Assembly: GCA_002134785.1 (NCBI GenBank)
Contig: MBQZ01000040.1
Coordinates: 62,001-126,000, forward strand
Origin: Crenothrix sp. D3
GTDB lineage: Bacteria; Pseudomonadota; Gammaproteobacteria; Methylococcales; Methylomonadaceae
Direction: 5' to 3'
DNA: 64,000 nt
The notes beneath the pieces were generated by a model. It made no database searches and was not told where the DNA came from. It saw only the letters and a list, made by a program, of their open reading frames with translations. Below are positions 1-64,000 of the stretch, piece after piece (position 1 is the stretch's first letter; each line of letters begins with the position of its first letter). Made by a program: the position numbers and the translations under genes.

Positions 1-513
1 GGTAAGATTGATTTTATCCGCTCTGTGGGTGGTCATGCCCGTTATTCGGTGAATTCGCTAGAGCAAGTAGCGCATGGTGAAGATACGCGCAAAGTCATTT
101 TGTATGCGAGAGTTTCAACGGCAGGGCAAAAAGAAGATTTGCAAAGTCAATCGGAGTACATCAGCAAAGCCTATCCACAATGCCGCGTTATTAGTGAAAC
201 GGGTTCAGGGATGAACTTCAAGCGTAAAAATTTCATAGAGATAATGGAAGCCGTTGCACGAAAGGAAGTTAAGCTGATTGTTGTTGCCCATAAAGACCGC
301 TTAGTACGGTTTGGTTTTGAGTTTATTGAGTGGTTTTGCAACAGTCATAACTGCCAGATTGAAGTCATCAATAACAGTTATAAAACGCCGCATCAAGAAT
401 TGGTGGATGATTTTATGGCTATCATGCACTGCTTTTCTTCCAAGCTTTATTTTTTACGGCGGTACAAGGATGAGATTAAAAAAGAAGTCGAACAGTTAGA
501 CAAACAGGCATGA
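1..513 (+). CDS. tnpA: IS607-type serine recombinase TnpA, 5' end cut by window edge
   Basis: The frame is open from base 1, so the gene begins outside the window; the GTG at 25 is only the first in-window start codon. The first residues (SVGGHARYSV) resemble the end of a MerR-like helix-turn-helix, as found at the N-terminus of IS607 transposases. The serine recombinase catalytic domain follows: YARVSTAGQKEDLQSQ contains the nucleophile serine, and HKDRLVRFG is the arginine-containing motif of this family. IS607 TnpA catalyses transposition through a serine-DNA intermediate with little target specificity. The stop codon overlaps the tnpB start (ATGA at 510-513), so the two genes are translationally coupled. 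Confidence in the family is high; whether the element is active cannot be judged because its left end is outside. Confidence 0.9.
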   Translation, partial: GKIDFIRSVGGHARYSVNSLEQVAHGEDTRKVILYARVSTAGQKEDLQSQSEYISKAYPQCRVISETGSGMNFKRKNFIEIMEAVARKEVKLIVVAHKDRLVRFGFEFIEWFCNSHNCQIEVINNSYKTPHQELVDDFMAIMHCFSSKLYFLRRYKDEIKKEVEQLDKQA

Positions 514-1892
514 TGTCCACCATGAAACCCTACACTGTCACCCAGATAGCCGATGCCGCAAAAAACGATATTGTTGAAATACAGAAAGCGCGAGAGCTTG
601 CGTATCGTTTGGGTGATTTGCGGGGCGATTTATGGAATAAGTTTGGCGGTGTGCAGGCGTGGGGAGAAAAACCCGATGGCTTGATACGCGATTTTAAACT
701 GACTAACCCGCCCGAATCCTACTCGCTAGATTTCAAGAATTGGGATAAAACCGCCTCCCAAGTGCTTGATGACATACAAATGACGCACGCGGCGATTCGT
801 GAGCAAGTGATTCGTAAAATCTACGCCCGTTACCCTGAAAAAGCCGAGCGTAGCGCGTTATGTAAGGCGTTAAAAACATTAGCGTATCAAGAAAACAACG
901 TATTGCATCGCTGGGTGCGTGATGCTTCGGGGCGTGGACATACTCAGGTTGATAATCATATCGTGCTGTGCCATAACAACGGCGCGAAGTTTAACCGTAA
1001 AAATCGAATCACCGAAGTGGTGTTTAACGGTTTACCAATGGAAGGCAAAAACAACCGTTACGAAAAAATTACTCTCAAATTCAAAACAGGCAAGGTCAAT
1101 CTTGCTGGTTACGCAACGATTATTTTCCATGAAGACGGTGTTATTCGACTGCACTACCCTATTAAAAAACCAGCCACTGTGAATGCCAGTCATGAGATTA
1201 TCGGCGTTGATAAAGGCTATACCGAAGCTCTGTACGGTTCAGACAAGGTTGTTTATGGGGCAGGAATCGGCAAGCTAATCAGCCAACAATCCGACTGGCT
1301 CAAAGCCAAAATGCAAAACCGCCATAAACTCCACGCCTTGTACAAAAAAACAGGCAACGAAGCAATAAGAAAAAATAATCTGGGACGTAAGGCACTCGAT
1401 AAGAGGACTAACGCCACCCAAGCGCAGTTGAAATCCATTATCCGTCGTGACGTGCGGGTTATTTTTTCGCAATTCGGCACAGTGGTTTGCGAAGATTTAT
1501 CAGGCAAGTTTAACGGTAAATCACGCGGCAAAAACACCAATAGAAAACTATCGGCATGGTGCAAAGGTGAAATCCACCAAGCATTGACAGAGATTGCCGA
1601 TAGAACAGGTTCAACAATCAAGATTGTCAATCCAGCTTACACATCGCAAGTCGATCATCTCACGGGTACGTTATTAGGTACTCGAAAAGGTGATTGCTTT
1701 ATCCGTTACACGGGGGATGTGGTTCAAGCGGACTATAACGCGGCTATGAATATCCTTGCCAGAGACAACGACAAGGACATTAACAGGGTCACGCCTTACC
1801 AAAAAGTGAAGCAAATCCTGTTGAAACGTACCGCGTGTTTCATGGAAACCATGAAACTCGGTGGCGGAGTACCCATCGAAGGTTTAGCGTAG
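510..1892 (+). CDS. tnpB: TnpB-family RNA-guided nuclease-like protein of IS607 element, atypical zinc region
   Basis: A 460-residue TnpB relative. The three RuvC-like acidic residues are visible: D234 in IIGVDKGYTEA, E328 in VVCEDLSGKF and D408 in VVQADYNAAMNI. TnpB proteins of IS200/605 and IS607 elements are RNA-guided DNA endonucleases, ancestral to Cas12, using an RNA from the element's right end. In most TnpBs two CxxC pairs between RuvC-II and RuvC-III bind zinc; here TSQVDHLTGTLLGTRKGDCF has one cysteine and no CxxC pair. The TSQ motif and spacing are kept, so this looks like a subgroup with a zinc-free insert rather than a frameshift. ATG codons at 510, 513 and 522 are all possible starts. 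A guide RNA gene would be expected around the 3' end of the gene and the bases after 1892, but its limits cannot be drawn from the sequence alone. Confidence 0.85.
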   Translation: MMSTMKPYTVTQIADAAKNDIVEIQKARELAYRLGDLRGDLWNKFGGVQAWGEKPDGLIRDFKLTNPPESYSLDFKNWDKTASQVLDDIQMTHAAIREQVIRKIYARYPEKAERSALCKALKTLAYQENNVLHRWVRDASGRGHTQVDNHIVLCHNNGAKFNRKNRITEVVFNGLPMEGKNNRYEKITLKFKTGKVNLAGYATIIFHEDGVIRLHYPIKKPATVNASHEIIGVDKGYTEALYGSDKVVYGAGIGKLISQQSDWLKAKMQNRHKLHALYKKTGNEAIRKNNLGRKALDKRTNATQAQLKSIIRRDVRVIFSQFGTVVCEDLSGKFNGKSRGKNTNRKLSAWCKGEIHQALTEIADRTGSTIKIVNPAYTSQVDHLTGTLLGTRKGDCFIRYTGDVVQADYNAAMNILARDNDKDINRVTPYQKVKQILLKRTACFMETMKLGGGVPIEGLA

Positions 1893-1958
1893 CTGTCAGA
1901 CACGAACCGTAAAAATAGGCGATTAGTGGTTATTTATCTCAAATATTACCATTTATTG

Positions 1959-2552
1959 TTACTCATAACGTGCATATAGCCAAAGCCCTGTCAGTAACAC
2001 GTTGCTAGCAATAAGTATCAGGTAACTAATGTTCAGATTTTCTAAACCGCCGACAATGGCGTAATACACCAAACCCCCACTGCATAACATCATGATGATA
2101 AAGAGACTGGCTGGCAGGGCAACAACACGATGCCAGTACGCACTTTCTATACTGCGCGGTGGTGAACAAGGTAAGCGTTTCCCCAATAGGTGTAAAGGTT
2201 TTAAACTTGCTTGATTCCACGCATAAAACAGGCAGGGTAACGGTACGACAAAAATGAGACCTTTCATCCAGTTAGCGATAACCAGCAGCTCACTCGCTTC
2301 CAATATCGCTAAGATGAACGCGCTGACAATTACCCAATAGGTTAGCAGTCTTGTCGTGCGATTAATTGTTTGGGTGTACTCTTGAATGAGTTGTTCGCAT
2401 TCTGTTAATGAACAAGGTAAACCGCACGTTTCAGGGTCTGGATGGTAATACACGACTGAGCCATTAGCCCGCATTTCAAATCGGGCGGCAAATTGGGCAA
2501 TGCGAGTGTGAGTAACAAGCGAGATGTAAGACATGGTAGGGCTAACCGCCAA
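1959..2552 (-). CDS. Hypothetical four-helix membrane protein
   Basis: A 197-residue protein I do not recognise. The first 70 or so residues are soluble-looking and include CGLPCSLTECEQ, with three cysteines. Four hydrophobic stretches follow, roughly at residues 66-90, 93-112, 145-168 and 173-193, so it is probably an inner-membrane protein with paired helices. It lies between the IS607 element and lplT on the same strand as lplT, with a 150-base gap to that gene, so co-transcription is uncertain. An alternative start at the internal methionine MSYISLV (residue 7) is possible. Confidence 0.6.
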   Translation of the reverse strand: MAVSPTMSYISLVTHTRIAQFAARFEMRANGSVVYYHPDPETCGLPCSLTECEQLIQEYTQTINRTTRLLTYWVIVSAFILAILEASELLVIANWMKGLIFVVPLPCLFYAWNQASLKPLHLLGKRLPCSPPRSIESAYWHRVVALPASLFIIMMLCSGGLVYYAIVGGLENLNISYLILIASNVLLTGLWLYARYE

Positions 2553-2703
2553 TAAAATGATTGTGAAATAATAGCGTGATAAGGTGCGCTAATCATAGGA
2601 TATGCTGAGGAACGAAGCGTATCGTTCGCGAATGATGCGCCTTCTATCGTCAGCACATCATGTACTAATCTACAGAACTAAATCGACAATCAATGGTATG
2701 GAG

Positions 2704-3867
2704 TTACTGTGGTTGATTATTATCAGGCAGGCAGAGCGACACCAAAAATGTTGCTATAAATACCAATACCCCCAAAGCTAACATTGCTATAACAGGATCA
2801 ATGTGTTGTGAAGCGGCGATGGTATAAGTACCGACTGCCAATAACATGGCTAAATTTTGAAAAAAGTTTTGCAAGGCAACCGCGCTACCGCTGCCGATGG
2901 TTTGTTGCCCTTGTTCTTGTAATACCGCGTTAATCGGGACGACAAATAGACCGCCCATCATACCGATAGCGAATAATACCGCTTGGGCAGGCATGACGCT
3001 GGTGGTGAAGCTCAGTCCAATAATAAATAGTGCCATCAGGTAGGCGGGGATTCTGGCACGGCGTAAATGTTCCATTGGGATTAAATACGGCACGACGATT
3101 GAACCGACGATGATGCCAACGGTTAAATATAAGGTTAAATCGGCAATTTCACTGGCATTTTTTGATAGTAATACCAGTGGAGCCCAGACGATTAAAATGA
3201 CGCGTAAACTGGCAGCAGCCGCCCAAAATAATGAGCCACCTAATACTGAAAAGCGTGAACGCGGCGTGGTAAAAAATAACGCCATTTGCTTACCGAATTC
3301 AACCAGTGCATTTTCAGTGCTGGTTTTTTTGGTGACTTTTACAGGCAGTGATAACGTTGCCAATGCGGAGACGACGAATAAGCCTATCGTCATAAACAAA
3401 GCGATTTGAGTGGAGTAATCAGCAATCATCGCACCTATTTTCATGCCTAATAAAATTGCCAGAATGGTTGAGCCTTCAATCCAGCTATTGGCTTTTAATA
3501 AGGCTTCATGACCTGCTAATTCAGGCAAGATACCGTATTTTGCAGGGCTATAAATTGCCGCACCAACACCGACGATACAGTAGGCAATCAACGGTTCTAC
3601 GCCTAGCAATAATAAACCTGCGCCGACGGCTTTAATGATGTTGGCAATGATTAATACATGAGATTTAGCATGATGATCGGCAAAGCCACCAACCCAAGGC
3701 CCAAGCACTACATAAGCAATCAAAAACATACTTTGCAAGGCAGGAATATACCAACTAGGCTGTGTGCCTGACTGCATGACGATGGCAATTACGGTGAATA
3801 AAATCGCATTATCAGCAAAGGCGGATAAAAACTGGGCAATCAATAAGGGGTAGATTTGTTTGTTCAT
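2704..3867 (-). CDS. lplT: Lysophospholipid transporter LplT
   Basis: A 387-residue major facilitator superfamily protein with about 12 hydrophobic segments, close to the usual LplT length. The N-terminus (LLIAQFLSAFADNAILFTV) and the segment AAIYSPAKYGILPEL are typical of LplT. LplT flips lysophospholipids, mainly 2-acyl-glycerophosphoethanolamine, inward across the inner membrane so they can be re-acylated. In enterobacteria it is next to or fused with the acyltransferase/acyl-ACP synthetase Aas; no aas gene is adjacent here, so the acylating partner must be elsewhere. The 261-base gap upstream toward the secretion locus holds palindromic repeats. Confidence 0.88.
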   Translation of the reverse strand: MNKQIYPLLIAQFLSAFADNAILFTVIAIVMQSGTQPSWYIPALQSMFLIAYVVLGPWVGGFADHHAKSHVLIIANIIKAVGAGLLLLGVEPLIAYCIVGVGAAIYSPAKYGILPELAGHEALLKANSWIEGSTILAILLGMKIGAMIADYSTQIALFMTIGLFVVSALATLSLPVKVTKKTSTENALVEFGKQMALFFTTPRSRFSVLGGSLFWAAAASLRVILIVWAPLVLLSKNASEIADLTLYLTVGIIVGSIVVPYLIPMEHLRRARIPAYLMALFIIGLSFTTSVMPAQAVLFAIGMMGGLFVVPINAVLQEQGQQTIGSGSAVALQNFFQNLAMLLAVGTYTIAASQHIDPVIAMLALGVLVFIATFLVSLCLPDNNQPQ

Positions 3868-3930
3868 AGTGGTTGAGTGTTGGGTGAAGGGGCATTGGGT
3901 GGTTTGTTAAATCGGTTATTGATGCTTATA

Positions 3931-4078
3931 GTTCGGAGTCCAAGGCATGACTTGGGCGATACAAAACGTGTTTTTAACTCCCCTAAACAACAGATTTATA
4001 GCTACACAATAAAATGATGTAGTGGCAATCCCTTGTGGTTGCCATGATACCAAGGGCAGGCACAAGACCTGCCCCTAC
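3931..4078. repeat. Palindromic repeats between tpsA and lplT
   Basis: Two elements are seen. At 3931-3956 the sequence GTTCGGAGTCCAAGGCATGA and its next bases recur at 32588-32612, upstream of ntrB. At 4053-4075 AGGGCAGG and CCTGCCCT form a hairpin with a seven-base loop. Both look like dispersed intergenic repeats; the second could also act in transcription termination, but it lacks a clear U-tract. Confidence 0.55.
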
Positions 4079-4128
4079 CTAATTTGAATCACAAATATTG
4101 CATTTGCTTGTAACACGCACCCTCTAAA

Positions 4129-7100
4129 CTAATCAGGTTTTTTAGTGCTTGAATCCTTAAGTATATCAGTCAACATAAAATCATTACCATGCGTGTAAAC
4201 AGCGGGGTCTTGACTAGCACCCAACATCTTTTTAGAAAATACGGGCAAGGTTTTGGTGATATTTTCTGCGACACCGTGAGCGGTAGTACTGCCTGTTGTG
4301 TCTTTCTTTGCGAGGTCTTGCGTAATTAAATAGGTAAATAAACCATGACCTAGGTTTTTTAATTCCGTGGCTTCTTGGTCTTTGGTGGTCGCAGTGATGA
4401 CAGTGATACCCAAAGAACGACTTAATTGACGGGTGAAATAACGCTGCCCGTTTTGTAATTGACTAAAGGCATTCATCCCCGCGCCTGAATAACAGGAGTC
4501 AACCATTAACAGAATGTGCTGTATTTTTGAGTTTTTGAAAATGTCGCTTAATTCGGTGGCAGTAATACCTGCGGCAGCAATTTTTTCAGGGGTATCTTGC
4601 AGGGTGGTTTCATGGGGTAAGAAGTACCATTCTTTACCCACGGCTAATCCATGTCCAGCAAAGTAAACCACTAAAACATCTTGTTGTGTGCCTTGGCTTA
4701 ATTCCTTGAGTTCTGCCAAAATTTTAGGTTTGGTGGCATTTTCATTAATCAGGTGTTTGCTGACCGTGGTTGTCGCCCCTGTTTTTATCGCTTGGACAAT
4801 GGCATTGGCATCGGCAACGCTGTAGTCTAAATCTAAATTAGCGTCACTGTATTTATCAATGCCAATAGTCAGTAGGCGTAAGGATGATGTGTAGGCTTTG
4901 GTTTTACCATCGAAACTGAGTTCAGTGCTGCTATTTTCAATGCCCATGTCATTGCTAGCAACGACTTTAAGGGTGTTTTTGCCCGCGCTGGGGGTGATAT
5001 TGACCATCAACGCACGATGATCATCTGTGTTGTCTTGCTGCGTTTGCGCTACGACCACATTGCCTTCGTTGCTAAGCAGTTTACCGTTATGGTAAAGGCT
5101 GATTTTATCAATGCCACCGCCGCGATTATAAACATCCAGCTGAACTGCGACGTTATCGCCTTTAGTTTGTTGCTCTGCCAGTTGCAAATTAACTTTAGGC
5201 GGTAAACTAATGCCGCCGCGTACACTATCGGAATCGCTGTTTAAGTAATCCTGATTTTGCAATACATTACTGAGTAGGCCGGGTTCGTAGTAGTTTTCAG
5301 AAAAATTATCTAAAGGAATTTCTTCTTCATTCGCTAGCCAACTGAAATTGGCCATCGCCTCTTCTGAACCATCAAAACGCCCGAAGCCATCCATGACTGT
5401 CCAGCCTTGGTGGGTAGAAAATAACCGTAGCATTTTTTTACCCGACGCAACATCCCACAATGCTAATTCGCCATTAGCCAGCACGGTTAGCAATTTTTTA
5501 CCGTCTTCTAACAACTTCGCGTTTTGAAAAGCGTTGTCTTTATTTTGTAGGCTTAAGCGAATATGACCTTGCCCATCGCCCACACGCACCGTGCCGTCTT
5601 TTAGCAGGTAAGCATAAGTGTCTTTTGCTTTATCAACGGCGACCAGTGATTCCGCAAAATTAACACTGGTTTCTTGTGTATTGCTGGGAATCGCCCAATC
5701 AAGCAGTTCGCCACTGGCTAAGCCTACAGACAGGGTATCGTTGTCTTTAAACTGCATATAAACAATTTGTTCACCCATGTTGGGTAAAGATTTAATGATT
5801 TTGCCCGTGTTGAGATCAACAATGTCTATCGCATCGGTGACACTTTTTAATTGCAAATTCGCAGGCATTACATAAGTACCCGCTTGACGGCTAAGCACCG
5901 CGCCATAACGTTTATTAGTCGTGAGTGCTAGATTGTGTACCGTGCCGCGTTGGTAAGGCAGTTGCCAGCGTTTTTTGTTTTGTTTGTTATCCCATAAATT
6001 CAGTTCATTTGCACCAAAGTCTACTAATAATAAACTGCCATCCTCGGAAGTCACAAAATGCGTTACGTCAGGTTGATTAATGGCTAATTTATCATCGGCA
6101 AGTGAGCTGATAATATCGTGTACATCAATGCCTGTTTTGCTGGCAATGGGTAACAAATCGCCTTTGTCATTAACTGTACCGATGTCGGTTAACTGTTGTT
6201 TATTATTCGAGGCGACGATTTGGCGTTGTATGCCGCTTTGAAAATCCCACACGCGCACTGAGCCATCCTCAAACAATAGCGATACAAAATTTCTATTCGC
6301 ACTCATTTCTAAATGCTTTACCCGTCCTGAGCTATTTTTTATTTTGAGAATTGGAATAATTGACCGTGTAGCTTCTTTGCTTTCTTTACGTTTTTGACAA
6401 TTGGGTAATTTGGTTTTTGGCTCTGATTCTGAGTCAGTACAAGGCAAATCACTTTTAACTTTTTCGAGATTGTCGGTAGCATTATTGGCAAAATCATCGG
6501 TAATATCATTGACAAACAAGTCCGAGGATACTGGGATTGCTTCAAAGCTAATGAGTGGCTTATTGCTTACTGAAGTAATCAAGCCAGCAATATTATCTTG
6601 TTCCGCTTGATTGATTGGTTGCACATCAACGGGTGTATTTTGTACGGGTGTATTCTGCACGGGTGGCACTACCACTGGCGGTAATATCTCTGGTAAGACA
6701 CTCAAATTGCCATTGACATAATTAATACGGTAGTTGTTCGCACTTAGACCCACTGGCGTAATGTCGTAAGTACCCACATTAATCGCGCCTTGACTATTGC
6801 CTGTGTAGTTTAGTGTGCCACTGAGTACCGCACTGGTTTCACCGTTCACAAAACCAGAGAAAATGACACCGTTACCACCTGAGTATGCTAAGCCATTGAA
6901 AACTTTGCTATCATTATTAGCTGTGATGGACAAGGTGGCAGGCGTGATACTCAAGGCAGTCTCATTACTTACAGCTTGCGTAAACAGGTAATTGCCATTG
7001 TTGGCGATTAGTCCTGAACCATTAATGGCGTAGTTACCGACATTGCTTAAATTAGTCGCCAGACTGGTAAAACTTGCTATGCCCGTGGTCGCACTGGCAA

Positions 7101-10100
7101 GGGTTTCTGTGCCAACAAAGCCTGTTACTGTACCTGAGAAAGCAGGATTAGCCGCGCCATAAACACGGGTGCTAGGATTTGCTGTGTAAATCAAGGTGGC
7201 TGGGGTGATATTAGCCGTCAGGATGGGCAGTTGTAATAAATAATTACTGGCATCTGCACCACTGATACTGTAGTTGTTAATCAAGGTAACGCCATTGTTA
7301 CCGACATTGGGCGAAACAAAACTACCTGTCGCTGTGCCACTGAGATTAACTAGGTCAAACGTAATCGGGGTAACGAATGCCGTACCGCTTAATGTAGCCG
7401 CAGTTGTGCTATCGTAAATTTTATTATTGGCACTAATACCCGTAATCGGAAGCGGTAATGGCGTGATGGTCAATTCATTAAGCGAGTTTCTGTTATCAGC
7501 AAAGCTGTAACCTAAACTACTGAGTAAGCCAGAGTTATAAACAGCATCGTGCAAACCCACAATAAAATTGCCTGATGTTGAAGTTGCACCAAAGGTATCA
7601 AATAATGCCGCGCCTGAAATGCCCGCTGTTGTCGCGGTATCGCCATCAATAAAGCCTGTGTAATTAGGGATATAAGCCCCAATAGCGGTGCTGTAAGTGA
7701 TGGTTTTTAAATCGGGTGCTACTAATAATTGGGGGGCGACGGTGTAGAAAAACCAATTACCCGTCGTGGCGTAACTAGGGATAACGCCAGAGGTATAAGT
7801 TTGATTATAATGCTTGTTAAAGTTAAGCATTCCTTCCAGTGAATTGGCTGGATTGCTTGAATAAACAAAGTACTGCCCCGTCCCCGTAATGGCAATGCCT
7901 GAATTAATGGGCGACACATTGTTAATAAAGTCTCGTCCTGCCGCTAATATAATATTACCGTCTGCTGTCACCACAGGTTGATTCAGAATTAAATCTGACG
8001 TTGTGCCTAAGGCTTCTATCGTAACTGTTCCAGTGCCTGTCGGATCTATACCATTTATGGTCAATGTTTGACTGTTGACTAGATTCAATGAGCCACTACC
8101 CAAAACAGCTGCCACTGTACCGATGGTGTTAGCGGGGTTATTGAAGTTAAAGAATGAATTCGTGCCTCTAAGTAGTAGATTACTCACATTCAACGCAGGC
8201 GTACTGGTCACTGTGCCATTACCGACTGTCGCAACAGTCAACACCCCTGCTACCGTATTACTCGCACCACTGAACGTTAAATCACTGCCTGTTAGTAAAT
8301 CCACATCGTAACTATTAACAAAATTTAAGCCACTGACATTCATGATGCCTGTGGTGGATGAGCCGAATACCACTTTAGAGAAAGTAGGTGAAACAGGTAA
8401 ACCCGCACCAAACAATGAAAGATCGACAGTTAACTGGCTGTTACCACCTGCCCCCACTTGCACCGTCATGGATCGATTGGTGGTTTTAGGTCTGATAGTC
8501 AAAATACCCGTTGAACTGAGTCTATCGCTGGCAAGCGGTGTTCCCGCTAGGGATGAAGTTGCTAAATTAAGACTATCGGCAATAATGTCAATACTGCTGC
8601 TTGATGTCGGAACTATTGAGCCAGCTTGTTGTCCGAGTGTACCTGTACTTTCGATAGCAGAGCGTGTTGTCCCAGTCGTTGCCCCATCTAAAATAATTCC
8701 GCCACTGTTAGCAAGAATATTAACATGGGGGGCTATATGAACGCCCGCATCTCTATTGCTACTGCCTATCAGAGTAATGCCGCCACCGCCTGTTGCGGCA
8801 ATGGTCTTTTCTTCAGGGACTCCTACATCATTTTGTGAGTAATTGGTGAGAATACCATAACCCTGTGATACCGCCGCCGCGTTGACAGCGGCTGTTCCTG
8901 TTAAGCGAATGGCATTAGCAGTGGTATTGGCTGACCTAATATCGATTATGCCAAAACTACCTATTTCAATACCATTGCTTAGCATACCCGTACCTTGTCC
9001 TTGCGCAATACCGTCTATGCTGATTGTGCCAGTCCCTGAATTAATAGAACTGTTGCCACTAATGTAAACGCCGTCAACGTGTTGCGCTCCTCCAATAGAT
9101 GACGCTAAATCGCTACTTCTGCCACGCATCACAATATTACCACCACCCGAATTTAGAGTGGCATAATCTAGCCATAGCCCATTTAAATCAGACCCGTTAC
9201 CTTGCGCATACCCTGCACCATTTATTCCCCCTGAAAAGCTAATATTGCCACCATTGCTATTAATGGTTGTATTTTGAATTTGGATTGCCCCACCGTTGCT
9301 GCCATCTGAATCAGATTGAAAAGCAAGATTAAGTCCACCTGCTAGACTGTCAATAGTGACCAAATTAATGTAAATGTTATTGGCAGCTCTTAAAGTCAAC
9401 GAAGCATCACCGCCTCCCTGCTTGGTGATTGAAGCATTCACCGTGATATTCCCTGCTTCCAAGCCTGTGCCAGTGGTTGTAATAGTGACAGCTGTTCCAC
9501 TATTTAATACAGCCTCAATCGCAGATGGATTGATTTGTGAACCCGACGCGTTAGGTATCCATGTATTACCTAAAAAACTACCAAAAAAACCAATAGGATC
9601 AGTGGTCGTGGTGATGGTAACATCCCAAGGATCAAGTAACCATGTACCCGCTTTTCCCAGCGGTGCAACAGTATCAACCTTAATACCCTCAACATCTAAC
9701 CAATGCCCAGAGGTTTCAATACGACCACCATCGCCGCCATTCACGCCGCCTTTAGCGAGAAAAGTTCCCCACGCCCGCGTAGCAGAGTTGGGATTATGAA
9801 TATTTGACCACGCAACTACTGTACCGCCTTTGCCATTGTCAGTTGCACTGGCATCGAGAACCGCGCCTTGTTTAACAACAGTTGCATTAGCTTGGCGCAC
9901 GCTGGTATCAGAGTTTTGCCAGCTACCACCGACGAGAATATCACCGCCGCCTGTCGCCCCTGCTGCATTAAGCGTTGCGGTACTGTCCACTAATACTTTG
10001 TCACCCGTGACAACTAGCTTGCCACCTTTTTCACCCGCGCCGTTACCGCTCACATCCAGTGTACCGCTGACTTGAGTGATGCCGTTGTCACCACCATCCA

Positions 10101-10971
10101 AAATGATTTCGCCGTTACGTTCTACTAAGCCGCGTGCCTTAACCACCCCCTCTTGATTAATCACCGTATCAAGCAATTGATTAGCGGCTTTGGCACTCAT
10201 GACCACGCGCCCACCGTCAGCTTGTATCGCGCCTTGATTGGTGATTTGTGCGTTTAATGCGGCTTCGGTGACTTTGACTGCAACCAGTCCATCGCCTTGA
10301 AAATCCAAGTCCACGGTTTTACCTGCGGCTAACGCAGTTGTGCCTTTCGGGGTATTTATCGTTCCCGTATTAGTTACTTTCTCACCAATCAACGCCACCA
10401 CGCCGCCGTCTTTGGTATTAATCATGCCGTGATTTTCTAGGCTGCCCGTCGCACCGTTTTGGGTGAAATGTTGATTGCCATTGATAAAATCAGCGTTGTT
10501 GATGTCGTGAGTCGTGGCGATTAAACCACCCACATCGACTTGTGCCGTTTTACTAAAGACGACACCGTTGGGATTGACTAAATAGACTTGACCGTTAGCA
10601 TTGATTTGCCCTTGAATTTGACTGGCATCCTGCCCCACCACTCGATTAAGCAACGCCGCATTGGCATCGGGTTGATTAATATTGACCGCCTCAGTAGGCG
10701 CGACCGAAAAACCTTGCCAATTAATCACCGCTTTTTGACTGGCTTGGTCAATTTGCATCACGTTAGCAGTTGGCGTACTCACCGTCGCTTGCCCTGCAAC
10801 CAGTTGGTCGCCCGTTGGTAATGCCCACGTCGGCGTAGTACAAATTAACAAGCTGGTCGCTAATAGCTTGCGACGATTAACAGAGCGTTTGCCTTGCCCT
10901 TTGCTAATTTCTGACACGGCAACCCACGCGTTTAAGGCTTCATTCCAAATACTACGGTAGATGTGGTTCAT
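4129..10971 (-). CDS. Two-partner secretion exoprotein (TpsA) with C-terminal caspase-like protease
   Basis: A 2280-residue protein. It starts with an extended signal peptide region (MNHIYRSIWNEALNAWVAVS), with cleavage expected after A50 (TPTWA|LP). The filamentous-haemagglutinin secretion domain follows to about residue 170, with NPNG at 133-136. A long beta-helical stretch leads to YDG and MBG-type repeats near 1175-1420, then a proline-rich linker. About 1545-1875 resembles a beta-propeller (DGSVRVWDF, GELALWDVASGKK) and ends with GWTVMDGFGRFDGS, a motif often seen before bacterial caspase domains. From about 2030 there is a peptidase C14 domain with the dyad H2107 (VVYFAGHG) and C2160 (MVDSCYSG). 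A good Shine-Dalgarno (AAGGA) precedes the ATG. It is third in a tpsB-tpsA-tpsA cluster and should be exported by the TpsB at 14751. Secretion and protease activity are inferred from family. Confidence 0.88.
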   Translation of the reverse strand: MNHIYRSIWNEALNAWVAVSEISKGQGKRSVNRRKLLATSLLICTTPTWALPTGDQLVAGQATVSTPTANVMQIDQASQKAVINWQGFSVAPTEAVNINQPDANAALLNRVVGQDASQIQGQINANGQVYLVNPNGVVFSKTAQVDVGGLIATTHDINNADFINGNQHFTQNGATGSLENHGMINTKDGGVVALIGEKVTNTGTINTPKGTTALAAGKTVDLDFQGDGLVAVKVTEAALNAQITNQGAIQADGGRVVMSAKAANQLLDTVINQEGVVKARGLVERNGEIILDGGDNGITQVSGTLDVSGNGAGEKGGKLVVTGDKVLVDSTATLNAAGATGGGDILVGGSWQNSDTSVRQANATVVKQGAVLDASATDNGKGGTVVAWSNIHNPNSATRAWGTFLAKGGVNGGDGGRIETSGHWLDVEGIKVDTVAPLGKAGTWLLDPWDVTITTTTDPIGFFGSFLGNTWIPNASGSQINPSAIEAVLNSGTAVTITTTGTGLEAGNITVNASITKQGGGDASLTLRAANNIYINLVTIDSLAGGLNLAFQSDSDGSNGGAIQIQNTTINSNGGNISFSGGINGAGYAQGNGSDLNGLWLDYATLNSGGGNIVMRGRSSDLASSIGGAQHVDGVYISGNSSINSGTGTISIDGIAQGQGTGMLSNGIEIGSFGIIDIRSANTTANAIRLTGTAAVNAAAVSQGYGILTNYSQNDVGVPEEKTIAATGGGGITLIGSSNRDAGVHIAPHVNILANSGGIILDGATTGTTRSAIESTGTLGQQAGSIVPTSSSSIDIIADSLNLATSSLAGTPLASDRLSSTGILTIRPKTTNRSMTVQVGAGGNSQLTVDLSLFGAGLPVSPTFSKVVFGSSTTGIMNVSGLNFVNSYDVDLLTGSDLTFSGASNTVAGVLTVATVGNGTVTSTPALNVSNLLLRGTNSFFNFNNPANTIGTVAAVLGSGSLNLVNSQTLTINGIDPTGTGTVTIEALGTTSDLILNQPVVTADGNIILAAGRDFINNVSPINSGIAITGTGQYFVYSSNPANSLEGMLNFNKHYNQTYTSGVIPSYATTGNWFFYTVAPQLLVAPDLKTITYSTAIGAYIPNYTGFIDGDTATTAGISGAALFDTFGATSTSGNFIVGLHDAVYNSGLLSSLGYSFADNRNSLNELTITPLPLPITGISANNKIYDSTTAATLSGTAFVTPITFDLVNLSGTATGSFVSPNVGNNGVTLINNYSISGADASNYLLQLPILTANITPATLIYTANPSTRVYGAANPAFSGTVTGFVGTETLASATTGIASFTSLATNLSNVGNYAINGSGLIANNGNYLFTQAVSNETALSITPATLSITANNDSKVFNGLAYSGGNGVIFSGFVNGETSAVLSGTLNYTGNSQGAINVGTYDITPVGLSANNYRINYVNGNLSVLPEILPPVVVPPVQNTPVQNTPVDVQPINQAEQDNIAGLITSVSNKPLISFEAIPVSSDLFVNDITDDFANNATDNLEKVKSDLPCTDSESEPKTKLPNCQKRKESKEATRSIIPILKIKNSSGRVKHLEMSANRNFVSLLFEDGSVRVWDFQSGIQRQIVASNNKQQLTDIGTVNDKGDLLPIASKTGIDVHDIISSLADDKLAINQPDVTHFVTSEDGSLLLVDFGANELNLWDNKQNKKRWQLPYQRGTVHNLALTTNKRYGAVLSRQAGTYVMPANLQLKSVTDAIDIVDLNTGKIIKSLPNMGEQIVYMQFKDNDTLSVGLASGELLDWAIPSNTQETSVNFAESLVAVDKAKDTYAYLLKDGTVRVGDGQGHIRLSLQNKDNAFQNAKLLEDGKKLLTVLANGELALWDVASGKKMLRLFSTHQGWTVMDGFGRFDGSEEAMANFSWLANEEEIPLDNFSENYYEPGLLSNVLQNQDYLNSDSDSVRGGISLPPKVNLQLAEQQTKGDNVAVQLDVYNRGGGIDKISLYHNGKLLSNEGNVVVAQTQQDNTDDHRALMVNITPSAGKNTLKVVASNDMGIENSSTELSFDGKTKAYTSSLRLLTIGIDKYSDANLDLDYSVADANAIVQAIKTGATTTVSKHLINENATKPKILAELKELSQGTQQDVLVVYFAGHGLAVGKEWYFLPHETTLQDTPEKIAAAGITATELSDIFKNSKIQHILLMVDSCYSGAGMNAFSQLQNGQRYFTRQLSRSLGITVITATTKDQEATELKNLGHGLFTYLITQDLAKKDTTGSTTAHGVAENITKTLPVFSKKMLGASQDPAVYTHGNDFMLTDILKDSSTKKPD

Positions 10972-11059
10972 GATATATTCCTTCTTATGTTTATTTCACG
11001 TTGCCAAGTTATTTTTGAAAACGATGAACAGCATATTTTTGTTCGCTCTTAACATTCTA

Positions 11060-14000
11060 TCAGTCTGCGGGTAATTTAATACCACCCTTTTCAATCAAAA
11101 TAGTTACTTCTGAATCATCCTGCTTAACGGATTGTGTTTTTTGGTTGCCCAAAAATGTCGTGGCAACCTGTAGCGGTACACGTTGATCTTCCAGATTGTA
11201 GCCGATAGGTTCAGTTTGCTTTCTATCTATCAACAGTGCGGGTTCAATGATTAATTGTCCATCTCCATAACTGATTTGGTAATTATCCGCGCTTAAGCCA
11301 CTGGGGGTAATCCAATAAGAACCCACATTAATCGCACCCTGACTATTGCCGCCATAATTAAGGTTGCCGAATAACACTGCATTGGTTTCACCATTCAAAA
11401 ACCCCGTATAGCGAACACCATTACCCCCAGAGTAACCGAGTCCATCATAGACTTTGTTGGCATCGTTAGCGGTGATAAGTAGATTGGCTTTGTTAATGGT
11501 TAATACGCTATTCACATAGCTGATGTCATAGCCTTGTTGGTCTGAATAAAGCCCTGTGGGTATGTAGCTACCAGCATTTTTAATGCTGTAAGGATTGGCT
11601 TGATTAAATAAATGCCCGCTGGTGGTTGCATTAGCAAGTGAATAACGAGGATTGCTTAAGACACTATCGCTTAAGCCATTGTAGGTTTTCGTGATGTTAT
11701 CAGCGGTGATGGTTAAGGGGGTTAAAAAAGAGCGTAGCAAAGGCGCGGTTTGTCCTTCGTAGATACGCCATATTGCGGAGCTGCCGCCTGTATTGGCTAT
11801 ATCCCAACCTGCATTACTGAACGTTGCCAGTTGCATCATTTCAGCGGTGGTTTTGCCTGAGACATTGTTTAATGTGCCACTTTCATTACGACCAATGCCA
11901 CTGTTAATGTCTTTGCCAGTCGTTTCTGTGTTCCAGAAGGCGTTGTTGATAGCACTGGGTTTGTAGTAGCGGCCGAAGCCGCGGTGGTAGGTGTTTATAT
12001 CTCTGTTGCTTCCCAGCAACCCGCTAGCATATCTAATGCCACTGACACTACCCGTTGCATAGACGTTGTTGATAGTACCGCCTATGTTTTCTCCCGCCAG
12101 CCCACCGATATAATTATTACCACTGACACTACCCGTGGTATAGGCATTATTGATAGTACCGCTGTTTTCTCCCACCAGCCCACCGATATTGTCATTACCA
12201 TTGACACTACCCGTGGTATAGGCATTGCTGATAGTGCCGTGGCTGTAATTAAATCCCACCAGCCCGCCGACATCTATGCCACCACTGATATTGCCCGTTG
12301 CGTTGACATTGCTGATAGTACCGTTGTTAATTCCCACCAGCCCACCGACTTCCATGTTGCCACTGACATTGCCCGTTGCGTAGGCGTTGCTGATAATGCC
12401 AGAATTAGATCCAACCAGCCCGCCAACAATAAGATTACCAGTGACACTGCCCGTTGCATAGGCGTTGCTAATAGTGCCACTGTTGTTTCCCACCAGACCA
12501 CCATAATGATCGCCCCGACCACCGCTGACACTACCTGTTGCGTAGGCGTTGCTGATAGTGCCAGAATTAGATCCCACCAACCCGCCAACAGAACCCATAC
12601 CACTGACACTACCCGTTGCGTAGACATTACTGATAGTGCCGTAGTTACCTCCCACCAGTATACCCGTGTGTTGATTCCATAAATAAAAAGTAGTAGGAGA
12701 AGCAACCGAAGCATTAATTAATCCAATATCACGCAGCAATCCACCAGCCCCAATATCAGCAAACAAACTGACACCACCTGAAGTTTTTGCACTATCAATG
12801 GTTAAGTTAGAAATAGTGTGTCCCAAGCCATGAAACTGCCCAGTGAACATTGAGTTGGATGTTCCAATAGGCTCAAACCCCGTCCCCGTCGCGGAAGCCC
12901 AGTTTTGCGCAGGAGTCGCATCAATATTGCCGCCGAGGGCATAATTACCCGTCAGATTATTTTGAATGCCTTGTAAGCTGGTTGTGCTGGTGTCGTTAAC
13001 CACGCCTAAGTCGGTAATCACGGTGTAATTAGTGACTGCCCCATCTGAGCCTAAGCGCGTGCTGAAATTATTGCCTGCGGGTAAATTAACCGCTGCTCGC
13101 ACAACATAATCACTGGTATTGCCCGCCGCCAGCGCACCTTGCCCAACTTCCAAGGCTAATTTCGCGCTGCCTGAGCCGTTTAGAATGCTGTCTATATTGA
13201 TGTTGCGGTACGCGGACAGGGTGAGGTTATTGGCTGCCCAAGCAATCACATCATTGACAAAAATATCGCCGTTCCCTGCACTATTACCCGCTCCACAAGT
13301 CGATCCCGTACAGGTTGCTGATGCTGTACCCGTTTGAATTTTTACATTGCCGTTTGTTAATGCAACACTTAATGCCGTACCTGTGATGTCGCCACCTGTG
13401 GCGGCAATGGTGAAGTCAACAGGGTCTATGAACCAAGTGCCGCTGTTGCCGTGCTTCGCCTGCGTGCTAATTTTCGCGGAATCGGCAATGTTGATGTGGG
13501 CGGAGGAGGTTTCAATTTTGCCACCATTCCCTGTGTTGGGTGCAGTGGCATTGAGCTTGCCCGCTACGTTCACTGTGCCGTTGTTCATGTTGGCTAATAC
13601 GTTGATGCTACCTGCGTTGCCACGATTTAGAGCAATGGCGTTGACGCTGGCATTTTCAGCGATGTGGGTTTCGCGAGTGGTTTGTGTGTTGCCGATATTA
13701 ATAACGCCACCGCCTGCCTCACCTGAGGCGGTGACTGCCGCGCCGTTGTTTAGCTGTACGGCTTTACCTGTGACGTTAATCGTGCCGCCTGTGTTTTGTC
13801 CGTCGGTGCTGAGTGTGCCGCTGACTTTCACCACGCCGTTATCACCCCCGTCGAGTACAATCTCACCGTTACGTTCGATTAAGCCTCGCGCTTTCACAAC
13901 ACCGTTTTGATTAATCACGGTATCAAGCAATTGATTAGCCGCTTTCGCACTCATGACCACACGCCCACCGTCGGCTTGTATCGCTCCTTGGTTGGTGATT

Positions 14001-14725
14001 TGTGCATTCAGTGCGGCTTCAGTGACTTTGACCTCAACCAGTCCATCACCTTGAAAATCCAAGTCCACGGTTTTACCTGCGGCGAGAGCTGTTGTGCCTT
14101 TCGGGGTGTTTATCGTTCCAGTGTTAGTCACTTTTTCACCAATCAACGCCACCACGCCGCCGTCTTTGGTATTAATCGTACCGTGATTTTCAACACTGCC
14201 CGTCGCGCCGTTTTGGGTAAAGTGATTATTGCCGTTGATAAAATCTTGGTTGGAAATCTCATGCGTGGTGGCGATTAAACCACCGACATCGACTTGCGCC
14301 GTTTTACTAAAGACGACACCGTTGGGATTGACCAGATAAACCTGCCCATTGGCGTTGAGTTGCCCTTGAATCTGACTGGCATCCTGCCCAACCACGCGAT
14401 TGAGTAACGCGGCTTGGGCATTGGGTTGTTGAATGTTAACCGCTTCGTTAGGATTGATAGAAAACCCTTGCCAGTTAATAACAGCTTTTTGACTGGCTTG
14501 GTTAATCTGCATTTGCCCAGCACTGGGTGTGTTGACGGTTGCTTGTCCTGCCACCACTTGTTCACCCGTCGGTAATGCCCACGTCGGTGTGGCACAAATT
14601 AACAAGCCAGTCGCCAATAATTTGCGACGATTAACAGAGCGTTTGCCTTGTCCTTTGCTAATTTCTGACACGGCGACCCACGCTCCTAATGCTTTATTCC
14701 AAACACTACGGTAGATGTGGTTCAT
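11060..14725 (-). CDS. Two-partner secretion exoprotein (TpsA) with GLUG and MBG repeats
   Basis: A 1221-residue paralogue of the neighbouring 2280-residue exoprotein. The first roughly 290 residues are nearly the same, including the extended signal peptide (cleavage expected after A50), the haemagglutination-activity secretion domain and the NPNG motif. After about 330 the two diverge. Residues near 680-910 hold about eight to nine GLUG-type repeats of the form GGLVGxNSGTISNAYATGSV, the class also found in some bacterial adhesins. MBG-like repeats follow near 1000-1160, and a short basic/acidic tail ends the protein with no caspase domain. It lies 25 bases after tpsB and 88 bases before the second exoprotein gene, consistent with one operon. 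The likely role is surface or released adhesin; the target is unknown. Confidence 0.85.
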   Translation of the reverse strand: MNHIYRSVWNKALGAWVAVSEISKGQGKRSVNRRKLLATGLLICATPTWALPTGEQVVAGQATVNTPSAGQMQINQASQKAVINWQGFSINPNEAVNIQQPNAQAALLNRVVGQDASQIQGQLNANGQVYLVNPNGVVFSKTAQVDVGGLIATTHEISNQDFINGNNHFTQNGATGSVENHGTINTKDGGVVALIGEKVTNTGTINTPKGTTALAAGKTVDLDFQGDGLVEVKVTEAALNAQITNQGAIQADGGRVVMSAKAANQLLDTVINQNGVVKARGLIERNGEIVLDGGDNGVVKVSGTLSTDGQNTGGTINVTGKAVQLNNGAAVTASGEAGGGVINIGNTQTTRETHIAENASVNAIALNRGNAGSINVLANMNNGTVNVAGKLNATAPNTGNGGKIETSSAHINIADSAKISTQAKHGNSGTWFIDPVDFTIAATGGDITGTALSVALTNGNVKIQTGTASATCTGSTCGAGNSAGNGDIFVNDVIAWAANNLTLSAYRNINIDSILNGSGSAKLALEVGQGALAAGNTSDYVVRAAVNLPAGNNFSTRLGSDGAVTNYTVITDLGVVNDTSTTSLQGIQNNLTGNYALGGNIDATPAQNWASATGTGFEPIGTSNSMFTGQFHGLGHTISNLTIDSAKTSGGVSLFADIGAGGLLRDIGLINASVASPTTFYLWNQHTGILVGGNYGTISNVYATGSVSGMGSVGGLVGSNSGTISNAYATGSVSGGRGDHYGGLVGNNSGTISNAYATGSVTGNLIVGGLVGSNSGIISNAYATGNVSGNMEVGGLVGINNGTISNVNATGNISGGIDVGGLVGFNYSHGTISNAYTTGSVNGNDNIGGLVGENSGTINNAYTTGSVSGNNYIGGLAGENIGGTINNVYATGSVSGIRYASGLLGSNRDINTYHRGFGRYYKPSAINNAFWNTETTGKDINSGIGRNESGTLNNVSGKTTAEMMQLATFSNAGWDIANTGGSSAIWRIYEGQTAPLLRSFLTPLTITADNITKTYNGLSDSVLSNPRYSLANATTSGHLFNQANPYSIKNAGSYIPTGLYSDQQGYDISYVNSVLTINKANLLITANDANKVYDGLGYSGGNGVRYTGFLNGETNAVLFGNLNYGGNSQGAINVGSYWITPSGLSADNYQISYGDGQLIIEPALLIDRKQTEPIGYNLEDQRVPLQVATTFLGNQKTQSVKQDDSEVTILIEKGGIKLPAD
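11984..12714. repeat. Tandem GLUG-encoding repeat array inside tpsA
   Basis: Roughly 70-75-base units encode GGLVGxNSGTISNAYATGSVxG on the minus strand, about eight full copies plus a degenerate one. Units differ mostly at the variable linker residues (for example GNLIV, GNMEV, GNDNI). Such arrays change length by recombination or slippage. The array keeps long open frames on the opposite strand, which are shadows rather than genes. Confidence 0.85.
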
Positions 14726-14750
14726 GACGGCTTACCTATGCTAGAGTGTC

Positions 14751-16508
14751 TTATTGAAACGTTTTTGTCACTTGAAAATAGGCTTGTGGCGCATTTTGAT
14801 TAGGGTCTGACGTAGGCTGTGTGCCGACATCACGCCACGCTAAACTGGTACGCACGGTGATATTTGCTAAACCTAGCCAATTAATGCCAAACCCATAACC
14901 TGTTAAATGGCGCGAGTTATTGTTAAATAACGGATTAGCGTTGATGCGTGAAAAACCCGTATCAATAAAACCAATCAGTTGAAAATTACCTGGAATATGT
15001 TCAATTGTGGGTAAGTTATAACGGGCTTCACCGTTAAATATCCAGCCTTCGTCGGCACTGCCTTCACCGACAGGATAAGCACGAATAGCCGTTGGGCCAC
15101 CTAAACTGATTTGCTCAGAACTGTCGAGATTTTTGCTGGCGACTTGACCACTAAAATTAGCGTACAAACTCACGTCACCCCATTGACTATCGCCCCAAAT
15201 ATTTTGAGTACGATTAAGCTGCCAATCAAGTTTGTGATAACCCCCATTGGTATTAAGCCCTGATAGGTTGTCGGCAAGCGCGGCGATTTGATCGGTAAAA
15301 TAAACTTCGCCTGCTGATACACTCAGAAAACCTTGTGTTAAACCCCCAGTGGGTAGAATGTTGTCATGCAAACTGCCTGCAAATGAAAAGCTCATCAAAT
15401 TGATTTCACGGTCATTATGCGGATTAACGTAGCTAGGATAACCAATGTTGTCTTGTAGCCAGCGGTGTTCATAATGTGCAATCCCTGTAAGCCGCGCATC
15501 ACGACTTAAATACAAAGGATGTGTCAGACTAGCACCCACAGTCCGTGCCAGACCCGTGGCATCTAACGGCGTAAAACTACGCCCCAAACTATAATTCAAT
15601 TGCGAAAAATTAACGCCTAATTGCGTCCCATAGCCATTAATCGGTACGCTATAATTTGCTGCCCCCATGACTGAACCGCCTGAATCCGTAGTTTGAACCC
15701 GCAATGCCAATTGATCGCCTAAACCAAAAGGATTAACAACATTCAGCCCCCCCTCAAAGCGGTAGTAACCCGTAGAATACAAGCCGTGATTATCGGTAGA
15801 CACATAACCATTGATAAGCGGCTTTTCTTTCACTTTCAGTGCTAAAGCCGTTGTGCCTGCTTTACTACCGGGTGATAACACCAGTTTACCGTTGATACTG
15901 GGCAGGTCATTAATGAGTAAACTTAAATGACTCAACTCGGCATCCGTTACTAACTCGCCTTGTTTATTGGTATTAAGAAAGCGTTGCAGCACTTCTTTAT
16001 TAATGCGCGTATCGCCCATCAATTCAATCGCATTGCCGTTCAAATGTGAACCATCTAAATGACCTTCGAGAATCACAATCTCCACAATGCCATTTTTAAT
16101 GGATTGCGCAGGTAAATACGCCTGAGCAATTAAATACCCTGCTTTACGATAATAATCAGTAATCGCATTCGCGGCAGCTTGCAAATCATCAAAGCTCACA
16201 GGATGCCCCTTGTAATTAGTCAACAAGGCTTGCAACTCATCATTACTAAATTGACTATTACCGCTAAAGGAAAACGTCTGCACCGTCACCCGCAAATCGC
16301 TTTGTCGCTGCATCGGTGGGCGTGGTTGATCCCTATTTTCTATACTGATTTCGGGTTTTTGCTTCGGTAGTTCAGGCATTTCGCGACTTTCTCGCATTAA
16401 CAAACCTGAGTTGGGTACTTGTGGCGGCGCGGCTTCCGCAACGGGCATCAAGCTGGTAAATAGCAACAGAGTGATGGCATTAAGTGCGTATGGATGAAGT
16501 GAGTTCAT
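14751..16508 (-). CDS. TpsB outer-membrane transporter (ShlB/FhaC/HecB family)
   Basis: A 585-residue protein with a signal peptide (cleavage expected after A26, PVAEA|APP), a proline-rich periplasmic stretch, and a POTRA domain from about residue 73 (TVQTFSFSGNSQFSNDELQA) to 150. A 16-strand barrel-type C-terminal half follows, from about 190 to the end. The motif IRAYPVGEGSADEGW near the C-terminus matches the conserved VRGY/IRGY loop tip of the FhaC family. TpsB proteins recognise the TPS domain of their TpsA partner in the periplasm and thread it across the outer membrane. The gene is first in the cluster and is followed 25 bases later by the first of two exoprotein genes, so one transporter probably serves both. 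Length and order fit the family. Confidence 0.9.
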   Translation of the reverse strand: MNSLHPYALNAITLLLFTSLMPVAEAAPPQVPNSGLLMRESREMPELPKQKPEISIENRDQPRPPMQRQSDLRVTVQTFSFSGNSQFSNDELQALLTNYKGHPVSFDDLQAAANAITDYYRKAGYLIAQAYLPAQSIKNGIVEIVILEGHLDGSHLNGNAIELMGDTRINKEVLQRFLNTNKQGELVTDAELSHLSLLINDLPSINGKLVLSPGSKAGTTALALKVKEKPLINGYVSTDNHGLYSTGYYRFEGGLNVVNPFGLGDQLALRVQTTDSGGSVMGAANYSVPINGYGTQLGVNFSQLNYSLGRSFTPLDATGLARTVGASLTHPLYLSRDARLTGIAHYEHRWLQDNIGYPSYVNPHNDREINLMSFSFAGSLHDNILPTGGLTQGFLSVSAGEVYFTDQIAALADNLSGLNTNGGYHKLDWQLNRTQNIWGDSQWGDVSLYANFSGQVASKNLDSSEQISLGGPTAIRAYPVGEGSADEGWIFNGEARYNLPTIEHIPGNFQLIGFIDTGFSRINANPLFNNNSRHLTGYGFGINWLGLANITVRTSLAWRDVGTQPTSDPNQNAPQAYFQVTKTFQ

Positions 16509-17141
16509 AATATGACCTAATTTAAGTAATGTGACGATAATGAAGAAGACGTGTTTTCATTATAGTGATTCTAGGGGAAGATGATTGAATAAACAATGAA
16601 ACGACTCTGTACCATAAAGTGAGTCGTTTTAAATAAGCCCGCCCAAACGCACCCATAATCGAAAATCAATGAGTTACGAATTTTTCAATTCGCTACAGTT
16701 ATTGATTATTCTGGAAGTCTGCGTAACATCAGTTAGGAACAACATAAGCTGTCAGAAGCAAGTAAAAAAACCTGCCTTCGCGTCGCCATTTTCCCTTGAA
16801 AAGATAGAAAGAGCAATGACTCAGAATGGGCTGTTTTTGGGTATGAAATGGATGCTAAAAATATCCAATGATACGTTTTTGGCGAAAAAACGGGATAAGC
16901 TCTTGAAACTGCAAGGTCACACTGTAAATCACGGGAAACACCAGCGAGCTTAATATCAATATCATGAGCATTCCGCCTAGTGTTGGTGGGCGGCGACCCG
17001 TTGCGTAACGTCAGATAATAAGTCTATCAAGTTAAAGCCATTCATAGTGAGCTTGTCGAAGAGTGAGCGTTAAATATCACGCGTTTTATAGTACTATCCA
17101 ACAACCGTTGGGTATCCGAAAAACTTAATCACGACAGCATA
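16509..17141. other. Intergenic region between divergent tpsB and sensor kinase genes
   Basis: 633 bases with no convincing gene. It should contain the promoter of the tpsB-tpsA operon (toward the left) and that of the kinase (toward the right). An open frame at 16669-16953 (+) has no recognisable content. On the minus strand, bases around 16880-16995 can be read as a short membrane-helix segment (GGMLMILILSSLVFPVIYSV) that vaguely recalls the last helix of RND efflux pumps, but a stop lies just upstream. Bases 17047-17070 (TGAGCTTGTCGAAGAGTGAG) look like a dispersed repeat. Confidence 0.5.
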
Positions 17142-19727
17142 ATGATAAACATTGAACAAATACAATCTAAATGGTCGTCTGTTACGCGCTACGCGCTTGC
17201 GTTCGCTTTTTTTGTCATCGCACTGTTTGTGAGATTGAAAATCGCGCCAGTCGAAGCGGGTTTATCGTTTATGGTTTTTTACCCGACTATGATTCTCACC
17301 TTCTATCTGTGTGGCATCCGCGCAGGCGTTTTTTTTACAATTCTCAGTACAATCAGCGGGTATTATCTATTTGTTCCTCCTTTTCTTTCTTTTTCTCCCA
17401 GCACTCTAGGTATCATTACAACCACCTGTTTTGTAATTTCATCTTGTATCATTGGGCTGGTTATCAGCAGAATGCAACACACCTTAGCTTTGTTAAAGCA
17501 AAGCGAACAGCATTATCACTGCGAACTAGAGGATCAAACTGAAATCATCTACCGTCTTAAAGCAGACAACACGTTGATCTATGTCAATGATGCGTTTTGT
17601 CGTTTGTTTGGTAAATCCCACGAAAAATTGATTGGGCATAAATGGAATCCTGTTGTCTATGCTGATGATAGACAACGTGTTAGCGATAAACTGAACAGTC
17701 TGTCGCCATCTAATCCTATTGTGAACATCGAAAACCGCTTCATTGCTGGCGATGGCTTAATACGCTGGGGACAATTCATTAATCGGGCTTTCTATGATGA
17801 ACACGGCGAGTTATTAGAAATTCAATCGGTTGGTCGCGACATTACCCAATACAAGCTTGCTGAAATCGCATTGGTTGACAGTGAAGAAGAGTTCCGCTTA
17901 CTGGCTGAAGCCATGCCACAAATTGTCTGGATTACCCGTGCAGATGGCTGGAACATTTTTCACAATCAGCAATGGGTGGACTACACAGGCTTAACGCAGG
18001 AAGAAAGCCACGGTCATGGTTGGAACAAACCTATTCACCCCGATGATCAGCAAACTGCGTGGGATGCTTGGCAGAACGCAGTTGCTAATAATAGTGTTTA
18101 TTCGCTGGAATGCAGATTACGCCGCACCGACGGCGAGTATCGCTGGTGGCTAGTCCGTGGCGTACCCGTGCTGAATGCGGATGGCAAAATTCACAAATGG
18201 TTTGGCACTTGCACCGACATTCACGAGATGAAGATAGTTGAGAATGAACTAAAAATACTCGGCAATCGCTTCAATACTGCGATAGCAGTCAGTGAAATAG
18301 GGATATGGGACTTAAATTTGCATCAGGGTAAGGTGTGGCGATCATTAAAACACGATCAAATTTTTGGCTATGAATCATTACAACCGCTGTGGAATTTGGC
18401 AATATCTTTACAACATGTGCTACCCGAAGATCACAATCTCGTTATTTCAGCTTTTGAGGAAGCCAAACACACTGGCATATTATTGTTCGAATGCCGAATT
18501 ATCCAAAGAGATCAATCTGTGCATTGGATTAATGCACGCGGGCGTACCTTTTATGATGAAAATACACAGCCCATGCAAATGATTGGGGTAGTTGAAGACA
18601 TCACCGAGCGCAAGTTGGTAGAAAAAGAACGAATTTTAGCCGCTACTATTTTTGAAGCACAGGAAGGTATGTTTATTGCCGATGCGGATAAATTTATTTT
18701 ACGCGTAAACAAAGCGTTCACTCATATTACGGGATACACGTTGCAAGATTTGCAAAATCAAACACCACACCTTTTCAGCTCAGGACGGCATAATCACGAC
18801 TTTTATACGGCGATGTGGCAGCGCATCAATCGTGAGGGTGCTTGGGAAGGAGAAATCTGGAATAATCGCAAGAATGGTGAAAGTTATCCTCAATATCTGG
18901 TTATCACGGCGGTTAAAGACTCAAAAGGCATTCTTACTAATTACGTTGCTACCTTCAATGATATTAGCAAGCTTAAATCCACAGAAGAAAAGTTGCTGCT
19001 CTCACTGGATAAGCAGATGCAGCAGGATAAAATGGCTGCTATGGGTGTGCTGGTGGGCGGCGTTGCCCATGAGATTAATAATCCGTTGATGGGGGTAATT
19101 AACTATATTGAGTATGCACATGAACACATCGAAGAAGGTCGTCCGCGTGAAATGCTCGGTAAGGCGTTGAAAGAAGCCAATCGGATCGCCAGACTGGTAA
19201 ACAAAATGCTGACTTTTGCGCACCAACCTTCTTCGGATGCGCCATTTTGTGACTTATTAAGTGCGCTAAACCATGTCTTACACTCAATCGAAGACGACCT
19301 TAAAAAAGCTGAAATTACCTTGCACTTGGATGTGCCAAAAGACTTTCTGCACCTTGAAATTAATCCTGATTCCTTGGAGCAAATACTGCTCAACTTGCTG
19401 GTTAATGCAGTTTACTGCCTGAAAAATGTTGCCAAGCCACGCGAATTGCAGATTATGGCGCGACAAATGGAGAATGACAGCATAGAGTTACTAATACACG
19501 ATAATGGCATTGGCGTGCCGATTAACATTCGACACAAGATTTTTGACCCCTTTTTTACCACCAAACCCCTAGGCGAAGGCACAGGGCTAGGCTTAGCAAT
19601 GTCACGGCAATTGGTAGAAGCAAGCAATGGCAAACTGGAATTGCTCGAATCTTCACAGGGCGCGTGTTTTAAACTTAGCTTACCCGTGCTGTCGCATCCT
19701 TCAGTGAAAAGTAGCGAGATTAGTTAG
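17142..19727 (+). CDS. Membrane sensor histidine kinase with DUF4118-like and four PAS domains
   Basis: An 861-residue kinase. Residues about 12-110 form three to four membrane segments resembling the DUF4118/KdpD-type sensor region (FYPTMILTFYLCGIRAGVFF). Four PAS domains follow, starting near 125, 248, 375 and 498, several followed by PAC-type ends (DITQYK, DIHEMK, DITERK, DISKLK). A HisKA dimerisation domain carries the phospho-accepting H643 in GVAHEINNPLMG. The HATPase has DNGIGVP (D787) and GEGTGLGLAMSRQLVEA. It should autophosphorylate in response to an intracellular or membrane signal; with several PAS domains, redox or small ligands are possible but cannot be read. It has no fused receiver. 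The response regulator gene 110 bases downstream is the natural partner. Confidence 0.88.
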   Translation: MINIEQIQSKWSSVTRYALAFAFFVIALFVRLKIAPVEAGLSFMVFYPTMILTFYLCGIRAGVFFTILSTISGYYLFVPPFLSFSPSTLGIITTTCFVISSCIIGLVISRMQHTLALLKQSEQHYHCELEDQTEIIYRLKADNTLIYVNDAFCRLFGKSHEKLIGHKWNPVVYADDRQRVSDKLNSLSPSNPIVNIENRFIAGDGLIRWGQFINRAFYDEHGELLEIQSVGRDITQYKLAEIALVDSEEEFRLLAEAMPQIVWITRADGWNIFHNQQWVDYTGLTQEESHGHGWNKPIHPDDQQTAWDAWQNAVANNSVYSLECRLRRTDGEYRWWLVRGVPVLNADGKIHKWFGTCTDIHEMKIVENELKILGNRFNTAIAVSEIGIWDLNLHQGKVWRSLKHDQIFGYESLQPLWNLAISLQHVLPEDHNLVISAFEEAKHTGILLFECRIIQRDQSVHWINARGRTFYDENTQPMQMIGVVEDITERKLVEKERILAATIFEAQEGMFIADADKFILRVNKAFTHITGYTLQDLQNQTPHLFSSGRHNHDFYTAMWQRINREGAWEGEIWNNRKNGESYPQYLVITAVKDSKGILTNYVATFNDISKLKSTEEKLLLSLDKQMQQDKMAAMGVLVGGVAHEINNPLMGVINYIEYAHEHIEEGRPREMLGKALKEANRIARLVNKMLTFAHQPSSDAPFCDLLSALNHVLHSIEDDLKKAEITLHLDVPKDFLHLEINPDSLEQILLNLLVNAVYCLKNVAKPRELQIMARQMENDSIELLIHDNGIGVPINIRHKIFDPFFTTKPLGEGTGLGLAMSRQLVEASNGKLELLESSQGACFKLSLPVLSHPSVKSSEIS

Positions 19728-19837
19728 CATTTATGCTAGACTCAAAGACACAATAATGTGTCAGATAAGTTCACCAGCTTAATTTAAATAGCACACATTA
19801 AACCGTATAATTTCAACAACAATTAAGAAGGTTTAAC

Positions 19838-20224
19838 GTGGCAAAAAATATTTTAGTGATTGATGATGAAGAGTCTGTGCGCGATGCTTACTGTCTTGCA
19901 TTAGAGTCAGAGGGTTACATCGTAGATGTGGCATCAAATGGCTTGGATGGACTCGAAGCGGCTAGGTCTAAACGACCTGACATGGTGTTCCTAGACTTTA
20001 AAATGGCAGGGATTAACGGCGTGGAAACGCTTAAACGCTTGCGAGAAATAGATTCAACTATTCCTATTTTTATAATCACCGCTTTTATCAAAGAGCACCT
20101 CGATGAACTCATCAAGGCGCGAAACGAAGGGTGTGTTTTTGACATAGCAGCAAAACCCCTCAATTCCTACATGATACGTCAGTTTGCCATAGCAACTCTG
20201 AGTAACGGATGCTCTAATTCATGA
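19838..20224 (+). CDS. Single-domain CheY-like response regulator
   Basis: A 128-residue receiver domain with no output domain. Key residues are visible: D9/D10 (VIDDEES), the phosphorylation site D53 (MVFLDFKMAGING), T81 (IFIITAF) and K106 (AAKPLNS). The GTG start at 19838 has a good Shine-Dalgarno (AAGAAGG). It lies 110 bases after the multi-PAS histidine kinase on the same strand, so the kinase is its probable phosphodonor. Single-domain regulators act by protein-protein contact or as phosphorelay intermediates; which applies is unknown. Confidence 0.9.
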   Translation: MAKNILVIDDEESVRDAYCLALESEGYIVDVASNGLDGLEAARSKRPDMVFLDFKMAGINGVETLKRLREIDSTIPIFIITAFIKEHLDELIKARNEGCVFDIAAKPLNSYMIRQFAIATLSNGCSNS

Positions 20225-20246
20225 TTTGCGGCAGGCACTGCGGATA

Positions 20247-20324
20247 GCACACTAGGATAAAGTAATAACGAAACTCATCATGATTTATTGATGGGTTTCA
20301 CTGCGTTTTACCCATCCTAGCGTG
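20247..20324. repeat. Large imperfect palindrome of the GATGGGTTTC/ACCCATCCTA family
   Basis: GCACACTAGGAT at the left pairs with ATCCTAGCGTGC at the right, with internal ACTCATCATGA and GATGGGTTTCACTGCG stretches. Related copies occur at 36758-36832, 41472-41536 and 42392-42430. It lies between the response regulator and the broken cyclase gene and may act as a bidirectional terminator or be a small non-autonomous element. Confidence 0.6.
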
Positions 20325-20351
20325 CTTAAATAATCTAAGAAAGGTTTTTTA

Positions 20352-21060
20352 TTAAGCGGCTATTACCACACAATTACGCCCACTATCTTTGGCCTTATAC
20401 ATCGCGTCATCGGCACGTTTTACGGCTTCATCAATAGTATGGTCGTTGTGATCGAGCATTTTTACCCCTAAACTGACAGTGCAAGTAATACCCTCTGCTT
20501 CAGTTTCAGTTAAGAAATTCTGTGACGCTGCTTCGCGTAAATCCTGATAAAGACGCTGACTGACCATCATAATAAAACCGACATTACGCAAATAACCGCT
20601 TATGAATATTGCTAACAAAAAGCCGTTATTAATGGACTGGCTTTGAATTTGACAAGAATAGCTGGCAGTAGCTGGAAAAATTTGCATGGCACCGCTGCCA
20701 CAGAAAATAGCAGGCTATGCCATAAAAAATAATGCCATAAATAGGCACAGATAGAATAACAACAATGCTTATGCAGTGAAAAACGACAATATAATTAATC
20801 GTAGCAATGCTCAAAACTATAAAGCCGAATAACCAGCGTGAATTACAATCAAACTCTAAAAACCGTGCGATACCTAAGTAATAAAAATAACACGCCAGTA
20901 TTAAAAAATCGCCTGCCCCACAACGTAGCACAAGATTGTCAGGAAAAAGAAAACACAATGTGGTTGCAAAAAAACCGATTGCCCCACAAACCGCTCCCCA
21001 CATATATAGGCTAATACCTTTATATTGATTATAGTATTTTAGCTTTTCATTAATCCACAA
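20352..21060 (-). pseudogene. Decayed membrane diguanylate cyclase (GGDEF domain deleted, frameshifted)
   Basis: Two minus-strand frames together make a broken gene. The 5' part (21060 to about 20629) encodes four to five membrane helices (GAGDFLILACYFYYLGIARF). The 3' part in another frame (20687 to 20352) continues with ISGYLRNVGFIMMVSQRLYQ, then jumps straight to the end of a GGDEF domain (TCTVSLGVKM and ADDAMYKAKDSGRN). Everything between, including the GG(D/E)EF active site and metal-binding residues, is missing. This fits an in-frame deletion of the catalytic core plus a frameshift around 20630-20690. The product cannot make cyclic di-GMP. The reading as a former membrane-bound cyclase rests on these two recognisable segments. 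Confidence 0.75.
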
Positions 21061-21069
21061 AAAGGATTT

Positions 21070-21113
21070 GGAGTGCAGGCTTCGACTGCAAGTGCAAGCA
21101 GAGCTTGCACTCC
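21070..21113. repeat. Palindromic repeat GGAGTGCA...TGCACTCC
   Basis: A 44-base element upstream of the decayed cyclase gene. GGAGTGCA and TGCACTCC pair at the ends, and TGCAAGTGCAAGCAGAGCTT fills the inside with further self-complementarity. It looks like a dispersed intergenic palindrome. The surrounding gap (21061-21332) holds no gene. Confidence 0.6.
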
Positions 21114-21332
21114 AACTTGGCGCAATTTAAAACTGAAATACTATAGCTTGTGAAGCAAAAAAAGCAATGGTAATAGCGTACAAAAAAGAGCTAATAACGA
21201 TCATCAGCGACAGGGTTTTAAAATCTAGCAATATCGTATTGCTCCTTAATTTTAACCAAACAGTTTCAGTTTAACTTAGTTTTCATTGTGTTCTCTTGGT
21301 AAGAATGAGTTACGTTAGTAACCCAACAAAGA

Positions 21333-22637
21333 TTATTTAATACGATATTCCGCAGAACGCGCATGAGCCGTTAAAAACTCACCACGCGCCAACACAGAAG
21401 CAGTTTTACCCAACTCACTCGCGCCGTGTTCTGAACAATTAATTAAACTGGTGCGTTTTTGAAAATCATACACACCTAACGGTGACGAAAACCGCGCCGT
21501 GCTGGAGGTTGGCAGAACGTGATTCGGGCCCGCGCAATAGTCGCCCAAGGCTTCGGCAGTATAACGCCCCATAAAAATTGCCCCCGCGTGGCGGATTTGT
21601 TCACACAGAATTTCTGGGTTTTCGACCGATAATTCCAAATGCTCAGGTGCGATAATATTCGCCACTTCCGCCGCCTGATTTAAGTTAGCCACTTTAATCA
21701 ACGCGCCGCGTGTTGTCAGTGAAGCGGTGATAATTTCAGCGCGTTCCATCGTCGGCAACAGCTTGTTAATACTGGCTTCAACAGCGGTTAAAAATTCAGC
21801 ATCATCACTAATCAAAATGGATTGCGCATTTTCATCGTGTTCCGCTTGCGAGAACAAATCCATCGCAATCCAATCAGGATTGGTCTTGCCATCACAAATA
21901 ATCAAAATTTCCGAAGGGCCTGCAATCATGTCAATGCCGACCTGCCCAAACACCAGTTTTTTCGCCGTCGCCACATAGATATTACCCGGCCCGACAATTT
22001 TCGCCACCGCTGGAATGGATTGCGTCCCATAAGCCAACGCTGCTACCGCTTGCGCACCGCCAATGCTGAATACCCTATCGACACCCGCCAAATACGCCGC
22101 CGCCAACACTAATTCATTGCTGTCACCGTTCGGCGTAGGCACAACCATAATCAACTCGCCCACCCCCGCGACTTTCGCAGGAATCGCATTCATCAACACC
22201 GACGACGGATACGCGGCTTTGCCACCTGGAACATACAAACCCACACGGTCTAAAGGCGTGATTTTCTGCCCCAACACCGTGCCATCCGCTTCCGTATATT
22301 GCCACGGCTGAATTTTTTGATGCTCCGCATACGCACGGACTCTATCAGCCGCCGTTTGCAAGGCTTGCGCTTGGTCTGCGGGTAAGTTTTCCCACGCGGC
22401 TTTTAATATCTCTTTCGATATTTCTAACTCGCTCGCATCAACAACCTCACGGTTATCAAAGCGATTAGTATATTCAATCACCGCCGCATCACCGCGTTTT
22501 CTGACATCGGCAATAATATCTAATACCCGTTTGTGAATATCTAAATCGTCAGTTTCATTCCATGCCAACAGGTGTTGTAATTGTTGGTCAAAATCAGGGT
22601 CAGAGGCGTTGAGTTTTTGAATGTTTAAGTCGGACAT
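21333..22637 (-). CDS. hisD: Histidinol dehydrogenase HisD
   Basis: HisD oxidises L-histidinol to L-histidine in two NAD-dependent steps, ending histidine synthesis. I place the start at the ATG at 22637 ([13 protein letters not shown]), giving 434 residues, the usual length. The longer frame from a TTG at 22694 would overlap hisG by 26 bases and adds no conserved sequence. Family motifs include [17 protein letters not shown], the zinc and substrate region [11 protein letters not shown], and [11 protein letters not shown]. It follows hisG on the same strand, and this gene pair sits after murA, so all may be one transcript. No further his gene lies downstream in the window; a 272-base gap follows. 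Confidence 0.93.
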
Positions 22638-22668
22638 AGGATTAGGCAAGTCAAAAATTAAAGTGTGG

Positions 22669-23295
22669 TTATCGTTGCGCCAAGGTACGCTCAAACTGCG
22701 CTAACAACTCGGCAATGGCGGCGTTTTTCATTTTCATCGCGGCTTTGTTGACAACTAGGCGCGAGCTGATGTTCATGATTAGATCGCGCGGTTCCATATC
22801 GTTGGCTTTTAGGGTGTTGCCTGTGTCTACTAGGTCTACGATGCAATCGGCTAAGCCGACTAGCGGGGCGAGTTCCATTGAGCCGTAGAGTTTGATGATT
22901 TCCGCTTGTATGCCTATGCTGGCAAAATAGCGTTGGGCGATTTTGACAAACTTGGTGGCAACGCGCACGCGCCCTGTGATAGGCGGTGCGTCTTTGCGCG
23001 TGGCAGTCATTAAACGACAGCGGGCGATGCCTAAATCCAGCGGTTCATAAAGACTTTCGGCACCGTGTTCGATGAGTACGTCTTTGCCTGCGATACCTAA
23101 ATCTGCCGCGCCGTATTCGACAAAGGTCGGTACGTCGGTGGCGCGGATGATAACCAGTTGCACGTCGGGGCGCGTGGTGTTTAATATCAATTTGCGACAG
23201 GTTTTTGGGTCATCGGTGGGGACGATGCCTGCTTCTGCCAATAACGGCAGGGCTTCTTCATAAATTCTGCCTTTGGAAACTGCAATGGTAAGCAT
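22669..23295 (-). CDS. hisG: ATP phosphoribosyltransferase catalytic subunit HisG (short form)
   Basis: HisG joins ATP and PRPP in the first and rate-controlling step of histidine synthesis. At 208 residues this is the short form, lacking the C-terminal regulatory ACT-like domain of the long form. Motifs include [15 protein letters not shown] at the N-terminus, [15 protein letters not shown], and the PRPP-binding segment [17 protein letters not shown]. Short HisG enzymes need HisZ, a histidyl-tRNA synthetase paralogue, for activity and feedback; no hisZ lies in the window. The gene starts 9 bases after murA ends and is followed by hisD with a 31-base gap, consistent with an operon. Confidence 0.93.
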
Positions 23296-23304
23296 AGTGA
23301 AACC

Positions 23305-24582
<1,278 letters not shown>

Positions 24583-24612
24583 TTAGGTGATAGGTGAAGG
24601 GAAACAGCGTGT

Positions 24613-24921
24613 TCAGTCAGCCATTGTAAAATGGCTGGATTGATCAAAACCGCTGAGCTTGGCAAGATTGCGTAATTGTTCAGGAATATTTTTAAAACGT
24701 AATTGGGTTTTGTGCTGGTGTGCGTATTTTATCCATTCAATCATCAGTGCAAGACCTGCGCTGTCGGTACAGGCAACTTGACTGAGATCAATGGTTACTT
24801 GTTTGGTCGATTTCAAAAAATCAAAGGATTTAACAGTTTTTTTATCAATACTGGCAAAGGTTAAATCACCATCAATAACAAAAACACCCGCGCCTTGATC
24901 GATAATCGCTAGTTTGCTCAC
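24613..24921 (-). CDS. mlaB: STAS-domain protein MlaB of the phospholipid transport ABC complex
   Basis: A 102-residue STAS-domain protein. MlaB binds the ATPase MlaF on the cytoplasmic side and is needed for stability and activity of the MlaFEDB complex, which moves phospholipids between the membranes. The core IDLSQVACTDSAGLALMIEW matches STAS proteins, with the conserved serine region (DSAG). The GTG start overlaps the mlaD stop (GTGA at 24918-24921), which implies coupled translation and rules out a gene between them. In the usual mlaFEDCB order mlaC would lie there; it does not. Confidence 0.85.
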   Translation of the reverse strand: MSKLAIIDQGAGVFVIDGDLTFASIDKKTVKSFDFLKSTKQVTIDLSQVACTDSAGLALMIEWIKYAHQHKTQLRFKNIPEQLRNLAKLSGFDQSSHFTMAD

Positions 24922-25403
24922 TCTTTTTTGTCCCCTTGGGCTTTTTCTTCAGCAGATTTGAATAAGAATTGACCGATGACTTTTTCCAGAATGATAGCCG
25001 ATTGGGTAATATCAATTTTGCTGCCATTTTTCAATACATCGTCTGAACCACCTGGTTCAAGATTAACGTATTGTTCACCTAATAAACCAGCGGTAAAAAT
25101 GCTGGCAGTGGTGTCTTCGGGCAACGTAGCGTACTGGCTTTCAATTGCCATTGTGACCACCGATTGATAGGTTTTAGGGTCAAAGCGAATGGCAGTGACT
25201 TTGCCGATTTTAACCCCTGCGGCAGATACGGCAGATTTTACTTTCAAGCCGCCAGAGCTTTCAAAGCTGGCAGTGACGCTGTAAGTTTCCTCACTGCCGA
25301 ACGAACTGAGATTACTGACTTGCAAGGCAAGAAAAAAAAGTCCAGCAATACCTGCTGCGACAAAAAGACCAACCAGTGTATCTTGAGTGGCGGTGTGCTG
25401 CAT
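24918..25403 (-). CDS. mlaD: MlaD, membrane-anchored MCE-domain subunit of the phospholipid transporter
   Basis: MlaD forms a periplasmic hexameric ring on the MlaFEDB complex through which lipid passes. I choose the ATG at 25403 (MQHTATQDTLVG) because it has a Shine-Dalgarno (GGAG) and starts two bases after the mlaE stop; the longer frame from 25445 adds 14 residues inside mlaE. One N-terminal helix (LVGLFVAAGIAGLFFLAL) anchors it, then a single MCE domain follows (SVTASFESSGGLKVKSAVSA, VKIGKVTAIRFD, LLGEQYVNLEPGG). About 161 residues, usual for MlaD. Confidence 0.93.
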   Translation of the reverse strand: MQHTATQDTLVGLFVAAGIAGLFFLALQVSNLSSFGSEETYSVTASFESSGGLKVKSAVSAAGVKIGKVTAIRFDPKTYQSVVTMAIESQYATLPEDTTASIFTAGLLGEQYVNLEPGGSDDVLKNGSKIDITQSAIILEKVIGQFLFKSAEEKAQGDKKE

Positions 25404-25404
25404 A

Positions 25405-26187
25405 TTACTTATCTCCAAACATAAGTGCGGTAAGAATAAAATCAAGAATTAAAATACTGAATGCCGAATTGACCACCGTGCGCGTGGTGGCGCGGCTGAC
25501 ACCTTCGGAAGTCGGAATGGCATCATAACCTTCAAACAAGGCAATCCACGAGGTGACAAATCCAAAAATGACACTTTTAATAATGCCGTTGATAATGTCA
25601 TCGTAAAAATCAATCTGGTTCTGCATTTGTGACCAATATGAACCGTCATCCACGCCTAATAAACCAGAACCGACCAATTGCCCGCCGATAATACCGACTG
25701 CACTGAATAATGCGGCTAGTAATGGCATGGAGATAAAGCCCGCTAAAAATCGTGGCGAAATAATACGACGTATCGGATCAATCGCCATCATTTCCATGCC
25801 TGACAATTGTTCGGTGGCTTTCATTAAACCTATTTCCGCAGTCAACGCAGAACCCGCTCGACCTGCAAATAATAGCGCAGTGACCACAGGCCCCAATTCG
25901 CGCACTAAAGAAGCGGCAACCATGATGCCCAAACTTTCTTCTGCGCCAAAATCCGACAGAATATAAAAGCCCTGCAAGCCCAAAACCATGCCAACAAACA
26001 AGCCTGAAATGGTGATAATTAAAAACGATAAGACCCCAACGGAGAACAGTTGGTTCATTAATAAGCGCGGTCTGGGTAACACACTCAGAATGCCCGCGAG
26101 GGTTGCCAAAAGAAAGTAAGTCGCTCGCCCCAGTTTCGTGAAACTGGTACGGGTGTCTGCGCCTAGGCGTTGAAAAAATTGCATCAT
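25405..26187 (-). CDS. mlaE: MlaE, permease of the phospholipid transporter
   Basis: A 260-residue integral membrane protein of the MlaE/YrbE family with about five to six hydrophobic segments. The family signature is visible in [21 protein letters not shown]-like sequence ([19 protein letters not shown]) and in [17 protein letters not shown]. MlaE is the membrane core of the MlaFEDB complex. In this genome it starts only three bases after a TOPRIM-like gene that, with an ATPase gene, separates it from mlaF. Its own ribosome-binding site would lie within the end of that gene, so mlaE is probably expressed with it. Confidence 0.94.
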
Positions 26188-26190
26188 ATT

Positions 26191-26760
26191 TTATTTTGAT
26201 TCAGCAAAAAGTTGGGTTAATTGGGTTTTTAATTCGTTGAAATGGATGTGGTCAAAATTATACGGGGAAAGCGGGTGCGCAATGTTTTTATAGATTCGCT
26301 CATAAGTTGATTTATCACCACCCTTTTTATCAAACCCCGTGCATTCTAAAAAACGGTCAATGCAATTCATTTTTTCTTCGGGGATAGTTGATAATAAAAG
26401 CGATTCAATAAATCCCTCTTTATCTTTTGTTCGTGGGTCATGGGTAATATAAAAACGGCTGATTGATTCAAAACCCAATGATTTAATCATCACCTGCAAT
26501 TTTTCTTGGGTTTTAATCATCCCCCCTTGATTCTTGTCGCAGTTATCCGCATCGAGAATAAAAAAAACTTTATTGATTTCATCGTTTTCAACGGATAGTG
26601 ATAACGAAATATAAGCAGGATGTTTTTTGTCAAAGAAGTTGCTTTTTACTCCCATTGAATAAAACACAATGAGCTTTTCATCTAATTCAATATGCTTTAT
26701 TAAACCTTCAATGACTTTTTTATCTAATACGCCTTCATGCAAGATAGCAATTTTAGTCAT
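26191..26760 (-). CDS. TOPRIM-like DUF3226-type protein, partner of AAA ATPase
   Basis: A 189-residue protein resembling the DUF3226/DUF4435 TOPRIM-like group. The acidic residues expected for a TOPRIM fold are visible: E9 in ILHEGVLDKK and D70/D72 in FFILDADNCD. A later segment (DKEGFIESLLLSTIPEEK, then FLECTGF) also fits DUF3226. TOPRIM domains cut or rejoin nucleic acid in topoisomerases, OLD nucleases and several phage-defence effectors. The start codon overlaps the ATPase stop (TAATG), so the two proteins are probably made together. AAA15 plus TOPRIM pairs form known defence systems (PARIS, AbiL, Gabija/OLD-like). A function here is inference. It ends three bases before mlaE. Confidence 0.7.
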   Translation of the reverse strand: MTKIAILHEGVLDKKVIEGLIKHIELDEKLIVFYSMGVKSNFFDKKHPAYISLSLSVENDEINKVFFILDADNCDKNQGGMIKTQEKLQVMIKSLGFESISRFYITHDPRTKDKEGFIESLLLSTIPEEKMNCIDRFLECTGFDKKGGDKSTYERIYKNIAHPLSPYNFDHIHFNELKTQLTQLFAESK

Positions 26761-27722
26761 TATCTAACCTCGTGTTCATTTTCAGTGCTGTATTTAATAA
26801 CAGCATAATCGAATGTAATGCTTTTTAATTCCTGATTTTTATTTTTAACTAAACGGGTGTATGAAATATCTTGCTCATCCAGTTTTTTTGCCACACGCGC
26901 AAACGATTCCAGCATTTCTTTAGAATGGGTAGTGGCGAATACTTGGCAGTTGGTTTTTTTAGACAGCGTGAAAATTATTTTCCATAATCTATCAAAGTGG
27001 TCGTAATAAATGCCGTTGTCTATTTCATCAATAAATAGATAGCTATTTTCACAGGTATAAAGAGCGCAGATAATGGAAATATAATGTCTTAAACCATCGC
27101 CGAATTCAGTTATATCACGCCATTCGCCTTTTGTTTTACATTGTGGCTTAGTCCCACCAATTAACTTGAAACTATCAATTGAATCATCAAACTCTTGAAC
27201 AAGCGCACTTAGGTCAGTTTCTTTTTCATGTTTTTGAATAGCCTCATAAGCTCGTGCTAAATCATTATCAGACCAACCAAAATTATCTATAAATTTTATG
27301 TTATTTATATACTCAAAAATCAAATTAAGTTCTTTTGCATTAATAGTTACTAAATCACTATTAATTGAGAAAATATATTCTTTTATTGCATCTTTTTCTG
27401 TAATATGAAACTCAATTTCTCTTAAATTTGATTTACTAACATATATTTTTGTTGAATCTAGTATCTTTATACTATCATGTCCATTGAAAAGTATATTTAA
27501 GTTTTCACGCATAAATTTTATACTATGAATTGCCGTTGCCATCGAATTAACATTAATTGAATAAGTATTAATATAACAAGCCTCCATAAACGCCGTCTTA
27601 CCAACATTATTCTTACCACTAATCAAATTAACGCGCTCAAATCCAGACGCTTTAAAATCGGTAAAGCATTTAAACTGCTTAATTTCAATATCTGTTAAAA
27701 AATGCGCGGTTATTGCAGTCAT
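26760..27722 (-). CDS. AAA15/SMC-like ATPase of an OLD/PARIS-type pair
   Basis: A 320-residue ABC/SMC-type ATPase. Walker A is GKNNVGKT at 36-43, a degenerate signature is FGDGLRHY at 207-214, Walker B is YLFIDEID at 228-235, and the switch histidine is H266 in ATTHSKEM. Such AAA15 proteins act as sensors in OLD, Gabija, PARIS and AbiL-like modules, releasing or directing a nuclease partner. The partner here is the TOPRIM-like gene that overlaps by one base. The coding sequence is richer in A and T than the flanking mla genes, in line with horizontal acquisition. It is preceded by a 232-base gap with repeats and a hairpin, where its own promoter may lie. Confidence 0.8.
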   Translation of the reverse strand: MTAITAHFLTDIEIKQFKCFTDFKASGFERVNLISGKNNVGKTAFMEACYINTYSINVNSMATAIHSIKFMRENLNILFNGHDSIKILDSTKIYVSKSNLREIEFHITEKDAIKEYIFSINSDLVTINAKELNLIFEYINNIKFIDNFGWSDNDLARAYEAIQKHEKETDLSALVQEFDDSIDSFKLIGGTKPQCKTKGEWRDITEFGDGLRHYISIICALYTCENSYLFIDEIDNGIYYDHFDRLWKIIFTLSKKTNCQVFATTHSKEMLESFARVAKKLDEQDISYTRLVKNKNQELKSITFDYAVIKYSTENEHEVR

Positions 27723-27841
27723 AATATAGTATTGAGAATAGATGAAATTATTAATATCTAGCCATGAAGTCAGTAAGTTAATATAAAAATCAGCAATATG
27801 ACTGCCAGTCCTTTATTACCTAAACATTTTTCATGATATAT

Positions 27842-27883
27842 AAACCTGCGAGGTTTTTAAAATTTCGCAGGTTTTTCTTTAAT
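27842..27883. terminator. Hairpin with T-rich flank between mlaF and the ATPase gene
   Basis: AAACCTGCGA and TCGCAGGTTT pair around a 13-base loop, followed on the plus strand by TTCTTTAATTTT. Read on the minus strand the hairpin follows mlaF and could stop mlaF transcription before the inserted pair; the T-tract on that side is poorer. Confidence 0.45.
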
Positions 27884-27897
27884 TTTGTCGGTGAAAA

Positions 27898-27971
27898 TTA
27901 ATAGCGTTTTCCAGCGTAGTAGGGTGGGCATTGCCCACCCTACGCGGTAACTGCTTAATAGCGTTTTCCAG
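27898..27971. repeat. 17-bp direct repeat of the mlaF 3' end flanking a perfect hairpin
   Basis: TTAATAGCGTTTTCCAG occurs at 27898-27914 and again at 27955-27971, where it encodes the last residues and stop of MlaF. Between the copies lies a 40-base insert whose core 27919-27943 is a near-perfect hairpin (GTAGGGTGGGCA, one-base loop, TGCCCACCCTAC). This looks like insertion of a palindromic element with duplication of the target. Confidence 0.8.
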
Positions 27972-28782
27972 TAGATAACAAATCATCGACATAATCTTTA
28001 GCGGGATAATGAAAATGCACTGGGCCATCTGCCGCGCCGTGCATAAACTGTTGTACCCATTCGGATGATGACTGCTCGATTTGCGCAGGTGTGCCGTGAT
28101 CGACTACTTTTCCGTTGGCGATAACGTAGATATAGTCGGCAATTTTCGCGGTTTCTTCCACGTCATGCGAGACGATGATGCTGGTTAAACCCAAGGTTTC
28201 ATTCAAGGCTTTAATCAGCAACACTAACACGCCCATTGAAATCGGGTCTTGTCCTGTGAACGGTTCGTCGTACAAAATCATCATCGGGTCTAAGGCAATG
28301 GCTCTGGCTAATGCGACGCGCCGCGCCATACCGCCTGATAATTCATTCGGCATGAGTTGATGCGCACCGCGTAAGCCGACCGCTTGTAATTTCATCAACA
28401 CCAAGGAGCGAATCATGGATTCGGTCAAATGGGTGTGTTCGCGCAGTGGAAAGGCGACGTTATCGTAGACGTTCATGTCGGTAAGCAACGCGCCGCTTTG
28501 AAATAACATTCCCATGCGTTTGCGCAGTTCATACAGTTCTGCGCGGCGTAACTGGTGTACGTTCTGCCCATCAACGGTGACCGTGCCTTTTTCAGGGTAT
28601 AACTGCCCGCCGATTAGTTTCAGCAGGGTGGTTTTACCCGTGCCGCTGGGCCCCATGATGGCGGTGATTTTACCGCGTTCAAAATCCAGTGAAATATCAT
28701 CGAATATTTTATTGTTGCCGCGAGAAAAGGTTAAATCACGAACGGAGACTATGGTGTTTTGAGGGGCGTTGCTATTATCCAT
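27955..28782 (-). CDS. mlaF: MlaF, ATPase of the phospholipid transporter
   Basis: A 275-residue ABC ATPase. It has Walker A GPSGTGKTTLLK, the ABC signature NELSGGMARRVALARA, Walker B MILYDEPFTGQDP and the switch histidine in IIVSHDVEETA. The LSGGMARR signature and the C-terminal extension (VQQFMHGAADGPVHFHYPAK), where MlaF family members dimerise, fit MlaF closely. The protein powers lipid movement with MlaE, MlaD and MlaB. It is the first mla gene in transcription order but is separated from mlaE by a two-gene ATPase/TOPRIM module of about 1.5 kb. Confidence 0.95.
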   Translation of the reverse strand: MDNSNAPQNTIVSVRDLTFSRGNNKIFDDISLDFERGKITAIMGPSGTGKTTLLKLIGGQLYPEKGTVTVDGQNVHQLRRAELYELRKRMGMLFQSGALLTDMNVYDNVAFPLREHTHLTESMIRSLVLMKLQAVGLRGAHQLMPNELSGGMARRVALARAIALDPMMILYDEPFTGQDPISMGVLVLLIKALNETLGLTSIIVSHDVEETAKIADYIYVIANGKVVDHGTPAQIEQSSSEWVQQFMHGAADGPVHFHYPAKDYVDDLLSTGKRY

Positions 28783-28851
28783 GCTGTGCTTGGCGTATCG
28801 GTTGCAAATCTGAGATGAGTATTCTCTATGACTACTCGCTAGTAAGTCAAT

Positions 28852-29859
28852 CTATTGTGCGGATGACTCGCTGTTAAACGTGGCTAAAATGTGTTTTGCG
28901 TGGTCATCGGCACCTGATGGCAGTTTATCGCTGCTGTGCGCAATCCATGTGGCAATATCTTTCCATGTGGTAACGGCGTGTAAATCTCGCAATAACATAT
29001 GGTAGCCCTGTGGATAAATCGCCACGGTTTTATTGCTGCTATCGCTGGCGAGTAGCGTATTAAGAAAGGTGTAGGTGGGTTCTTTGGGAATAATATCGTC
29101 TTTTTCGCCGTACAGTATCAGGGTATTTTTATGCAGAGCGCGGGCATTGTTAAACGCGGCATCCATTAAATCGGTCAGCCCGTAAATGGCTTCAACCCGC
29201 GTGCCTTTTATCACCCAAGGGTCTTTGCCCAAGGCGCGGAGCATTTTGATATTATCGGACGGCATGACGTGTACGCCTTTACCTGTCAGCGTCAGCCACG
29301 GCATACTGTGTGCCGCAACCCATAACAAACTGGTTTGATACCACGGCATAGTTTCTCGCGCCCACAATGCAGGTGCGGATAGAATAACACCATCCACAGG
29401 CGGCATGGTGCTTTGGCTCATCGCGGCAATAATCACCGCGCCGCCCATGCTTTCACCGAGCAGATACACGGGCTGTTTGGGATAACGTTGTTTTAATAAA
29501 CGCACCAAACCCTGCAAATCCTCGGTATACGCCTCACTGCCCGCCCACAAACCCCGTTTAGGCGACGCACCAAAACCGCGTTGATCGTAAGCAAAACAGG
29601 CAACACCCAAGCCGCTGAGATACTGCGCGGGCGTGGTAAAAAATTGACTGTAATCATTAAAACCATGCAGGGCAATCAGTACCGCGTGCGGTTCAGTTTT
29701 CGGCAACCAGCGGCGTAGCGGTAAGGTCGCGCCGTCTTCGGTAATGAATGCGGTCTCAGTCAGTCGCGCAGGAGAAATTTTCTCTCCCACAGGATGAATT
29801 TCAGGCATACAGCCGCTGAGGGTGATGAGCAGTAAGAGGGACATTATTAACGATTTCAT
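28852..29859 (-). CDS. Alpha/beta-hydrolase lipoprotein (monoacylglycerol lipase/lysophospholipase-like)
   Basis: I choose the ATG at 29859, giving 335 residues that begin with a lipoprotein signal peptide (MSLLLLITLSGC; lipobox LSGC, cysteine 17), so the enzyme is probably anchored in a membrane facing the periplasm. The upstream start at 29916 would bury this signal. The serine hydrolase fold is visible: LIALHGFNDYSQFF (oxyanion region), nucleophile in LLGESMGGAV, acid in LILYGEKDDIIPK and histidine in GYHMLLRDL. This is the Hydrolase_4 (serine aminopeptidase S33) family, which includes lysophospholipases and monoacylglycerol lipases. The true substrate is unknown. It follows ntrC by 43 bases. 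Confidence 0.85.
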   Translation of the reverse strand: MKSLIMSLLLLITLSGCMPEIHPVGEKISPARLTETAFITEDGATLPLRRWLPKTEPHAVLIALHGFNDYSQFFTTPAQYLSGLGVACFAYDQRGFGASPKRGLWAGSEAYTEDLQGLVRLLKQRYPKQPVYLLGESMGGAVIIAAMSQSTMPPVDGVILSAPALWARETMPWYQTSLLWVAAHSMPWLTLTGKGVHVMPSDNIKMLRALGKDPWVIKGTRVEAIYGLTDLMDAAFNNARALHKNTLILYGEKDDIIPKEPTYTFLNTLLASDSSNKTVAIYPQGYHMLLRDLHAVTTWKDIATWIAHSSDKLPSGADDHAKHILATFNSESSAQ

Positions 29860-29902
29860 GTCGCCTATTGTAAAGCGCGTTACGTTTTTATGCCTGACAA
29901 TT

Positions 29903-31324
29903 TTAAGGAACAGCAATATCCAATTCTTTTATTTTTCGAGTCAGGGTATTTCTACCATAACCCAATAATAGCGCGGCTTCATGGCGTTTGCCTTGGGTAT
30001 AGTCTAAAGCGGCTTTGATTAGCAGACTTTCAACACGATCAATAACGTGTTCAGCGATAGCCGCTTCTTTATTGAGCAGTTGTGTATCAATAAATGTTCG
30101 CAGGAGCATTTCCCAGTTGCCATCGCTGTGGGATTTTTCCACTGAGCTGTTAAGAAACTCAGGCGGTAAGTCGTGTAAATGAATTTCTCGACCCGATGCC
30201 ATGACGGTCAACCAGCGACAAGTATTTTCTAATTGCCGCACATTACCTGCCCAGTCTAAGGTGCTTAAAAAGGCTTCGGCTTCGGGTTTTAATACTTTGA
30301 TTTCTGCGTTTAGCTCCTTTGCAGCTTGTTGCAAAAAGTGGCGTAGTAACAGTGGAATATCTTGTTTACGTTCGCGTAGCGGCGGAATATGGACTCGAAT
30401 CACATTGAGCCTATGAAATAAATCTTCGCGAAACCGCCCTTGTTCTACTAAGATTTCCAAATTTTGATGCGTAGCGGCAATGATGCGGACATCGGCTTTT
30501 ATTGATAAATAGGAACCCACAGGATAAAACTCACCATCGGCTAACACGCGCAATAAACGTGTTTGTAGCTCCGCTGGCATATCGCCTATTTCATCAAGAA
30601 ATAACGTCCCCCCATTGGCTTGTTCAAAACGCCCCGCCCGTCGCTGTGCTGCACCCGTAAATGAGCCTTTTTCATGACCAAATAATTCTGATTCCATTAA
30701 ATCTTTAGGAATCGCCGCCATGTTCAGGGCAATAAACGGTTTGCCACTGCGTGGGCTGTGACGATGTAAGGCTTTAGCAACTAATTCTTTACCTGTGCCT
30801 GATTCACCATTAATTAAGACGGTAATGTGAGACCGTGCCAACCGTCCAATAGCACGAAATACCTCCTGCATCGCAGGTGCTTCTCCAATAATTTCGGGCG
30901 TGGTTGCGACAGTCACATCGTCAGTACTGTCGGTGTGCGCGTCTCTACGTTGTTGACTATGAATGCACGCACGCTGGGCTAACTCAACGACTTCTTTAAT
31001 ATCAAACGGCTTGGGTAAGTAGTCAAATGCCCCGCCATGAAAAGCCGACACCGCGCTTTCTAAATCCGAGTGTGCAGTCATGACAATTACAGGTAAATCT
31101 GGATGACTGTGTTGCAGTTTGTCTAATAACGTTAGCCCATCCATGTTAGGCATACGAATATCGGTTATCAGCGCATCGGGTAAATCACTTTGTAAGGCGG
31201 TGAGCAACGCATTGGCATCGGAAAAACTGCGGGTGATAAAATCGGCTTTTTGCAGGGCTTTTTCCACGACCCAACGAATTGACTTATCATCATCAACTAT
31301 CCAAACGATTTCTGATTTATTCAT
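29903..31324 (-). CDS. ntrC: Nitrogen regulator NtrC (sigma-54 activator)
   Basis: A 473-residue regulator with a receiver domain (D11-D13, phosphorylation site D55 in [13 protein letters not shown]), a sigma-54 AAA+ domain (Walker [14 protein letters not shown], Walker [14 protein letters not shown]) and a C-terminal Fis-type helix-turn-helix ([20 protein letters not shown]). The sigma-54 contact loop reads GSFTGA where the consensus is GAFTGA; the threonine needed for contact is kept. NtrC activates nitrogen-assimilation promoters when phosphorylated by NtrB. The start overlaps the ntrB stop by 8 bases. Confidence 0.95.
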
Positions 31325-32369
31325 TGCCTGTGCCTAAGGGTAAGAAAATTGAAAATACGGTATGACCTAATTCGCTACTGCATTCAATTAAACCATCATG
31401 TTGATTAATGAGGGCTTGAGCAATAGATAAACCCAAGCCTGTACCATCGGCTCGCCCTGTCACCATCGGATAAAATATTTGCTTCATCATCTCTGGCTCT
31501 ATTCCCAGACCATCATCAATAATGTCACACTTCACGGTGAGCTTATGACGTTTGCGACCAATGGTCACATGGCGATGAATGCGGGTTTTGATGATAATAT
31601 GACCTTTGCCTTCGGTGGCTTGTACGGCGTTTCGGGTGATATTTAACAGAGCTTGAATGAGTTGATCTTTATCGGCGTGAATGTCAGGAATGCTAGGATC
31701 ATAATCACATTGAATACTGAGGTTGCCAATAGATTCAGCTTGCACCACACTCCTGACGCGCTCTAAAACTTCATGGATATTGAGTGCTTTTTTATTGGGT
31801 AATTTATTGGGCCCCAGCATTTTATCCATTAAGCCCTGTAGTCTATCGGATTCGGCAATAATAATTTGCGTGTATTCTTTTAGTTCGGGAGACTGCAATT
31901 CTAAATCCAGTAATTGTGCCGCGCCACGCAAGCCGCCTAGTGGATTTTTAATTTCATGCGCTAAGCCTCTGACTAATAACCGTGCGGTGTTTTGCTGAGC
32001 TAATACCTGCTCATCTTTAGTAATTCGCAAATGGTTGTCTATTTGTTGCAATTCAACTAATACTTCCTGCACTTGATCATCTTGTAATAACGGAGTTGCA
32101 CTGAGATTAATGGTGACACTCTGCCCCATACGATTAAAAATAGTGGAATAATCCACTAACGGCTCTGCCATCGTCAGGCATTGTTTTAAGTTGGCTAGCA
32201 GGGAGGGATTGGACAATTTAAATAACTGGCAGGCATTATGACCGACTAAATGCCTCTCACTATCAGCCAAAATAATTTCACCTGCTGCATTGATATAAGT
32301 GAGTGTTAAATCACGATTAAATAGCAAAATAGCGGTGGTTAGGTTATCGAGTACGCGCTTGTGCATCAC
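31317..32369 (-). CDS. ntrB: Nitrogen sensor kinase NtrB
   Basis: A 350-residue soluble histidine kinase. An N-terminal PAS domain (residues about 5-115) precedes a HisKA domain with H138 (VRGLAHEIKNPLGG) and an HATPase domain (DDGLGIEPEMMKQIFYP, GRADGTGLGLSIAQALI). NtrB phosphorylates NtrC under nitrogen limitation and dephosphorylates it when PII signals plenty. It overlaps ntrC by 8 bases. glnA, the usual neighbour, is not in the window. The 283-base upstream gap carries a repeat element at 32588-32650, and presumably the promoter. Confidence 0.94.
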   Translation of the reverse strand: MMHKRVLDNLTTAILLFNRDLTLTYINAAGEIILADSERHLVGHNACQLFKLSNPSLLANLKQCLTMAEPLVDYSTIFNRMGQSVTINLSATPLLQDDQVQEVLVELQQIDNHLRITKDEQVLAQQNTARLLVRGLAHEIKNPLGGLRGAAQLLDLELQSPELKEYTQIIIAESDRLQGLMDKMLGPNKLPNKKALNIHEVLERVRSVVQAESIGNLSIQCDYDPSIPDIHADKDQLIQALLNITRNAVQATEGKGHIIIKTRIHRHVTIGRKRHKLTVKCDIIDDGLGIEPEMMKQIFYPMVTGRADGTGLGLSIAQALINQHDGLIECSSELGHTVFSIFLPLGTGNE

Positions 32370-32587
32370 TTTTTAAGTAAGGTTATGAAAAATAAAGGTC
32401 TTACTTTAACGCAAGCAATTTATAGACCAAGAATAGTGGGCTGGCTTTTTGCAGGGTATTTGACCTTTTGTTATGCGTTATTATAGTGCATTAACCCCCG
32501 ATTTTATTTATTTTGCTCTATTTTGGTGCGTAATTTTGATAGTGGGTTAAACCTGTGTTTTTCCTACATTTAGATTTCACCCGTATG

Positions 32588-32650
32588 GTTCGGAGTCCAA
32601 GGCATGACTTGGACGGATTTAAAACGCCCAAAACTTGTTTTGGACTCCTA
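32588..32650. repeat. Repeat element shared with 3931, with two small hairpins
   Basis: GTTCGGAGTCCAAGGCATGA matches the copy at 3931. Further on, CCAAAAC and GTTTTGG form a second hairpin, followed by ACTCC that mirrors GGAGT at the left end. The element lies between the 3' end of the decarboxylase gene and ntrB. Confidence 0.6.
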
Positions 32651-32652
32651 GC

Positions 32653-33882
32653 TTACACCAAAACCTCTGCCGCATTGGGTTGACTTAAAAAAGCGTTCGG
32701 ACTGGCAGTTAAGCCATAAGCCCCTGATTGATACACCACCACAAAATCACCTACTTCAGCCACGGGTAAGCACATTTTGTCAGCGATAATATCCAAAGGT
32801 GTACATAAACAGCCAACGATGGTGACGGTTTCTTGTTGTTCAACGTGCATTTTATTGCCGATAGCGACAGGATAATTTTTGCGAATAACTTGCCCAAAAT
32901 TACCCGATACCGCGAGATGATGATGTAAACCGCCATCGACAATCAAATAGGTTTGTCCGCGCGAGATTTTTTTATCGACTACTTGGCTCACATAAACACC
33001 TGCTTCGCCGACTAAATAACGCCCTAACTCAATAATGACTTCCGCGTGGGGTTGTACGACTTTAAATTTAGTCATTTCAATAGCCAGCGCGTCACCGACT
33101 TGTTGCGTATTTAATGGCTGTTCGCCTGCAAAATAAGGAATGCCATAACCGCCGCCGATATTGAGTTTTTTAATGCCATTCGGACAGAATTCTAATAGCC
33201 ACATGGCTAAGGCAATGCTTTGTTGCTGCGCTTCAATCAGTGCGGCAGCTTTTAAATTTTGCGAACCGCTGTAAATATGAAAGCCTTGAAAATCCAGTTG
33301 TAAAGCGTGTAATCGTTGTAACACCGTAGGCAGTTGTTCTTCATCAATACCAAACGGTTTCGCGCCACCACCCATTTTCATGCCTGAGGTTTTTAACTCA
33401 AACGCAGGATTAATGCGAATTGCTACCGACGCAGTCATGCCATTTTGTGCCGATAATTGGGCAATGGTTTCTAATTCGTTAGCCGATTCCACGTTGATGG
33501 TAATGCCTGCCGCAATCGCTTTGCTTAATTCGGCGCGGCGTTTGCTGGGCCCTGCGATGCTGATATGCTGGCTGTGCATGAGGGTATCGAGCGCGACGTG
33601 CATTTCTGCCGTTGATGCCACGTCAAAGCCATCCACTAAACCTGCCATAAGCTGCACGACCGCAGGCATAGGATTGGCTTTTAAGGCGTAGTGAATTTTT
33701 AAATCGGCAGGCATTTGTTGGCGTAATTGTGTGACACGATCAATGATAAGTTGTCGGTCATAGGCATAGAATGGGGTTTTGCCGATACGATTCACTAGGC
33801 GCGTTAAGGGTACGTCACCGATGACGAGTTGATTGTTCTGTACTAAGAACGGCTGTGTGAATAGGTGTTTTGCTATGGTCAT
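32653..33882 (-). CDS. PLP-dependent decarboxylase, exosortase A system type
   Basis: A 409-residue group IV (alanine racemase-fold) decarboxylase. I use the ATG at 33882 (MTIAKHLFTQPF); the longer frame adds 11 unconserved residues. The PLP lysine is in IHYALKANPMPAVV; other motifs are GGGYGIPYF, the phosphate-binding ELGRYLVGEAG and the partner-subunit cysteine region VGCLCTPLDIIAD. Overall it most resembles the pyridoxal-dependent decarboxylases found in exosortase A loci, relatives of diaminopimelate decarboxylase, thought to serve exopolysaccharide-linked biosynthesis. The neighbouring AMP ligase is the usual companion. It differs from standard LysA in the N-terminal extension, and a LysA role cannot be fully excluded. 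Confidence 0.82.
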   Translation of the reverse strand: MTIAKHLFTQPFLVQNNQLVIGDVPLTRLVNRIGKTPFYAYDRQLIIDRVTQLRQQMPADLKIHYALKANPMPAVVQLMAGLVDGFDVASTAEMHVALDTLMHSQHISIAGPSKRRAELSKAIAAGITINVESANELETIAQLSAQNGMTASVAIRINPAFELKTSGMKMGGGAKPFGIDEEQLPTVLQRLHALQLDFQGFHIYSGSQNLKAAALIEAQQQSIALAMWLLEFCPNGIKKLNIGGGYGIPYFAGEQPLNTQQVGDALAIEMTKFKVVQPHAEVIIELGRYLVGEAGVYVSQVVDKKISRGQTYLIVDGGLHHHLAVSGNFGQVIRKNYPVAIGNKMHVEQQETVTIVGCLCTPLDIIADKMCLPVAEVGDFVVVYQSGAYGLTASPNAFLSQPNAAEVLV

Positions 33883-33905
33883 GATAGGTTTGTGGTAACA
33901 ATTTC

Positions 33906-34004
33906 TCGTTCCCACGCGCCGCGTGGGAATGCAGTTGCAACGCGCCGCGTTGCGTAACAGACCGCAGCGCGGTCTGCATGAATTCCCACGCAGCGCGTGG
34001 GAAC
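33906..34004. repeat. Cluster of four short-loop hairpins (REP-like compound element)
   Basis: Four perfect hairpins with three-base loops lie in about 100 bases: TTCCCACGC/GCGTGGGAA at 33909-33929, GCAACGC/GCGTTGC at 33937-33953, CAGACCGC/GCGGTCTG at 33958-33976, and TTCCCACGC/GCGTGGGAA again at 33983-34003. Loops are GCC or AGC. The whole element fills the gap between the ligase and decarboxylase genes. Confidence 0.8.
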
Positions 34005-34024
34005 TAGATATAACTTTTAAAAAC

Positions 34025-35605
34025 TTAGCTTATGGAAAATTGTTGTACTAGCGTGTTACGGTCAATTTTCCCATTAGGATTTTTCGGTAAACTATTCAAC
34101 ACAATAATTTTCGCTGGCTGCATAAAATTGGGTAATTGTATTTGGCAATGCTTGATTAACTGTTTTTCATCGTAATCATCGGGATGCTCTAAACTGATAA
34201 CCACGACCACCATCTGCCCTAAACTGTCATCTGCTATACCAATAGCGGCGGCTTCTTTGACAAGCCCAGAACTATAAAGCACTTCTTCTATTTCAGTCGG
34301 ACTAATGCGATAACCAGAGCTTTTAATCATGTCATCTTTGCGCCCGACAAAATACAAATAACCGTCTTCATCCATCGTCACGGTATCACCCGACCACACG
34401 GCAATTTCAGTAAACGGTAACGCGGGATTGTGATGCGGCGCGGGTTTAAAACGTTCAGCAGTTTTAATGGCATCATTCCAATAACCCATTGCCACTAACG
34501 AACCCCGATGCACTAATTCTCCCTGTTCATGCGGCACACAACGCGATCCATCTTCACGCACCACCAAAATATCAGCATTGGGAATGGCTTTGCCAATAGA
34601 ATCAGGTCGGTCGTCCAATTGCTCAGGCGGTAAATAAGTGGAGCGAAACGCCTCCGTTAAGCCGTACATTAAAAAAAACTGCCCATTAGGAACACGCTGC
34701 CGTATTGCCGCTAATACCGATTTAGGCAGTTTGCCGCCTGAGTTAGTCAGATAGCGTAAATGGTCATTAATACCCACAGGCCAGTCGAGTTTAGCCAATT
34801 GAGACCACAACGGTGGCACACACGCCAGCCCTGTGATTTTTTGCGTTGCTAAGGTAGTCAGCACATCACGCGGTAATAAATAATCCAGCAATACACAACA
34901 CGCGCCATTTAATAACGCGCTCAGTAGTTGATTTAATCCATAATCAAAACTAAACGGCAACACCGCTAACAGACGGTCTTCTTCGGTGATGTGTAAATAC
35001 TCACTAACACTTTTCGCGCCTGTGACTAAATTACGGTGCGATAACACCACGCCTTTTGGTTGACCTGTACTGCCAGACGTATACAAAATCGCTGCCATAT
35101 CGGTGTCGATGAGACGGGGCAGTGGTTGCGTGGTTGCGTGATGTAAATAAGCCTGCCAGCCTAGAATAGAACACGACTGCCAGTCCTTTAAAGGACTGGC
35201 AGTCGTATCGTAGTCAACCAAAACAATAGTGTGTAAATCAGGGCAATCCGCCAACACCGCCGCGATATTTTGCAAACGGCTATACGACGTAATCAGTATA
35301 TGAACGGTGCAGTCCGTGAGAATATGCGCAACTTGCGGAGCTTTTAACACAGGATTAATCGGCACGAACACGCCACCCGCTAAACTAATTGCCAACACAC
35401 TACTGACCGTTTCCAGTTGTTTAGGCAAGAAAATAGCCACGCGCTGCTGAGGTTTTAAATGAACACCCAATAAGGCTTCAGCTTGTTGCTGTACGCTTTC
35501 AGCAAGCTGCCCATAAGAGGTTATGGCTTTTTTATGAACAATAGCCGCTCTATTTGCCGCGCGTGGTACTGATTTAAACAGTAAGTGATGTAATAAAGTT
35601 GGCAT
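34025..35605 (-). CDS. Acyl-CoA ligase (AMP-forming), exosortase A system type
   Basis: A 526-residue adenylate-forming enzyme with the P-loop AAILYTSGSTGQPKGVVLS, the A5 region FLMYGLTEAFRSTYLPP, the hinge VGRKDDMIKSSGYRISPTEI and the C-terminal catalytic lysine region LPKNPNGKIDRNTL. It resembles the acyl-CoA ligases found beside the PLP decarboxylase in exosortase A (PEP-CTERM) loci. The pair is transcribed in the order ligase then decarboxylase, with 142 bases between. An oddity is a 34-base perfect palindrome at 35173-35206 inside the gene; it is read as TTASPLKDWQS without breaking the frame. Substrate is unknown. Confidence 0.85.
   Translation of the reverse strand: MPTLLHHLLFKSVPRAANRAAIVHKKAITSYGQLAESVQQQAEALLGVHLKPQQRVAIFLPKQLETVSSVLAISLAGGVFVPINPVLKAPQVAHILTDCTVHILITSYSRLQNIAAVLADCPDLHTIVLVDYDTTASPLKDWQSCSILGWQAYLHHATTQPLPRLIDTDMAAILYTSGSTGQPKGVVLSHRNLVTGAKSVSEYLHITEEDRLLAVLPFSFDYGLNQLLSALLNGACCVLLDYLLPRDVLTTLATQKITGLACVPPLWSQLAKLDWPVGINDHLRYLTNSGGKLPKSVLAAIRQRVPNGQFFLMYGLTEAFRSTYLPPEQLDDRPDSIGKAIPNADILVVREDGSRCVPHEQGELVHRGSLVAMGYWNDAIKTAERFKPAPHHNPALPFTEIAVWSGDTVTMDEDGYLYFVGRKDDMIKSSGYRISPTEIEEVLYSSGLVKEAAAIGIADDSLGQMVVVVISLEHPDDYDEKQLIKHCQIQLPNFMQPAKIIVLNSLPKNPNGKIDRNTLVQQFSIS
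35173..35206. repeat. Perfect 34-bp palindrome inside a coding sequence
   Basis: ACGACTGCCAGTCCTTT is followed immediately by its exact reverse complement, with no loop. A related half site (ATGACTGCCAGTCCTTTA) lies at 27798-27815 in a gap upstream of mlaF's stop. The element is translated in frame in the ligase gene. Confidence 0.9.
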
Positions 35606-35668
35606 GATTTAAACTCTTGAAAGTAAATTTAATGTCCTCCTTATTTGGGGTTTTTAGAGGTAGATACA

Positions 35669-35718
35669 AGGTCGTAATAGCCCATCCAAACCTAGCGCAG
35701 GATGGGCGTTTCCGAGAA
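35669..35718. repeat. Dispersed repeat (GTCGTAATAGCCCATCC...GATGGGCGTTTCCGA)
   Basis: Imperfect palindrome just downstream of fdsD. The same type (GGAATAAGCCCAC...GGGTGGGTGTTTCCGAC) occurs at the right end of the window at 63802-63935. Confidence 0.55.
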
Positions 35719-35723
35719 CACGC

Positions 35724-35930
35724 TTAAAGCTCAGCCACTGCCGCTCTTGCTAATTCAGTCAATTCAGATCCATCTTTTTGATTGTATTCAATCAGGGCTT
35801 TACGCATTCGAGGTTCCCATGAGTGGGCGATGTGGTTTCTAGTGCCAGCAATCGCTTCTTTTCTGTCGGGTTCGGCGTTGAAGTAGTTGCTAATGTCATT
35901 AGCCATTTTAATTAAGCGTTCAATTTTCAT
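35724..35930 (-). CDS. fdsD: Formate dehydrogenase delta subunit FdsD
   Basis: A 68-residue protein beginning MKIERLIKMANDISNYFNAE, with PRMRKALIEY near the end, a pattern typical of FdsD. FdsD is a small subunit or assembly helper of the soluble NAD-dependent molybdenum formate dehydrogenase. The start overlaps the fdhD stop (ATGA), so it is co-translated with that gene. It is the last gene of the fds locus. Confidence 0.85.
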   Translation of the reverse strand: MKIERLIKMANDISNYFNAEPDRKEAIAGTRNHIAHSWEPRMRKALIEYNQKDGSELTELARAAVAEL

Positions 35931-36745
35931 GAGTGTATTAACCGTTGTGGATGAGTGTAAATAACATGGTTTTCGCCACGGGCAAAACCGACTAGGGTGA
36001 CATTTGCTTGTTCAGCTAAGCGTATCGCTAAACCTGTTGGTGCGGAAATGGCGACTAATAAACCGATTCCTAAAAAAGCGGTTTTTTGTACCATTTCATA
36101 GCTGGCGCGACTGGTGACAATGATATAACCAGCATTGACATCTTTGCCCGTGCGACATAATAACCCAAGCAGCTTATCAAGTGCATTATGACGACCCACA
36201 TCTTCACGCAGGTCAATAATACCGCGTTCAGGTTCAACCCACGCAGCGGCGTGTATCGCGCCTGTCAGTTGGTTTAAAGATTGTCGATTATGTAAATCAG
36301 CTAAGGCGGCGGTGAGTTGTTCAGCGGTGACGCTGATATTGCTCTGTACGGGTGCAGGTTGGCGTATGGCTTGTTTTAAAGTGCTTGCACCGCATAAGCC
36401 ACAGCCTGTGCGCCCTGTGAGATTGCGCCCTTTGTCGGTTAAACAAACAAAGCGTTCCTCAGGGATTTTAACTTGGACTTCTATGCCGTTAGCGCGTTGA
36501 TACACTTTTGCCGATAAAAATTCTTTTGGATTTTGAATAATGCCTTCGGTCATACTAAAACCCAAAGCAAAATCTTCTAAATTGGTGGGTGTGGCTAACA
36601 TGACAACATGAGAAACACCGTTGTACACCAGCACAATCGGCACTTCTTCCGCCACGCAATCTTGTTCATGGCTGTGTTCGCCACCTTGCCAACGATTCAC
36701 CATGCGGTGTTGATAGTTTGTCCAGCCTAGTTCGTTGTCTAACAT
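35927..36745 (-). CDS. fdhD: Formate dehydrogenase sulfurtransferase FdhD
   Basis: A 272-residue FdhD protein. FdhD accepts sulfur from a cysteine desulfurase and delivers it to the molybdenum cofactor of formate dehydrogenase, which is needed for activity. The loop with the reactive cysteines is GRTGCGLCGAS (C115 and C118). Other conserved parts are ALGFSMTEGII and GIIDLREDVGRHNALDK. It lies between the broken toxin module and fdsD; separation from fdsA by hypothetical and toxin-type genes is unusual. Confidence 0.93.
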   Translation of the reverse strand: MLDNELGWTNYQHRMVNRWQGGEHSHEQDCVAEEVPIVLVYNGVSHVVMLATPTNLEDFALGFSMTEGIIQNPKEFLSAKVYQRANGIEVQVKIPEERFVCLTDKGRNLTGRTGCGLCGASTLKQAIRQPAPVQSNISVTAEQLTAALADLHNRQSLNQLTGAIHAAAWVEPERGIIDLREDVGRHNALDKLLGLLCRTGKDVNAGYIIVTSRASYEMVQKTAFLGIGLLVAISAPTGLAIRLAEQANVTLVGFARGENHVIYTHPQRLIHS

Positions 36746-36757
36746 TTTATTTTTTTA

Positions 36758-36832
36758 GTAGGATGGGTAGAGGTGATAGCCAAAACCTATCATTAATCCA
36801 TGATGTGATGGGTTTCGTGTTCTTACGAGTTA
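36758..36832. repeat. Copy of the GATGGGTTTC/ACCCATCCTA repeat family
   Basis: AGTAGGATGGGTAGAGGTGA at the left and TGATGGGTTTCGTG at the right, upstream of fdhD. It is related to the copies at 20247, 41472 and 42392. Confidence 0.55.
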
Positions 36833-36847
36833 TTTAAGATAAGTTTA

Positions 36848-37057
36848 CTATCCAGTGATTTGATGTTCTTTTGCATATTGACGTAAAGCCTGATTCACTG
36901 ATTCAGCATTAGGAAAAAGTTTATGCAAATCGGGTTCGATTAAAACGATATTGGTTTCTTCTTGATAACGTTTTGCATATTTGCCCCGCGTACCTGATTT
37001 AATCAGTTCAGCAGAATATTCAGGTCTTAAAGTATCTTCATTATTGTTCATAAGCAT
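36848..37057 (-). CDS. Antitoxin-like partner of a BrnT-family toxin
   Basis: A 69-residue protein without a family name I can give with certainty. The sequence is mixed charged at the N-terminus (RPEYSAELIKSGTRGKYAKR) and ends in a short amphipathic helix (VNQALRQYAKEH). Its start lies inside the last codons of the BrnT-like frame (stop at 37041), the arrangement seen in toxin-antitoxin pairs of this class. The antitoxin role is inferred from position. Since the toxin gene is truncated, this may be an orphan antitoxin. A second ATG at 37051 is an equally possible start. Confidence 0.6.
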   Translation of the reverse strand: MLMNNNEDTLRPEYSAELIKSGTRGKYAKRYQEETNIVLIEPDLHKLFPNAESVNQALRQYAKEHQITG

Positions 37058-37235
37058 TACGCTCCTGTTTAGTCATGCTGCGGGCGGAAATAATACGAAT
37101 AACATCGGCTCTTTCGGTAAATGAAACGACGAGATAACTTCCTTTTGTTGATATACCAAAAAGCAAATAGCGGTTTTCATCGTAGGAATGGTCAGGGTCG
37201 TTAACGCATGATGAATAGTCATCGGCAAATACTCC
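37041..37235 (-). pseudogene. brnT: 5'-truncated BrnT-family (DUF497) toxin gene
   Basis: Reading minus-strand codons from 37235 to the stop at 37041 gives 64 residues with typical BrnT parts: VFADDYSS, DPDHSYDENRYLLFG, YLVVSFTERADVIRIISAR and KQERNAYEQ. BrnT toxins are RelE-like RNases. The first third of the family (the FEWDxxK region) is absent. Immediately upstream the frame runs into a GC-rich hairpin at 37240-37263, so the start seems to have been replaced by a palindromic insert. A short frame beyond the hairpin (MSEFKC at about 37283) might be a remnant of the start. Confidence 0.7.
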
Positions 37236-37239
37236 GAGC

Positions 37240-37331
37240 GGGGCGGGTTATTCAACCCGCCCCAAACATTTGAATTCTGACATGATTCCCAACATACCCA
37301 AAACGTTGCGACGGGGTGAATACCCCGTCGC
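37240..37331. repeat. Two hairpins with four-base ATTC/GAAT loops
   Basis: GGGGCGGGTT-ATTC-AACCCGCCCC at 37240-37263 and GCGACGGGGT-GAAT-ACCCCGTCGC at 37308-37331. The stems are perfect 10-base pairs with complementary loops. They sit next to the truncated toxin gene. Confidence 0.8.
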
Positions 37332-37401
37332 GCTTCGACACGGGGAACAATGGCATCATCACGAAAAGCCCCGCTACTTGCTACAGAGCTTACCAGTTAG
37401 G

Positions 37402-37854
37402 TTAAAATGACCAAGTTGAATTACAATTTTCACAATAGGCTTGTGTAGCATCTTCTTTTCTTGATAGACCTGTAGCAAGTAATGATAACCCACCTGTTAG
37501 AACAGCCCCAGTAGCTTTAGCTCCACTTACACCTTTTTTCTGAATAATATGTTTTGTCCTAGTTTTCCCTTTAGTTTGGCAATGAGGGCAAATCATTGCT
37601 ACATTTAATCCCCCATACATAGTTATTCTTTTTTTCTGAGTTTCTGCCATCGACTGAGATTTTTGTTCATTAAGATGCCTCTGTTTTTCATCTGGACTCA
37701 TAGCAGCTTGCTTTTTTTTCTCTTTTTCTATTTGTAGTATTCTATTTTTCGTAGTCTTTTTTGCGGATATTGAAGCAAGAGCATCAATAATTAAAGCTCC
37801 ACAAAATAGGGTAGCCACTATAACAACTATTGTGATGATAAAGCCCATAAACAC
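37402..37854 (-). CDS. Hypothetical membrane protein with two CxxC pairs
   Basis: 150 residues that I do not recognise. A single N-terminal helix (FIITIVVIVATLFCGALII) is followed by a lysine- and glutamine-rich, probably coiled stretch (KKKQAAMSPDEKQRHLNEQK), then a zinc-ribbon-like end with CPHC and, about 50 residues later, CENC. A glycine/leucine-rich segment (ATGAVLTGGLSLLATGL) between the pairs could be a hairpin or short helix. It lies between fdsA and the broken toxin module on the same strand. Start may be at either of the first two methionines. Confidence 0.6.
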   Translation of the reverse strand: MFMGFIITIVVIVATLFCGALIIDALASISAKKTTKNRILQIEKEKKKQAAMSPDEKQRHLNEQKSQSMAETQKKRITMYGGLNVAMICPHCQTKGKTRTKHIIQKKGVSGAKATGAVLTGGLSLLATGLSRKEDATQAYCENCNSTWSF

Positions 37855-37966
37855 TCCAGTTTAAATTGACACCAAGTTATGTAAGAGGCATTGCGGCTCT
37901 TTCGCAACCCAACAAATATCAGAAAATGTTGGGTTGCCAAAAAAACGGCAACCCAACCCACAAAAA

Positions 37967-40819
37967 CTAAACCGCTTGTTGTGCCGCTTCCAACAATTCT
38001 AATTGCTGCTCGCTGAAATCCGCATAGTTTTGTTGCCATTCTGACGGGGTCGTCACTTTGCTGATTTGTACCGCTGTCACTTTGTATTCAGGGCAGTTGG
38101 TCGCCCAGTCAGAGTTGTCGGTGGTGATGACGTTCGCGCCTGATTCAGGGAAATGGAAGGTGGTATAAACTACGCCGACTTGTACGCGGTCAGTCACTAA
38201 GGCACGCAGTACGGTTTCACCTGCGCGGCTCTTAATACCTACCCAATCACCATCAACTACACCACGGTCTTCGGCATCGTGTGGATGAATTTCTAAACGG
38301 TCTTCACTGTGCCACGCGTTGTTTTCAGTACGGCGGGTTTGTGCGCCGACGTTGTATTGCGACAAAATGCGTCCTGTGGTCAAAATCAGCGGGAACATCT
38401 TGGTAACTTTTTCAGCGGTTGCTACATATTCACTCAACATGAATAAGCCTTTGCCATCTTCACGCAAGAAATGCTCGCTGTGTAACGTGGGTGAACCTTC
38501 GGGAGATTCATCATTACAAGGCCACTGTATGCTGCCCATTTCGTCGATTTTTTTATAACTGACGTTGGCAAAAGTAGGTTTGAGACTGGCAATTTCATCC
38601 ATGATTTCTGATGGATGGCTGTAATTCATGGGATAACCCAAGGCATTAGACAGCATTTGCGTGACTTCCCAATCGGCATAAGTCGCCAAGGGTTTCATCA
38701 CTTTACGCACGGGTGAAATGCGGCGTTCTGCATTGGTAAATGTGCCGTCTTTTTCTAGGAATGATGAACCTGGTAAGAAAACGTGGGCAAATTTTGCGGT
38801 TTCATTTAAGAATATGTCTTGGACAATCACGCATTCCATAGAGCGCAACGCGGCATGAACGTGTTTAATATCGGGATCAGATTGGGCAATGTCTTCGCCT
38901 TCACAATACAAGCCCATGAAGCTACCATCGAGCGCGGCATCAAACATATTCGGAATGCGTAAACCTGGTTCGCCGCTCAGTGGTGTTTGCCACGCATCTT
39001 CAAATAACGCGCGGGTGATAGGATCAGCCACGTTGCGATAACCAGGGAATTCATGCGGGAATGAACCCATATCGCATGAACCTTGGACGTTATTTTGTCC
39101 GCGTAATGGATTCACACCCACGCCGCTACGTCCCAGATTGCCTGTTGCCATTGCTAAATTGGCAATGCCGATAACCATTGTTGAACCTTGGCTGTGTTCA
39201 GTTACGCCCAAACCGTAGTAAATCGCGCCATTTTTTTCGGTGGCATACAATCTTGCGGCAGCTCTTAATTCAGTGGCTGGAACGCCTGTAATGGCTTCTG
39301 CGTTTTCAGGTGAGTTTTTTTCCTGAGCAATAAATTTACGCCATTTCTCAAACGAGGCAACATCACAACGGGCTTTGACAAATTCTTCATCAACCAAGTT
39401 TTCTGTCACCACCGTGTAGGCTAAGGCATTGATTAACGCCACGTTAGTGCTAGGGCGTAATTTCAAATGGTAGTCAGCCTGAATGTGTGGCGATTTTTTC
39501 ACTAAATCAATTTCGCGTGGATCAACGACGATGAGTTTCGCGCCTTGACGTAAGCGTTTTTTCATCATCGAACCAAACACAGGATGCCCGTCGGTTGGAT
39601 TTGCTCCAATAACTAAAATGACATCGGCATCCATTACCGAATCAAAATCTTGTGTGCCTGAGGCTTCACCAAAGGTTTTCTTTAAACCGTAACCAGTCGG
39701 TGAATGACACACACGGGCGCAAGTATCGACGTTATTATTACCAAAGCCTGCGCGGATTAATTTCTGCACTAAATAGGTTTCTTCGTTGGTGCAACGTGAG
39801 GAGGTAATACCACCGATAGAATCTTTGCCATATTTGGTCTGAATGCGTCTTAACTCAGACGCAGCGTGATTAATCGCTACTTCCCAACTGACTTCTTGCC
39901 ACGCGTCTTTAATGCTGGCGCGTATCATCGGTTTGGTCATGCGGTCTTTGTGGGTGGCATAACCAAAGGCAAAACGCCCCTTCACACACGAATGCCCGTG
40001 ATTGGCTTTGCCGTCTTTGTTCGGTACCATACGAATGACTTGCTCGCCTTTCATTTCGGCGCGGAATGAACAGCCAACACCGCAATACGCGCAAGTAGTA
40101 ACAATCGCGTGTTCAGGTTGACCGTGGTCGATAACAGATTTTTCCATTAAAGTCGCCGTTGGACAGGCTTGCACACACGCGCCACATGACACGCATTCAG
40201 AACTCAAAAAATCCTGATTTTGACTGGGTGAAACTTTGGAATCAAAACCGCGCCCATCAATTGTTAATGCAAATGTGCCTTGCGTTTCTTCACAGGCTCT
40301 TACGCAACGTGAGCAGACAATACATTTGCTAGGGTCAAAACTAAAATACGGATTGCTGTTGTCTTTCTTAGCATCTAAATGTGTGGTGACAGGTTTATAA
40401 CGCACTTCGCGCAAACCCACCGCGCCTGCCATATCTTGCAATTCGCAATCGCCATTGGCAGAACAGGTTAAGCAATCTAAGGGATGGTCAGAAATGTACA
40501 GTTCCATCACGCCGCGACGCACGTCCGCCAATTTTTTATTTTGGGTGACAACTTTCATGCCTTCGCCGACGGGCGTAGTACAAGAAGCAGGCATACCGCG
40601 CCCGCCTTCAATCTGCACCACGCACAAACGACACGAACCAAACGGTTCAATACTGTCGGTCGCGCACAGTTTAGGAATATCAATACCGATACTTGCCGCC
40701 GCTCGCATAACAGACGTACCTGCGGGTACAGTGACTTTAAAACCGTCAATTTCTAAGTTGATAGCCTGTGTGGCAACACTGGCGGGTGTGCCAAAATCTT
40801 TTTCTTTATTCATGCTCAT
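37967..40819 (-). CDS. fdsA: Formate dehydrogenase alpha subunit FdsA (molybdenum, NAD-dependent)
   Basis: The 950-residue catalytic subunit, oxidising formate to carbon dioxide at a bis-MGD molybdenum centre. An N-terminal [2Fe-2S] domain (CATDSIEPFGSCRLCVVQIEGG) is followed by a NuoG-like histidine/cysteine cluster (SDHPLDCLTCSANGDCELQD with C and H ligands), two [4Fe-4S] sites (CIVCSRCVRACEE, CVSCGACVQACPT), another [4Fe-4S] site (CAYCGVGCSF) and the molybdopterin domains. The active-site residue is C371 in CARVCHSPTGYGL, a cysteine, not selenocysteine. Electrons go through FdsB and FdsG to NAD. The fdsB gene lies about 2.2 kb upstream instead of adjacent, separated by toxin-antitoxin genes. 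Confidence 0.96.
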   Translation of the reverse strand: MSMNKEKDFGTPASVATQAINLEIDGFKVTVPAGTSVMRAAASIGIDIPKLCATDSIEPFGSCRLCVVQIEGGRGMPASCTTPVGEGMKVVTQNKKLADVRRGVMELYISDHPLDCLTCSANGDCELQDMAGAVGLREVRYKPVTTHLDAKKDNSNPYFSFDPSKCIVCSRCVRACEETQGTFALTIDGRGFDSKVSPSQNQDFLSSECVSCGACVQACPTATLMEKSVIDHGQPEHAIVTTCAYCGVGCSFRAEMKGEQVIRMVPNKDGKANHGHSCVKGRFAFGYATHKDRMTKPMIRASIKDAWQEVSWEVAINHAASELRRIQTKYGKDSIGGITSSRCTNEETYLVQKLIRAGFGNNNVDTCARVCHSPTGYGLKKTFGEASGTQDFDSVMDADVILVIGANPTDGHPVFGSMMKKRLRQGAKLIVVDPREIDLVKKSPHIQADYHLKLRPSTNVALINALAYTVVTENLVDEEFVKARCDVASFEKWRKFIAQEKNSPENAEAITGVPATELRAAARLYATEKNGAIYYGLGVTEHSQGSTMVIGIANLAMATGNLGRSGVGVNPLRGQNNVQGSCDMGSFPHEFPGYRNVADPITRALFEDAWQTPLSGEPGLRIPNMFDAALDGSFMGLYCEGEDIAQSDPDIKHVHAALRSMECVIVQDIFLNETAKFAHVFLPGSSFLEKDGTFTNAERRISPVRKVMKPLATYADWEVTQMLSNALGYPMNYSHPSEIMDEIASLKPTFANVSYKKIDEMGSIQWPCNDESPEGSPTLHSEHFLREDGKGLFMLSEYVATAEKVTKMFPLILTTGRILSQYNVGAQTRRTENNAWHSEDRLEIHPHDAEDRGVVDGDWVGIKSRAGETVLRALVTDRVQVGVVYTTFHFPESGANVITTDNSDWATNCPEYKVTAVQISKVTTPSEWQQNYADFSEQQLELLEAAQQAV

Positions 40820-40861
40820 GGGGGTTTCCTCGTAATCCAGCGGTAGCTTTATCAGTGTTGA

Positions 40862-41215
40862 CTATCTGTGTTCAATTAGTGTGGAGCGTGTTAATTCCAC
40901 ATAATCATATTCATTAAATGCTGTTGTAATGACTAATAAATTTTTTACAAATAATAGACTAAGCTCCTTATTGGTAATATTTCCTGTAGAAATTAGCAAC
41001 AATTTATAAGGTCTTTTTGTAAGTAAAAATGAATTAACAAAATCAGCGTCTTTGGTAATTACAATTCGCTGTTCACATTCTGATATGTTATTAATTTCAG
41101 TATCAGAAGTTTGATTACCCTTTTCTAAATCTAAAGTATGAACAGCATCATAACCGTGATGTTGTAATAAAAAACTTAAATGACGTGGCAAATGCGCATC
41201 AACCAAAAATTTCAT
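40862..41215 (-). CDS. DUF5615 PIN-like toxin-type protein
   Basis: A 117-residue protein of the DUF5615 PIN-like family. The N-terminal MKFLVDAHLPRHLSFLLQ carries the first acidic residue, and IVITKDADF a later one; PIN-fold RNases use such acids to bind a metal ion. It overlaps the DUF433 gene by four bases (ATGA), the usual arrangement of this toxin-antitoxin type. The toxin role is by family and position only. It sits between fdsB and fdsA. Confidence 0.8.
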   Translation of the reverse strand: MKFLVDAHLPRHLSFLLQHHGYDAVHTLDLEKGNQTSDTEINNISECEQRIVITKDADFVNSFLLTKRPYKLLLISTGNITNKELSLLFVKNLLVITTAFNEYDYVELTRSTLIEHR

Positions 41216-41448
41216 GCTGCCAAATTTTCAATACGTTTTATTTGCGTTAAACGTGCAGCAAAAGCCAATACGGCAAAAATATCTTCTTGTTCAATATCTT
41301 CATAATCTTCGAGAATATCGGCAATCGTCATCCCTGAACTTAACCATTCTAGAATAGTTTCAACTGGATAACGCAAACCACGAATACAGGGTTTGCCATG
41401 ACATATTTCTGGGTCGATGGTGATGCGTTCAAATGCTGTTGTTTTCAT
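41212..41448 (-). CDS. DUF433 antitoxin-type protein
   Basis: A 78-residue DUF433 protein, with the typical ITIDPEICHGKPCIRGLRYP start and ILEWLSSGMTIADILEDYED, a winged-helix-like fold. DUF433 genes usually precede DUF5615 or other PIN-like genes and act as DNA-binding antitoxins. It overlaps the DUF5615 gene by four bases. Autoregulation is likely but no operator is evident. Confidence 0.82.
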   Translation of the reverse strand: MKTTAFERITIDPEICHGKPCIRGLRYPVETILEWLSSGMTIADILEDYEDIEQEDIFAVLAFAARLTQIKRIENLAA

Positions 41449-41471
41449 TGTGTTATCACAGTTTGTTTACT

Positions 41472-41536
41472 GATGGGTTTCAATTTTACAATGCGATTGA
41501 TGGGCTTCGTACCTCAGCTCATCCTATTGTGCTGCA
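41472..41536. repeat. Divergent copy of the GATGGG repeat family
   Basis: GATGGGTTTC and GATGGGCTTCGTACC with CTCATCCTATTG, upstream of the DUF433 gene. It is a degenerate relative of the elements at 20247, 36758 and 42392. Confidence 0.4.
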
Positions 41537-41544
41537 TTACAGAA

Positions 41545-42375
41545 TTACGAGTTAGTCATATATCTAATCATGTTTTCAGCAAAGTTTTGAGAATTTGGCA
41601 AGCCATAAGTATTTTGCAAAAAGTTGACATCAAAAACTACAATCAAAGTACCTAAAGGCGCGTTTGAAAGCGTACCTTTTTGCCATAATATAGCCGTGCC
41701 TCTACCGAATATATCTTTTGTAGCAAAGCTTCCTGTCCCTGATGAGGTTACTCCGCCTGGGGCAGCGTAAGTTATTTTTTTCCAAGAAATGGGTTTAGGC
41801 GTTAAAAAAGGCTTTTTAACAGTTTGGGTACTATTTACCCCAAAAATACGACTGGCAATTACACCAAAAATGCCATTTCCAAAAATACTTCCTGAAAGTG
41901 TCAATTTTCCACCCCCCATCATTTCTACAAAATTTACTATTGAGTTGTTTCTGCCAACAAATGATGCGTTCTCGCCTATCAACACTAACCTACCGCCATG
42001 TTGCAAAAACTCTTTATATTGAGTTTGTTCCTTTTCGGTTAGAGCAAAACCAAAACCAGGTCGAATATCCCATATTCGTTTATAAGCTGAAATATTTCTC
42101 GGAATATCGCCAGAACTATCAGTATCTATTCCTATTTCTTTATGTAAAGTGACTACATTCTTCCTTATTGGGAGTAAATAATAGCTATCCGCCATACTTA
42201 CAAGATTTTTCAAAAAGCCACCCACGACTAGCAATACACCTGCACTATTATTTTTATAAGCACTAATATCTTCGTTATTGGTTAATACGGCTGACTTTTT
42301 TTTAAAATCCTCCTCGGATAAAAAACCTTGGTCGTATGCCAGCTTGATGTCTTCAATTTTTTTATTTTTTTCCAT
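41545..42375 (-). CDS. Hypothetical protein with SHOCT-like N-terminus
   Basis: Unrecognised protein. I start it at the ATG at 42375 (MEKNKKIEDIKLAYDQG), because the upstream 28 residues of the longer frame (from 42459) are translated repeat sequence. Residues about 1-30 resemble a SHOCT-type short helical motif (IKLAYDQGFLSEEDFKKK). The rest has no hydrophobic anchor I am sure of; it includes the segments FLQHGGRLVLIGENASFVG and TLIVVFDVNFLQNT, reminiscent of a Rossmann-like or glutamine amidotransferase-like fold of large surface/secretion-associated proteins. It lies between two toxin-antitoxin modules in the fds locus. No function is offered. Confidence 0.6.
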   Translation of the reverse strand: MEKNKKIEDIKLAYDQGFLSEEDFKKKSAVLTNNEDISAYKNNSAGVLLVVGGFLKNLVSMADSYYLLPIRKNVVTLHKEIGIDTDSSGDIPRNISAYKRIWDIRPGFGFALTEKEQTQYKEFLQHGGRLVLIGENASFVGRNNSIVNFVEMMGGGKLTLSGSIFGNGIFGVIASRIFGVNSTQTVKKPFLTPKPISWKKITYAAPGGVTSSGTGSFATKDIFGRGTAILWQKGTLSNAPLGTLIVVFDVNFLQNTYGLPNSQNFAENMIRYMTNS

Positions 42376-42391
42376 TTTTATAGCCGTGTAG

Positions 42392-42430
42392 CGCGTAGGA
42401 TGGGTAGAGCGACAGCGAAACTCATCATGA
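42392..42430. repeat. Copy of the GTAGGATGGGTAGAGCGACAGCGAAACTCATCATGA repeat type
   Basis: It lies between the 304-frame hypothetical gene and yoeB, covering the last bases of yoeB. The right part (CGAAACTCATCATGA) recurs at 20269-20283. Confidence 0.6.
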
Positions 42431-42700
42431 TTTTGTATAATGATACCGACATTGCACAATCCGTATTTCGTTCTCTAATACTTCATAAACCAGCCGATGT
42501 TCGTTATCAATTCTGCGAGACCAAGTATTTACCTTTAGATGTTTTAACGGCTCTGGCTTTCCTATACCTGCGAATGGTGTCTTGACAGTTTCTTCAATCA
42601 GTTTAAGAATTTTTTGCGCAATGCGTGGATTTTCGCGTGTCCAATACTGCAAATCTTCTAATGCGTGACTAGATAAGATTAAGCTGTGCTTTGAGTTCAT
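42425..42700 (-). CDS. yoeB: YoeB-family toxin (ribosome-dependent mRNA endonuclease)
   Basis: A 91-residue RelE/YoeB toxin. The family is visible in LSSHALEDLQYWTRENPRIAQ, KPEPLKHLKVNTWSRRIDNEH (catalytic E and R region) and the C-terminal RIVQCRYHYTKS with the histidine-tyrosine end. YoeB cuts mRNA in the ribosomal A site when free of its antitoxin. The gene overlaps the antitoxin gene by 32 bases, and no closer start codon fits. It lies downstream of fdsB, inside the formate dehydrogenase locus. Confidence 0.9.
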   Translation of the reverse strand: MNSKHSLILSSHALEDLQYWTRENPRIAQKILKLIEETVKTPFAGIGKPEPLKHLKVNTWSRRIDNEHRLVYEVLENEIRIVQCRYHYTKS

Positions 42701-42941
42701 CGACCGTATTAAAACAGGTGTCGTTATTGCGATTATTCAAACTAGCTAATAACCGTTCTGCATTGGCAGGAGACTTTAATAAATAAGTCGTTTCCAATAG
42801 CGAGTCATAATCTTCTTGGGCAACTAATACCACATTGCCCTTTCGTCTTTTTACCAAAACAGGCGTGTGATTGAGGCAAACTTCATTGCAGGTTGCGTCT
42901 AAATTTGCCTGTAATTGGTCGTAGGATATGGCTGTGTTCAT
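42669..42941 (-). CDS. yefM: YefM-family antitoxin
   Basis: A 90-residue Phd/YefM antitoxin, with the DNA-binding N-terminus MNTAISYDQLQANLDATCNE and the signature PVLVKRRKGNVVLVAQEDYD-SLLET. The C-terminal helix (TVDELKAQLNLI) should wrap the YoeB toxin. Antitoxin before toxin on the same strand is the classic order, and the pair would repress its own promoter in the gap at 42942-43006. Confidence 0.9.
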   Translation of the reverse strand: MNTAISYDQLQANLDATCNEVCLNHTPVLVKRRKGNVVLVAQEDYDSLLETTYLLKSPANAERLLASLNNRNNDTCFNTVDELKAQLNLI

Positions 42942-43006
42942 AGTGCGATGCTCATAATGTTTGGGTTGTCGTTTTTTGACAACCCAAGTTAATCAACCAA
43001 ACTCGT

Positions 43007-44545
43007 TTACGCATCAACCCCAAAATCTTCTGGAAAGTGATTTAACGCACTTAACACAGGATAGGGAGTCATGCCACCTAGGGCGCACAGGGAGCCATTC
43101 AATAATGTGTCACACAGCGAACGCAATAAAACGATATTTTTCTCACGATCAACATTGTTGATGATGTCGTCCATTACTTCATAACCGCGTGTTGAACCGA
43201 TACGGCAGGGGGTGCATTTGCCACATGATTCAGCGGCACAAAATTCCATTGCATAACGCGCCATTTCAGCCATGTTCGCGGTGTCATCAAAGGCGACTAC
43301 GCCACCGTGACCTAATACTGTCCAGTTTGCGGCAAAGGCTTCGTAATCTAGCGGTGTATCAAATTGTGATTCGTGGACAAACGCGCCTAAAGGACCACCC
43401 ACTTGTACTGCTTTGATAGGTCTGCCTGAGGCTGAACCGCCACCAAAATCATAAAGCAGTTCACGCAAAGTTAAACCGAAACCGATTTCAACCAAACCTG
43501 TGTGTTTTAGATTGCCCGCGAGTTGTAATGGTAATGTGCCGCGTGAACGTCCCATGCCAAAATCGCGGTAATAATCGCCGCCTTTGTCTAAAATCACTGG
43601 CACGGAAGCCAATGAAATCACGTTGTTCACTACGGTGGGCTTGCCGAATAAACCGCTGATTGCAGGTAAAGGCGGTTTGAAACGTACTAAACCGCGTTTG
43701 CCTTCTAAGCTTTCCATCAGTGATGTTTCTTCGCCACACACATACGCGCCCGCGCCTAAACGCACTTCTAAATCAAATTTTTTGCCGCTGCCTAGTATGT
43801 TGTCGCCTAAATAACCTGCTTCGTAGGCTTTAGCAATGGCGGCGTTTAGGGCTTTGTGAGCGTGTGGGTATTCGATACGCAAATAGATATAGCCTTGATT
43901 TGCGCCAACTGCTAGCCCTGCAATCGTCATGCCTTCAATCAGCACGAACGGGTCGCCTTCCATAATCATACGGTCAGAGAATGTGCCTGAGTCACCTTCA
44001 TCGGCGTTGCAGATAATGTATTTTTGTTCGGAGGGGGTATTTAAAACAGTGTTCCATTTAATGCCTGTTGGAAACGCCGCGCCACCGCGTCCGCGTAGAC
44101 CTGAATCGGTAACTTGTTTAACTATATCGGCTTGGCTGGATGCCAAGGCGTTTTTCAAACCACGATAACCGTCGTGGGCAAGGTAATCATCCAAGCTAAT
44201 AGGGTCGGTGATACCAACACGCGCAAACGTTAAGCGTTGTTGTCTTTTAAAATAGGGGATTTCTTCAACTGCGCCTAAAGCCAGTGGATGTTGTCCGCCA
44301 TTAATAAAATCAGCATCAAACAAACCAGCAACATCACTAGGATTAACCGCGCCGTAAGCAACGCGCTCATTATTAAATACAACTTCGACTAATGGCTCTA
44401 GCCAATACAGCCCGCGTGAACCGTTACGCACTAAAGTAATCTCAATACCCCGTTGCGCGGCTTCTTTAACGACAGCGGCGGCGGTACGATTTGCACCGAT
44501 GGAAATAGCCGTGGAATCGCCTGAAATATAGATGGTGGTACTCAT
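43007..44545 (-). CDS. fdsB: Formate dehydrogenase beta subunit FdsB (NADH:FMN, NuoF-like)
   Basis: A 512-residue FdsB. An N-terminal NuoE-like region of about 100 residues precedes the NuoF domain with the NAD site ([17 protein letters not shown]), FMN site ([20 protein letters not shown]) and [4Fe-4S] site ([16 protein letters not shown]). It passes electrons from formate to NAD. The start overlaps the fdsG stop (ATGA), as expected. Between it and fdsA lie five genes with no role in formate oxidation. Confidence 0.95.
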
Positions 44546-45021
44546 GCGTCTGCTCCTAAGTCGTTAATGATGTCATCGAAGGATTCTGCGGAGACGCGTC
44601 CATAAATCTCTTCATCAATTTGCATGGCGGGTGAACAGGCGCAGTTGCCCAAACAATACACTGGTTCTAAGGAAAACTGCCCGTCAGCCGTGGTTTCGTG
44701 ATAATCAATACCGAGCTTTGCTTTAACATGAGCTTCTAACGCATTACTACCCATAGATTGGCACGATTCAGCGCGGCATAAATGCACGGTGTGTTTACCA
44801 GCTGGCGTGTCACGGAAATAATGGTAAAAACTAATCACGCCATGCACTTCAGCACGAGACAAGTTCAATTCTTGTGCAATAGCAGGCACACTATCAGCAG
44901 GAATATAACCTAGCGCGTCTTGTATACTATGTAGTATGGGTAACAACGCGCCTTGCTTATCTTTGAGTTCAGCAATGATGGTTTGTACGGTCTGGGTAGT
45001 CGTCGATTCTGTCATGTTCAC
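44542..45021 (-). CDS. fdsG: Formate dehydrogenase gamma subunit FdsG (NuoE-like)
   Basis: A 159-residue thioredoxin-like [2Fe-2S] protein. The cluster ligands are visible as [10 protein letters not shown] and [10 protein letters not shown]. FdsG works with FdsB in electron transfer to NAD. It is the first gene of the fds transcription unit on the minus strand; a 240-base gap upstream separates it from the divergent radical SAM gene and must hold both promoters. Confidence 0.94.
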
Positions 45022-45261
45022 TCACTGTGGCAATTTTTTTGATTGAAAACAAGCTATATCCTTATAGTTGCAGTATGTTATGTGGCGGCTAGCATAGCAC
45101 AAGAATTTTTGCGTGTAAAAAGACATAAAAAGCAAAAATAAGGCACTATTTGTGGGCTAATCGCTTAGATTTTTCGGGGTACTGTTAAAAATACCCATCA
45201 ACTTGATAAGAATCCGTAAAATAACGTCATTCTAAAATTACCCCTAGGTGTCAAGGTCATC

Positions 45262-46113
45262 ATGTCAATGCTTATAACCAGTAATCATAGTCGGGATATT
45301 GTAGGGTTAAAATACGTCTATCCTGTGTTATCACGACGGGCGAGTGGACTGTCTATTGGTATTAATTTTAATACCAATAACGCCTGTAATTGGCGGTGTA
45401 TTTATTGCCAAGTGCCTGATTTAACCGTAGGTGCGGCACCTGAAATAGATTTTCAGGTGCTGGAAGATGAGTTGCGGTTTTTTTTGGACACGGTGCTTTA
45501 TGGTGATTTCTATCAACGTTTTCAAGTACCTGAACATCAACAAGTTATTAAAGATATTGCGATTTCAGGTAATGGTGAACCCACCAGTGTTAAAGCCTTT
45601 GCCGAAGCAGTGGCGTTAATCGGACGGATAGCCACTGAGTTTGGTGTGTTGCCCAATAGCAATTATGTGTTGATTACCAATGGTAGCTTAGTGCATCAAC
45701 CTAAGGTTCAGGCAGGGCTAAAAGTGTTAAATGATTATGGCGGTGAAGTCTGGTTTAAATTTGATAGTGCGACTAATGAAGGCTTGGCATTGATGAATAA
45801 CACACGGCAAAGTTTTCAAACACACACACAAAATTTGCTACTTGCCAGTCAGTGCTGTTCAACTAAATTACAAACTTGCTTAGTCGATTATGATGGCAAG
45901 GGTTTATCTGAACAAGAAAAGTTAGCCTTTTTACAATTATTAACAACGCTTAAAGCGTCAGACGCTAATGTGCAGCAAGTGATGTTATACACTATCGCTA
46001 GACCGTCATTACAGCCAGAAGCTAGTCGATTAGCTCCGTTGCCCGTTGAGATATTGAATCAATTTGCTGATGACATTAGGTGTGCAGGGTTTACTGTATC
46101 AGTCAGTGTCTAA
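45262..46113 (+). CDS. Radical SAM protein
   Basis: A 283-residue radical SAM enzyme with the [4Fe-4S] motif CNWRCIYC and the SAM-binding pattern ISGNGEPTS. It belongs to the short radical SAM group often annotated only by fold; no C-terminal SPASM or TRAM domain is seen. The ATG at 45262 has AAGG six bases upstream. It is divergent from fdsG and precedes a tRNA gene, so it probably is a single-gene unit. Substrate unknown. Confidence 0.8.
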   Translation: MSMLITSNHSRDIVGLKYVYPVLSRRASGLSIGINFNTNNACNWRCIYCQVPDLTVGAAPEIDFQVLEDELRFFLDTVLYGDFYQRFQVPEHQQVIKDIAISGNGEPTSVKAFAEAVALIGRIATEFGVLPNSNYVLITNGSLVHQPKVQAGLKVLNDYGGEVWFKFDSATNEGLALMNNTRQSFQTHTQNLLLASQCCSTKLQTCLVDYDGKGLSEQEKLAFLQLLTTLKASDANVQQVMLYTIARPSLQPEASRLAPLPVEILNQFADDIRCAGFTVSVSV

Positions 46114-46155
46114 TAATTTTAAATTTATTGCTTGTTATCTGACTAACACCTCAAT

Positions 46156-46161
46156 TATAAT
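46156..46161 (+). promoter_or_regulatory. Probable -10 element (TATAAT) of the tRNA-Leu gene
   Basis: A perfect TATAAT ends 16 bases before the tRNA. A weak -35 (TGTTAT) lies about 17 bases further upstream. Confidence 0.55.
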
Positions 46162-46177
46162 GTGAAGTTCATACCGT

Positions 46178-46262
46178 GCGAATGTGGCGAAATTGGTAGA
46201 CGCGCTGGTTTTAGGTACCAGTTGGTTACCCAGTGGGAGTTCGAGTCTCCCCATTCGCACCA
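46178..46262 (+). tRNA. tRNA-Leu, anticodon UAG, CCA encoded
   Basis: GCGAATG pairs with CATTCGC in the acceptor stem, followed by discriminator A and encoded CCA. The anticodon stem CTGGT/ACCAG holds loop TTTAGGT, giving anticodon TAG (reads CUA and probably other CUN codons). The variable arm is long and the T-loop reads GTTCGAGTC, both typical of leucine tRNAs. Confidence 0.95.
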
Positions 46263-46272
46263 CCCAAATCTT

Positions 46273-46307
46273 AAAGGCTCTCGACTCATCGAGAGCCTTT
46301 TATTCTT
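46273..46307 (+). terminator. Rho-independent terminator after tRNA-Leu
   Basis: A perfect 12-base stem (AAAGGCTCTCGA/TCGAGAGCCTTT) with loop CTCA, followed by TATTCTTT. Confidence 0.85.
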
Positions 46308-46367
46308 TCGAGCCACCGTCCTGCTGGCATTCAAAAATTCTTATTTAAAATTGTGTGAGGTAAAGAA

Positions 46368-47669
46368 ATGCAAGTTTCTGTCGAGAAGACATCCGAATTA
46401 AGCAGAAAAATGACTGTTAGCGTCCCTGAAGCTGTTGTTCAGGAAAAAATGGCTGAACGCTTAAAGACATTAGCCCGCGAAGTTAAAATTCATGGCTTTC
46501 GTCCAGGTAAAGTGCCTCATCAGGTCGTTAAAAAAATGTATGGCGACAAAGTCCGTGATGAAATTACGGGTGATTTGATTCAATCTACTTATTATGATGC
46601 GTTGCAAAGTGAGTCCTTAAGACCTGCTGGCTATCCCCATATTCAACACACCGATGACACTAACGGCTTTGCCTACACCGCAGTCTTTGAAGTGTATCCA
46701 GAAATCGTATTGGATGGCATGGATCAACTTGAAGTCGCTCGCCCTGTTGCAGAAGTGGGTGATGTCGATGTCGATAACATCATTGAAAAGTTAAGAGAGC
46801 AGAAAAAAGAGTGGGCTATTGTTGAGCGTGCCGCACAAGAACACGATCAAGTAACTATTAATTTTTCAGGTGTGTCCGAAGAAAAAAACTTTACCAATGG
46901 TAAAATGGAAAACTTTTTGGTTGAAATTGGCGCGAAAAAAATGATTCCAGGCTTTGAAGATCAATTGCTTGGTCTTGAAGTAGGCGCGACTAAAACTTTT
47001 GAAATTACATTCCCAGAAGAATACGGCAATGCTGAACTAGCAGGAAAAAATGCGCAGTTTGATATTGAAGTCGTTAAAATTGAAGCGGCGAATTTGCCAG
47101 AAATTGATACTGACTTCATTAAAGCCTACGGTGTTGAAGATGGCACTGTTGATGCTTTCCGTGCAGATGTTGCAGATAATCTGAGCCGCGAGTTAAAACA
47201 AGTGTTGCGTGGCAAATTAAAAAATGCAGTCATGGACGCGTTGTATGAAAAATTCCCCATCCCTGTACCTACTTCATTGATTGATGAAGAAGTTGAACGC
47301 TTGATGCAACCCTACATAGAATCGGCTAAAAGACAGAAAATGAAGCCAGAAGATATGCAGTTGCCAAGAGACGCATTTGAAGAACAAGCTAAGCGTCGTG
47401 TGGCACTAGGCTTAATTTTAGGCGAAATTATTCAAAAAAATGCCGTTGAAATTGATAACAACAAAGTGCTTGAAACGATTGAAGAATTAGCAAAAAGTTA
47501 TGAGCATCCAGAAGACGTGGTTACTTGGTATTATGCTGATGAAAAACGTTTACATGATGTCCAGCAAATGGTGTTAGAAGATCAAGTCGTTGAATGGCTG
47601 GTTGCACAGGCGAAAGTATCTGATGCCGCTATTAGTTTTAGTGAAGTCATGGATAGACAACAACAGTAA
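46368..47669 (+). CDS. tig: Trigger factor
   Basis: A 433-residue ribosome-associated chaperone and prolyl isomerase. The ribosome-binding loop is visible as [14 protein letters not shown] (family signature GFRxGKxP), followed by the FKBP-like domain (about residues 150-240) and the helical chaperone arms. A Shine-Dalgarno (GAGG) precedes the ATG. clpP starts 11 bases after the stop and clpX follows; tig-clpP-clpX is a classic order and couples folding with proteolysis. Confidence 0.97.
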
Positions 47670-47679
47670 GGATTTTTTA

Positions 47680-48327
47680 ATGTATAACCAACATACCATG
47701 AATCAAGCTAAAGCCTTAGAAGCCGCAGGCGGCTTAGTGCCTATCGTGATTGAGCAAACTGCCAGAGGCGAGCGTTCATTTGATATTTATTCACGCTTAC
47801 TTAAAGAGCGGGTTATCTTTCTGGTCGGTCAAGTTGAAGATTACATGGCTAATTTGGTCGTCGCGCAACTGTTGTTTTTAGAATCAGAAAATCCTGATAA
47901 AGACATTCATTTATACATAAATTCACCTGGTGGTTCAGTTACAGCGGGTATGTCAATTTATGACACCATGCAGTTTATTAAACCCGATGTTAGCACTTTA
48001 TGTATCGGTCAAGCCGCCAGTATGGGTGCATTATTGCTCACAGGTGGCGCGGCAGGTAAACGCTATTGCTTACCGCATTCGAGAATGATGATTCATCAGC
48101 CTTTAGGTGGCTTTCAAGGGCAAGCCTCTGACTTTGATATTCATGCCAGAGAAATTTTGTTGATTAGAGATAAACTAAATAAAATTTTGGCACACCATAC
48201 AGGTCAACCCATAGAAAAAGTCCAACAAGACACTGATAGAGATAATTTCTTAAGTGCTGAGGATGGCGTTGCTTATGGTTTGATTGATAAAGTATTGTCG
48301 AGCAGAGCGGTAAATTCTGAGTTATAA
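47680..48327 (+). CDS. clpP: ATP-dependent Clp protease proteolytic subunit ClpP
   Basis: I start ClpP at the ATG at 47680 ([13 protein letters not shown]), 215 residues, with AAGGA seven bases upstream; the longer frame from 47590 overlaps tig and is not needed. The catalytic serine S114 ([11 protein letters not shown]) and histidine H139 (SRMMIHQP) are clear, and an aspartate lies later (QQDTDRDNF). ClpP forms a double-heptamer barrel fed by ClpX or ClpA. Confidence 0.97.
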
Positions 48328-48401
48328 ATGGTTAATAGTTTAATGAGCATGGTTTTGTCGAAAGTAAAAACAGCGTTATTGATGTTTTCAGGGGGCGAGT
48401 T

Positions 48402-49673
48402 ATGAGTGATAAAAACAGCAAAGACGACGACAAACTACTTTATTGTTCGTTTTGCGGTAAAAGTCAGCATGAAGTCAGAAAGCTCATTGCAGGGCCTTCG
48501 GTTTATGTCTGTGATGAATGCGTAGAACTGTGTAACGACATCATCAAAGATGAATTACAAGATGAGTCTTCTACTCTTGGTGAACACACGTTACCTAAAC
48601 CAAAAGAAATAAAAGAAGAACTCGATGCCTATGTTATCGGGCAAGACCGCGCGAAAAAGATTTTAGCGGTTGCTGTTTATAATCACTACAAACGCTTGCG
48701 TAGTAAGTCTAAAAAAGACAGCGTCGAATTGACAAAAAGTAATATTTTGTTAATAGGGCCAACGGGATCAGGTAAAACCTTATTAGCTGAAACCCTCGCA
48801 CGCTTACTGAATGTGCCTTTTACCATTGCCGATGCCACTACGCTGACTGAAGCAGGTTATGTCGGTGAAGATGTCGAAAACATCATTCAGAAAATTCTGC
48901 AAAAATGTGATTACGATGTCGAAAAAGCAGAGACTGGCATAGTCTATATTGATGAAATCGACAAAATTTCCAGAAAATCTGAAAATACGTCAATTACCCG
49001 CGATGTATCTGGCGAAGGCGTACAACAAGCATTATTGAAATTGATTGAAGGTACAATTGCCTCAGTCCCCCCCCAAGGTGGACGCAAACACCCTAATCAG
49101 GAGTTTGTGCAAGTCAATACCGCTAATATTCTATTTATTGTTGGCGGGGCATTTGCTGGTTTAGATAAAGTCATTAAAGCGCGTTCTGAAAAAGGCGGCA
49201 TTGGTTTTTCTGCGGAAGTCAAAACCAAAGATGAAAGCAAAAACGTTGGACAATTATTTGCCGAAGTCGAATCAGAAGATTTAATTAAATACGGTTTAAT
49301 TCCTGAATTTGTCGGCAGATTACCGATTGTTGCCACTTTAGAAGAGCTGGACGAACAAGCGTTAATCCAAATTCTAACCGAGCCTAAAAATGCCTTGACC
49401 AAACAATATCAACACTTGTTTGAAATGGAAGGCGCGGAATTAGAGTTTCGCGAAGATTCTCTCAGCGCGATTGCTAAAAAAGCAATGGAACGGAAAACTG
49501 GCGCAAGAGGTCTACGCACTATCGTGGAAAATGTGTTACTCAATACCATGTATGAGCTACCCTCAGATACTAATATTTCCAAAGTTGTAGTTGATGAAAG
49601 TGTTATTTTGGGCAAGTCTGAACCGCTGTTGGTTTATGAAATGGAACAAAAAAAAGCCGCGTCTGAATCCTAA
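48402..49673 (+). CDS. clpX: ClpX unfoldase ATPase
   Basis: A 423-residue ClpX, the AAA+ unfoldase that feeds substrates to ClpP. The N-terminal zinc domain ([11 protein letters not shown] and CDECVELC), Walker [11 protein letters not shown], Walker [13 protein letters not shown] and the ClpP-contact IGF-type loop region (GIGFSAEV) are visible. A strong terminator follows the stop. A 74-base gap separates it from clpP and holds a 25-codon open frame of unclear meaning. Confidence 0.98.
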
Positions 49674-49693
49674 CGGAACTAACTAGATTATAG

Positions 49694-49730
49694 AAAAAGG
49701 GAGCTTTTTTGCGAAAGCTCCCTTTTTTTG
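49694..49730 (+). terminator. Rho-independent terminator after clpX
   Basis: GGGAGCTTT and AAAGCTCCC form the stem, preceded by an A-run and followed by a run of seven Ts. It should end the tig-clpP-clpX transcript; the A-run would also let it work on the other strand. Confidence 0.9.
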
Positions 49731-50066
49731 CCTTTAAAAATTGATTTTGCATAGTGCGTAACGCGTATGCAGTACAACGAAATACGCGGCAATACCTGAC
49801 GCATTAAAACGGCGTTGGTGCATAAATAATGACAAAGCCAAAAAGCCCCTACCCAAAAAACTCAGGGAGAAACTGTCCCTACTCGATCGTAAATACTTCG
49901 TTTCAGATCAATATGCTGGTTTTCATGGCATCGTTATTCCTAGCAAGCACACGTCTCGTTCCCAAACTCTAGTTTGGGAGTGATATGACCAAGCTCTGCT
50001 TGGGAACGAGAAAACGGGATGATTTTTCCGCTTGCGATTGATTCGGAGAGATGGTATCTACGCGGC
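49731..50066. other. Intergenic stretch downstream of clpX with a palindromic repeat
   Basis: 336 bases with no gene I can support. An element at 49955-50010 begins CTCGTTCCCAA and ends with its complement TTGGGAACGAG, with an internal ACTCTAGTTTGGGAG hairpin; its CTCGTTCCCA end resembles the start of the compound element at 33906. No promoter is obvious. Confidence 0.55.
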
Positions 50067-50888
50067 TTAATGGAAATTAAATGCGACCCTGTTGATCTCC
50101 ATAACCTTGTGCGCTTCAATATTGTCATAGATTGTCGCTAACTTAGTTAAGGCTCTAGCAAGGTCATACATATTATGTTCTTTAACAGAACCACCTTCTA
50201 ATAAATCAATATTCCCCCTATCAGTACTTAACTCCTGAAAATTAAAAGAATAGTTGCTTATTCCATGAAGAATTTCACCAGTTTCTGATATCACAACTCT
50301 TTTATTGTTGTTTTGCTTATCTAGTTTATCGCCATTTACACAGATTCTGGGTGATGGATTAAAAACATATGCATCAATATCTTTTAATAAAGAAAGGTGA
50401 ATAGCCAAACCACCGCCTAGAGAATGACCAGTTACTGCTATTGGAATTTTATTATATTTTGGTATGTTAGAAACTTTTAAATAAACATCCTCCGCATCAC
50501 CATATTGCCCTTGAAGATGCCCATAGAAACACCAATTTAGATTTCCATAAACCCAATCACTCCACGATGCTTCTGTTCCACGAAAGGCAATGACAATCCG
50601 TTCAAGTTTGCCTTCCTTTTGGTATTCATATACATCCGCTTCAAGTCCAAGTAAACTTTCTAAACGTTGTACACGTTTCCAATTTGGGATAATAAACTGT
50701 GTAGAATCGTTATATGCATTAGAAGACATTAATGCATAAACGAAAGTATCATTAGCATAATTACTCAATTTACTAAAATGATTTCTGATTTTTTCATCAG
50801 TCGGAAAAGGGGCATTTGTTAAAACAGTTGAGCAGCTAACTAAGGAAAATAAGAGACAGACAACTAGTAAATAGTAGGTTATTTTCAT
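50067..50888 (-). CDS. Class 3 lipase-like lipoprotein
   Basis: I use the ATG at 50888 (MKITYYLLVVCLLFSLVSCS), which gives 273 residues with a lipoprotein signal peptide (lipobox LVSC), so the product should be a membrane-bound lipoprotein. The lipase_3 fold is visible: VIAFRGTEASWSDWVYGN, nucleophile in VTGHSLGGGLAIHL, acid in DAYVFNPSPR and a histidine in KEHNMYDLARAL. Lipase_3 enzymes cut acyl esters; substrate unknown. It stands alone between clpX and uvrA on the minus strand. Confidence 0.82.
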   Translation of the reverse strand: MKITYYLLVVCLLFSLVSCSTVLTNAPFPTDEKIRNHFSKLSNYANDTFVYALMSSNAYNDSTQFIIPNWKRVQRLESLLGLEADVYEYQKEGKLERIVIAFRGTEASWSDWVYGNLNWCFYGHLQGQYGDAEDVYLKVSNIPKYNKIPIAVTGHSLGGGLAIHLSLLKDIDAYVFNPSPRICVNGDKLDKQNNNKRVVISETGEILHGISNYSFNFQELSTDRGNIDLLEGGSVKEHNMYDLARALTKLATIYDNIEAHKVMEINRVAFNFH

Positions 50889-51063
50889 GTCTATTGATTG
50901 ATGTTTCTTCATGTGTTGAAACCTAAAATATTATTAACTCGTAAGATGGATTGGCGATAACGTAATCCGTCGAATGTTTCTCATCATCATACAGTGCATT
51001 ACTTCATCGCTCGCACCCTACATGATGTTTGAGACTGTGCGCTTTAGCCATAATAAATACAAG

Positions 51064-53856
51064 TTATTTCCCAAAAAACCTACCCAAATACCGCCCCGTA
51101 TACGATTTATCTAGCCTTGAGACAGTCTCAGGCGTACCCTCAGCCAACAACAAGCCGCCACCATCCCCACCTTCGGGCCCCATATCAATAATCCAGTCAG
51201 CGGTTTTAATTACGTCTAAATTATGTTCGATGACGATGATGGTATTGCCGTGGTCGCGCAAAGTATGCAACACCCCTAACAATTGCTTAATATCATGAAA
51301 ATGTAAGCCAGTTGTCGGTTCATCCAAAATATACAAAGTGTTGCCTGTGTCGCGTTTTGCCAGTTGTTTGGCAAGTTTGACCCGTTGCGCTTCGCCGCCA
51401 GACAGGGTGGTGGCGTTTTGTCCGAGGGTGATGTAGCTTAAGCCGACTTCTATCAGGGTGTGTAATTTACGCGCTAAACTGGGGACGGCACTAAAAAATT
51501 CGGCGGCTTCTTCGACGGTCATGTTTAATACGTCATCGATGGTTTTGCCTTTGTAGCGTATTTCTAAAGTTTCGCGGTTATAGCGTTTGCCGTGACAGAC
51601 ATCACAATGCACGAATATATCGGGTAAAAAGTGCATGGCGACTTTTATCACGCCGTCACCCTGACAAGCTTCACAGCGTCCGCCTTTGACGTTGAAACTA
51701 AAACGTCCAACGCTGTAACCGCGTGAGCGGGCTTCGTGGGTGGCGGCAAACAGTTCGCGTACGGGCGTGAATAAGCCTGTGTAAGTGGCTGGATTGGAGC
51801 GCGGCGTTCTGCCGATGGGGCTTTGGTCTATATCGACGACTTTATCAAACTGTTCCAGTCCGTCTATGCCGTCACAGGGTGCGGGAATACTGCCAGCACG
51901 GTTGATAAGTCTGGCGGCGTAGCGGTATAGGGTGTCGTTGACCAGCGTGGATTTGCCTGAACCCGATACGCCTGTGACGCAGGTTAATAAACCGACGGGG
52001 AAATTGATGGTGACGTTTTTCAGGTTATTGCCGTGCGCATTGTGGACAGTGATTTGTTTGTCTGGATTGGGCGGGGTGGTTTTTTCAGGGGCGTGTATGC
52101 CTTGTTTGCCAGACAGATATTGACCTGTCAGGGAATCGGGGGTGTTGATAATATCGTCTACCGTGCCTTGGGCAATCACGCTGCCGCCATGCACGCCTGC
52201 ACCGAGTCCTATATCGACCACATAATCGGCGGCGCGGATGGCATCTTCATCATGTTCAACCACGATGACGGTATTGCCCAAATCGCGTAGTTGTAACAGG
52301 GTGTTCAGCAGGCGTTGGTTATCGCGTTGATGCAAGCCGATGGAGGGTTCATCTAAAACGTACATTACGCCCACCAGCCCCGCGCCAATTTGACTGGCAA
52401 GGCGTATGCGTTGCGCTTCGCCGCCTGACAGGGTGTCGGCACTGCGATCCAGACTTAAATAATCCAAGCCGACATTGACTAAAAATTCCAGCCGTTGCTC
52501 AATTTCCTTGACGATTTTTTCGGCTATTTCGCCGCGTTGTCCTGTCAGAGTCAGTTGTTGAAAAAATGCCAAAGCGGCGCGTATGGATAACCGACAAACG
52601 GAATGAATCGGCGTGTCTTCGATAAAGACATTGCGGGCTGCTGTGTTGAGTCTTGCGCCATTGCAGGTTTGGCAGGGCGTTTGGGTCAAATATTTTGCCA
52701 AGTCTTCACGCACGGCTAGGGAATCGGTTTCCAGATACCGCCGCTGCATGATGTTTAACACGCCTTCAAAGCGGTGTTTTTTGTGGTTGAGTTCTATCGC
52801 GGTTTTGCCCGTGCCGTTTAATACCACATCCTGCGCGGCTTTGGGCAGTTCGGCAAACGGGGTGTTACTATCAAATTCATAATGCTGAGCTAAGGCGCAC
52901 AGCACGGGGTAAAAATAGCTGTTGTTTTTATCCCAACTTTTAATCGCACCCTCTGCCAGACTCAGGTCTGGACGTTGCACGACCAATTCGGGATCAAAAT
53001 GTTGGCTGATGCCCAAACCATCACAGGTTGGACACGCACCTTTGGGATTATTAAAGGAAAAAATACGCGGTTCTAGTTCGCTTAAGCTGTAGCCGCAATG
53101 ATTACAGGCGTAGCGTTCTGAAAAATGCAGTTCCTTGTTATCGTCCAGACAGATGGCAATGGCTATGCCTTCGGACAGACGCAATGCGGTTTCCAGCGAT
53201 TCGGACAAACGCAGGGCAACATCGGAGCGGATCTTAAAACGGTCTACGATGACATCAATGCGGTGTTTTTTCTTGGCATCCAGAACGGGTAGTTCGTCCA
53301 GTTCATAAATGACATTATCGATACGCACACGAATAAAGCCTTGAGCGCGTAAATTGGCGAGTAATTGCGTGTGTTCGCCTTTGCGGTCATTGACGATGGG
53401 CGCGAGTAGCATCCAGCGTTGTTGTTCGGGTTGTGCTAACAGTTGGTCAACCATACCGCTGATGGTTTGCGCTTGTAATGAGGTGTGATGTTCTGGGCAT
53501 TGTGGAATGCCGACTCTGGCATACAGCAAACGCAAATAATCGTAAATTTCGGTAATCGTGCCAACAGTGGAGCGTGGATTATGGGAGGTGGATTTTTGTT
53601 CGATAGATATAGCGGGCGATAAACCTGTGATGGAATCGACATCGGGTTTATCCATCATCGATAAAAACTGCCGCGCATACGCAGATAAGGATTCTACATA
53701 ACGGCGTTGCCCTTCGGCATAGAGCGTGTCGAATGCCAGTGACGATTTACCAGAACCTGACAAGCCCGTGATAACAATCAGTTGATTGCGGGGTAAATCG
53801 ATATTGATGTTTTTGAGATTGTGGGTTCTTGCCCCGCGTATGCTGATGGTGTCCAT
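51064..53856 (-). CDS. uvrA: UvrA, DNA damage recognition subunit of nucleotide excision repair
   Basis: A 930-residue UvrA with two ABC ATPase modules ([18 protein letters not shown] and [17 protein letters not shown]), signature motifs ([35 protein letters not shown]) and two zinc modules ([10 protein letters not shown]...CPTCDG and CEACQGDG...CDVCHGK). It loads UvrB onto damaged DNA. A LexA box was looked for upstream (53857-54021) but none is clear by eye. Confidence 0.97.
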
Positions 53857-54021
53857 CGAATCACTGCCATTAAGTTAATAATTTCCCATCATACCGCACA
53901 ATAGTTCGGACAGTTTTTTGAAATAGAGAGAGGAAATCTTAAATTTGGGGAAAATAGAGTCTTCGAAAACGCCACCCTGAAAAAAACGGTAGTCCCTACA
54001 AAACAATGCAGGTTTTTTTTA

Positions 54022-54550
54022 TCAACGAGTTACCAGAATAGGCATCACGAATAAGAATATCCAAGTTAATGCGTCTTGAGTCAATCCCATAGCCATGGCA
54101 GGTGTTCGATGCGTCCATTTTTTTTGGAATCGTGATACGCAAGGAACTGTCAGTGGCAGCCTTAAGCGTTTATGATGGCATCGATAGTTGTAGTCATAGA
54201 GATTAATCCAAAGAGCGTCTGTAAAGTTTGCTTTCTTTTTGCAATAACCCAATGTTTTTCTTTGTAAATAAGAGACCCGTTGTCTTAGCGTCAACTGATA
54301 AGCCGTAGCCGCTTAACTTACACATTTGTTCATATTCTTTGAAGCTGCCCTGCTTGCCGAATAAATCACAATAACCCGTTTCAGAAAAACGGTGTTCTCC
54401 TTTTCCGCAGTAAAACATCTGTCGAACCACGCCATCATTTTTGGTCGTGTAGACACCATCCTTGGTTATCTTGTTATCCAATGATTGAGGGTAAGGACAG
54501 CCTCGTCTGGGGCAAAATAATTTTAATTCGACATTAAGTTTTGTTTCCCA
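54022..54550 (-). pseudogene. Decayed IS1-like transposase gene (frameshifted, internal deletion)
   Basis: Two overlapping minus-strand frames hold parts of a transposase. The upstream frame (to about 54203) starts with a zinc-ribbon (LFCPRRGCPYPQ, FYCGKGEHRFSETGYCDLFG) followed by EYEQMCKLSGYGLSVDA, the helix-turn-helix region of IS1-like elements. The downstream frame (54294-54022) holds a C-terminal piece, KKWTHRTPAMAMGLTQDALTW, typical of these transposases. The catalytic middle is lost. The product is not functional. Confidence 0.72.
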
Positions 54551-54604
54551 TGCACCTGCGTGTGCCGCCGTTACCAGTAAATCCCGTCCTGCATCTTGGC
54601 TTCG

Positions 54605-54898
54605 CCAAGCTGAAGAATCTTGCTAATCAGGTTTATTATTGATGCAATGGTGGTTATGCCTAATCATCTACACGCGCGGTGGACACTGCCCGAAAATGAC
54701 AGCGATTATGTTACTCGCTGGGGATTAATTAAAAGCGGTTTTTCTCGACAGTTTGAATTTACTGAACCCATATCAACCAGCCGACAAAGCAAAGGCGAGC
54801 GAGGTATTTGGCAACGCCGATTCTGGGAGTATCTCATCCGTGATGACGATGATTATGAAAACCACATTGATTACAATATCCTGCTTCGGAAAAAGTGA
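54605..54898 (+). pseudogene. Fragment of a REP-associated tyrosine transposase (RAYT, Y1 family)
   Basis: A 92-residue piece of a RAYT/Y1 transposase. The HUH motif area reads DAMVVMPNHLHARWTLPE, followed by RWGLIKSGFSRQF and GIWQRRFWEYLIRDDDDYEN, all typical of RAYTs. The N-terminal strand before the HUH motif and the C-terminal end (NPVKHG-type) are missing, and the sequence ends DYNILLRKK. RAYTs move REP palindromes; this copy is dead, but the family was once present in this genome. Confidence 0.75.
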
Positions 54899-55010
54899 TT
54901 GATTTAGAGGTTGACGTTATTTAACGATGATGTCACCAACAATTTTTAAGTATAAATATGCAGGGTAAGTTTTAGACGGGGCGCGTAGCGGAATCTAAGA
55001 TAATTCTGGA

Positions 55011-56510
55011 TTACTGTGTTGATTTGCGAAAAGTGGTAAGCCAACCGACGACTAACAGCCCGACCAAAAACATCAGCACGGGCTTATCACCTAGCCTTGC
55101 GTAAGGTGTTAAGCCTGTCATCGGGGTGATTTCTCCCTGCAACACACCGACTTCAAATAACGGCAGTTGTTGAATCAGCTTGCCATTGGGTGCGACGATG
55201 GCGGTTAAACCAGTATTGGTTGAGCGTAATAAAAATCGTCCTGTTTCTAACGCCCGCATTCTTGCCATTTGTGCGTGTTGATGGGGTTCTATGGAATTAC
55301 CGAACCAGCCATCATTGGTGACATTGATCAGATACGCCGCATTTTCTAAGCCCCGAATGGCATGATTGCCAAATACGTCTTCGTAACAAATTGAGGTAAT
55401 GAACGAGTAGCCGCCTGCGCTGAGTAAGGGTTGATTATCGCCACCTGCGGTAAAATTGCCCAATTTGATACCCAGTTGTTGTAATACAAATCCTGATAAC
55501 GGTTGCCACGGTAGGATTTCGCCAAAAGGCAGTAAATGCTGTTTACGATAATCGCTGACGTGGCTTCCGAGCGTCATGACGGCGTTATATTTTTCGCCGC
55601 TTGCTTCATTTTTTATTGGTAAGCTGACAATTAAATCCGTGTGATGTTGTTGTGCGGCTTGATGTAAGGGCATTAAAAAAAATGCTTCGACCTCTGATAA
55701 ATACGCGGGAATCGATGTTTCAGGCCAGACAATGATATTCACGCCCCAGTGTTGTTCAGTCAGAGTTTTATATAGGCGCAAGGTGTTGAGTTTATTTTCG
55801 GGTAGCCATTTTTTATCTTGGGTGATGTTGCCTTGAATTAAGGCAACGTGCAGCGGCACACCGCTAGGCTGCGTCCACTGCACAGTGTGTAAATAACTAC
55901 CCACTGCCCATAACATCAGTAACACCAATGCCTTGCGCCACACAACGCCAAGCATAAGAGCCGCGCTTAATGCGACGATAAATCCTGTGCCGTAAACACC
56001 GAAGATAGGAATATAACCTGCTAACGGGGTGTCCAATTGCGAATAACCAGCGAGTAACCAAGGAAAACCATCCAATACCCAGACACCGCGCAGATAATCC
56101 ACCAATAACCAAAGCACGGGCATGAGCAGCACGCGGTTAGATTGTGCGAATTTTGCACATAGATAACCTGCCAATGCAGGAAACATAGCCCAAAAGCCAA
56201 CAAACACAGCGGTCATGGCACTCGAATTCATGACACTCGCGTGTCCAAAGTCATGAATACTGACATAAACCCACGATACGCCCAGCCCAAACGCACTCAA
56301 GCCAAACAAATAACCGCGTAACATAGCCCGCACAGGTGTGACTCGTTGCCAAGAAGCAAACAGCATGCTTAATGCGATGAACACTAAATACGCATAATCA
56401 AAAGGCGCGAACGCTAAGGTGTATAAAAATCCTGCAATAAAGGCAACAAAATCGCCTGCGTATTTATGCGAAAAAATCATGCTGTAACGTCGCCACAAAG
56501 CACTATTCAC
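55011..56510 (-). CDS. lnt: Apolipoprotein N-acyltransferase Lnt
   Basis: A 499-residue enzyme, usual length, with about seven to eight membrane helices and a periplasmic nitrilase-like domain. It adds the third acyl chain to lipoproteins in the inner membrane. The catalytic triad is visible as E in VWPETSIPAYL, K in RKQHLLPFGEILPW and C in TSICYEDVFGN. The frame starts one base after the ABC ATPase gene stop. The start at 56510 or at the internal methionine (MIFSHKYAG) is possible. Confidence 0.95.
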   Translation of the reverse strand: MNSALWRRYSMIFSHKYAGDFVAFIAGFLYTLAFAPFDYAYLVFIALSMLFASWQRVTPVRAMLRGYLFGLSAFGLGVSWVYVSIHDFGHASVMNSSAMTAVFVGFWAMFPALAGYLCAKFAQSNRVLLMPVLWLLVDYLRGVWVLDGFPWLLAGYSQLDTPLAGYIPIFGVYGTGFIVALSAALMLGVVWRKALVLLMLWAVGSYLHTVQWTQPSGVPLHVALIQGNITQDKKWLPENKLNTLRLYKTLTEQHWGVNIIVWPETSIPAYLSEVEAFFLMPLHQAAQQHHTDLIVSLPIKNEASGEKYNAVMTLGSHVSDYRKQHLLPFGEILPWQPLSGFVLQQLGIKLGNFTAGGDNQPLLSAGGYSFITSICYEDVFGNHAIRGLENAAYLINVTNDGWFGNSIEPHQHAQMARMRALETGRFLLRSTNTGLTAIVAPNGKLIQQLPLFEVGVLQGEITPMTGLTPYARLGDKPVLMFLVGLLVVGWLTTFRKSTQ

Positions 56511-56511
56511 G

Positions 56512-57192
56512 TCAGCCTATCTTAACCACATGACCATCATCCATTTCGGCAATACGGTCGGCAAATTCAAAAATCCGTGCATCGTGGGTGACGATAACTA
56601 ATGCACGGTCGTGTTGTAACGCAACTTCTTTGAGTAAATTCATCACATTATGCCCACTGACATGATCTAACGCGCTGGTCGGTTCATCGCAGACAATTAA
56701 CCGTGGGCTATGTATCAGAGCGCGAGCAATAGCGACTCGTTGTTGTTGTCCGCCTGATAATTGTGAAGGGAAAGATTTCCAGCGGTCACCTAAGCCAACT
56801 TGTTCCAATACTTTAATGGCTTTGCGTTCCGCTTCGGCGCGTTTTACGCCGTTAATAATCAGTGGAATTGACACATTTTCAGCGGCGTTGAGTGACGGTA
56901 ATAAATTAAAGGCTTGGAAGACAAAGCCGATATTTTTGGCGCGAAACTGGAGTTTGTCTTTGCTGCGCATGGCATTAACATTTTCGCCGAACAATTCACA
57001 CACGCCCGAATCTTGATTGAGTATGCCAGCTATCACGGAAATCAACGTGGTTTTACCACAGCCAGAAGGGCCGACTAGCATCATTAATTCACCCAGCTTA
57101 ATGTTTAAATCGATACCGTTTAAGGCAATGACTTTTTGCCCACCTGCATCATAGATTTTGACCAGTTTTTCACAACGAACAGCATCAACCAT
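56512..57192 (-). CDS. ABC transporter ATPase, LolD/DevA type
   Basis: A 226-residue ABC ATPase of the MacB/LolD/DevA group. Walker A is GPSGCGKTTLISV, the signature LSGGQQQRVAIARALIH, and Walker B LIVCDEPTSALD. It starts three bases after the permease stop, so both belong to one transporter. The permease is of DevC type, so DevA is the likely equivalent, but no DevB-like membrane fusion protein gene is adjacent. Confidence 0.88.
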   Translation of the reverse strand: MVDAVRCEKLVKIYDAGGQKVIALNGIDLNIKLGELMMLVGPSGCGKTTLISVIAGILNQDSGVCELFGENVNAMRSKDKLQFRAKNIGFVFQAFNLLPSLNAAENVSIPLIINGVKRAEAERKAIKVLEQVGLGDRWKSFPSQLSGGQQQRVAIARALIHSPRLIVCDEPTSALDHVSGHNVMNLLKEVALQHDRALVIVTHDARIFEFADRIAEMDDGHVVKIG

Positions 57193-57195
57193 AGA

Positions 57196-58350
57196 TTAGC
57201 TCTTAAACACGATGGCAGGTTCTAAACGTATAACTTTTAAAATACTGATTAATGCGGCAAGCATACAGATAATACTCACGCCTGCGCCGCTGAACACTAG
57301 CAGTTGCCACGGAAATTTGAACGCTAAAATGGTGTAGCGCATGGCGTAGCCGAATAAAGCGGTTAAGCCTACGCCCATGCCATAACCGATGCTGCCGACT
57401 AACACGGCTTGTAATAAAATCATGCGTAATAATGTCCAGTTGCTGGTTCCCATGGCTTTTAACACGCCGAATTGACGAATATTTTCCAGTGTAAAATTGT
57501 AAAACGTCTGCCCAGCAATCGCCGCACCGACAATAAAACCTAATAATACCGATATGCCAAAGTTGATCGGGATACCTGTATTTTTTATGAAATAGTTATA
57601 GGTTATATCCATAAATTCTTGTCGCGTATAGGCGGCTAAGCCAGTTTTATCGCGAATGCGGCGTGTGAGTTCGCCTAAGTCCTGCCCTTTAGCGGCTTTG
57701 ACCAGCACGAATGACAGCAATTTACGCTCTTTGGGTGCGTAGCTCTTAGCGCGGGAATAAGTGGTATAAATAACAGGTTGAGATTGAAACGTGCGGGTTA
57801 CTTTAGCGATACCAACAATAATGGCGCGATGGTCATTGAGTTCCAGACTGTCACCTATTTTTAGTGGTATTTTTTTGCCGTCCGCGCTTAGCTTACTGAG
57901 CTTTTCATTAAGACCATCAACATCAATAATCACGCTATCACTACGGCGTAAATCACTAATGTTACCTTCTAACATAATCGGCGGGCCGCCAATTAATGTG
58001 GTGTCATCCAAACCGATGACGTTACAGGTTTGAAATGCCCCATCGGCGAGACGTGCTTTTAACAAGCCTTTATACATAGGCATAGCCCACGCAATCCCAG
58101 AAATGCCACGCACACGATACAATTCGGTATCTTGCAAGGGTTTAATATCATCAATAAACTGGACTTTTTCATCCATTACCCAAATATCAGGCAAGCCCGT
58201 ATCAGAAATAAAGCTGTAAGTGCGTGCGAGTATGCCGACAAAAATCGCAGGTTGTTGAGTCATAATCAACGAAGCAAATGTCAATCCCATGACAATACCC
58301 AAGTATTTTCCTTTATCGCCCATTAACATTTTTAAGGCTATGTGATTCAT
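57196..58350 (-). CDS. ABC transporter permease, DevC/MacB-FtsX type
   Basis: A 384-residue permease with one N-terminal helix (LGIVMGLTFASLIMTQQPAI), a periplasmic domain of about 220 residues and three C-terminal helices (GISVLLGFIVGAAIAGQTFY, MILLQAVLVGSIGYG, LLVFSGAGVSIICMLAALI), the FtsX layout. It resembles DevC, which in cyanobacteria works with a DevB membrane fusion protein and TolC to export glycolipids. No such partner is visible here. It could instead export a lipid or peptide; the position next to lnt may only be chance. Confidence 0.85.
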   Translation of the reverse strand: MNHIALKMLMGDKGKYLGIVMGLTFASLIMTQQPAIFVGILARTYSFISDTGLPDIWVMDEKVQFIDDIKPLQDTELYRVRGISGIAWAMPMYKGLLKARLADGAFQTCNVIGLDDTTLIGGPPIMLEGNISDLRRSDSVIIDVDGLNEKLSKLSADGKKIPLKIGDSLELNDHRAIIVGIAKVTRTFQSQPVIYTTYSRAKSYAPKERKLLSFVLVKAAKGQDLGELTRRIRDKTGLAAYTRQEFMDITYNYFIKNTGIPINFGISVLLGFIVGAAIAGQTFYNFTLENIRQFGVLKAMGTSNWTLLRMILLQAVLVGSIGYGMGVGLTALFGYAMRYTILAFKFPWQLLVFSGAGVSIICMLAALISILKVIRLEPAIVFKS

Positions 58351-58491
58351 AATTGGGTATGGCTAGAGAAAAGGAAGAGGCAGAGGGAGTGAAACCTTAT
58401 TCGATGGCTTCAAGCGGGGGATTTATCGTTTATATGTCGTGTTAGTGTAGTGAAAGTCCAATAACCGAAGCTATTGGACTTAACACAGTAA

Positions 58492-60126
58492 TCAATAAAT
58501 GATTTTTTGTTCTTTTAACAGCGCGTAAAAATCATCCAGCGTTTGATTGTCGGTATTAAAAATAATATCAATATCGCTTAAATCAACCGTGCTATCGGTG
58601 CATAAGCCAATCAAGCCTGCATTTTTAATCACATTAATCACGGATGCAGTCGCTTCAGTTTCTAAGACTGTGCAGCCATGCCCGTTATCAAATAAACGTC
58701 TTTCTAATTGATACGCGATGTCCGTGTGATTAGAACCTGTAAACCAGATAGCGGTAGGCGTTTGGCTAAAACGTGCCGCACGTTCTTCTGGACTCACAGC
58801 TTCTTGTATTTCATCGTCATGAAGTCCCGTAATCATGCCCGCGCCTACCGTGCCATTGGTTAAACGGTCGATGATAATAAACGCGCCTGTGCCTTTATTC
58901 GTTTTGTAGGGATCAATCACAACTGGTGCATTAACTGACAAGGTACAAGAACCTATTTCATTGAGTTTTAACTCTCTGGCATCGTGATGTTCTAAGGTAT
59001 TGACATCAATACGGTGATGAATCAATGACACAGAACCTGACACACTGCGCGTTGCTAGTTTAATAATATATTGCCGACCTGCAATCAATGGCTGTTCTGT
59101 CATCCAAACCAACGTGGCTTTGAATTTATCGGTAATGGTTGCGGAAATGGTTTGATTACCGACCAAAATATCACCACGACTGACATCAATTTCATCTTCC
59201 AGCGTGAATGTGACCGCCATCGGTGGAAATGCGCGTATCAAGTCACCGTCATAAGTGACGATAGACTTAATTTTGCTGGATTTGCCCGATGGTAACGCCG
59301 TAACCGTATCGCCTTGATGAAACACACCCGATGCGACTGTACCGCAAAAGCCGCGAAAATCTAAATTAGGGCGATTGACATACTGCACAGGAAAACGCGC
59401 ATCAACAAAATTATGATCGTCCGCAATTTGAATGCTATTAAGAGCCGTCATTAGTGACTCACCCGTAAACCAAGGCATATTCTCACTGGCATTGACCACG
59501 TTATCGCCATCTAACGCCGACATTGGAATAAAGCAAATATCGTGTAAATCTAGGCTTTTGGTAAAAGCCAAATAATCTTGCTTGATTTTATTAAACACGT
59601 CTTCACTGTAGCCCATCAAGTCCATCTTATTGACAGCAACAATGACGTGTTGAATGCCCAATAAAGACACGATAAAGCTATGGCGTTTAGTTTGGGTTTG
59701 TACCCCATAACGCGCATCAATTAAAATAATCGCCAAGTCACAGGTAGACGCGCCTGTTGCCATATTACGGGTGTATTGTTCATGGCCTGGTGTATCAGCA
59801 ATAATAAATTTGCGCGTTGAGGTCGAAAAATAACGGTAAGCCACGTCAATAGTAATGCCCTGCTCACGTTCCGCTTGCAAACCATCAACCAATAACGCGA
59901 GGTCGATTTTACCCGCGCCTGTCGTGCCAGATTTGACGCTATCGGATTGCACCGCCGCCAGCTGGTCTTCATAAATCATTTTAGAATCGTATAACAAACG
60001 TCCAATGAGGGTACTTTTTCCATCATCGACATTGCCGCAAGTTAAAAAACGCAACAGTTCTTTGCGTTCGTGTTGTGCTAAGTAAGCATCTATATCAGTG
60101 CTGATTAAATCGGATTGGTGGGACAT
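58492..60126 (-). CDS. cysN: Sulfate adenylyltransferase GTPase subunit CysN with degenerate APS kinase-like tail
   Basis: CysN is the GTPase that drives ATP sulfurylase with CysD, making APS from sulfate. The G motifs are seen: [28 protein letters not shown] and NKMDLMGY. At 544 residues it is longer than CysN alone (about 475) and shorter than CysNC fusions (about 630). From about residue 446 ([20 protein letters not shown]) the tail resembles the start of APS kinase, but the Walker A of CysC (GLSGSGKST) is absent and replaced by [10 protein letters not shown], and the PAPS-site region is missing. The domain is probably dead or repurposed. cysD lies 400 bases upstream in transcription order. 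Confidence 0.93.
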
Positions 60127-60141
60127 AATTTAGCTTCAAAG

Positions 60142-60498
60142 TTAGGGGTTTAATCGTGTTGCTGTGCTATGGGTTTTATTACACCATTGTTTTTCGCACG
60201 GAACGCCATCTTTATTACCATCCATTCTTTTGGTATCTGGACAGTTATTTATGAAAAAAGTCGCTTCTTCACAGGAAGTCATTTGTGCGCAGTACGATCT
60301 ACTGTCACATTTGTAATTGCTATTGGACACAGGTTTTGTTGACTCATTATTTTCGACTGACAATAACACGGGCTGCGTTGCTTCATTATCTTCGATTGAC
60401 GATATTGCTGGCATTTCAGGCACGGTATTACCTTGATATTGGTTATATCCATACCCAGCAATTATTGACAGGATGAGAACCAACATAACTTTTTTCAT
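60142..60498 (-). CDS. Excalibur-domain secreted or membrane protein
   Basis: A 118-residue protein with an N-terminal signal/anchor (KKVMLVLILSIIAGYGYNQY), a low-complexity stretch and a C-terminal excalibur domain: YKCDSRSYCAQMTSCEEATF, then RMDGNKDGVPCEKQWC, whose DxNxDGxxCE motif suggests calcium binding. Excalibur domains are found in secreted nucleases and surface proteins, but no nuclease is fused here. It lies between cysD and cysN on the same strand, where it has no obvious role; gaps are 15 and 29 bases. Confidence 0.75.
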   Translation of the reverse strand: MKKVMLVLILSIIAGYGYNQYQGNTVPEMPAISSIEDNEATQPVLLSVENNESTKPVSNSNYKCDSRSYCAQMTSCEEATFFINNCPDTKRMDGNKDGVPCEKQWCNKTHSTATRLNP

Positions 60499-60527
60499 TA
60501 GCTTATTTCCTGTGTGCCACCGTTCGC

Positions 60528-61436
60528 TTAAAAATACCCTTCGCGCTTCTTCTGCTCCATAGACCCAGCTTGGTCGTGGTCGATTAAGCGTCCTTGTCTT
60601 TCAGAAGTAGTGGTCAACAACATTTCTTGAATAATTTCGGGTAGCGTGGTGGCTTCGGATTCGACTGCGCCTGTAAGCGGATAACAACCTAACGTACGGA
60701 AACGCACTTTTTTCATTTCCACTTTTTCGTTTTCGCCGATGGGCATACGTTCATCATCGACCATGATTAACATTCCATCGCGCTCAACTACGGGGCGTTC
60801 TTTGGCAAAATATAACGGGACGATAGGAATATTTTCTAAATGAATGTATTGCCAGATGTCTAATTCTGTCCAGTTAGATAACGGGAATACGCGGATGCTT
60901 TCGCCTTTGTCTATTTTGCCGTTGTAGATGTTCCACAATTCGGGGCGTTGGTTTTTGGGATCCCAGCGGTGGTTTTTATCACGGAAAGAATACACTCGTT
61001 CTTTAGCGCGGGATTTTTCTTCGTCACGGCGTGCGCCACCAAACGCGGCATCAAATTGGTATTTGTCTAGTCCTTGTTTTAGTGCGTCGGTTTTCATGAC
61101 ATCGGTGTGTTTTTTACTGCCGTGGGTGAAAGGCCCTATGCCTTGAGCAATACCGTCTTGATTGATATGTTCGATAAATTCTAGCTCTAATTTTTTTACC
61201 ATGTCATCACGAAATGTAATCATTTCTTTGAATTTCCAAGTGGTATTAATGTGCATAAACGGAAACGGCGGTTTGGCAGGGTAAAACGCTTTCATGGTCA
61301 GGTGTAGCATGACGGCAGAGTCTTTGCCGACGGAGTACAGCATTACAGGACGCTCAAATTCAGCGGCGACTTCACGAATGATGTGGATGCTTTCCGCTTC
61401 GAGTTCTTTCAGGTGGGTTAATTTATAATCGGTCAT
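60528..61436 (-). CDS. cysD: Sulfate adenylyltransferase subunit CysD
   Basis: A 302-residue ATP sulfurylase small subunit, standard length. The PP-loop is [12 protein letters not shown], and further conserved segments are [18 protein letters not shown]-like ([15 protein letters not shown]), [15 protein letters not shown] and [17 protein letters not shown]. It adenylates sulfate with energy from CysN GTP hydrolysis. It starts the minus-strand unit cysD, excalibur gene, cysN. Its 195-base upstream gap holds a perfect hairpin at 61587-61609. Confidence 0.96.
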
Positions 61437-61586
61437 TAAAAATCCATCGGGAGGGTGATGTCATGAGGGGAGCAAGCTCAATAAAACTGCGTATTCTACA
61501 GTAATTATCAATATGATAAAAATCGGTGCAGTTGTGAAATTAGTGGTATTGATTGTTTAACGTGGGCGGTGGTGCATTTGAAAAGT

Positions 61587-61609
61587 GAGACGTTGCCGTG
61601 CAACGTCTC
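61587..61609. repeat. Perfect hairpin GAGACGTTGC-CGT-GCAACGTCTC
   Basis: A 10-base stem with a three-base loop between the coiled-coil gene and cysD; flanked by GT and TACG. It looks like one of the dispersed short palindromes seen elsewhere in the window. Confidence 0.75.
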
Positions 61610-61631
61610 TACGCTGGAAATCGCCTATTCG

Positions 61632-63092
61632 TTAATCTTTTTTTGAGAAAAATTTACCGTACAAACCTTTCATTTTTTCAAGTTTTTCAGTGAGTTGATC
61701 AGCTACATCTTCAAGGCGACCAGAAGAATCATCGAATGATTCAGGTGCGAGGTTTTTTTCCTGCACTTTTACGGTGGTAGGTTTTTGATATAAACCTTGT
61801 AGTTGCCCGTCGTTATTGGGTTTCTCAGGTGCTTTTGCAATAGGTTCTACTAGAGCGACGGCAGGAGCAGGTTTTGGCTCTACTACCGATATAACAGGCG
61901 CAGATTGCTCTGCTTTGCTGGTGGTAAATTTTTGATACAAGCCTTTTAGCGCAGAACTTTTGCTGGATTTTTCAGGCGTTTTTTCAACAGAAACTACCTT
62001 AACGGGTTCTGGTTCTGCTACCTTAGGGGTGGGTTGCTCTGTTTTGCTGGTGGTAAATTTTTGATACATTCCTTTTAGTGCAGAACTTTTGTTGGGTTTT
62101 TCAGGCGTTTTTTCAACAGGCATGACAGTAGCCAGTGGCGCGGGTGCGACTTCGGGTTTCAATATGATTGATACGGGTTGTGCTGTGGCTTGCGGCGATA
62201 AAGTTATTTTATCTTCAAGCGGCGGTGCTATAGCGAGTTCAGGTTTTTTAAATAACGCTTGGAGTTTTTCAACGACTTCTGTAGGCGGAATCACTACGTT
62301 CGGCTGTTCTGTGACAACGGCAACTTGTTCAATCACAGGTAAACTCGTGGACGGTTGAACGGTGATAGGTTGAGCCGCTGGGCGTTCCTGTTGTAGGAGC
62401 TGCACTAAATCAGCTTGGTGTTTTATTAATGTCGCGTTTAAATCACGTTGTGTGTCATTTTGATGCTGTTGCAGAGCTTGTAAGGCTAAAACCAAATTGG
62501 GTTGGTCATTCGTCTTTGCTTGCAAACTGACTAACTTGGCTTCTGTTTCAGCGAGCTTGGTTTTCTCTGCTTGATAAAATTTTTCCAATTCCGTTTTGGC
62601 GAGTTGTTCAGTACGCAAGGCTTCGATTAATTTGGTAATCACTTTATCGTGTTGTTGCCACAAATCGTCGGCTTTAAGGTTGTCGATGACGGTGACAGGG
62701 CGTTCACCAATATCAAAACTACTGGCGAGACGCTGAATAATAGCGGCAATCTGTTGATTACGTTGAGCATTTTGTTGTTCGACGGCGAGTGCGTGTTGTT
62801 TTTCAGCGTTGGTGGCTTGTTGCTGTTGCTCTAGTTGTTCAGTTATTGCGAGCGTGTCATCTTGAGCTTGCTGACGTTGTTGCTCTGCGGTATTGAGATT
62901 AGTTTCTGCGGCAGTTCGCGCTTGTTCACTGGCAATAATTTTCTTATTTAAGCCAGCACTTTTGATGCTATAAAGCATTGCAGTCAGTAACCATACGCCG
63001 ATGACTAACGCGGCAGCATATAAGGGATGGTCGATTGTCAGTTGTAACCACTCAGCAAGCGTCGCTTGAATGATGGGGGTATAGGTTTCCAT
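61632..63092 (-). CDS. Membrane-anchored coiled-coil protein with LKGLYQKF repeats
   Basis: A 486-residue protein I do not recognise. One helix near residues 24-45 (AAALVIGVWLLTAMLY) anchors it. A long glutamine- and alanine-rich coiled coil follows to about 230 (EQARTAAETNLNTAEQQRQQ). The C-terminal half is proline/lysine-rich and carries a repeat: SSALKGMYQKFTTSK, SSALKGLYQKFTTSK, DGQLQGLYQKPTTVK and LEKMKGLYGKFFSKKD at the end. This could bind a partner or membrane through a repeated short motif. It lies upstream of no obvious operon partner; an Mrr-like nuclease gene starts just before it. Confidence 0.65.
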   Translation of the reverse strand: METYTPIIQATLAEWLQLTIDHPLYAAALVIGVWLLTAMLYSIKSAGLNKKIIASEQARTAAETNLNTAEQQRQQAQDDTLAITEQLEQQQQATNAEKQHALAVEQQNAQRNQQIAAIIQRLASSFDIGERPVTVIDNLKADDLWQQHDKVITKLIEALRTEQLAKTELEKFYQAEKTKLAETEAKLVSLQAKTNDQPNLVLALQALQQHQNDTQRDLNATLIKHQADLVQLLQQERPAAQPITVQPSTSLPVIEQVAVVTEQPNVVIPPTEVVEKLQALFKKPELAIAPPLEDKITLSPQATAQPVSIILKPEVAPAPLATVMPVEKTPEKPNKSSALKGMYQKFTTSKTEQPTPKVAEPEPVKVVSVEKTPEKSSKSSALKGLYQKFTTSKAEQSAPVISVVEPKPAPAVALVEPIAKAPEKPNNDGQLQGLYQKPTTVKVQEKNLAPESFDDSSGRLEDVADQLTEKLEKMKGLYGKFFSKKD

Positions 63093-63139
63093 TATGTGTT
63101 CCTCAATACGATAAAGTTGATAAGACGCTTAGATTTTGT

Positions 63140-63784
63140 TTACGCCACTTTTCTGACTTGTAGCGTATTTTTACACCTTGGATAATTGGCGCACCCCCAA
63201 AATTCACCGCCTGAGTTTTTGCCAGTTCGTTTAAGCATTTTTTTGTCACAGTTTGGACAAGTGGGCGTAGTGTAATCGCCTTTAGTGGCTATTTGATAGA
63301 GTTTTGCTTGTTTTTCTTTTGATAAACGTTTGATATTTTTTACCAAATCATACTTATCTAATAGGATAATGTTTTTGTCGGCACAGAACATGACGGCATC
63401 TTCAGTGAAGGTTGAGGTGGCTAAATAATAGCCTTGAGAGATTCTCTCGCTAGCCATGATACCAAAAAATTCGCGGACTTCTTTCACCGTGATTTTGCTT
63501 AGCCATGCTTTGCATTGACCAATCGCAATCACTTTGCCTTTTTTATCCTTTATTTTAATATCGATTCCACCATCAGCCCCGATAGTCGTCAGTTCAGCAT
63601 TATGATTATTCATAATCAAGTAGGTGTGACAGACTTCCTCAAAACGCTTCCATTCCAGTGCAAGTAATAGCTGAACTGTCCATTCACCAGTCGTCGTTGT
63701 TAGATTTTTTTTGGCAGGTGGCTTGGTGGTGGTAACGTCAGCCGTTGCGGTAAGACGTTTAAAAAGCGTTGTTATAAAACTCAT
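63140..63784 (-). CDS. Mrr-like PD-(D/E)xK nuclease with topoisomerase-type zinc finger
   Basis: I use the ATG at 63784 (MSFITTLFKRLTATADVTTT), 214 residues, because the upstream extension is repeat-derived. The Mrr_cat-type nuclease region is seen in LLALEWKRFEEVCHTYL, GADGGIDIKIKDKKGK and VIAIGQCKAW, where the D and the QxK pattern are the active-site residues of this family. The C-terminus has a topoisomerase I-like zinc finger (CPNCDKKMLKRTGKNSGGEF, then WGCANYPRCK). Such proteins are predicted restriction-like nucleases cutting modified or foreign DNA; function is not proven. Confidence 0.82.
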   Translation of the reverse strand: MSFITTLFKRLTATADVTTTKPPAKKNLTTTTGEWTVQLLLALEWKRFEEVCHTYLIMNNHNAELTTIGADGGIDIKIKDKKGKVIAIGQCKAWLSKITVKEVREFFGIMASERISQGYYLATSTFTEDAVMFCADKNIILLDKYDLVKNIKRLSKEKQAKLYQIATKGDYTTPTCPNCDKKMLKRTGKNSGGEFWGCANYPRCKNTLQVRKVA

Positions 63785-63801
63785 GATTGGTTTTCTAGTT
63801 T

Positions 63802-63935
63802 CGTAGTCGGAATAAGCCCACTCAAGCGATAAGCGCAGGGTGGGTGTTTCCGACAAAGCGCGGGAGTATGCAGAACGGTTTGTCGGAAACGCCTTATTTC
63901 GCTCTCGCTCAATAAGGCTTATTCCGACCTACAAG
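63802..63935. repeat. Long repeat (GGAATAAGCCCAC... and ...GGCTTATTCCGACC)
   Basis: The left part 63802-63850 (CGGAATAAGCCCACTCAAGC to GGTGGGTGTTTCCGAC) is related to the repeat at 35669. The right part 63872-63935 contains GTCGGAAACGCC, CAATAAGGCTTATTCCGACC and is partly its inverse. Together they form a large imperfect palindrome between the Mrr-like gene and the partial gene at the right edge. Confidence 0.6.
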
Positions 63936-63937
63936 GC

Positions 63938-64000
63938 TTATCGAGCTGGGGTATACACTAAACGCCCATTTTGAATACTTGGAAGCATTTGTGGTTGCCG
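63938..64000 (-). CDS. C-terminal end of a gene cut by the right window edge
   Basis: Minus-strand frame open from the edge (64000) to a TAA at 63938-63940, giving 20 residues ending MLPSIQNGRLVYTPAR. Too short to identify. The presence of a frame up to the edge and a stop followed by a repeat suggest a real gene end. Confidence 0.35.
   Translation of the reverse strand, partial: RQPQMLPSIQNGRLVYTPAR

What the first reader, a model, noticed from the sequence alone, without database searches (positions are those of the whole stretch)
4129..10971. Two-partner secretion exoprotein fused to a propeller-like region and an intact caspase-type protease
Seen: one 2280-residue frame joins an ESPR/haemagglutinin secretion domain, YDG/MBG repeats, a beta-propeller-like stretch ending in GWTVMDGFGRFDGS, and a C14 domain with both catalytic residues (H2107 in YFAGHG, C2160 in DSCYSG). 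Known: TpsA proteins are exported through TpsB, and bacterial C14 caspases are usually cytoplasmic and act in programmed death or regulation. Inference: the caspase could be displayed or released outside the cell and act on surface proteins, itself, or competitors. The unusual point is the pairing of an export module with an intact protease.
Basis: partly seen in the sequence, partly recalled or inferred. Interest (0 to 1): 0.75.

Follow-up and report, generated by a model that had tools for sequence, protein, structure and literature searches.

The report
Secreted adhesin carrying a caspase-type protease
A methane-eating bacterium, and a group of its relatives, make a giant surface protein whose export end is fused to an intact caspase-like protease; the fusion is real, conserved and kept by selection, but which side of the outer membrane the protease works on, and what it cuts, is still unknown.

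Summary
One 2280-codon frame on the minus strand (4129-10971) joins ESPR, TPS domain, YDG/MBG_2, a WD40-type propeller, an Ig-like segment and Peptidase_C14 with H2107 and C2160. It follows a second TpsA and a TpsB gene on the same strand. The host is a Methylococcales methanotroph. Eighteen further copies of the fused type occur in Methylococcales, often beside a TpsB gene. All keep the His-Cys dyad. They form one clade nested among stand-alone propeller-Ig-C14 proteins with Sec-like signal peptides, so the export module was added once to an already exported protease. A second, propeller-less TPS-C14 type (C14 24-28% identical to the window's) arose separately in other Gammaproteobacteria, once in a single-contig chromosome. 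Selection on C14 is strong (dN/dS 0.07). A Cys pair sits just before the protease module in 8/19 and 3/3 cases. [quoted passage not shown] No paper describing TPS-C14 fusions was found. New variant of a known kind.

The parts
4129..10971 (-). TpsA-type exoprotein fused to WD40 propeller, Ig-like segment and C14 protease, 2280 aa
10837..10971 (-). ESPR extended signal peptide (residues 1-45)
   Evidence: Pfam PF13018 E 9e-16
10063..10794 (-). TPS secretion domain (residues 60-303), with the NPNG motif region (NCBIfam adhes_NPXG)
   Evidence: PF05860 E 5e-38; TIGR01901; PDB relatives EtpA 8vba/8cpk, HxuA 4i84/4rm6
7477..10041 (-). beta-helical/repetitive stalk (residues 311-1165), EtpA-like to about residue 700; the stretch between TPS and propeller varies 315-2917 aa in relatives
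7234..7464 (-). YDG domain (residues 1170-1246)
   Evidence: PF18657
6682..7191 (-). two MBG_2 domains (best stretch residues 1261-1332; end of the second approximate)
   Evidence: PF18676
6382..6651 (-). disordered linker with Cys pair C1511/C1525 and basic stretch QKRK just before the propeller
   Evidence: (pLDDT under 50 at the linker)
5362..6375 (-). WD40-type beta-propeller (residues 1533-1870), ends in GWTVMDGFGRFDGS
4897..5361 (-). MID segment, beta-sandwich/Ig-like by predicted strands (residues 1871-2025)
   Evidence: conserved in stand-alone relatives
4276..4872 (-). Peptidase_C14 (caspase) domain, residues 2034-2232
   Evidence: PF00656 E 1e-12; AF2 model of the domain matches MALT1 paracaspase and caspase-6
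4651..4653 (-). catalytic His2107
4492..4494 (-). catalytic Cys2160 (DSCYSG); the only Cys in the C-terminal 755 residues of this protein
11060..14725 (-). second TpsA (1221 aa): ESPR, TPS, GLUG repeats, MBG_2; no protease; its 5' part is 73-92% identical in DNA to that of the fused gene
14751..16508 (-). TpsB transporter (585 aa): POTRA_2 + ShlB

Best explanation
It is a TpsA adhesin with its own protease attached. Sec exports the chain by way of the ESPR signal; the TPS domain engages the TpsB encoded nearby and the beta-helical/MBG stalk is threaded to the cell surface (inferred from family). The C-terminal propeller-Ig-caspase module, inherited from a Sec-exported protease, folds at the end of the chain. 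My preferred reading is that a small disulphide loop and/or the folded module itself stops translocation, so the module stays on the periplasmic side of TpsB, anchors the stalk, and cuts after basic residues (inferred from the DxC motif and related families) in the linker or in nearby envelope proteins to shed the stalk, a cis version of what the separate protease LapG does to CdrA. Shown: architecture, dyad, conservation, selection, gene neighbourhood, single origin, Cys pair. Inferred: topology, activity, specificity, substrate.
For: Domains and gene order with TpsB. 19 fused copies including the window's, one clade with SH-aLRT 100 inside stand-alone relatives with Sec-like signals. TpsB genes next to or near the fused gene in L053, L055, L058, L064, L065, L066, L067 and the window. 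Dyad invariant in all 30 aligned relatives, fused and stand-alone. dN/dS 0.066 in C14 and 0.058 in TPS against 0.23 in the middle stalk. Cys: in the 14,247 residues of the C-terminal modules there are 20 Cys, 19 of them catalytic, yet the 25 residues before the propeller hold 16 Cys of 475 against 25 of 18,892 in the stalks. The unrelated propeller-less type has C-x10-C just before C14 in 3 of 3. HMW1/HxuA disulphide anchor and CdrA release by periplasmic LapG: PMC5422565; CdrA cysteine hook: PMC11898600. The linker is disordered in the model.
Against: 11 of 19 fused proteins lack the Cys pair. PMC8151025 notes that closely spaced Cys make small loops that need not block translocation. The basic/dibasic content of the linker (9/19) is only modestly above that of the propeller (0.27 of windows) and C14 (0.18). 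The second TpsA in the window has no C-terminal Cys pair. No export, activity or processing was measured.
Confidence: 0.4

Rival explanations
1. The whole chain crosses the outer membrane and the propeller-caspase module is displayed at the tip of the stalk or shed, where it acts on extracellular proteins (matrix, competitors, predators, nutrients). This is the first reader's reading, with the propeller as the substrate- or partner-binding part.
For: Standard TPS logic; TPS-secreted proteases exist (LepA of Pseudomonas aeruginosa, PMC5422565). Stalk length varies 315-2917 aa while both ends are conserved, as expected of a spacer carrying a functional head. Near-absence of Cys other than the catalytic one fits passage through the pore.
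Against: A folded WD40 propeller plus caspase must stay unfolded in the periplasm, although the relatives fold after plain Sec export; Cys pairs sit exactly before the module.
Confidence: 0.38
2. A regulatory or pseudo-enzyme: the C14 domain mainly senses or scaffolds (propeller binding, plug for TpsB) and proteolysis is minor.
For: No activity data; the propeller and Ig-like parts are as well conserved as many binding modules.
Against: Both catalytic residues, and the Asp two places before the Cys, are invariant in all 30 relatives; the catalytic Cys is kept where nearly every other Cys has been lost.
Confidence: 0.1
3. A contact-dependent inhibition (CDI-like) toxin whose C-terminal caspase is delivered into neighbouring cells.
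For: TPS stalk with a C-terminal enzyme, like CdiA in outline; fratricide by extracellular metacaspases has been suggested (PMC3501461).
Against: The C-terminus is among the most conserved parts, not polymorphic; no gene recurs downstream that could be an immunity gene: the neighbours differ or are TpsB.
Confidence: 0.06
4. Assembly artefact or chance fusion.
For: The window's genome and most relatives are fragmented assemblies, most of them metagenome bins.
Against: The same fusion in five genera of the family, on a 1.7-Mb contig of Methylobacter sp. KS41 (L053), and a separate TPS-C14 fusion in a single-contig chromosome (L130/L140).
Confidence: 0.01

Closest known systems
EtpA / HMW1 / HxuA class of TpsA adhesins with TpsB partner
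   Same: ESPR (in EtpA- and HMW-like proteins), TPS domain, beta-helical body, TpsB gene nearby; EtpA is the best solved relative of the first 700 residues; Cys pair as in the HMW1/HxuA anchor
   Different: About 750 further residues carrying propeller, Ig-like segment and C14 protease; the Cys pair lies before that module, not at the C terminus
CdrA-CdrB with the separate periplasmic protease LapG (Pseudomonas aeruginosa)
   Same: TPS adhesin anchored by a cysteine hook and released by a cysteine protease (PMC5422565, PMC11898600)
   Different: Here the protease is of another fold (caspase, not the LapG type) and is part of the adhesin polypeptide; the function is inferred only
LepA, TPS-secreted protease of Pseudomonas aeruginosa
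   Same: A TpsA that is a protease (PMC5422565)
   Different: No relation of the protease domain is known to me; here the domain is caspase-type, behind a WD40 propeller
WD40-containing prokaryotic metacaspases/orthocaspases (Peptidase_C14)
   Same: WD40 is the commonest partner domain of bacterial metacaspases (PMC3501461); His-Cys dyad; relatives in Bacteroidota, Acidobacteriota, Nitrospinota and others share the propeller-MID-C14 order, mostly with signal-like N termini
   Different: None in that survey's text is joined to a TPS/haemagglutinin domain
MALT1 paracaspase
   Same: Best Foldseek match of the C14 model (E 2.9e-9)
   Different: 10-15% identity; domain context unrelated

Membership tests
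TpsA (two-partner secretion exoprotein) | TPS secretion domain near the N terminus | tested here: met
   PF05860 132 bits against a cut-off of 33.5; EtpA/HxuA structures
TpsA (two-partner secretion exoprotein) | ESPR / Sec signal | tested here: met
   PF13018 58.5 bits
TpsA (two-partner secretion exoprotein) | Cognate TpsB gene with POTRA and ShlB-type barrel nearby | tested here: met
   14751-16508, PF08479 + PF03865; also beside relatives
TpsA (two-partner secretion exoprotein) | Export through TpsB | not testable with these tools
   needs fractionation with and without TpsB
Peptidase_C14 (caspase-like) | Profile match and caspase fold | tested here: met
   PF00656 above cut-off; Foldseek to MALT1 and caspase-6. 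No PDB chain found by sequence profile
Peptidase_C14 (caspase-like) | His-Cys dyad | tested here: met
   H2107/C2160; invariant in 30 relatives
Orthocaspase/metacaspase type (basic P1) | Acidic S1 pocket, cleavage after Arg/Lys | tested here: inconclusive
   Asp at Cys-2 and the SVADA Asp are invariant; that they line S1 is recalled knowledge; basic P1 of orthocaspases: PMC6426788. No activity tested
CDI toxin (CdiA) | Polymorphic C-terminal toxin with adjacent immunity gene | tested here: not met
   C-terminus conserved, no recurring downstream gene
HMW1/HxuA-type anchored TpsA | Disulphide loop at the C terminus holding it in the TpsB pore | tested here: inconclusive
   Cys pair present in 8/19, but before the protease module

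The most novel reading that the evidence does not exclude
Bacteria have at least twice joined a two-partner secretion stalk to a caspase-type protease, placing the protease directly behind a disulphide hook. The result would be an adhesin that carries its own anchor and its own release switch, with the caspase working in the cell envelope on stalk shedding instead of in cell death. The variant in which the caspase is displayed outside is equally unreported as far as I could search.
Probability: 0.35. Interest if true: 0.75.

Novelty: new variant of a known kind. Interest (0 to 1): 0.52.

Why it matters
Prokaryotic caspase homologues are mostly discussed in cell death and regulation, and localisation could not be assigned for most of them (529 of 671 in PMC3501461). 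Here is a family, conserved and under selection, whose gene structure ties the protease to outer-membrane export. That gives a concrete compartment and a testable substrate (its own linker or stalk). It also bears on how large folded C-terminal domains end up in TPS proteins, and on how methanotrophs build and shed surface adhesins.

Tried and rejected
Viral contigs: no relative. PDB sequence search with the C14 profile alone: nothing at 0.01, only chance hits at 10, so I used a fold search instead. Foldseek with the whole module only returned WD40 propellers among the matches shown. Promoter and terminator scans around the operon gave no more than shuffles, so a shared transcript is inferred from strand and short gaps only (25 bases TpsB-TpsA, 88 bases TpsA-TpsA). 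The dibasic linker as an autocleavage site: enriched over the stalk, but the propeller and C14 also contain such pairs, so kept only as weak evidence. CDI-like toxin rejected as above. The idea that the C14 domain is a decayed passenger was rejected by the invariant dyad and dN/dS. Long-frame C14 hits L131, L133, L137, L138 and L139 carried no TPS domain, nor did the frames in L132, L134 and L135.

Full report
What is there. The frame lies on the minus strand, 10971 down to 4129, 2280 codons without interruption. Pfam finds ESPR 1-45, TPS 60-303, YDG 1170-1246, two MBG_2 stretches, WD40-type propeller models over about 1533-1855, and Peptidase_C14 2034-2232. NCBIfam adds adhes_NPXG and a weak EACC1-associated caspase match below its cut-off. 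The best solved relatives of the N-terminal 700 residues are EtpA, then HxuA-type proteins. The dyad H2107/C2160 is as reported. The propeller is WD40-like by profile (APAF1 and other WD40 chains, E about 1e-20) and by AlphaFold2 model (mean pLDDT 84; Foldseek). The C14 domain modelled alone (pLDDT 73) matches MALT1 and caspases. Between them lies a conserved segment predicted as beta strands (MID), read as Ig-like.

Neighbourhood. Upstream on the same strand are a second TpsA without a protease (11060-14725) and a TpsB (14751-16508; POTRA_2 and ShlB), separated by 88 and 25 bases. The first 900 bases of the two tpsA genes are 73-92% identical and then drop to about 50%, as expected if both use the same TpsB. 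The genome has one further TpsA/TpsB pair on contig C21. It carries pmoA (PF02461, E 1e-129), and the named relatives are Methylococcales, so the host is a methanotroph of that order.

Relatives. In 201 genomes of the family, 11 in five genera have C14 relatives at 64-82% identity in long frames (1238-3995 aa, a few cut by contig ends), while the rest with strong hits have 45-51% identity in frames mostly of 769-818 aa. Reading the loci shows what these are. The first class are TPS-propeller-MID-C14 fusions, sometimes in tandem (L041/L054, L053, L060) and often next to a TpsB gene (L053, L055, L058, L064, L065, L066, L067). The second class are stand-alone propeller-MID-C14 proteins with Sec-like signal peptides. 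Farther relatives in Bacteroidota, Acidobacteriota, Nitrospinota and other groups have the stand-alone order too, mostly with signal-like N termini. A tree of the C-terminal module puts all 19 fused proteins, the window's included, in one clade (SH-aLRT 100) nested in the Methylococcales stand-alone proteins, i.e. one fusion event. In L059 the TPS part and the rest are in different frames 26 bases apart: a broken copy or sequencing error. In Methylobacter KS41 the TPS domains of the two tandem fused genes are identical at synonymous sites (dS 0.00) while the rest differ (dS 0.8 or more), which suggests gene conversion of the export domain.

A second origin. Among 369 genomes of the class, C14 hits in long frames included three more TPS-C14 proteins: L130/L140 (TPS, FG-GAP, YDG, MBG_2, C14; single-contig 3.7-Mb chromosome) and L129/L141 and L136/L142 (TPS, GLUG, C14; one genome). 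They have no propeller. Their C14 domains are 48-78% identical to each other but only 24-28% to the window's. L140 and L141 have a TpsB-like gene directly upstream. So the pairing arose at least twice.

Selection. Between the window and L067 (UBA4132), dN/dS is 0.058 in TPS, 0.066 in C14, 0.10 in MID, 0.14 in the propeller and 0.23 in the middle stalk. The stretch between TPS and propeller ranges from 315 to 2917 residues. Both ends are held; the spacer is free.

Cysteines and topology. In 14,247 residues of C-terminal module from 19 proteins there are 20 Cys, 19 of them catalytic. By contrast the 25 residues just before the propeller hold 16 Cys, always in pairs, in 8 proteins, against 25 in 18,892 residues of stalk (Fisher p 8e-16, not corrected for kinship). 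All three propeller-less proteins have C-x10-C just before the C14 domain. In HMW1 and HxuA a disulphide at the C terminus locks the exoprotein in the TpsB pore, and in CdrA the periplasmic C-terminal tail is cut by the periplasmic protease LapG to release the adhesin (PMC5422565; cysteine hook of CdrA, PMC11898600). A protease placed behind such a hook would be on the periplasmic side. I prefer this reading slightly over full display, but 11 of 19 lack the pair, and closely spaced Cys need not block translocation (PMC8151025).

Premise corrected. In this genome, by eye, the other C14 proteins mostly have lipoprotein-like (L001, L004), Sec-like (L003, L147) or membrane-anchor (L146) N-termini, and the direct ancestors look exported. 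No signal-peptide predictor was available, so these calls are visual. The earlier survey also found many metacaspases with N-terminal helices likely to be signal peptides, and it mentions possible extracellular or fratricidal roles (PMC3501461). What is new is the coupling to a TPS stalk.

Literature. Searches for two-partner secretion with caspase, C14 with haemagglutinin, the Pfam name Haemagg_act with caspase, and TPS with CHAT or Methylobacter returned no paper describing this fusion. The library holds open-licence papers only, so this is not proof of absence. Genomes outside the Gammaproteobacteria were not searched for TPS-C14 fusions beyond the relatives found.

Verdict. A real, conserved, independently repeated architecture: a TpsA exoprotein with a built-in caspase-type protease. 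Activity, specificity and side of the membrane are not shown.

Noticed in passing
L053 (Methylobacter sp. KS41), 527-6496 and 6878-12307: Two tandem fused genes with identical synonymous sites over the TPS domain but strong divergence elsewhere: likely gene conversion of the export domain.
   Followed up: partly
window 25-1892 (+): Resolvase-type recombinase followed by a TnpB/Cas12f-like protein: an IS607-like mobile element.
   Followed up: no
L148 2245-3660 and 3569-4147 (own genome, contig C51): Another WD40-C14 relative split over two overlapping frames: apparently frameshifted.
   Followed up: no
L140 14366-19003 and 2456-3193: Near the propeller-less TPS-C14 gene lie ORFs that look, by eye, like an FHA-domain protein, a PP2C-type phosphatase, a further protein downstream, and an FGE-sulfatase-like protein: possibly a Ser/Thr signalling neighbourhood.
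   Followed up: no
window 17142-19727 (+): Multi-PAS histidine kinase divergently placed beside the tpsB start; could regulate the operon.
   Followed up: no
L082, L043 and other stand-alone relatives: A widespread family of proteins with signal-like N termini, WD40 propeller, MID and C14, in Bacteroidota and many other phyla, apparently little studied.
   Followed up: partly
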